28,599 nt of DNA from a virus: positions 1 through 28,599 of the IMG/VR virus record IMGVR_UViG_3300021962_000494; one strand, written 5' to 3'. Positions 1 to 28,599 of the stretch are shown piece by piece; position 1 is the first letter of the stretch, and every line of letters begins with the position of its first letter. The notes under the pieces were generated by a model, which worked only from the letters and a program-made list of their open reading frames with translations, was not told where the DNA came from and ran no database searches. The translations under genes and the position numbers were made by a program.

Positions 1-408
1 ACCCTGCTGCATCCACTTCGGCAAGTTTTCATAAGCAAGTTGTAATCTTCCCAGAAGATCTCTAGCAGTAGATGCTTTGTTGGCTAGAATAGCTATATTA
101 ACATTGTCATTGAAAACAGCATAATGTAACAAATATGAAACACAAGTTGTTGATTTACCCGTCTGACGGGGCATCTTACAAATATTAAATCTGTTCTTAT
201 GGAAATTTTCAATCAGTTTCTCTTGAAATGGATACATCTCAAAAGGAACTAGACCGTGATCAAGAGATACAATCTTGACATAATTTCTAGCAAAATATAC
301 GGGATCTTCCTTACACTTTAAGAACTCAATAATTTGTTCTTCTGTAAATTCAATCTGTGTATTTGCTTTTTTTAGATTAGGATTACCTAAGTAAATGTTG
401 TCAGACAT
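1..408 (-). CDS. 17: Terminase large subunit gp17, N-terminal part (partial, cut by window edge)
   Basis: This is the DNA-packaging motor ATPase/nuclease of T4-like phages, acting at the portal vertex with gp16. Only the first 136 codons are present; the C-terminal part and the nuclease domain lie beyond position 1. I translated it by hand from the ATG at 406-408; it begins MSDNIYLGNPNL. A region DPVYFARNYVKIVSLDHG leads into FEMYPFQEKL and then the Walker A motif MPRQTGKS (about residues 79-86), followed by an adenine-binding/helicase-like stretch AILANKASTARDLLG. These match the N-terminal ATPase domain of the gp17 family. An AAGGAG ribosome-binding site lies 7 nt before the ATG and overlaps the stop of the preceding gene, so the start is well supported. 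It is last in the visible minus-strand series; no separate late promoter was seen directly before it. Confidence 0.95.
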   Translation of the reverse strand, partial: MSDNIYLGNPNLKKANTQIEFTEEQIIEFLKCKEDPVYFARNYVKIVSLDHGLVPFEMYPFQEKLIENFHKNRFNICKMPRQTGKSTTCVSYLLHYAVFNDNVNIAILANKASTARDLLGRLQLAYENLPKWMQQG

Positions 409-415
409 AATAAAA

Positions 416-421
416 CTCCTT
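416..421 (-). promoter_or_regulatory. Strong ribosome-binding site for gp17
   Basis: AAGGAG on the minus strand with a 7-nt spacer to the ATG at 408. It overlaps the TAA stop of the 515-aa gene. It is the clearest Shine-Dalgarno sequence in the window; most other starts here have weak ones, so gp17 may rely less on translational coupling. Confidence 0.8.
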
Positions 422-1967
422 AATCTTCTATAAATGTAATTCCAGAATCAACTCTTGATAAATTGTTTGAGGAAGAAATTGCCATTGTTAATATAGTCTT
501 TGGTGGAATTACAATTCTTAAATCAGTTACATCTATAGTTTGTGGAGAACCTGTTGCAACTGAAAAAACTGCAATCGGTGTTCCAGAAACCACTGCATCA
601 GTTGTTGAATATGATGATGCATCTGATAAAGGAGTGAAATTCAACTTGGATGTTGTTGTTGGATTTAAGTAAAGATAAACCAAACAAGGAGCAGATGCAG
701 CGGCGACTGCACCTATTGCAATCTTATTGATAATAAGTTCTCTTGTATTAATTTTATTATTGGATATTAAATTTGCTTTGACTGACAATACATGTGTTAT
801 TGTGTTTGCAGTTATATTATCAGTTCTAGAACTATATGCTGCGATTGGATAATTTGTTGGATTAATTAGTCCTTCAATGGCACCTAACATTGATGCACCA
901 GAAACCGTCACACCAGTTCCAGTATTTCCACTTAACTCTGCAGCAACATATCCAATCTTCAGTGATGGGTTATCCAAGTGAACATCAGTGTTTCTATTAC
1001 TATAATGTTCGTGATGGAAGAAAATCATATCTCCATTCAGAGGATTTTCTATCGCATAACGCATTTCACCTGCACCCAACCATCTATAATTAATCTGATA
1101 TACATTTAATTTTTGTGGATTGAGTGTAACGCCAGATGGGTTCGTAGTTCCACCCACACCAGTTAAGTTATCAATATTCCAATCATTTTGATAAGTCCAA
1201 TGTTCTGTTTGAGTAACACCAGATTGTGCGGTTGCTGCTGTTGCTACAAGAGTTCCAGAACTTGTAATTGAAAATGTTCCTGTCTTTGGTCCTAAACTAT
1301 TAGATAAAAATAGAATTTTACTATCCTCATAATCAACATTCCAACCACTAAAAGAACTTGTTCCTATTGAAGTTGCATTTTGTGTGGTTGTACCTGATGG
1401 AATTGTAATTGTTGTAGCAGTTCCAGCAAGTCTTACTGTAATTGTTTCATTTCCAGTTGCAGCATTTGTAATAGTAAATCTATGAATATGTGCTTTTCCA
1501 CCATTCTCACGAAGAACTCCAAATTGACCATTAGTATTAAACCCAACTGTTAGAGATTGTTCTTGAGTGAAGAATCCTGCTCTTTGAGTATAACCAGTTC
1601 TACCTTCATCAAACTGTGCAGTAAATCTTGCAAGAGCACCTTGACCTGGACGATACCTTACAACTCTCTTAGAACGAATGACTCCATATCCATAAGCACC
1701 AGTTCCTGATTTTACAGTCATCAAAGTGTTTGATGTTGTAATACCTGTTCCAAAAGTATAGGTCTCAAACTTGTTTGAGTTTAATCCATATAATCCATCT
1801 AATTGGAGAACAGGAGTTACTGGAATACTAATTTGTTCACCAAAAGCACTTCTAAAAGTTGCACCTTCATTTAATATTGTTCCGTACTGATCAGCACGAG
1901 CATAAACCTCAAAAAGTGTCCTTTCCTGGTTTAGATAATCCTGTGTATTTCTATTCCATTGTGCCAT
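420..1967 (-). CDS. Conserved phage virion structural protein, 515 aa
   Basis: Probable virion protein of unknown exact role. It begins MAQWNRNTQDYLNQERTLFE and is rich in Gly, Thr, Ser and Asn with few charged residues, as expected for a mainly beta protein. A central block around residues 95-125 contains RSKRVVRYRPGQGALARFTA, and around 258-320 there is EHWTYQNDWNIDNLTG followed by an alternating beta-strand region (NVYQINYRWLGAGEMRYAIE). From memory, this combination occurs in structural or decoration-type proteins of large phages, but I cannot name the Pfam family. It starts 2 nt after the stop of the 104-aa gene and ends immediately before gp17, so it is probably co-transcribed with both. 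No signal peptide or membrane segment is visible. A fibre or head-decoration protein are the main possibilities. Confidence 0.75.
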   Translation of the reverse strand: MAQWNRNTQDYLNQERTLFEVYARADQYGTILNEGATFRSAFGEQISIPVTPVLQLDGLYGLNSNKFETYTFGTGITTSNTLMTVKSGTGAYGYGVIRSKRVVRYRPGQGALARFTAQFDEGRTGYTQRAGFFTQEQSLTVGFNTNGQFGVLRENGGKAHIHRFTITNAATGNETITVRLAGTATTITIPSGTTTQNATSIGTSSFSGWNVDYEDSKILFLSNSLGPKTGTFSITSSGTLVATAATAQSGVTQTEHWTYQNDWNIDNLTGVGGTTNPSGVTLNPQKLNVYQINYRWLGAGEMRYAIENPLNGDMIFFHHEHYSNRNTDVHLDNPSLKIGYVAAELSGNTGTGVTVSGASMLGAIEGLINPTNYPIAAYSSRTDNITANTITHVLSVKANLISNNKINTRELIINKIAIGAVAAASAPCLVYLYLNPTTTSKLNFTPLSDASSYSTTDAVVSGTPIAVFSVATGSPQTIDVTDLRIVIPPKTILTMAISSSNNLSRVDSGITFIED

Positions 1968-1969
1968 AA

Positions 1970-2284
1970 TTAATCAGTCCAAGTTAATCTTTCTGGTTGA
2001 TATCTCTGCGAACTCTTAATTTTTAAAGAACTTGTTGTTTGTGGATAAATGTTATGAACAATCGCTCCTGGATATTCATCTTGGAGTTGCTCAGCAAGCT
2101 CATTTTTATTCATCATTTTGCCTTCAACTTCCATACGATATAATTTTCCTTGCCAAACTACATCAGCTAAAAAAGATTCTCCAACTGGTTCTGATTGTGA
2201 TTCAGAACTATTGATATAGAGATTTCCATTGAAATCTCCTGCAATATTGATGCTTTCTGTTAAAAAGTCTTTGAATGATTTCAT
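1970..2284 (-). CDS. Small candidate internal head protein with capsid-targeting-like N-terminus, 104 aa
   Basis: The first residues MKSFKDFLTES closely follow the capsid-targeting sequence of T4 internal proteins (as I recall, MKTYQEFIAEA in IPIII), with the L/I-x-E cleavage site of prohead protease gp21 at residues 8-10. The inference is that it is packed into the prohead and loses its first 10 residues on maturation. The remainder contains GDFNGNLYIN, a conserved-looking VVWQGKLYRMEV strand pair and a short helical part (NKNELAEQLQDEY); no enzyme motif is visible. The start codon overlaps the TAA stop of the HNH gene by one base (TAATG). A perfect TATAAATA late promoter lies 44-51 bases upstream inside the HNH gene. 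Similar small ORFs occur in T4-like cyanophages. The head location is inference only. Confidence 0.75.
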   Translation of the reverse strand: MKSFKDFLTESINIAGDFNGNLYINSSESQSEPVGESFLADVVWQGKLYRMEVEGKMMNKNELAEQLQDEYPGAIVHNIYPQTTSSLKIKSSQRYQPERLTWTD

Positions 2285-2288
2285 TACT
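2279..2288. repeat. 10-bp direct repeat, copy 1 (pairs with 2700-2709)
   Basis: TTTCATTACT on the plus strand, AGTAATGAAA on the minus strand. This copy covers the start codon of the 104-aa gene; the second copy precedes the HNH gene. The pair brackets the HNH gene and could be an insertion scar, though TAATGAAA is a plausible chance match in an AT-rich genome with TAATG gene junctions. Confidence 0.55.
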
Positions 2289-2694
2289 TATCTCTTTCTC
2301 TTAAATACTCTATTGCTGCCTGTAAAGTATTTATATTATCCTTAAAATTTCCTAATCCTCTATTACAATGATTACATAACATACCTCTAAATTTTCCACT
2401 TTCGTGATTGTGGTCCATAACTAGTGCATAAATTTTTCCTAAATGTTTATTATTCCTAGACCCTGCAAATTCATTACCACCACAAATATCACATTTTTCT
2501 TGTTTTTTTAATTCTTTAACTTCATTATCAGAAAGTTGTCCTCTAAATTTTCCTCTGCATATTTCTGCCCTATAAGTTGCCCTACATTTTCTACACCAAC
2601 TATCCAAACCATCTTTACATTTATTATGTGGGGGAAAATTTACAGTATCTCTAGACTTTTCTTCTTTACATCTAGTGCAAATTTTAGTATTCAT
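2284..2694 (-). CDS. Endonuclease VII-like HNH nuclease, 136 aa
   Basis: A His-Me finger nuclease of the recombination endonuclease VII family (T4 gp49 relatives), which includes Holliday-junction resolvases and free-standing homing-type endonucleases. The C-terminal domain (residues 66-132) has CDIC at 68-71, the catalytic DHNH at 94-97, CNHC at 107-110 directly followed by N111, and the family signature RGMLCNHCNRGLG. The N-terminus adds a second zinc pair, C6/C9 and C34/C37. It sits between virion genes where T4 has no such gene, and is flanked by a short direct repeat, so a mobile or homing origin is likely. Its start and ribosome-binding site are buried in a perfect 20-bp inverted repeat with a late promoter in the loop. 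The start is the only ATG in frame near the 5' end; the AAAAAGG is unusually close (1 nt) to it. Role as resolvase versus homing nuclease is undecided. Confidence 0.9.
   Translation of the reverse strand: MNTKICTRCKEEKSRDTVNFPPHNKCKDGLDSWCRKCRATYRAEICRGKFRGQLSDNEVKELKKQEKCDICGGNEFAGSRNNKHLGKIYALVMDHNHESGKFRGMLCNHCNRGLGNFKDNINTLQAAIEYLRERDK
2328..2335 (-). promoter_or_regulatory. T4-type late promoter inside the HNH gene, driving the 104-aa gene
   Basis: Minus strand TATAAATA, an exact match to the T4 late-promoter consensus. It lies within the codons for Asn-Ile-Asn-Thr near the end of the HNH gene. Transcription would begin about 2320-2323, giving a short leader before the ATG at 2284. It would supply the 104-aa, 515-aa and gp17 genes independently of the HNH gene. 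Confidence 0.65.
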
Positions 2695-2699
2695 ACCTT

Positions 2700-2709
2700 T
2701 TTCATTACT
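2700..2709. repeat. 10-bp direct repeat, copy 2 (pairs with 2279-2288)
   Basis: Same TTTCATTACT sequence (plus strand) as at 2279-2288. This copy lies in the downstream arm of the hairpin and contains the ATG of a four-codon reading frame that ends on the HNH start. Confidence 0.55.
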
Positions 2710-2716
2710 CTATAAT

Positions 2717-2724
2717 TATTTATG
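2717..2724 (-). promoter_or_regulatory. Late promoter (CATAAATA) in the hairpin loop, driving the HNH gene
   Basis: Minus strand CATAAATA, matching the NATAAATA form of T4-like late promoters. By analogy with T4, transcription would begin 5-7 nt downstream, around 2710-2712, just before the downstream arm. The resulting mRNA has a leader of about 17 nt that contains the ribosome-binding site but not the pairing arm. Confidence 0.65.
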
Positions 2725-2742
2725 TAATGAAAAAGGTATGAA

Positions 2743-4758
2743 TTAACACTTCCATCTTCTTCTTGCTTTACAAATAGGTTTATCTGGTGTTTTTGAGCAG
2801 TCTATATTGTGCATATCTTGCTGTCCTTTAGAACGTCTGCAATAATTAGCACGACGCTTTGCTCTTTTACCACTTGGATTCTTTTCAGTTACTGCAGTTT
2901 GAAGTTTTGAATCTGGATTTTCGCGACGATAAGCATCAACTGCTGCTTGACTCAAACCATCAGTTTTATCTTGACGATTGACTTTTTGCCAATCTTCTGT
3001 AAGTTCTTCTCTCCAGTTAGAATATTGTTCTTTTTGTTGCTTCTTAGGACCAGTCAATAAACCATAAATACCACCCGCAATTGCTAGTGGAACTGCAACT
3101 TTAGGGTTCTTTACTTTTGATAATGTTTTTAAAAATGATGGTTTTGTTGCAATTTTTGCTGCTCTTTTTGCTTGTGCTGCTGCTACATTTTGCGATCCTT
3201 GTCTACGAGCTGCAGACATGCGATCATAAACTGCTTGTGCTCTAGGATCTCTAAGATTTTGTCCTTTGTTCCATGTTGCTGGTGATTTAGGTACATTAGG
3301 CAATTGAGATCCAGAACCTACTGGTTTTGGTGTTGCTGATGTTGCTTTTTTTCTCATTGCATCAATTTTTTCTGCAGCGCCAGGATTTGATTTTTTAAGA
3401 TTTTCAATTTGATCTGGAGTCATATTTTTTAATTTATCTTCCCACTTTTCCGAGATAATTAATTCATCTCTCCAGTTAGAATATTCTTCATTTTTAACGC
3501 AATTTGGAACTAACTTTTTACCTTTCTTTTTCATTCCTTGTTGCTCATATCCATCCCAACACTTTTCGCCAATAAGTGTACTGCCAATTCCTTTGCTTGG
3601 TTTTAATGGTTCTGGTTTGATAATATCAATAAAATCTACATAATTATTTCCATCAACATCTTCAATAGATACATTTTCAGTCTTCATTTCACCACTATCT
3701 ACATAGTCTGCTGCACTGTCTAGATAATCTGCTGCCTTTGTAATTTTTGATTGAACCCAAGCTTCAATATTTCCTTCACCCTTCAGTTTTTTCTTTAATC
3801 TTTTCGCCGCAGAGATAATTGTGGAAATTTCTGAGCGGGCCATTGAATGCTCGTGATCATAAGACTCTGGAAAATTTCCTGGATGTGGCATTGTTATATT
3901 AAAATCTTTTTTAGAACTAATTATCTCTGCCGGTAAAGAAAACATATCCCAGTATCTTTCTCCATATCTACATTCATTTCTTTTTTCAAGTTTATTGCAC
4001 TTTGGACAAAATCTATCTGCCCTTTCGCGAATTGGAGTATCCCAATCATAATTAAGAGCACTTACACTTTCAGTCTTTGTTCCCCAATTTGCAGCACCTT
4101 TTTGGCGACACTTAACTAGTGCTCCAGAAGCGTATGCACTTGGCCAAACATCATACCTAGCCTTTACTTTACGGTAACAAGCATCTTTTTTACCACTACC
4201 TTTTCCAGGTCTATCTTTTACCTCTTGCAAATCTAATTCTTCTTTCATGTTTTTCTTTGGTTTATCGGTAGGCACGTATGTTGGTTTTGTGGCACCAGTT
4301 TTTTGCTGCTGGCCAGGATCTGCTGCTTTCTTCCTTCTCGCCGCAGATAATCTTTCAGTCTTAGTCATACTTGCTCTTTTTTCCGAAGAAACACACTTAG
4401 GAACTCCCTCACCAGGTTCATCGCTGGCACATGTTCCACCAGTTACCACATTTACCCAACCAGGTTTTCCATCCTTTGATTTGGATTTACCAAACCAAGC
4501 ACGAAGACCTTCTTCTTTTATATCCTTAAATTTTTTGTGATGCTTTTTGGCATCCGCTTCCATTTTCTTTAAGCGAGTATAATAATCTGGAATTTCGTCC
4601 AAGTGTTGAAGAGCAATGTCAGCGGCAAGATCTTTATCTTTAGTGTGCTCGTGCTCAATAGGAATTCCCATTTCAAGTTGATTTTTTACAAAAGAAACTT
4701 CAAGGCGATGTTTCTTTGCAATCTGTTCAACAGTTTTATGGGATTTTATTCTATGCAC
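2743..4758 (-). CDS. Modular phage protein with DUF5661-like N-terminus, candidate head-internal protein, 671 aa
   Basis: A Lys-rich protein built from short conserved phage modules. Residues 1-75 resemble DUF5661 (HKTVEQIAKKH ... GIPIEHEHTKD ... LDEIPDYYTRLKKME). Residues 84-165 hold a LRAWFGKSK/GWVNVVTGGTC module. Residues 190-217 contain DACYRKVKARYDVWPSAYASG. A cysteine cluster (CPKC, NEC) lies at 251-263. Residues 300-348 contain DHEHSMARSE and WVQSKITKAADYLDSAADY. Residues 390-411 carry CWDGYEQQGMKKKGKK. A hydrophobic GXXG-like stretch (553-570) precedes the C-terminal GLSQAAVDAYRRENP ... RRWKC module. YSNWR(D/E)EL occurs twice, at about 416 and 579. It starts with GTG at 4756-4758; an in-frame stop lies 30 nt upstream and no ATG intervenes. 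A near-consensus TCTAAATA lies 25-32 nt before it. The enzymatic role is unknown; prohead cargo is an inference from YSNWREELTE-type L-x-E sites. Confidence 0.85.
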   Translation of the reverse strand: MHRIKSHKTVEQIAKKHRLEVSFVKNQLEMGIPIEHEHTKDKDLAADIALQHLDEIPDYYTRLKKMEADAKKHHKKFKDIKEEGLRAWFGKSKSKDGKPGWVNVVTGGTCASDEPGEGVPKCVSSEKRASMTKTERLSAARRKKAADPGQQQKTGATKPTYVPTDKPKKNMKEELDLQEVKDRPGKGSGKKDACYRKVKARYDVWPSAYASGALVKCRQKGAANWGTKTESVSALNYDWDTPIRERADRFCPKCNKLEKRNECRYGERYWDMFSLPAEIISSKKDFNITMPHPGNFPESYDHEHSMARSEISTIISAAKRLKKKLKGEGNIEAWVQSKITKAADYLDSAADYVDSGEMKTENVSIEDVDGNNYVDFIDIIKPEPLKPSKGIGSTLIGEKCWDGYEQQGMKKKGKKLVPNCVKNEEYSNWRDELIISEKWEDKLKNMTPDQIENLKKSNPGAAEKIDAMRKKATSATPKPVGSGSQLPNVPKSPATWNKGQNLRDPRAQAVYDRMSAARRQGSQNVAAAQAKRAAKIATKPSFLKTLSKVKNPKVAVPLAIAGGIYGLLTGPKKQQKEQYSNWREELTEDWQKVNRQDKTDGLSQAAVDAYRRENPDSKLQTAVTEKNPSGKRAKRRANYCRRSKGQQDMHNIDCSKTPDKPICKARRRWKC

Positions 4759-4771
4759 TTTAACGAAAGTA

Positions 4772-5185
4772 TTATTCCTTATTATTTAGAAAACCTTGTT
4801 TGAGAAGTTTTGATAACTCTGAAGTTGATCCAACAAAAACTGCATTATTTGTGACATTATTAGTTGTTTTTGTTGTTTCCTCTTCAACATCTTTTAATTT
4901 CTTTTGAAGATCGATTAGTTTATCAGTAACATCTCCCACATTTTTAATCAATTGTCCAGCAACTTCATATGCTCTTGGGCTCCCTCCTTCACCCGCAAGT
5001 TCCATAATTCCATTAATTGCTTCTTGTCCTTTTTCAATTAATGAGTATAAGTTTGCTCTTGTATATTCATAGTCTTTTTTAATGTCTCCTTCCGAAACAC
5101 TCTCAACCTTTATTGGTGAGATAGGAACATCTACTTCAACAATATCAGCATTTTTAACCAATTTAGTATCATTATCTTCAGTCAT
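4772..5185 (-). CDS. 16: Terminase small subunit gp16
   Basis: DNA-recognition/regulatory subunit of the packaging motor, partner of gp17. It is 137 aa, compared with about 164 in T4. The core, about residues 38-105, contains DYEYTRANLYSLIEKGQEAINGI and then RAYEVAGQLIKNVGDVTDKLIDLQKKL, the two-helix coiled-coil region typical of T4-like gp16; the C-terminus (TNNAVFVGSTSELSKLLKQG) is also typical. The N-terminus is acidic and variable. It begins 12 nt after the gp15 stop. No good Shine-Dalgarno is visible before the ATG, so it may depend on coupling to gp15. gp17 does not follow directly as in T4: four genes intervene. Confidence 0.92.
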   Translation of the reverse strand: MTEDNDTKLVKNADIVEVDVPISPIKVESVSEGDIKKDYEYTRANLYSLIEKGQEAINGIMELAGEGGSPRAYEVAGQLIKNVGDVTDKLIDLQKKLKDVEEETTKTTNNVTNNAVFVGSTSELSKLLKQGFLNNKE

Positions 5186-5197
5186 AATTTATAAAAA

Positions 5198-5995
5198 TTA
5201 AATATCTGTTTGTTGAGTTGGACTATATGTTTTGGAGTCATCAAACGAAGTCCACTCCTCATTAAATCCAAAATCATCTCCAGGATTTGCATCAATAGGA
5301 TCCGGAACAACAGTGTATCTCATTTCACGTTTAGCATTTACTGTATCAGTGTTTGTATAAAGATCAACCTGTACCTTACGAATAAGACCCTCAGTCGTCT
5401 CTGCAACGGGACCAAAGAGATATGTTTTTGCGGTAAATTGTAATGTGTAAATTAATGCTCTTCTTGTTGAAAAATCTCCCTCATAATCATCTTGAAATGA
5501 GATATTATTTAATGTTATTGGAACATCTCTTTTTTCACCTATGGAGTCCAATAAATCAATGGATAAATTGAAAGATGGTTGGAAGAATGGCAAAATTTGC
5601 TCTACTATTTGCAAAGCATCTTCATTTAACTTTGATAGTATATTGAGCTCAAACCCAATATTATATGGAACAGGTAAATAAACCTTTTTCAAGTTTTCTC
5701 CATCAGATGCTTTGAATGACTGAGTTATGTTTGCTTTTCTACTCGGATCATATTGAATTGAATTCATTTCAAAAGACATTCTGGGTAAAATAATCTGAAT
5801 TGGTTTGTTTAGATTTGGTTGTTGTTGAATTCTTGCTAAAAACTTTTGAGTCGGACCATATCCTAAAGGAACTTTAATTTGACTAATGCTGTTATTACTT
5901 TCATCTTTATGTGAAATATAAATTTCATTAAACAAAGTGCCAAAAGCAACTATAGTTCTTTTAATAATTTCGTGATAAAAATAAGTTCCTAGCAT
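5198..5995 (-). CDS. 15: Tail completion/sheath stabiliser protein gp15
   Basis: gp15 forms the hexameric ring capping the tail tube and sheath and joining it to the neck. At 265 aa it is close to T4 gp15 (272). Diagnostic segments are the N-terminal MLGTYFYHEIIKRTIVAFGTLFN, then IILPRMSFEM, the strongly conserved ALQIVEQILPFFQPSFN (about residues 127-143) and the later EGLIRKVQVDLYTNT. The C-terminal tail (after about 235) is acidic and probably flexible. Its ATG overlaps the TAA of gp14 by one base (TAATG), implying translational coupling. It is part of an uninterrupted 13-14-15-16 series. Confidence 0.95.
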   Translation of the reverse strand: MLGTYFYHEIIKRTIVAFGTLFNEIYISHKDESNNSISQIKVPLGYGPTQKFLARIQQQPNLNKPIQIILPRMSFEMNSIQYDPSRKANITQSFKASDGENLKKVYLPVPYNIGFELNILSKLNEDALQIVEQILPFFQPSFNLSIDLLDSIGEKRDVPITLNNISFQDDYEGDFSTRRALIYTLQFTAKTYLFGPVAETTEGLIRKVQVDLYTNTDTVNAKREMRYTVVPDPIDANPGDDFGFNEEWTSFDDSKTYSPTQQTDI

Positions 5996-7380
5996 TAGAA
6001 TTTACCAAATGGATTTGATTGCGAAAAATCTACAATAAGATCTGCTTCCTGTTCGATCTCATCATTTTGACTATATTTATCATATATATCCATCGAGTTG
6101 TAACTTCCAACAGTATAATTACATAATGATTGTAAACCTATTATAGTTTCTCCTGGATAAAATCCTTTCGCAACATCACCACATCCAATAAATGATACTT
6201 TTAAGACCTTATTTTTAGAATCCCAAGACTTAACTCTAGCTTCAGTTCTCGATACAGATCCATATACTACCTCATTAAACAAGTAAGTTCCTATACCAGT
6301 CATTATTGATGGATTACTTATACTAACGATTGGTATTGAGGTGTATCCTGCACCAGATGATACCAAATTTATAGATGAAACATTTTTATTGTTGCCTAAA
6401 GAAGCAATAGCATTTGTTCCAGATCCATTGCCGATTATTGTTATTGTGGGTGAAGTTGTATATCCGGATCCACCATCAGTAACACTTATCCTGATAACAC
6501 CATTAGAAGAAGTTTCTATGGAGCAAGTTGCGGCAGCTCCAGTTCCTCCACCACCTATTATCCTTATAGTAGGAGTTTCTGTATATCCTGCACCAGCATT
6601 AGTTAAAACAATTTTATCGACAGAATATACTCCGCCGACTTTTCTAATTGATGCTATTGCTGAAGCATTAATACCTCCTGGTGGTGCCGGAGTTATTGAA
6701 ATTGTTGGAATTTTAGTATATCCAGTCCCATCATTATTTAAGTAAATATCTTTAATACATCCACTTTGTATCACCGCTTCGGCAGTTGCAGTTCTTCCGT
6801 AACCAATTAAATTTAAAGTTGCAATATATCCTTGATCTTTAACTAAAGTGTCTATTTCGTCAATAGATGTATCAATAACTTCATCTTCATATTCAAATAG
6901 TTCGCATTTCAATTCATAAACATAATTTTTTCCAAGTTGATAGAAAGGTTGTTCGTGCTCGACGAATTTAACTTCAAATAAACGTGATCCTAATGGAAAA
7001 TAAATTAAATCTCCTTCTTTAGGTCTTGTTGCCAACCCAATATCTTCAGCGTTTACTGCTTCAATAAACGGAGATATAAAATCTTCAAATCTTTCTTTTG
7101 AAATTATTAAAGTTAGTTCATCTCTTAGACTCATTCCAAATTTCGTTAAAATATCTCCAGATCCACCATATCCTTCATAAGTATTTACATATGCTTCTAA
7201 TAAGAAATTATCATCAAATCTTGAAGAAGTGACTTCTTTTAAGATTGATTCAGTTCTTACAAATTTTCTAGGTATGTAAGTTACTTCAACACCATATATC
7301 TTCAGTTGTTCATTTATCAGATCTTGTACTAATCTTTGTTCTCCGGGAGAACCTTGCAGAAAAAAAGGATTTAATGACAT
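5995..7380 (-). CDS. 14: Neck protein gp14 with an inserted GxGY beta-repeat region
   Basis: gp14 with gp13 forms the neck, closing the filled head so the tail can attach. It is 461 aa, against 256 in T4. The N-terminal part (1-160) is typical: GVEVTYIPRKFV, LEAYVNTYEGYGG, FGMSLRDELTLII, then EGDLIYFPL and PFYQLGKNYVYELK, which align with T4 gp14 EGDLIYFP and DPFYQLGQN. Residues about 197-356 are an insertion of four GxGY units (at 217, 263, 303, 342; 39-45 residues apart). A further segment, FNEVVYGSVSRTEARVKSWD ... FYPGETIIG, precedes a typical C-terminus ending NPFGKF. The ATG overlaps the gp13 stop by one base (TAATG). The extra repeats probably form an exposed beta domain on the neck. 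Confidence 0.93.
   Translation of the reverse strand: MSLNPFFLQGSPGEQRLVQDLINEQLKIYGVEVTYIPRKFVRTESILKEVTSSRFDDNFLLEAYVNTYEGYGGSGDILTKFGMSLRDELTLIISKERFEDFISPFIEAVNAEDIGLATRPKEGDLIYFPLGSRLFEVKFVEHEQPFYQLGKNYVYELKCELFEYEDEVIDTSIDEIDTLVKDQGYIATLNLIGYGRTATAEAVIQSGCIKDIYLNNDGTGYTKIPTISITPAPPGGINASAIASIRKVGGVYSVDKIVLTNAGAGYTETPTIRIIGGGGTGAAATCSIETSSNGVIRISVTDGGSGYTTSPTITIIGNGSGTNAIASLGNNKNVSSINLVSSGAGYTSIPIVSISNPSIMTGIGTYLFNEVVYGSVSRTEARVKSWDSKNKVLKVSFIGCGDVAKGFYPGETIIGLQSLCNYTVGSYNSMDIYDKYSQNDEIEQEADLIVDFSQSNPFGKF
6313..6792 (-). repeat. GxGY beta-repeat insertion within gp14 (four units)
   Basis: Protein-level repeats DGTGYT, NAGAGYT, GGSGYT and SGAGYT, each followed by a Pro/Ile-rich strand (IPTISIT, TPTIRII, SPTITII, IPIVSIS), spaced 39-45 residues apart. 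The plus strand shows the matching GTATATCC-type runs. T4 gp14 lacks this region. Confidence 0.8.
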
Positions 7381-8210
7381 TATCCAATAAAATCGTAAGG
7401 TGGAAGTTCATACTCTAGAGACATTACCTCTTTTATTTTATCCAACTCCCTTTCCGCATCTTCGTATATTTCTCTTCCATTTAATTCTATACCACCTGGA
7501 AGTTTAACTCCTCTAAATTTAATTAAATTTTGTCCCCACTGCCTTTTAATTAATGCAGTTAAATAGCGTTTTATGAAACTATCATTATAAACTTGAGTAA
7601 AATTATTAGGATCTAAAATTCTATAGCAATCAAGAATTAAAAAGTTTCCTGCTTTTTGTGACCCCCAGTCTATATCTAGATATAATCTATCTTGTCTTTT
7701 ATTAAATCTAACTTGCTTATCTGTTGTTAGTAAAAAGTCAATATCTTCTAAGTAACTTTTTACCATAGCATATTGAAGAAGTTCAACAGAATTGAAATAA
7801 TAAAGATCATTCAAAAATAGTTGATACTTAATACTAAACATTCCTCCAGATATTGAACTTGTATCAAACTTAAATACTTTTTCAATACCTATAACACTAT
7901 CCGGAACTTGTATAAAATTAGAACTTTCATACCAGTTAAACGACTTTCCTGATGTGGAAGTTGCCGTTGTAGTTACAATTCCAACTCCATTTGGTGCCTT
8001 TGCCCTTCCTCTATCAATGTCATCTTGAGTTATTTGATACTTGAGGTACATCCTTTCTACGCCATCAAAATGGCGCTCCTGGAAGTACTGTAGGGCATCA
8101 TCAACTAAATCATCTATTTGATCATCATCAACGTTAATCTCTAATACTGGCGCTCCTAGGCGTCTTAAACAATAATCTATAAGTTGTTGTCTTGATGCTG
8201 GTTTTGCCAT
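7380..8210 (-). CDS. 13: Neck protein gp13
   Basis: Head-completion/neck protein forming a ring at the portal with gp14. It is 276 aa, a little shorter than T4 gp13 (309). The N-terminus is characteristic of the marine T4-like group: SRQQLIDYCLRRLGAPVLEIN followed by an acidic DDDQIDDLVDDALQYFQERHF helix. Conserved internal segments include LDIDWGSQKAGNFLILDCYRI and the C-terminal LTALIKRQWGQNLIKFRGVKLPGG. It starts 18 nt after the 114-aa gene; no clear Shine-Dalgarno is visible (only AAAA before ATG). The gp14 start overlaps its stop. Confidence 0.94.
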   Translation of the reverse strand: MAKPASRQQLIDYCLRRLGAPVLEINVDDDQIDDLVDDALQYFQERHFDGVERMYLKYQITQDDIDRGRAKAPNGVGIVTTTATSTSGKSFNWYESSNFIQVPDSVIGIEKVFKFDTSSISGGMFSIKYQLFLNDLYYFNSVELLQYAMVKSYLEDIDFLLTTDKQVRFNKRQDRLYLDIDWGSQKAGNFLILDCYRILDPNNFTQVYNDSFIKRYLTALIKRQWGQNLIKFRGVKLPGGIELNGREIYEDAERELDKIKEVMSLEYELPPYDFIG

Positions 8211-8228
8211 TTTACTAAAATTAAATTT

Positions 8229-8573
8229 TTAAGAGTGAGTTGCCCCTTCCTTCACCAAAACCATCCCTTCAAGAACTCTTTCAGTTTTTCCTGAGGTATT
8301 GATAACTAATACATCATAAACATATCTTCCTGGTTTTAGAGCTCCCGTTTCTGTCTTTGATAATCCAACTCTAACTTGTCCATTAGATGCATTATGAATT
8401 GTTGCCCCCAATGAAACTACTGAAGAACTTCCTGCATGTTTTCTCATTTGAGAAAAAACCTGATATCCAGTTATGTTTAGTGGACATCCGGAATCATTAT
8501 CTTCAAGATTAAATACTGCAGAAAAGTCAGCGTATGCATTAATTACTAAGTTAGTTATGAATGCTGCCGCCAT
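8229..8573 (-). CDS. Small virion structural protein with BppU-like strand pattern, 114 aa
   Basis: Likely a small baseplate, neck-whisker or fibre-associated virion protein; it holds the place of T4 wac/fibritin, immediately before gp13. The pattern NAYADFSAVFNLED ... LNITGYQVFSQMRKHAGSS ... LKPGRYVYDVLV ... ERVLEGMVLVKEG is the beta-sandwich style shared by small structural proteins of marine myoviruses and BppU-like N-terminal domains. It has no signal peptide or coiled coil, so it is not a fibritin homologue in fold. A consensus TATAAATA late promoter lies 28-35 nt upstream of the ATG, and this gene is probably the first of the late unit running through gp13-gp16. Confidence 0.8.
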   Translation of the reverse strand: MAAAFITNLVINAYADFSAVFNLEDNDSGCPLNITGYQVFSQMRKHAGSSSVVSLGATIHNASNGQVRVGLSKTETGALKPGRYVYDVLVINTSGKTERVLEGMVLVKEGATHS

Positions 8574-8592
8574 GTACTTTTCTATAAAATCT

Positions 8593-8769
8593 CTAAAGAT
8601 TATTTATATCGAAATTTGAAATAACTTCTTGCTGTTTAAGATATAATTTGCAATATAATTTTGAAAATGTTTTTAAATTCTCAATATCTAGAGAATCTAT
8701 CACCCTACATTGCTTTTCATATTCGAATAATTTATTAATGTCATTCAGATTTATTTCAATTGGATCCAT
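8593..8769 (-). CDS. Small conserved-type ORF, 58 aa
   Basis: I found this by hand translation. It begins MDPIEINLNDINKLFEYEKQ and continues with CRVIDSLDIENLKTF, KLYCKLYLKQQEV, ending NFDINNL. It is strongly helical and acidic/Lys-rich. Its ATG lies inside the preceding small gene, overlapping it by 14 nt in another frame, and its stop lies just past the late promoter of the next gene. Short proteins of the same pattern (a helix with EYEK, then a Lys/Tyr-rich helix) are common in T4-like cyanophages, as I recall. The tight packing, the match to that pattern and the absence of any other gene in this interval support it as real. Function unknown; perhaps a small structural or assembly factor. 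Confidence 0.65.
   Translation of the reverse strand: MDPIEINLNDINKLFEYEKQCRVIDSLDIENLKTFSKLYCKLYLKQQEVISNFDINNL
8601..8608 (-). promoter_or_regulatory. T4-type late promoter upstream of the 114-aa gene and gp13-gp16
   Basis: Minus strand TATAAATA, exact consensus, 28 nt before the ATG at 8573. It lies within the last codons of the 58-aa ORF. Predicted start of transcription is around 8593-8596. Confidence 0.7.
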
Positions 8770-8956
8770 TTAGTAATTGCCTCAGTAAAGATTTAATTTC
8801 AGTAATATCATTTTTTATCTGATCTATCTCTTCCTTTTGTTTTCTTTTTTCTTCTTTCATTCGGATATATTGAGTATATCCGAATGAATCGCAATTAATT
8901 ATAGCACCAGAATTTTCATCGCGATATAAGTTTTTATGCCCTTCTACTGGTATCAT
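8756..8956 (-). CDS. Small conserved-type protein with N-terminal MIPVEGHKNLYRD motif, 66 aa
   Basis: The sequence MIPVEGHKNLYRDENSGAI followed by NCDSFGYTQYIRM and a Lys/Glu coiled-coil helix (about residues 32-63: KEEKRKQKEEIDQIKNDI, EIKSLLRQLL) is a recurring small-protein pattern in T4-like cyanophages. I chose the ATG at 8956, 4 nt after the stop of the 2400-aa gene. A TTG at 8974 in frame would extend it by six residues (HWHKN) and overlap that gene by 14 nt, but the pattern normally begins at MIPV. The function is unknown; the coiled-coil half suggests oligomerisation or a scaffold/adaptor role. It overlaps the 58-aa gene by 14 nt. Confidence 0.75.
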   Translation of the reverse strand: MIPVEGHKNLYRDENSGAIINCDSFGYTQYIRMKEEKRKQKEEIDQIKNDITEIKSLLRQLLNGSN

Positions 8957-8960
8957 ATTT

Positions 8961-11900
8961 TTATGCCAATGCAATTACTCTTAAATCTTTGAACTTAACT
9001 TCGGATGATTCATTTGATGATGTCATTACTAGTTTAATTTCAAAAGCATTAAATTGTCCAAGATTGTCTGCAGTGAATTGATATTCCAAGAATTCATTTT
9101 CACCGCTTTCTCTAACATACACATCTGGAAGACCATTATTTCTAGATGGATCTATTACAAAATCTCCAACACCATCTCCGTTTGTATCTCTTAAATTTTC
9201 ATAACCTGGGAACAATACGAATGATTGATCAACTTCACTAGATTCAGTTTTATATAATTTATATAGTGCTCTAAAATCAGATCCAGATGGACGGCAAGAT
9301 GAAACTATTAATTTTAGAGATGATGCTGGCTGCTTTAGTGAAATTTTATTGGATATGTAAACAGAACTATGTGGATCTCCAACGGATAAATTAGATCTAT
9401 TATCAAGAGCATAATCTAATATGGGTTTATTAAGACGATTTCTACCTAGAACCATAGTTACGTTTTGGAAATCAACAACTGGAGAAAGGTCTGGGTTGCT
9501 AGAAGATCTATTTAATCTTAAGCGTAATGAAACTGATTTATTTTGGGGTAAAGATGTTAGTCTAGTAGTTTCATTTATTCTTGAGCATACTAATCTAGGC
9601 GTATTGAAATAATTTAATTCATTTAATAAAACTGGCTCATAACCCTGATCGACAAAAGAACTCTCATTACCATTTGCACTTGTTCCGGTGACTGTGCGTA
9701 TACTTGCTTTAATTTCTGTTTCAAATCCGGGAGTTATGAAATTAACTTGAGGTCTAAATGAACTAAATTGGTAATTTTGGGATGCTTTAACAAATTTACC
9801 TCCAACTGATCTTTCTTCCGTAAAACTTAACTGAGAATCACCCGATGCTTTATCACTTCTATCAAATGTCAAATAATAACTATCCAATTGATCATAATTT
9901 TTTAACTCTGGATTAACTATTAAAGAAGAAATATCATGAGTTGTATTAATTCTTCTTAGAGAAACTCCAGAAACTTCATATTTTTGAACATTACTTCCAG
10001 ATAAATGTTTTCTAATTCTGGATCCATCTACACCTCTTTGACTTATAGTAATCACTCCATTTGCAGCAGATACATATTCCATGATTTCATTATTGACAAT
10101 AATATATCCAGTAGTAACTGCAGATCCTTCAAAAGTTTCAAATGGTGTACTAGTAACTACATTTAATAATGTATCTCCTATATCAAAATCTGAAATTGTT
10201 TTTGTGATAATAGTATCGGGTTCAACTCCAATTATCTTAACTTTATTTCCATAACCATGCATTCCGTGATTATATTGATTGACCTCAAAAACATTTCCTT
10301 TGTTTAAAGGTGATACTACTGATGAAGAAGTTCGAATATCTGATCCCGAATCAATAATAGTTGTTTCTGAAGGCCCACCATAATAAAGTAAATTAGAAGA
10401 CAGTGTAAATTCTTCACCACTAACATTAGTTAGATACAAGGTATCTATTGATGGCACAGAAGTCACTGATATTCTAGCGCCAGTTCCTCTAGTAACAAAA
10501 CTAGTAGTTACCCCTAAAATATCACCAACAGCATATCCATTACCTGTAGAGGCAATTGATATTGTGCTTAATTCCCCAGATGCGTTAAATGTAAGAGATG
10601 CTGTTGCGCCATTACCTGCGCCGGTAATCGTATATAAAGGAACATTTGTATACGATCCTGCAATATATCCAGTTCCAACATTAACTCTGGTAACTCCAGA
10701 AGAAGATGGAACTAGTGGACCACCAATTGATTCTATAATTCCGGATGGTCCTGGTGTAGAAATATCCGGACCTTCACTTACCTTTCTACCAACGCGCAAT
10801 ACACTTGTTTGTATATTTGTTGTAACTCCAACTACGAGTTTCCTTGGCAAAATTCTAATTGGATTTTCTTGTAAGTATGGAAGAACTGCACCAGAATCAT
10901 CTGGGATAATAGATGGATTATAAAAAATTATTTCTCCGCTTGTGGATGTAAAATTTGCTTTGTATAACTTAAATTTCAAATCTTGATATTGACTAGATGT
11001 CCAAACTGAACCATTTTGTGATTTAAATAAACTTCCGCCAATATATTGTCTATTAACTATTACACTTTCAATATCAGGTAAGTTTTTGCTATTTACCGTT
11101 TTCTGACCCATAGTGCCAACCCACATTTGATACTTATCAGTTTTTGGTGATAAAAACACCAAAGCATATTCTGTGTCTGGTTTGAGATATATTGGAGATT
11201 TGAATTTTATATTTGTTGGAATTGATGCATCATTAGAAATATTAATTTTGCTTGATGGATAAACAACTCTTGCGTATTCGGTAACTGGTAGTAATGTTGG
11301 AGTTCCCAGTTCTACTGCTCTCAATTGAATTTCAATCGGTTCAACCTCATCTTTGGATCCAAAATAAACATCTACAGATGTTAAGAAAGCACCGCCAACT
11401 GGGGAAACAAAAGATTGTGCTAGTGGATCAACTCTTGCAGGTGGTGGAGGAGGGGGAGGATTTGCAATTACATTAGTTACACTGACGTTAGTGATATTAT
11501 TAGTAATATTGGTAACGTTTGTAATAAAATTGTTTGTAATGAATATTGGTGGAGGTGGTGGTGGAAGTGGATTTCTTAGATCGACAAAATCAGACACCTG
11601 AGTGATAATAATTCCTGAACTTCTATATGTGCCATATGCATTACTAAGTAGTGCTGTTCCGCCAACCAACTCGCTAGATGGGGCATTAGAAGAGCTTATT
11701 TTAATTTGCTTTTCTCCAGTGGGAATTCTTACTAGTGGAGGTGGTGTTGAGTTTGGATCTCTGATGAAGAACGCTCCGATTAAATCGCCAAAATTATCAG
11801 AAACTAATCGAATCTGATTTATTGTTGCAGTTGCCCCACTAATTCTTCCAACCAAAGATGCTCCAACCTCAAGATAACCTCCAAATGATGTCAATGATTC

Positions 11901-14900
11901 TTCAGAAAGAGATCTAGTATCTACATTTAGTATTGTAGATGCTGCTGAGTATGAAGTTTCTAATGCGGTTAATCTATCGTATGGGTTAATTATATACTTT
12001 TCTGACGGGGAATCAAATTTTCCATTTTTATGGTCCGGAGAAGACAATCTGAAAGATATTACTCTTCTTGAACCAATAAAACCATCAATAGTTTCTCCAA
12101 CTGAAAAAATTCCAGAGGACATAGTAATCTCTAGAAGTTTTGGAATGAAGTCGATAGAAGATACCCCATCCATAGAGAAATAATGTTGAGTTAAAGGTTT
12201 AATGCCGGAAACAGAAAATTCAACATTTCTAGATCTCATAAAGTTATCTGCTTGACCAGAAGTAATGACTCCCTCAAGATAAGTAAAAGTTCCTAATGCA
12301 CCTGTAGTAGAAACTCTAGTATTATTAACGTAGACATTTCTTACCCAGTTATCTGAAGATGGATTTAATTCAATATTTCCGGAGAATTCTGTTATAAAAA
12401 ATGGATTGACATTTTCAACGTTTGATGCTAAGGGCTGCTCAATAAATGGAACCTCTTCATACTTCAACATTAAGAGATCACCACGTTTTACGACATTTGA
12501 GTCGAGTAAATCTATATCTTGGGAATAATCAGTGGTAGATACACTTGTATTAAAAGGTAGAGCTAGTTCACCTTTTAGAGACCAATAATCAGTTGCTGAG
12601 GTTAGTTCTTTATTTGTCTTATCAATATCAACCTTTACTTCTGCACTTTTACTAATAAATTTGTCTGTGGAAAAATCATCAACAAAGAATCCACTCTTAA
12701 ATCTTGATAGACCATCAGCATCTTGAATTTGTAAAGTTTTTGTATCAACTTCTAGTAAACTTAAAGAAGTAACTATCTCAAGATTTTCAATTCTATCTTC
12801 CAATTTGCCAATATCTCTCATAGTATATCTCTTGTTATCTTTTAGAGATATCTTTACATCATTAATATTATAAAGATATGGTGGGAAATATATAGTTGCT
12901 AGTTCTAATGCAGCATCGTTGTTAGATGGTGGTTTTGGATTATCTGACGATACTCCTTGCATTGCATACACTGATCCATCAAGATTTAAATAAATTTTGT
13001 CAATTCTTGGTAAATAATAATCATAATTAAATATTGAAGATTCATTAGGTGAAACTATAGAAGAAAATACATTTGAAGAAAACTGCCTAGATGCAAAATC
13101 AAATGGTGAAGATCCATCGCCAATAAATTTTGAGACTCTTGGTCTAAAATCTATAGTATCTGTAGCTCGAATATTATTTGATAAAATTGGAATATCTTTT
13201 GCATATCTTTCTTTAGTATATGAATTTGCAGTCAAAAAGTCTCCAGAATTATTAGAAAGTACATCATAATAATTAAAAATAATTAAAAGTTTTTTAGATG
13301 GAGATAATGAATTACTCTTTCTCTTAATCCTTGCATAATCACAATACTGATCTCTATGCCCATTATCTAAAGTATATCTCTCAGTAATATCTAAATAATT
13401 TCCTTTTATTGCAGATTTAACTGTCGAAACTAATCCACTCTCTTTAAATCTAACAATTTCTCCATTAGTGAATGTTCTTGCACTCAGGTATACGAATCCT
13501 ATTTCAGTAGAAGAATTTCTAGTTACTATTTGTGCTACTGCCCCAGAAGAATCTCCGACTACTTTTTCTCCAATAATAGAGTTTAGATTTAGACCTAAAG
13601 AATCTCCTATTTGTAATTTATCCAAAACTGGAGTTGATGAATCTAGGGATTCATAAACTGCAATTAAATTGGCAGCATCTGGAACATTTAACGAAATTTC
13701 TGGATCTTCTAATCTTAACCCATAATATGGGCTAGTTGTTAGGCCGGAGGTTATAGTAGTTATTCCTGCACTTGTTCTACTAACAACTAATTGTTCAGAT
13801 CTAACAAAAGTTTTTGTTGCACTTTGAGTTTGAATTTTTCTCAAAGTTGCGTTTAAAACCACATTAGATTGATTTATTCTTAAACCTTTAATCGTTATTT
13901 GACTTGAATCTGAACTTAATGTAAATTGATCAGATGTTAAAGGTGCTATTGTTCCATCAGAATATGCTATGGAATATCTTTGATTATCATAAGGAACAAA
14001 TAATGCACTACTTATGCCAGTTTGAAATGCTGATAGTGTAAATGAACCAATAGAATCTGTCGTTACACCTCTAATCTGAGAAACTATAGTTAAACTAGTT
14101 TTTGATAAATTAACTGAGGCAATATGTTTATTTGGTAGGGGTGAATATAGAGAAGACTTATATTCATCTTTAAAATTTGGAATTCCTAAACTAAAAGTAG
14201 TTGATGTTTCAGTTGATGGTAATGATCCATCAGAAACACCTAAAACTGTTGGGGTAGATGCTAATGTTAAAGATAATCCATCGGATGAAACAGAAGCAAC
14301 TCTGTTGTATGTTTCTGTTCCTATTCCAGGTTTTTGGTATCTAACAATTGCATCACTTCTAATTCCAACAAAAGATTTTCCTGCGCAAGTTGCAATACCA
14401 GTTGGACTAATTGTTATTCTATCCGATATACTAAATCCATTTTCAATTGATCTATTCAAAACAGCATCAGCAACAAAATCTGCACTAATTCCAATACCAA
14501 AAGAACTTGTATCCTGATAAACCGACTTAATATCTTCAGTATTGTACTCTTTTATTGTTACGATAGATCTAGAAAATACTAATCTTTCATTAATTAGCAA
14601 TTGTTCTCCTGGAATGAATCTACCAGACACTTGAGAAATTGTAATGTCCTTGGATGATGCTGAAGTAACAACATATCCAGAAGCTCCACTACTAACCCCC
14701 CTAATAAATGAAGTTGCTGGGCATTGAGTTGAGTTTAATGATTCATTTAGAGATAAAATTGTATATAATTGAATATCAAATAAGTATAAATCCCAAATTG
14801 TACTATTAGTCTTATATGATGAATCTGATAAATTATATGAATATATTCTTCCTTTACCTATAAGTGTTCCTGTTCCCGAAGTATTTGAATTTTTTCTTTG

Positions 14901-16163
14901 GTTGAAAAAATTCATAATATTAAAATTATTATCTACTCCAATGTACGGAGTTCCGAAGACATTATTAACTCTTAGTAGATTTCCCATCTCGAATGGGAGA
15001 AGCACGTCATCTTTTTTTGCAGTATCTCTGGGCTTTGACGTATCTATTATTACTGATGATGGAATATCTACATCATAACCTTTAACATATGCTTTACCTG
15101 GCGAAACAGTTAAACAAACTAGATTTTCAGATGGCACACTCCCAGCTTGAGTTTTTTCTGAACTTAGGTATATGCCATTATTAGAAATCTGATCGTTTAA
15201 GCATTCTTGAGCCCCAACTGTAAAATTATTTACGGAATAATCTCCAGATTCTTCAAATGTTCTTTTTGCAATATAATCTTTAATTATTGAATAATTTGAT
15301 TGTGGAGCAATTTTTTTAAGTTCTCCATTTTGGATTTTAATTAATTCAATAAAATTTTTGTCTTCAAAATCATCTAGTGTCTTTTTAGAAAGTTCTGTCC
15401 TAATTCTAAATCTATCTGCTCCAGGAGCTGCATAGTTACTAAATCCCTTTGCATTATCATTTAAACTAACATCTTCAGTTGAGCTTATAATCTCCTCAAA
15501 TATTGATAGACCAACTCTATAATTTGTTAAATTACTTGATGCTGATAAGACTATAGTAGAATTTTCAACTGAAACAAAAGTTCCTCTAATGAAATAAACT
15601 CCCTTTTCCAATAAGACCGCAGATCCTACGGCACAAGAGTTTTGGGAAATTAAACTTGCTATAGTTTCCCCAGAATTTACTACAATTCCTCCGTACGAAA
15701 TAGTATCTAAAATTATTAATAATTCGTTATCTTCAAAAGAAACTCTTTCTAAATCATTACCCGAGAAAATATATTTTACATAAAGTGTAATGTGATCTAC
15801 ATCATTGTTTGGTGGAACATCATAATTAACTACGGTAGCCTCAACACCACTAGTTTGACCCTTTATTTTTTTACCAACTAGTTGACTGGCATATAATGAG
15901 ACATCTACACCAAGATGTTGATAATTAACTTGAACCGAATAGTATCTATTATCATATGTCACAGATCCTGGAACAACCATGGAACCATCTTTAAAGATGT
16001 TGCTCCCAAATGACTCTAGTTGATTTTGAAAAATTGATTGAATTGTGCTTAGTTCTCTCGCCTGAATTGGAAATCCAGGTTTGAACAATACTTTATAAAA
16101 ATTTTTATTTGAATCAAAATCATCATAATATGGGCTGATATTTAAATTAGTTTTTTGAGCCAT
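8961..16163 (-). CDS. Large DUF4815-type virion structural protein, 2400 aa
   Basis: A very large baseplate/fibre-region structural protein that occupies the place of T4 genes 9-12. The N-terminus carries the DUF4815 signature: PYYDDFDSNKNFYKVLFKPG, FPIQARELSTIQSIFQNQ, then FGSNIFKDGSMVVPGSVT. Around residues 1534-1575 there are two proline runs (6 and 7 Pro) enclosing 29 residues of ITN-type repeats. Next comes VDPLAQSFVSPVGGAFLTSV, a segment conserved among marine T4-like structural proteins, then a strand-rich domain ending near QKTVNSKNLPDIESVIV. GxGY repeats lie at about 1800-1880, and HGMHGYGNKV near 1960. It starts 6 nt after the gp8 stop. No good Shine-Dalgarno is visible before the ATG. 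A fibre-attachment or adsorption role is inferred. Confidence 0.88.
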   Translation of the reverse strand: MAQKTNLNISPYYDDFDSNKNFYKVLFKPGFPIQARELSTIQSIFQNQLESFGSNIFKDGSMVVPGSVTYDNRYYSVQVNYQHLGVDVSLYASQLVGKKIKGQTSGVEATVVNYDVPPNNDVDHITLYVKYIFSGNDLERVSFEDNELLIILDTISYGGIVVNSGETIASLISQNSCAVGSAVLLEKGVYFIRGTFVSVENSTIVLSASSNLTNYRVGLSIFEEIISSTEDVSLNDNAKGFSNYAAPGADRFRIRTELSKKTLDDFEDKNFIELIKIQNGELKKIAPQSNYSIIKDYIAKRTFEESGDYSVNNFTVGAQECLNDQISNNGIYLSSEKTQAGSVPSENLVCLTVSPGKAYVKGYDVDIPSSVIIDTSKPRDTAKKDDVLLPFEMGNLLRVNNVFGTPYIGVDNNFNIMNFFNQRKNSNTSGTGTLIGKGRIYSYNLSDSSYKTNSTIWDLYLFDIQLYTILSLNESLNSTQCPATSFIRGVSSGASGYVVTSASSKDITISQVSGRFIPGEQLLINERLVFSRSIVTIKEYNTEDIKSVYQDTSSFGIGISADFVADAVLNRSIENGFSISDRITISPTGIATCAGKSFVGIRSDAIVRYQKPGIGTETYNRVASVSSDGLSLTLASTPTVLGVSDGSLPSTETSTTFSLGIPNFKDEYKSSLYSPLPNKHIASVNLSKTSLTIVSQIRGVTTDSIGSFTLSAFQTGISSALFVPYDNQRYSIAYSDGTIAPLTSDQFTLSSDSSQITIKGLRINQSNVVLNATLRKIQTQSATKTFVRSEQLVVSRTSAGITTITSGLTTSPYYGLRLEDPEISLNVPDAANLIAVYESLDSSTPVLDKLQIGDSLGLNLNSIIGEKVVGDSSGAVAQIVTRNSSTEIGFVYLSARTFTNGEIVRFKESGLVSTVKSAIKGNYLDITERYTLDNGHRDQYCDYARIKRKSNSLSPSKKLLIIFNYYDVLSNNSGDFLTANSYTKERYAKDIPILSNNIRATDTIDFRPRVSKFIGDGSSPFDFASRQFSSNVFSSIVSPNESSIFNYDYYLPRIDKIYLNLDGSVYAMQGVSSDNPKPPSNNDAALELATIYFPPYLYNINDVKISLKDNKRYTMRDIGKLEDRIENLEIVTSLSLLEVDTKTLQIQDADGLSRFKSGFFVDDFSTDKFISKSAEVKVDIDKTNKELTSATDYWSLKGELALPFNTSVSTTDYSQDIDLLDSNVVKRGDLLMLKYEEVPFIEQPLASNVENVNPFFITEFSGNIELNPSSDNWVRNVYVNNTRVSTTGALGTFTYLEGVITSGQADNFMRSRNVEFSVSGIKPLTQHYFSMDGVSSIDFIPKLLEITMSSGIFSVGETIDGFIGSRRVISFRLSSPDHKNGKFDSPSEKYIINPYDRLTALETSYSAASTILNVDTRSLSEESLTSFGGYLEVGASLVGRISGATATINQIRLVSDNFGDLIGAFFIRDPNSTPPPLVRIPTGEKQIKISSSNAPSSELVGGTALLSNAYGTYRSSGIIITQVSDFVDLRNPLPPPPPPIFITNNFITNVTNITNNITNVSVTNVIANPPPPPPPARVDPLAQSFVSPVGGAFLTSVDVYFGSKDEVEPIEIQLRAVELGTPTLLPVTEYARVVYPSSKINISNDASIPTNIKFKSPIYLKPDTEYALVFLSPKTDKYQMWVGTMGQKTVNSKNLPDIESVIVNRQYIGGSLFKSQNGSVWTSSQYQDLKFKLYKANFTSTSGEIIFYNPSIIPDDSGAVLPYLQENPIRILPRKLVVGVTTNIQTSVLRVGRKVSEGPDISTPGPSGIIESIGGPLVPSSSGVTRVNVGTGYIAGSYTNVPLYTITGAGNGATASLTFNASGELSTISIASTGNGYAVGDILGVTTSFVTRGTGARISVTSVPSIDTLYLTNVSGEEFTLSSNLLYYGGPSETTIIDSGSDIRTSSSVVSPLNKGNVFEVNQYNHGMHGYGNKVKIIGVEPDTIITKTISDFDIGDTLLNVVTSTPFETFEGSAVTTGYIIVNNEIMEYVSAANGVITISQRGVDGSRIRKHLSGSNVQKYEVSGVSLRRINTTHDISSLIVNPELKNYDQLDSYYLTFDRSDKASGDSQLSFTEERSVGGKFVKASQNYQFSSFRPQVNFITPGFETEIKASIRTVTGTSANGNESSFVDQGYEPVLLNELNYFNTPRLVCSRINETTRLTSLPQNKSVSLRLRLNRSSSNPDLSPVVDFQNVTMVLGRNRLNKPILDYALDNRSNLSVGDPHSSVYISNKISLKQPASSLKLIVSSCRPSGSDFRALYKLYKTESSEVDQSFVLFPGYENLRDTNGDGVGDFVIDPSRNNGLPDVYVRESGENEFLEYQFTADNLGQFNAFEIKLVMTSSNESSEVKFKDLRVIALA
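11439..11564 (-). repeat. Polyproline-flanked ITN-repeat segment (hinge-like) in the 2400-aa protein
   Basis: Codes for Pro6 (11547-11564), 29 residues of (I/V)TN-type repeats with Asn/Thr/Val/Ile only apart from Phe, Ser and Ala (11460-11546), and Pro7 (11439-11459). The plus strand shows two G-rich runs. Reading: rigid linkers bracketing a short beta-helical stalk. Confidence 0.75.
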
Positions 16164-16168
16164 TTTTT

Positions 16169-17725
16169 TTAGAATTCCAGGACAATTTTAATATCTTCTT
16201 TTTGGCGAGGATTACGGGGAATTGTTGGACGATTGTCAATATACATAACATCTCCCGATTTTTTATTTATTTCAGGACTGGCAAGTCCTTTTGTAAAATT
16301 AACACCTAAATTTATAACTTTATTCCCAGAACTACTGGTCGTAGTAAATCCCACAAAGTTCAAGTCTATAGATCCGGAGAATGTTGAAGAACTAACAGGA
16401 GATGCTGAAGATTCGAAATCATATATTTTTGCGTTAGTACTGATACCAACATAATCAGTCTGGTCCAAAGTTGTTTGATTGTAATATAAAGATCTATCTC
16501 TAAAATATTTTAAAATCTTAGTTTCTTCATCATAAGATGCTACATACCCATATGCTTTTCCATTTACTTCAGTTAAAATTTGGGATATTCTTTGACCAAC
16601 TTGAGGAAATCCTGTAATGGAAGAAAATTTAATAGAATATAATGAAGAAAATTCACTACCTTTAAATAATTCAGGAGAATTAAATTTTTTCGGATTTTTT
16701 AATATGCCAATTTGTGCAAATTTAGTATCTATAGGAAAATCCTGAGTAGAATCATCAAATCTTGCATAAACTAAAACTCTATCAGTTCCAAGTTCTTGAT
16801 ATATATCATACCCATGACCTTTAGATGGTGGGATGATTGGAATTAAGTGTGCTGGATTTGATTGACTGAAAGAATTTAATGATCCCAAATCAACAATACC
16901 ATAACTATAGTCTTTTCCGCCAGAAGAAACGATAGTATTTGTAATTTTTCCACCAATGACATCAACTACTACCTTTGCACCAGTTCCATCACCTAAAATA
17001 TCAACTTCTTGTCCCAATCCATTAGAGTATGTGGATCCTTGATCTTGAATGTAAACTTTTTTTATTTGGTTCTGATTAATCTCAGAATTTGCATTTTCTC
17101 TAACTGATCTAATTTGTGGATTTGATGATGATTCCCAGTCATTGGGTACGGTAATATACTCAGTTGAATCAAATTTAACTACATCACTTGGAGCAATTGT
17201 ATACAAATATTTCCAAATATAACCGTCACCACTTTCGCCTGCTTTAGATGGTTCTAAGTCCGTAAAAAGAGGTTCATCTTGTGATGCATTTCCAGTGCTA
17301 TTAATTCCACTTGAACCATTATCTATGCAAATGTAAACACGATAATCTGAATTGATCACGTAATAGTTTGCATCATATAATCTTGATGCCTGTGTTAATG
17401 GTGATGGAGAAGACGCACTGTAATCGTGACGATACATCTCATATTTTGTTCCCCTAATCCAATTAACTTTTCTTATAACTCTTCTTATGTTTGATGCTGT
17501 TATTTTTTTACCAAACATCATAGTATCCAATACATGATTTTGATAATTTAAATTATCAACTGGATTTGGAATACTTGAGTCCCAATTTATATTTCTACCA
17601 AATCCAACTATGTTAGGATTTGGTAAAGACAAGAATAAATAATATGAATTATTATCATCATTTACAGAATCAATAAAATTATTAGTATTTAAAATTCTAA
17701 GTTGATCTGTTACAATCGCGGCCAT
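16169..17725 (-). CDS. 8: Baseplate wedge protein gp8, enlarged by a GxGY-like insertion
   Basis: Baseplate wedge subunit. It is 518 aa, against 334 in T4. Diagnostic: GESGDGYIWKYLYTIAPS at 163-180 (T4: GDGYVWEYLFEIPP), TEYITVPNDWE at 188-198, and the C-terminal GDVMYIDNRPTIPRNPRQKE ... IVLEF, matching T4 gp8 GEMIYMENRPPI ... EEINILFTF. Residues about 222-282 (QDQGSTYSN, GDGTGAKVVVDVIGG, VSSGGKDYSYG) form a GxGY-like repeat pair absent from T4 gp8. The start lies 20 nt after a late promoter and 27 nt after the giant gene's stop. No strong Shine-Dalgarno before the ATG. It is the first gene of a transcription unit continuing into the 2400-aa gene. Confidence 0.93.
   Translation of the reverse strand: MAAIVTDQLRILNTNNFIDSVNDDNNSYYLFLSLPNPNIVGFGRNINWDSSIPNPVDNLNYQNHVLDTMMFGKKITASNIRRVIRKVNWIRGTKYEMYRHDYSASSPSPLTQASRLYDANYYVINSDYRVYICIDNGSSGINSTGNASQDEPLFTDLEPSKAGESGDGYIWKYLYTIAPSDVVKFDSTEYITVPNDWESSSNPQIRSVRENANSEINQNQIKKVYIQDQGSTYSNGLGQEVDILGDGTGAKVVVDVIGGKITNTIVSSGGKDYSYGIVDLGSLNSFSQSNPAHLIPIIPPSKGHGYDIYQELGTDRVLVYARFDDSTQDFPIDTKFAQIGILKNPKKFNSPELFKGSEFSSLYSIKFSSITGFPQVGQRISQILTEVNGKAYGYVASYDEETKILKYFRDRSLYYNQTTLDQTDYVGISTNAKIYDFESSASPVSSSTFSGSIDLNFVGFTTTSSSGNKVINLGVNFTKGLASPEINKKSGDVMYIDNRPTIPRNPRQKEDIKIVLEF
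16264..16271 (-). promoter_or_regulatory. Weak late-promoter candidate (AATAAATA) upstream of the 2400-aa gene
   Basis: Minus strand AATAAATA fits the relaxed NATAAATA form. It lies within the end of gp8, 101 nt before the next start. It could be a chance AT-rich match. Confidence 0.3.
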
Positions 17726-17744
17726 ATTAAGATAGTTTTTTTTA

Positions 17745-17752
17745 TATTTATA
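17745..17752 (-). promoter_or_regulatory. T4-type late promoter upstream of gp8
   Basis: Minus strand TATAAATA, exact consensus, starting directly after the TAA stop of the giant gene and 20-27 nt before the gp8 ATG. Predicted transcription start is around 17737-17740. Confidence 0.7.
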
Positions 17753-20700
17753 TTATGTAAATAACTTTCTTACAGAACCAGTATCTCTCAATCCATATTT
17801 TCTTCTTTGAATAGTCGGGAAAGTTGATAGACCAGAATCGACAGTTAACCCAGTTACTGCTATAGCAACAGATCCCCCTTTAACTTTTGATAAAATTCCC
17901 CAAGAGAATTTTCCAATTGGATTTAAGAAGTTACTTGAAGTTTGAATTCCAGAAACATTTGTAGAGGAATGAATGTTTGAAGTTATAATTGCTTCCGGTC
18001 CAAGCCTTATTATGTTATGAACATAATAGATATTGTTTACAAATTGAGTTCCTATTCCAACTGTAGAAGAATTTTCGGAATCTATTGAAGTTAATCCAGA
18101 CCCAACCGCAGTATCATAGATATAAATTGGATATCCGACTTCCAAATCATCAAAAGTTGCAGAAGTTGGAGATCTTCTAACAAAGAATTTCAGTGCAAGT
18201 GGGTTTCCATTTGTTCCGGTTGTTGTGGTAATTCCAGTTACAATTCCAGAAAATCCTCTTGCAATAGGAACAAATTGCGACTGTCTCTCAAATTGAAGTA
18301 AATCGGTATTAATATCGGGGAGAACTGTTATAACCTGGGGAGGATTATCTTTATTATATCCAAAACCTGGATCTAATATTGTAATAGGTCCAATTAGAGA
18401 TCCGTTAGATGCAGTTCCTATTGCAAGAGCGGTTGTTCCTATCCCAACTCCAATCTTATTTGGTGCTGAAATTTTAATCTGAACGTTGCCATCAGTATAT
18501 CCAACACCTGGGCTAACAATATCCAAAGAACTAATAGATCCATCATTAGAAACTATTGCGGTTACGGATGCAGATACTGGGTCATCACTGTGAACAACTA
18601 GTCCATTATACTTGTCTATTATAACACCATAGTTGTTCTCTTCATAATTGAAGAATTCAGCATCATCCACAAAAAGTTTATCATCAGTTATTGCAAAATT
18701 TTTAATAATTTTTGCAGTTGGATAAACTTGACTTTCTAAAGAATCCCTTGTTTTATAAACAAGTTCTCCATTTATAGTTAAATCTCTTTTTTGCTTGATC
18801 CAATCAAGAGGTCTTTCGTTATTTTCATCTATTCCAAATCCAGTGTAAATATTAGTTTGTACCAAATCAGATCCAGAAAAATCTTCAATTCTTCTAAGTT
18901 CTTGATCTCTTGTAGATTCAATAGTATTTAATTTTCTAACTTGAACCGAATCGCCTATTTTTAACGTTTCATTGATATCAACAAAGAGAGTATCAACTTC
19001 TCTAGTTCCCCTATAAAAGAAGATTGCAATATTTGCTTCTTTTATAGGAGCTTCTTGGAATAAAAATGAACTTCCACCTTCAAAAGTGTAAGCCACTTTT
19101 GGTTGCTGAATAACTCCATTGACGAATATAACTAAAACTTGATCCAAATCAATATTTGGGTATTGTGAATTCGCTAAATCTTTTTCAAAACTTAGAAGTT
19201 GTCCTTTATAGTATAATGGGAATCTTTTTCTTACGCCATCTTGTAAATTTTTAATTGAATCAATATAATCCAATTCACCAAACTGCCAAGATGCAAAAGT
19301 ATCGGAGAATACTTCTGTGACTGTTAATTCAAATTCAGATAATGGGGATACCAAACCTCTATCAGTCACCAAACCAACTGGTTTAAATACATCACCTAAT
19401 TGGAATCCATATCCGGATCTTTCAATCTTGAATGATTTAACTTCATATAAAGATCCTTCTGCAACTGTTTTAGTTGGTAAGGTAGAATATGCAATAGCAT
19501 TAGTTACAATTCCAACAAATGACCCAATTGCAGAAGATACATCTACACAGTCTGATGGACCATAAACTCCTGGAACTCCAGAAACATCACCAATAACGGT
19601 ATTATCTTTATGTTGAGTTAATGATGAATATCCATTAATATTAATAGTTTCATTTCTCATGGCCTGTATTGCCAGAGACTTAACTTGCTCATAAACATAT
19701 ATTGATTCAGTTTGTTCACCACTCAATAAAATTGGATTATCAACATAAATTTTTGCAGCGTCATAAACTTTATCATTTCCGGAGTATCTTAAATTATATG
19801 TAATTGATTCTAAAACATCAATCACATCATCAATACAATTTTGATTTCCTCCGGGTATTGTGAATGAAGGATAAGCTGCTAACATTCTTCCAACCGCAAC
19901 TTCTGCTATTAATTGTTTATTTGAATCAATTAAATTGGCAGCATCTGCATTTTTTCCTGGAATTTTTCTACTATTTGGTCCAACTTCAATAGAAAGAAGC
20001 ATATTCTTCCCACTTTCAGTTGTATTACCAATACCTCTTCTAGATACACCTATAATTGGTAGATTTTCGTAGGAAGGGTCGGGTACACTAATTACTGGAT
20101 TTACGTACCCTGTGCCCCCGTACACCACGTTAAATGCTAAGGTTCCTCCTACACCAACAGTTGCGGTAATCGTTGCTGCAGCGCCAGTATGATTGGCGTC
20201 AGTGACACCAATTGAAACTACATGATTATATCCAGATCCAAATACATCAGTACTTCCTAAACCGACCGAAATGATACTTCCAGTGGATGGATTAATGACT
20301 GCAGTTACTGATGCTCCAACTAAAGGAGCAAATCCCAAACCTTGTGTTGAACCAAGAGATACAACTAGTCCTCCTCTAGGTAATAAGTTTTGATTAATAT
20401 CATATTCCGAGTTAATTACCATACCATTTGTTGAGGTAATGCCAGTAAATACTACACTACTAATTCCGGCATTCTGCTCAAGTCTATAATTATTATTCTG
20501 ATTATTTTCAGTTGATGGAGTTTGAAATACTCCGTTAATAAACACAACCCCACTTCCAGTTTCAATACCTGTTGTATTAATTCCCTGAACTGACAACCTA
20601 TAGTACTGATCAATACCTGTAAATTTATCAGAAATATCATCGTACAATGTATTTGTCGTGTAGTCTTGTCTTAAAAAGACTCTTCCTCCAAAAGATGAAG

Positions 20701-23700
20701 TTGGATATGGAAGATTGCTCAAATCTCTAATATTTCTAGCACTTCCTCGCGGAGGTTGAGTAAAGTATATTTTACTTCCAACAATATTAAAAGATCCTCT
20801 ATAAACTATAGCATCTGTAAAATCAGTATGTGTTGATGAAATAGTGCCAGCAAAACCTCTCTTAACATTTACTAATTGCAAAGTTCCAATTCCAGCAGTA
20901 ATAGGTCCAATATTTGTTGTTCCTATTCCAACAGAAGTAACTAACATAAACTCATCATCAACTTTTAATAAATCTGTTGGTTTAATAGTTGAAATACCAG
21001 ACATTGAAAAATATGATGTAGCAGCACTAATTTGACCATAATTATTCACTAGTTTATATTTTATTCCTGTATAAGAAAGTGGTTTTTGAACAATTCCATC
21101 GATAGATATGACTGATTTTTCTAGTTTTTTGGTCATCTCCAATTCGTGAGCATTTCCTTCTCCGGGAGAAGTAAACGTAACGTAAATTCCAGATAGTGCG
21201 GATTCTCTTGTTGTAGATAATCTTATTTGATCTTCATTAATTCTAATCGCATAAACATCCGATGGGAGAACATTTGTCAAAAATCCACTAGAATTAGTAG
21301 TTTGGCCAATTCCTATTGAAGACTGTCCAACACCGACAAATGTTGAGACTGGTTTATAAATTAACTTCTCGCCAGTGCTAAAGAAATGATTTTTAATTTT
21401 AAGTAAGTTATTTTCATAATCTATAGTATCACTTGGATTAAATGTCTTTTTAAATATTGGAAAATTCGAATATTTGGCGTCAAATTCTAACCTATTGGCA
21501 CGTAAACCATTAATGCCATCATACGCAGACAATTTAACATTTTCTATAACGTGATCAAATGTTATTTCATTTGCTCCACTAATACCCAATGCTTCATTAT
21601 CGTAATCACTAAAAGTATAAATTATTTCATTATAACTTTGAACAAGAACTTTATCAGTTACTGAATCGTCTGGATAGAATTTCAATAAGAACTTAGTTCC
21701 ATTATATTCTCCACCAAAAGTTCCTATTCCGGTATTATTACCCACTGACAAGAATGGATATTGTTCTGTGTAAATATCTTCTTCATTTTGAACACAAATA
21801 ACTTGATGTATCGCAGTTGTATTTCCATAAGAAACTCTAACAAGAGATTTTACACTAGATTCGAGATTTACATTCAATTCCAAAACTGTAGATATGCCGA
21901 CATTATGAGTATAATTTGATTGATATCTTGCGGATCTTTCTGATCCTGCAGGTTGACCAGGAAATAAGAATCTAGAAGTTCCAATTCCCAATTCAGTTCT
22001 TCCAAAACCAACTATTCTACCATTAATTGAAACCTTAGTATTCAAATTATTGGTGAAATTGAAATAAAGATAATCATCAGGACCAATTTTTGCCTCGAAT
22101 GTTCCAAAATAATTAGTAGAAACTCCAACTTGGTTATCAACATAATATTCGGATAAGAATGTATTTTGTCCATCATGATCAACAACAACTTCAACTATGT
22201 TAGTATCAAATTTTACAGTATCAAATAGATACAGATCTGCAACAAATCCTTTTATGTAATTTTTAGGAAGTTTCAACAATGTTGAAGTAGATCCAATACC
22301 AACTTCGGAATATTTTCCCATCAAATCTATACATCCAACACTCAGGGTGTTTATTCCAACTTTAGATTGAGATATAATTTTGCCAAAAGAACTTTGAATA
22401 AATTTAATGTCATAATCAGTATTATATGGATCTGCTGGATAAAATCTTAACTTTTTATTATCAAAATCATCTAATACTCCAGAAAAGTCTCCAAGTTTTC
22501 CTGAAAAATTACTTAGACTGGATCTCTCGAAGGTATAAATGTCTTTATTGATAATGAAAACTATAAGTTCAATCAGTGAATATTTTTTACTTAATGGATC
22601 AATAACTTGTATTAAGTATTTTGAATAATCATCACTGTCTATAAATTCATAAATGTCAGTGAATAAATCTCTTTCATTATCCTTACTTGCAAACTTTTTG
22701 CTAATATCATCTATCGGAAGAACCCTATTTGATATACATTTAATATAATCGGTCAAACTCTTATTGACTTTTAAATATTTTGATTTTTTTACTCCTCCAC
22801 TTCCAGTAAAAGTATCATAATCTGTGACGAATAAGTAATTATTGATAGTATCTACTCTTTTTTCGTTGAAAATATCAAGTATAATTTGGTCTCTAGATGT
22901 TGAACCGACAGAAATTAATTTTGTTTTACTTTCAACCTGAAGATCCCCAAAGTTTTTAAGACCTGAGACATGCACCAATCTATTAACTGGATCAATAAAT
23001 TTTTCGTAATTAATATTACTCTTGATGGTATATGATAAATTTTGATAGTAGTCATTATCCTCAATAACCTGATGTGTTTCATTCATCTTTCCGGTGTCAC
23101 TAGTCCATCCATCAACAACACTATTGGAGTAATTAACCTCAAATTTTGCATTATTTGGAATTAAAGATGAAACTGAAGCAAGAACCCCAGATTCTTTACC
23201 TTTTATAATGTCATCTGTCTTTAATGCATATACATAGTATCCACTAACTTTAATATAATCTTTTTTAGATTCTTCTACGTATAAATCATGCTCCACAAAC
23301 CCACCATCACCTTTAATTAATAAAGATTCTCCTTTTATGAATTTGCCGAAATTTTGATTTAATTTAAATTTTGGATACTTATTTTTATTAACAATAGTTG
23401 CATATCCCGATTGATATGGCTTGGCAATCCCGGGATTGCTACTAAATCCCGAAACATTAAATTCTAGAACAGCTGGATTTGTATTTTCATAAGAAGTGAC
23501 TTTAAAAAACTCATAATTATAATTCGATGAGTTATATCCAGTTCCTTCACCCTGATTTACTATATTCTCTACAAAAATTTCATCTCCAACTGCAAATGGT
23601 GGATTTAAAAATCCATTAATTACTGGAGTAATTAACACGCATGTCGCTATTCCCCCAGATTTGGATGTTGTAATTGAAACAATGCCGACACCATTACTAT

Positions 23701-26700
23701 TATCAATACAAATTAATTCATGTTCAGCAGAACTCAATCCATAAACTGGCGCATCAATGGAAACTTCATTTACTGAACCATATGGAGTTTTACAAGATAC
23801 TGATCCTTCATCAACTATTTGTTTTGTTTGGGAGTTCCTAACTAATAAATTAGGTGGTGATGCATATCCAGATCCTGGATCTAAAATATCAATACTTTCT
23901 AAAGTATTTGAATTTTTTAATAGAATAACCGGATAAATGTAAGCTTCTGGTCTTAAGGTTTTGTCTGAAAAATATTCAAACCCTTGATTGATTATCCTAT
24001 ACTTACTTATATTCCCTATGTTTGATGATTTTGGAACGATTAAAGCATTTTTTCCATATTTAGTATTAATTTTTTTCAATTCTGGTAAGTAATCGTACCC
24101 GTAACCTGGATTTAAAATATTTAATTTTTTAATTCCCCCCATAGCTCGGGTGGAATTTGTAGAATACTTTAAAACATCACAAGCACCTTGAGAATAGTTA
24201 TTTCTTTCGGGAAAGTCTATTAAATTAATATTAAATGTTGTACTTCCAACCCCAAATATACTGTAGGATCCATTGTAAATACTATCAACGAATGATATTC
24301 TGGAATTATTGTATTCGGTTTGAATATCGTCAAGTTTTAAAACTCTACCATTTTTCTCTAAAGAATAAAATAAATCTTGAGAATAATTTTTATTATACTT
24401 TAGATTTATTAATGCTGAAGAACCATCACCAATAGTTCCTATACCTATAACAGATTGCCTTTCTGGAGTCCCATAGTATTCTTTAGTGAAATTACTATCA
24501 GAGTAGAATTTAAATTTATATCCAGATAGAGAAGTGTTAGAAACATCAAAAACTAATGTTGAATTTTTAGGTACACTTATATTTGGAGTTACTAAACTAA
24601 TTTGATGAAGATTTCCACCAATACTGCTAAATTTTACTACCTTAGGTGGATATGCCAAAGAATCTTTATATGTTTCTGAAAGTTGTAAATTATTACTATC
24701 AAGAACATGTGCATAGTATTCACCAGTACTCAATCCAGAAATGATAAGGTCATTACAATCATAGAATATTCTATCTCCATTTTTCAATTGGTGATTTTGA
24801 ATTGTAATTTTACTATCAACAATATTTACTGATGTTGAAGAAAATCCAATTGTATTGATTAACAATCTATTATAATTTTTATTAAATAAAACCCTGACAA
24901 TATTAGAGTTTCCAATTCCAACTGAAGTTTTTGGTTTTAATTCTAATTTAATTAAATCTCCAGACAAAAGATTATGGTATGTTGATACTGAAACTCTTGA
25001 ATTAATTTTAGAGACTTTTCCTTTTACTTGATTGAAATTACTTTCAATAGAAAATTCATTCTCATTTGGAATTGGTTCTAGTAAAAATAGACCATTAGTA
25101 TTTGATACTGAACTTATTCCAGTAACTAATCCAATAAAATCTTTAGACTTATTAATTATATAAACTTTTTGGAAAGAACTATCTGCAGGTGGAAGGTTGA
25201 AACTTTGTGAATTTGGGGAGTTTGCAACAACAAGAGAAGGACCTCCTGGTTTTTTTCTTAGTATGGCTTCTTGACCATTCTTAAACGGATGATTGGGAAT
25301 ATAAATTGATTGCGTTTGAACTGTAATTGGATTTATTACGTTACCAACTATATAACTCCTATTGATACCTACACCTGGCGTTGTTCCTATGCCAACAGAT
25401 TGGATAGGATTAAAGTAAATTTTATCATTTATCTTAGAATCAAAAAACTTAGTTCTAGCATTAAGTAAAAACTCATTTTGTAAAACATTAAATTCTAATG
25501 GTGCAGTATGGGCAAATCCAACATCTGCTCTTTTAACTCTAATAATAGACTGATCCTCAAATATATTAAGGACTGTCAAAATTTCAGTTTCTATCTTTAT
25601 TTGACTATCTACTTTAATAGACCTAGGAATCGGAGTTATTACAATATCTTGAACATATCCAGGAACTGTATTCAGTGCCATAGAGGACAATAATGTTGCT
25701 GTTTCAGTTTTTACTCCAATAGTATTAACTCTTTTTAAACCAGATATTGAAGTAGTTAATCCAGATATATTTACATAATCTGCATTTTTTAATTCATGAT
25801 ATGGAGAGTATCTTATAACAATATTATTTTCATACCAAGATAAAGTCACATTATCATATGATAAAGTAGAAGTCGTAATGTCTGTAATATCAATACCTTC
25901 TACTTCAGAAACAATAGCTCTTAAACCTCCTCCATTTCCATTTGAACTTTCAAAAACACATGAATCTCCAATCTTATAATCTTGACCAGGATTTAAAATA
26001 TTCAATCCATCTACAAATCCTTTAGAAATATCTTCAACTTCAGTAATTTGATTTACAAACTCATTAGACTCTAATAAGAATTCGCTACCACCATATGGAT
26101 CATTTACCTTATACGGAAAAGTATTACGTATTAATTTGGAACTATTGAAATCATAATATTGATCCAGTGTTCTGTTTTCTTGTATAAAATCAGATCTATA
26201 ATAATCTCCAACAAAAAATGGGTAGTAACCTGTAAGATTTTGTGTTAATGTGTCGGGAATTGTAGTTGCAAAATAGGCATATACTCCATCTGGAAAATTC
26301 GGAGTTTTGCAAAATCTCCCATTGTAAATATCTAAGTCACCACTATTTGTAAACTTATAATCTTCAGTAAAAAATCCCAACTCAAATCCAGTAGGCCTGT
26401 CAAAAACATTAGAAAGACTTAATGAATATCCAGACTCTATTCTCTTAATAGGAGTATTAAAATCTCCTGGTTCAGTATATCCATATGGTCCATATATTGG
26501 ATTTCCATCATATGCCCATCCAATAATTTCAGAATGCTTAGTTGAATTTTCTCCAAAATAATCAAATAGTTGATTATCATAACTTAATATAGAATATTTT
26601 AAGTTATTGTTATCAGTCTCAGACAAAAGTCTCGATCCAAACCTTTTTTGATTGTTTATAGTTAAAGATCTAATTTTAGTGTTAAATATTGCTCCAGTAC

Positions 26701-28599
26701 CAGAAGAAACAATATCTATTGTGGTGGTAGTTTGCTTATATCCACCACCTGAATTAATTACTACAACCTCTTTTAATTTTTTATTAACTACGACAGCACG
26801 AAGTATGCAACCAATACCATCACCATTTACAACTAAGTCTGGAACTGAATGATAGTCTGCTCCAGAATATAATACATTAACTTTGACAATCTTTCCATCT
26901 TTAACCACTGGTCTAACTTCAGCACCCTCACCTCCAAAAACTTTAATACTCGGAGATCTCTGTGTGTTTAATATTTTTGAACCATATCCAGATCCTTTTT
27001 CATATAGATAAACTTCTTTTATAGATCCTTTAACTACCGGTGTTAATGTAATTTTTTCATTGGCAAAAGATGTATTAGCGTAAGATACGCTAATGTTAAC
27101 TTTTATTGGTGGATATTTGAAAATATGATATCCGGAACCGGTTGAATTTAGAGATACATACTTACCTCTTTCATAATTTGAAGTTATAGATGCTCCTATT
27201 CCAGCATCGGATAATTTAAAGGAATCATCATCTATTTTAGTTACTAAGTAAGAACTTAATGTTGATAGACCAGAAATTATTTGATCTGAAGAATAATACT
27301 CAACTACATCTCCGGACTTTAAATTATGGTTTTTATATTCAATTACATTAAAAAATGTATTAATTCCCGAATAATTTACATATAGTTGTCTATTTTCATA
27401 TCCACTTCCAGGATTTACAACTTTAATGCTTTTTAAAATATTTTTAGACTTAGTCCTAAATTTGTGCAAACCACCATTATTAACTGTGGTAAATCCCACA
27501 GTGTTAATACCAAGATTAAAAGAATTTAAATTTGGATATAATTGAATTGACCGTGTGTTTAAAACTTTAACATAATATCTTGCTCCGTTTGCTAAGAATT
27601 TATTCTGGCTTACATTTGTCCCATTGAAGGGTCCAATGCCTATACTGGGGTTGCCATTATTACTATAGTAAACTTCCTCTCCATTTTTTAACCTATGTTG
27701 ATCTTCAAAAGCTATTGCTTCATTTTCAATATCTAATCCACCACCATCAAAAATTCCTCTGGCATCAAATGTTAATTCTCTAAATCTTAAATCCAAAACA
27801 GGAGATAAAACTGCACCAGTTCCATTACCTCCAGTGATTGTTAATGAAATAATCTTATCAATTTCAAAATCTTGCGGATCTACAAAAACGTCTGTAACTG
27901 ATCCAGTGATAACTGGAGACACTAGAGCAGTTGTTCCCCCTGATACTAGGGGATTATCGACAATTAATTTTGGTGGATTAATAACATCAAAATTTTTACC
28001 AGCATTAATAACTTGAACAAAATCTAGTGGCCCATAATAAATCTTATCTAAACTCTTATAATTAGATATTTCTACACCATCAACAAACATTCCAACAGTT
28101 CCAGGTTCAGTTGGTATTTGTGAACTAGAAAAAATATTTTGAGTTAATGGGAATTTTTTTAAAAGTTTTTGTGGACTAATTTTTTGAGATCTATCTTTAT
28201 ACAGAATAAATCTATGGTATCCAGAATTTATATTCTTTTTGAATTTAGTGTAATTGGTAGATCCAATAAAAGATCTTGATGCATATAATCTAATTTTATT
28301 TGTAGATTCTAAAATCTCAACATAATAGGATTCATTTGGTATTAAACCTTCCAATTTATTATTTTCCGGAAAATAAAATACTCTGTCCCCAGTTACAAAA
28401 TTTGTACCCTGATTGAATGCAATAATCGAATAAGTATCATCTTCTACATCATATCCTTGCAAAAATTGATTATTTTGATCAATATTGTATCCCTTAGATA
28501 TTTCTGAAAATATTATTTTACTTTTTATTTCATAGCTTGGTAAAGAATTAGATGCTAAGTATGCAAAGTTATTAGAGTCAGTATATAAATTTTGAACAT
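17753..28599 (-). CDS. Giant tail/baseplate structural protein (partial; at least 3614 aa, N-terminus outside window)
   Basis: One uninterrupted frame to the right edge. The TTG at 28462 is not a credible start: the frame stays open for another 45 codons (translated by hand, e.g. NLYTDSNNFAYLASNSLPSY). It fills the place of T4 gp7, directly before gp8, but I cannot show homology to T4 gp7 (1032 aa). It is probably a baseplate wedge or fibre-platform protein. It is dominated by GxGY units (NPGSGYENRQLY, NSGGGYKQTTT, DPGSGYASPPNL, SPGVGYTDGNVQ) and GIGT/VGIG motifs. Residues about 643-758, counted from the TTG at 28462, form a YHYH-like domain (GWAYDGNPIYGPYGY ... NGRFCKTPNFPDGVYAYF). Residues about 2836-2935 are a helical module (DAANLIDSNKQLIAEVAVGR). 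The C-terminus ends YGLRDTGSVRKLFT. No signal peptide or transmembrane segment is visible. Confidence 0.85.
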   Translation of the reverse strand, partial: VQNLYTDSNNFAYLASNSLPSYEIKSKIIFSEISKGYNIDQNNQFLQGYDVEDDTYSIIAFNQGTNFVTGDRVFYFPENNKLEGLIPNESYYVEILESTNKIRLYASRSFIGSTNYTKFKKNINSGYHRFILYKDRSQKISPQKLLKKFPLTQNIFSSSQIPTEPGTVGMFVDGVEISNYKSLDKIYYGPLDFVQVINAGKNFDVINPPKLIVDNPLVSGGTTALVSPVITGSVTDVFVDPQDFEIDKIISLTITGGNGTGAVLSPVLDLRFRELTFDARGIFDGGGLDIENEAIAFEDQHRLKNGEEVYYSNNGNPSIGIGPFNGTNVSQNKFLANGARYYVKVLNTRSIQLYPNLNSFNLGINTVGFTTVNNGGLHKFRTKSKNILKSIKVVNPGSGYENRQLYVNYSGINTFFNVIEYKNHNLKSGDVVEYYSSDQIISGLSTLSSYLVTKIDDDSFKLSDAGIGASITSNYERGKYVSLNSTGSGYHIFKYPPIKVNISVSYANTSFANEKITLTPVVKGSIKEVYLYEKGSGYGSKILNTQRSPSIKVFGGEGAEVRPVVKDGKIVKVNVLYSGADYHSVPDLVVNGDGIGCILRAVVVNKKLKEVVVINSGGGYKQTTTTIDIVSSGTGAIFNTKIRSLTINNQKRFGSRLLSETDNNNLKYSILSYDNQLFDYFGENSTKHSEIIGWAYDGNPIYGPYGYTEPGDFNTPIKRIESGYSLSLSNVFDRPTGFELGFFTEDYKFTNSGDLDIYNGRFCKTPNFPDGVYAYFATTIPDTLTQNLTGYYPFFVGDYYRSDFIQENRTLDQYYDFNSSKLIRNTFPYKVNDPYGGSEFLLESNEFVNQITEVEDISKGFVDGLNILNPGQDYKIGDSCVFESSNGNGGGLRAIVSEVEGIDITDITTSTLSYDNVTLSWYENNIVIRYSPYHELKNADYVNISGLTTSISGLKRVNTIGVKTETATLLSSMALNTVPGYVQDIVITPIPRSIKVDSQIKIETEILTVLNIFEDQSIIRVKRADVGFAHTAPLEFNVLQNEFLLNARTKFFDSKINDKIYFNPIQSVGIGTTPGVGINRSYIVGNVINPITVQTQSIYIPNHPFKNGQEAILRKKPGGPSLVVANSPNSQSFNLPPADSSFQKVYIINKSKDFIGLVTGISSVSNTNGLFLLEPIPNENEFSIESNFNQVKGKVSKINSRVSVSTYHNLLSGDLIKLELKPKTSVGIGNSNIVRVLFNKNYNRLLINTIGFSSTSVNIVDSKITIQNHQLKNGDRIFYDCNDLIISGLSTGEYYAHVLDSNNLQLSETYKDSLAYPPKVVKFSSIGGNLHQISLVTPNISVPKNSTLVFDVSNTSLSGYKFKFYSDSNFTKEYYGTPERQSVIGIGTIGDGSSALINLKYNKNYSQDLFYSLEKNGRVLKLDDIQTEYNNSRISFVDSIYNGSYSIFGVGSTTFNINLIDFPERNNYSQGACDVLKYSTNSTRAMGGIKKLNILNPGYGYDYLPELKKINTKYGKNALIVPKSSNIGNISKYRIINQGFEYFSDKTLRPEAYIYPVILLKNSNTLESIDILDPGSGYASPPNLLVRNSQTKQIVDEGSVSCKTPYGSVNEVSIDAPVYGLSSAEHELICIDNSNGVGIVSITTSKSGGIATCVLITPVINGFLNPPFAVGDEIFVENIVNQGEGTGYNSSNYNYEFFKVTSYENTNPAVLEFNVSGFSSNPGIAKPYQSGYATIVNKNKYPKFKLNQNFGKFIKGESLLIKGDGGFVEHDLYVEESKKDYIKVSGYYVYALKTDDIIKGKESGVLASVSSLIPNNAKFEVNYSNSVVDGWTSDTGKMNETHQVIEDNDYYQNLSYTIKSNINYEKFIDPVNRLVHVSGLKNFGDLQVESKTKLISVGSTSRDQIILDIFNEKRVDTINNYLFVTDYDTFTGSGGVKKSKYLKVNKSLTDYIKCISNRVLPIDDISKKFASKDNERDLFTDIYEFIDSDDYSKYLIQVIDPLSKKYSLIELIVFIINKDIYTFERSSLSNFSGKLGDFSGVLDDFDNKKLRFYPADPYNTDYDIKFIQSSFGKIISQSKVGINTLSVGCIDLMGKYSEVGIGSTSTLLKLPKNYIKGFVADLYLFDTVKFDTNIVEVVVDHDGQNTFLSEYYVDNQVGVSTNYFGTFEAKIGPDDYLYFNFTNNLNTKVSINGRIVGFGRTELGIGTSRFLFPGQPAGSERSARYQSNYTHNVGISTVLELNVNLESSVKSLVRVSYGNTTAIHQVICVQNEEDIYTEQYPFLSVGNNTGIGTFGGEYNGTKFLLKFYPDDSVTDKVLVQSYNEIIYTFSDYDNEALGISGANEITFDHVIENVKLSAYDGINGLRANRLEFDAKYSNFPIFKKTFNPSDTIDYENNLLKIKNHFFSTGEKLIYKPVSTFVGVGQSSIGIGQTTNSSGFLTNVLPSDVYAIRINEDQIRLSTTRESALSGIYVTFTSPGEGNAHELEMTKKLEKSVISIDGIVQKPLSYTGIKYKLVNNYGQISAATSYFSMSGISTIKPTDLLKVDDEFMLVTSVGIGTTNIGPITAGIGTLQLVNVKRGFAGTISSTHTDFTDAIVYRGSFNIVGSKIYFTQPPRGSARNIRDLSNLPYPTSSFGGRVFLRQDYTTNTLYDDISDKFTGIDQYYRLSVQGINTTGIETGSGVVFINGVFQTPSTENNQNNNYRLEQNAGISSVVFTGITSTNGMVINSEYDINQNLLPRGGLVVSLGSTQGLGFAPLVGASVTAVINPSTGSIISVGLGSTDVFGSGYNHVVSIGVTDANHTGAAATITATVGVGGTLAFNVVYGGTGYVNPVISVPDPSYENLPIIGVSRRGIGNTTESGKNMLLSIEVGPNSRKIPGKNADAANLIDSNKQLIAEVAVGRMLAAYPSFTIPGGNQNCIDDVIDVLESITYNLRYSGNDKVYDAAKIYVDNPILLSGEQTESIYVYEQVKSLAIQAMRNETININGYSSLTQHKDNTVIGDVSGVPGVYGPSDCVDVSSAIGSFVGIVTNAIAYSTLPTKTVAEGSLYEVKSFKIERSGYGFQLGDVFKPVGLVTDRGLVSPLSEFELTVTEVFSDTFASWQFGELDYIDSIKNLQDGVRKRFPLYYKGQLLSFEKDLANSQYPNIDLDQVLVIFVNGVIQQPKVAYTFEGGSSFLFQEAPIKEANIAIFFYRGTREVDTLFVDINETLKIGDSVQVRKLNTIESTRDQELRRIEDFSGSDLVQTNIYTGFGIDENNERPLDWIKQKRDLTINGELVYKTRDSLESQVYPTAKIIKNFAITDDKLFVDDAEFFNYEENNYGVIIDKYNGLVVHSDDPVSASVTAIVSNDGSISSLDIVSPGVGYTDGNVQIKISAPNKIGVGIGTTALAIGTASNGSLIGPITILDPGFGYNKDNPPQVITVLPDINTDLLQFERQSQFVPIARGFSGIVTGITTTTGTNGNPLALKFFVRRSPTSATFDDLEVGYPIYIYDTAVGSGLTSIDSENSSTVGIGTQFVNNIYYVHNIIRLGPEAIITSNIHSSTNVSGIQTSSNFLNPIGKFSWGILSKVKGGSVAIAVTGLTVDSGLSTFPTIQRRKYGLRDTGSVRKLFT
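19655..19955 (-). other. Helical module inside the giant protein (ADAANLIDSNKQLIAEV)
   Basis: A predicted alpha-helical segment (ANLIDSNKQLIAEVAVGRM ... NCIDDVIDVLESITYNLRY ... YDAAKIYVDNP) in an otherwise beta-rich protein. As I recall, near-identical modules recur in structural proteins of T4-like cyanophages; function unknown. Confidence 0.6.
26188..26536 (-). other. YHYH-like domain in the giant protein
   Basis: Carries the GWAYDGNPIYGPYGY core, the NGRFCKTPNFPDGVYAYFATT segment and a closing YYPFFVGDYYRSD, which correspond to the conserved blocks of the YHYH family. The namesake Tyr-His-Tyr-His at the start of the domain is not seen upstream of residue 643. Confidence 0.7.

Follow-up and report, generated by a model that had tools for sequence, protein, structure and literature searches.

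How is the gene of a DNA-cutting enzyme expressed when it lies among structural genes and its translation start is buried in a long, perfect hairpin? The window, which is the whole 28,599-nt stretch of IMG/VR virus record IMGVR_UViG_3300021962_000494 that we analysed, is part of a T4-like cyanophage genome in which all of the relevant genes lie on the minus strand, in the order gp13, gp14, gp15, gp16 (small terminase), a 671-aa gene, a 136-aa HNH gene, a 104-aa gene, a 515-aa structural gene and gp17 (large terminase). The structural and packaging genes gp16, gp15, gp14 and gp13 occupy 4772-8210 of the same operon (gp16 and gp15 assigned by profile matches, gp14 and gp13 by position and by match to S-SRM01 and P-SSM2); the 671-aa gene, with DUF5661 and DUF6321 domains, lies at 2743-4758 and the 104-aa gene (phrog_1742) at 1970-2284. 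A first-pass annotation of this DNA had called the phage marine, whereas its closest isolate, the Synechococcus phage S-SRM01 (Kyanoviridae), came from a freshwater reservoir; its gene order is the same but for one additional gene, for a homing endonuclease, that separates gp14 from gp15. We consider it likely, judging from sequence comparison and computed folding, that the junction of the 671-aa and HNH genes holds a cis-acting expression gate of the type described for T4 genes e, soc, 49 and I-TevI, situated within a mobile-looking nuclease cassette in the gp13-gp17 operon, such that operon RNA would be blocked and RNA from a promoter in the hairpin loop would be translated.

The gene predicted to be controlled in this way (2284-2694, minus strand) encodes a 136-aa endonuclease VII-like HNH (His-Me finger) nuclease, with matches to PF02945 (1.6e-15) and phrog_2633 (2.5e-26). 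The Endonuclease_7 (PF02945) match scores 57.2 bits against a cut-off of 23.6, and the CxxC, DHNH and CxxCN motifs are conserved, with C68, C71, D94, H95, H97, C107, C110 and N111 invariant, so that the endonuclease VII-like identity given to it earlier is supported by both the profile and the zinc and His-Me finger residues. We rejected the possibility that this is the canonical gene 49 homologue: S-SRM01 has three Endonuclease_7 genes above the cut-off, and the single Endonuclease_7 protein of S-PM2 closely resembles S-SRM01 210033, not gp207. It is gp207 that is the ortholog of the window's gene (87% identical, same neighbours), and it is preceded by the same 20-bp hairpin and loop promoter box. 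Its annotation reads endonuclease VII only, and the text of the S-SRM01 genome paper (PMC8557907) mentions neither promoter nor hairpin for gp207.

The inverted repeat and loop at the junction are exactly as first described: 2743-2724 pairs with 2708-2689 on the minus strand at 20 of 20 positions, enclosing a loop of 15 nt. The 5′ arm, ATTCATACCTTTTTCATTAC (2724-2743, minus strand), begins with the final base of the upstream gene's TAA stop codon; the loop, ATAAATAATTATAGA (2709-2723), varies in length among homologues around a constant AAATA core; and the 3′ arm, GTAATGAAAAAGGTATGAAT (2689-2708), includes AAAAAGG at 2702-2696 and the HNH start codon ATG at 2694-2692, the coordinates bearing out the claim that both lie within the downstream arm. 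A gap of 1 nt between AAAAAGG and the ATG is unusually short for a Shine-Dalgarno sequence, and the hidden element is therefore better termed the start region. Ranked by length, this is the longest perfect inverted repeat of the window, and the longest in 200 dinucleotide shuffles of the window reached 15 bp. The comparison of folds that the first-pass annotation had proposed separates the two RNAs clearly: that spanning 2760-2660 folds at -28.6 kcal/mol (z -6.7, with none of 200 shuffles equally low), and that beginning at 2711 folds at the level of shuffles (z 0.2).

Searches for other elements at this position yielded little. Matches of the hairpin to known RNA families were limited to sub-threshold plant and animal microRNAs, as any long hairpin gives. 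A leader peptide in the 3′ arm (ATG AAA AAG GTA TGA) was rejected on the grounds that variants with four A residues break its frame, and a sigma-70 promoter was rejected given a single 9/12 match in the hairpin (2742-2715) and more such matches in shuffles than in the region itself. The intergenic position and the stability of the structure would suit a terminator or an RNA-processing hairpin between genes, but we regard this as very improbable: neither strand has a T-run after the stem, a terminator scan finds none here, the stem is AT-rich and overlaps a start codon instead of being G+C-rich and followed by a U-run, and the true terminators followed by late promoters at other cyanophage endonuclease genes look different.

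What a hairpin over a start region would do depends on where transcripts begin. The late-promoter sequence previously noticed in the loop is present as CATAAATA (2717-2724, minus strand), its C being the final base of the 5′ arm and its remaining bases lying in the loop, and it corresponds to the cyanophage late promoter consensus NATAAATA (PMC2984593). In T4, roughly one helical turn separates the late box from the start, and the first base of the box is at -13 (PMC2988020); when the same spacing is applied (box at -13 to -6) the predicted +1 is A2711, three bases ahead of the 3′ arm, with the entire 5′ arm upstream of it. From this placement we infer promoter activity and a start at 2711; the predicted RNA would lack the 5′ arm, which is the arrangement expected of a T4-type gate, as far as sequence can tell. 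With 8 occurrences in the window and 22 in shuffles, the consensus NATAAATA is rarer than in shuffles, so AT-richness would not be expected by itself to place a box in the loop.

A search of IMG/VR with the nuclease returned 67 loci, and conservation was assessed on 26 distinct junctions whose nucleases have an identity of 67% or more. The hairpin covers the start in 19 of the 26 (z -3.7 to -8.8), and NATAAATA is found in the loop in 16 of these 19, the three other loops carrying TAAATA (L004, L016) or CAAATA (L018). Where the start codon is displaced a few bases downstream (L027-L031), the hairpin still covers the region ahead of the start, and in L280 and L287 it is visible by eye. Conservation and covariation of the arms were observed directly: among 17 aligned junctions, 94% of cells pair as opposed to 40-46% with one arm slid, both partners change at three pairs, 3 of 500 shuffles attain the covariation score, and in all 17 rows the two arms agree in length, a missing T in the 5′ arm going with a missing A in the 3′ arm. 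This T/A pair loss may stem from few events, and the compensatory changes are few. That the arms match perfectly in the window might point to a chance palindrome, or to the functionless by-product of a recent inverted duplication, but we give such readings hardly any credence: the repeat is far longer than anything in the shuffles, and among nuclease copies that are 70-95% identical the hairpin is retained with both T4/A4 and T5/A5 arms and with compensatory changes.

The exceptions are nevertheless numerous enough to qualify this picture. Seven distinct homologous junctions retain the gene without a clear hairpin; the 5′ arm is missing and the NATAAATA box present in L019-L021, L024 and L040, and L012/L013, L025, L026 and L032/L033 are without a clear hairpin. 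The first-pass annotation had looked to related phages for conserved pairing with compensatory changes, and had held that arms diverging without such changes while the gene stays would count against its reading. Pairing and compensation are indeed seen, over a modest number of events, alongside uncompensated mismatches in L016, L018 and L023, and divergence also occurs in part, the gene being kept with its 5′ arm or its pairing lost in L019-L021, L024, L040 and L032/L033. These exceptions indicate that the gate, if such it is, is common but dispensable.

The effect of the hairpin on the start was gauged by computing the energy needed to open the start region (-14 to +3) in long and short RNA. 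In the window this cost is 20.7 kcal/mol in the read-through RNA and 1.1 in the RNA from 2711. Under the identical computation, T4 gene e falls from 15.5 to 4.7/1.9 kcal/mol, gene 49 from 15.6 to 3.3 and I-TevI from 14.4 to 4.9; the computed accessibility switch in the window is thus as large as in these T4 genes. When S-SRM01 genes with NATAAATA upstream were ranked by accessibility, gp207 came third of 62 and the top three were all endonucleases, but over all 11 endonucleases the shift falls short of significance (Mann-Whitney p 0.27). Several of the high ranks are due to terminators upstream of a late promoter, and the ranking was not used as evidence.

The same computation bears on a different explanation, translational coupling, in which a ribosome reaching the stop codon of the 671-aa gene would melt the 5′ arm, HNH output would track upstream translation, and the loop promoter would be minor. 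The upstream stop directly precedes or overlaps the base of the hairpin in the hairpin junctions, in a comparable locus of S-SKS1 (described below) the upstream coding sequence contains the 5′ arm, and with the 11 nt after the stop blocked, opening costs 7.1 kcal/mol in the window instead of 20.7, and 1.2-10.4 kcal/mol in other junctions. Since the cost drops to 7.1 under a terminating ribosome, the long RNA is perhaps not fully silent, and in this model ribosomes terminating upstream may partly open the hairpin and allow some coupled translation. As the principal explanation, however, coupling seems to us unlikely: about 7 kcal/mol of opening cost remains, and coupling has no need of NATAAATA in the loop, yet the box persists in most hairpin junctions while other loop bases vary, and L019, L024 and L040, which lack the 5′ arm, retain it.

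The promoter-in-loop hairpin appears to belong to the nuclease and not to the operon. In cassette-free relatives, which include S-SKS1, S-CAM9 and Sf-FS3, the 104-aa gene adjoins the upstream gene directly, with -1 to 8 nt between the upstream stop and the 104-aa start in 20 distinct junctions. The hairpin, its 5′ arm included, is absent from these 20 distinct HNH-free junctions, as is NATAAATA from their last 60 nt. The coming and going of hairpin and box with the gene is an observation, and by this comparison of sequences the hairpin and its putative promoter travel with the nuclease cassette; the nuclease is present or absent at an otherwise intact site, as would be expected of a homing-type element. 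Nucleases with the same hairpin are found elsewhere, immediately ahead of gp17 or following different upstream genes (L014, L015, L017, L018, L022, L071), and in L078 the 5′ arm and promoter box remain with the nuclease and 3′ arm gone.

A second late-promoter box, TATAAATA (2328-2335, minus strand), lies within the HNH gene at its 3′ end, 51 nt ahead of the 104-aa gene. It is found at -51 in every HNH copy that precedes a 104-aa gene and is absent from those examined copies that stand directly before gp17. T4 endonuclease genes have been reported to hold promoters of the genes behind them (PMC2988022), and TATAAATA is likely a promoter for the 104-aa, 515-aa and gp17 genes.

To determine how widespread this layout is, seven complete genomes (S-SRM01, S-PM2, P-SSM2, Syn9, S-SKS1, S-CAM9 and T4) were scanned for stems that cover an ORF start and enclose NATAAATA in their loop. 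Three loci scored at least 24, compared with 0.57 expected from 20 permuted motifs: the S-SRM01 copy of the window's gene, gene e of T4, and an HNH/NUMOD3 gene of S-SKS1 that is unrelated to the window's. Relatives of the S-SKS1 gene show the same layout with different arms, L325 shows a compensating change in its arms, and L328 has a 20-bp stem, the box ACTAAATA and an ATG adjoining the arm; at loci of the S-SKS1 type the opening energy, with one exception among the loci computed, falls from 12-25 to 2-7 kcal/mol. The seven-genome scan is unbiased, whereas a scan of 3.08 Mb includes loci that had been fetched with HNH queries, and because its HNH enrichment is therefore partly circular, only the whole genome of S-SRM01 was used from it. 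At a score of at least 22, all four distinct matches in S-SRM01 precede annotated endonucleases, which make up 15 of its 353 genes (about 2e-6 by chance, as estimated from these counts). These are gp207, gp225, the psbA-intron gene gp320 and gp48; the stems of the latter three are weaker than that of gp207, and the arm at gp48 ends about 16 nt before the ATG, which makes gating there uncertain.

Recurrence also bears on whether the palindrome might act as DNA. Endonuclease VII enzymes cleave branched DNA and cruciforms, and an extruded cruciform bound or cut by the endonuclease VII-like protein could serve in autoregulation or as a homing site. Pairing in DNA would likewise yield Watson-Crick covariation, and wobble counts, too few to distinguish RNA from DNA pairing, show no bias; I-TevI provides a precedent for autoregulation in that it binds an operator at its own late promoter and represses it (PMC2988022). 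We still judge a cruciform improbable, given that the same layout with unrelated arms stands before an HNH family other than endonuclease VII, that the palindrome is missing at seven homologous junctions of the same gene, and that a 15-nt loop makes a poor cruciform centre.

The preferred reading, a gate acting on RNA, belongs to a class of mechanism already known from enterobacterial and Aeromonas phages. T4 genes e, soc, 49 and I-TevI are listed as translation-controlled by a late-promoter hairpin, which in gene e cuts synthesis about 100-fold (PMC3014915, PMC2988022). As in e, soc and I-TevI, the start in the window lies in the 3′ arm, the late promoter box in or beside the loop, and the late RNA is predicted to lack the 5′ arm. 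Early or middle promoters supply the long RNA of those genes, however, whereas in the window late promoters of the structural operon are expected to supply most of it. Gene 49 encodes a protein of the same family, its hairpin (Barth et al. 1988, as cited in PMC2988022) covers the start region and its late start is downstream of most of the 5′ arm, like that predicted in the window. However, its box (AATAAATA) lies within the 5′ arm, whereas that of the window lies at and in the loop, and it is the canonical gene 49, whereas the window's gene is an extra nuclease cassette among structural genes. The free-standing homing endonuclease genes segB (T4) and mobE (phage Aeh1) also have a start-hiding hairpin and a late promoter (PMC2988022), but differ in nuclease family and host, and the window's gene is a candidate homing gene by its presence at some sites and absence from others.

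The chief departure from the T4 systems lies in the operon itself. The first-pass annotation had proposed that the hairpin blocks translation of early read-through RNA, but upstream of the HNH gene are gp13-gp16 and the 671-aa gene, not early or middle genes. The capsid-assembly and structural gene class is late in cyanophages (PMC7238727), and because the upstream structural and packaging genes are of this class, most long RNAs across the hairpin should be late. Of the T4 scheme, the layout, the conservation and the computed switch therefore hold and the early-read-through rationale does not, and for this reason we class the locus as working like the T4 systems and not as a proven member. Since the operon is itself late, insulation of the nuclease from the operon is probably a better reading than delay.

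We thus propose that RNA started upstream, containing both arms, would fold into the 20-bp hairpin and hide the HNH start, so that the nuclease would be made poorly or not at all from the long operon RNA. Late in infection, gp55-dependent polymerase would initiate at CATAAATA in the loop, yielding an RNA that begins near 2711 without the 5′ arm, on which the start would be open and translated. The effect would be to shield the nuclease from abundant structural-gene RNA and to provide a low, separately controlled late dose. More broadly, and tentatively, cyanophage HNH cassettes of several unrelated families may have independently acquired loop-promoter hairpins that shield a selfish gene against a strong late operon, rather than delaying it, with the second internal promoter restoring downstream late transcription.

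Our literature search, outside of which most subscription papers fell, found no description of such a gate for cyanophages, and one may already have been published; within the literature searched, what is new is its presence in cyanophages, its link to a nuclease cassette that is present or absent, and its position in a late operon. Cumulatively, these results point to a gate that is conserved in Kyanoviridae and related viral contigs and that moves with its nuclease cassette, in a late-operon setting to which the classical explanation by early read-through does not apply. Since S-SRM01 has been isolated and its Synechococcus host is named, the long and short RNAs, their timing and the dose of nuclease that they would provide are open to direct testing.

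Hairpins that carry a late promoter in their loop are also found at the starts of a second nuclease family, HNH/NUMOD3 (MKHIHHIVPKH...), with unrelated arm sequences; one lies at about 58180 on the minus strand of cyanophage S-SKS1 (NC_020851), and others in relatives L308, L324, L325, L328, L343 and L347. In the closest isolate, Synechococcus phage S-SRM01 (NC_070963), a strong terminator with a late promoter directly after it lies in front of several genes, of which three encode endonucleases (positions 48536, 18053, 56059 and 209850), a layout that would be an alternative means of insulating a gene from read-through. The same phage encodes a second endonuclease VII gene, gp225 (142306-142761), which immediately follows the gene for the late sigma factor and where a weaker stem holds TATAAATA within its loop.

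At its 3' end, the window's HNH ORF contains a TATAAATA box at 2328-2335 (minus strand), 51 nt upstream of the 104-aa gene, which is a probable embedded late promoter: the box is present in all HNH copies that precede the 104-aa gene and absent from those read that lie directly before gp17, the large terminase gene. Elsewhere in the window, an ORF that spans over 3,600 codons (17753-28597, minus strand), extends past the window end and contains numerous repeated G-S-G-Y-type motifs encodes a giant protein, probably a structural one.

Relative L078 (1325-1846 and 1871-3613, minus strand) has lost the nuclease while the 5' arm and promoter remain; its terminase large subunit and its DUF6321-type gene both appear to be split by intein-like sequences, among them GKCFNINTKIRIKNKKTGK and CVPLDSQAITKDGLKTYDELKIG. 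Among the distant nuclease homologues (L035-L063, 44-55% identical), most of those read have no hairpin at the nuclease start, which overlaps or abuts the upstream stop. DUF6321 C-termini recur just upstream of the nuclease in these loci, which suggests that the two genes form a long-standing pair or that DUF6321 genes hold a homing site.
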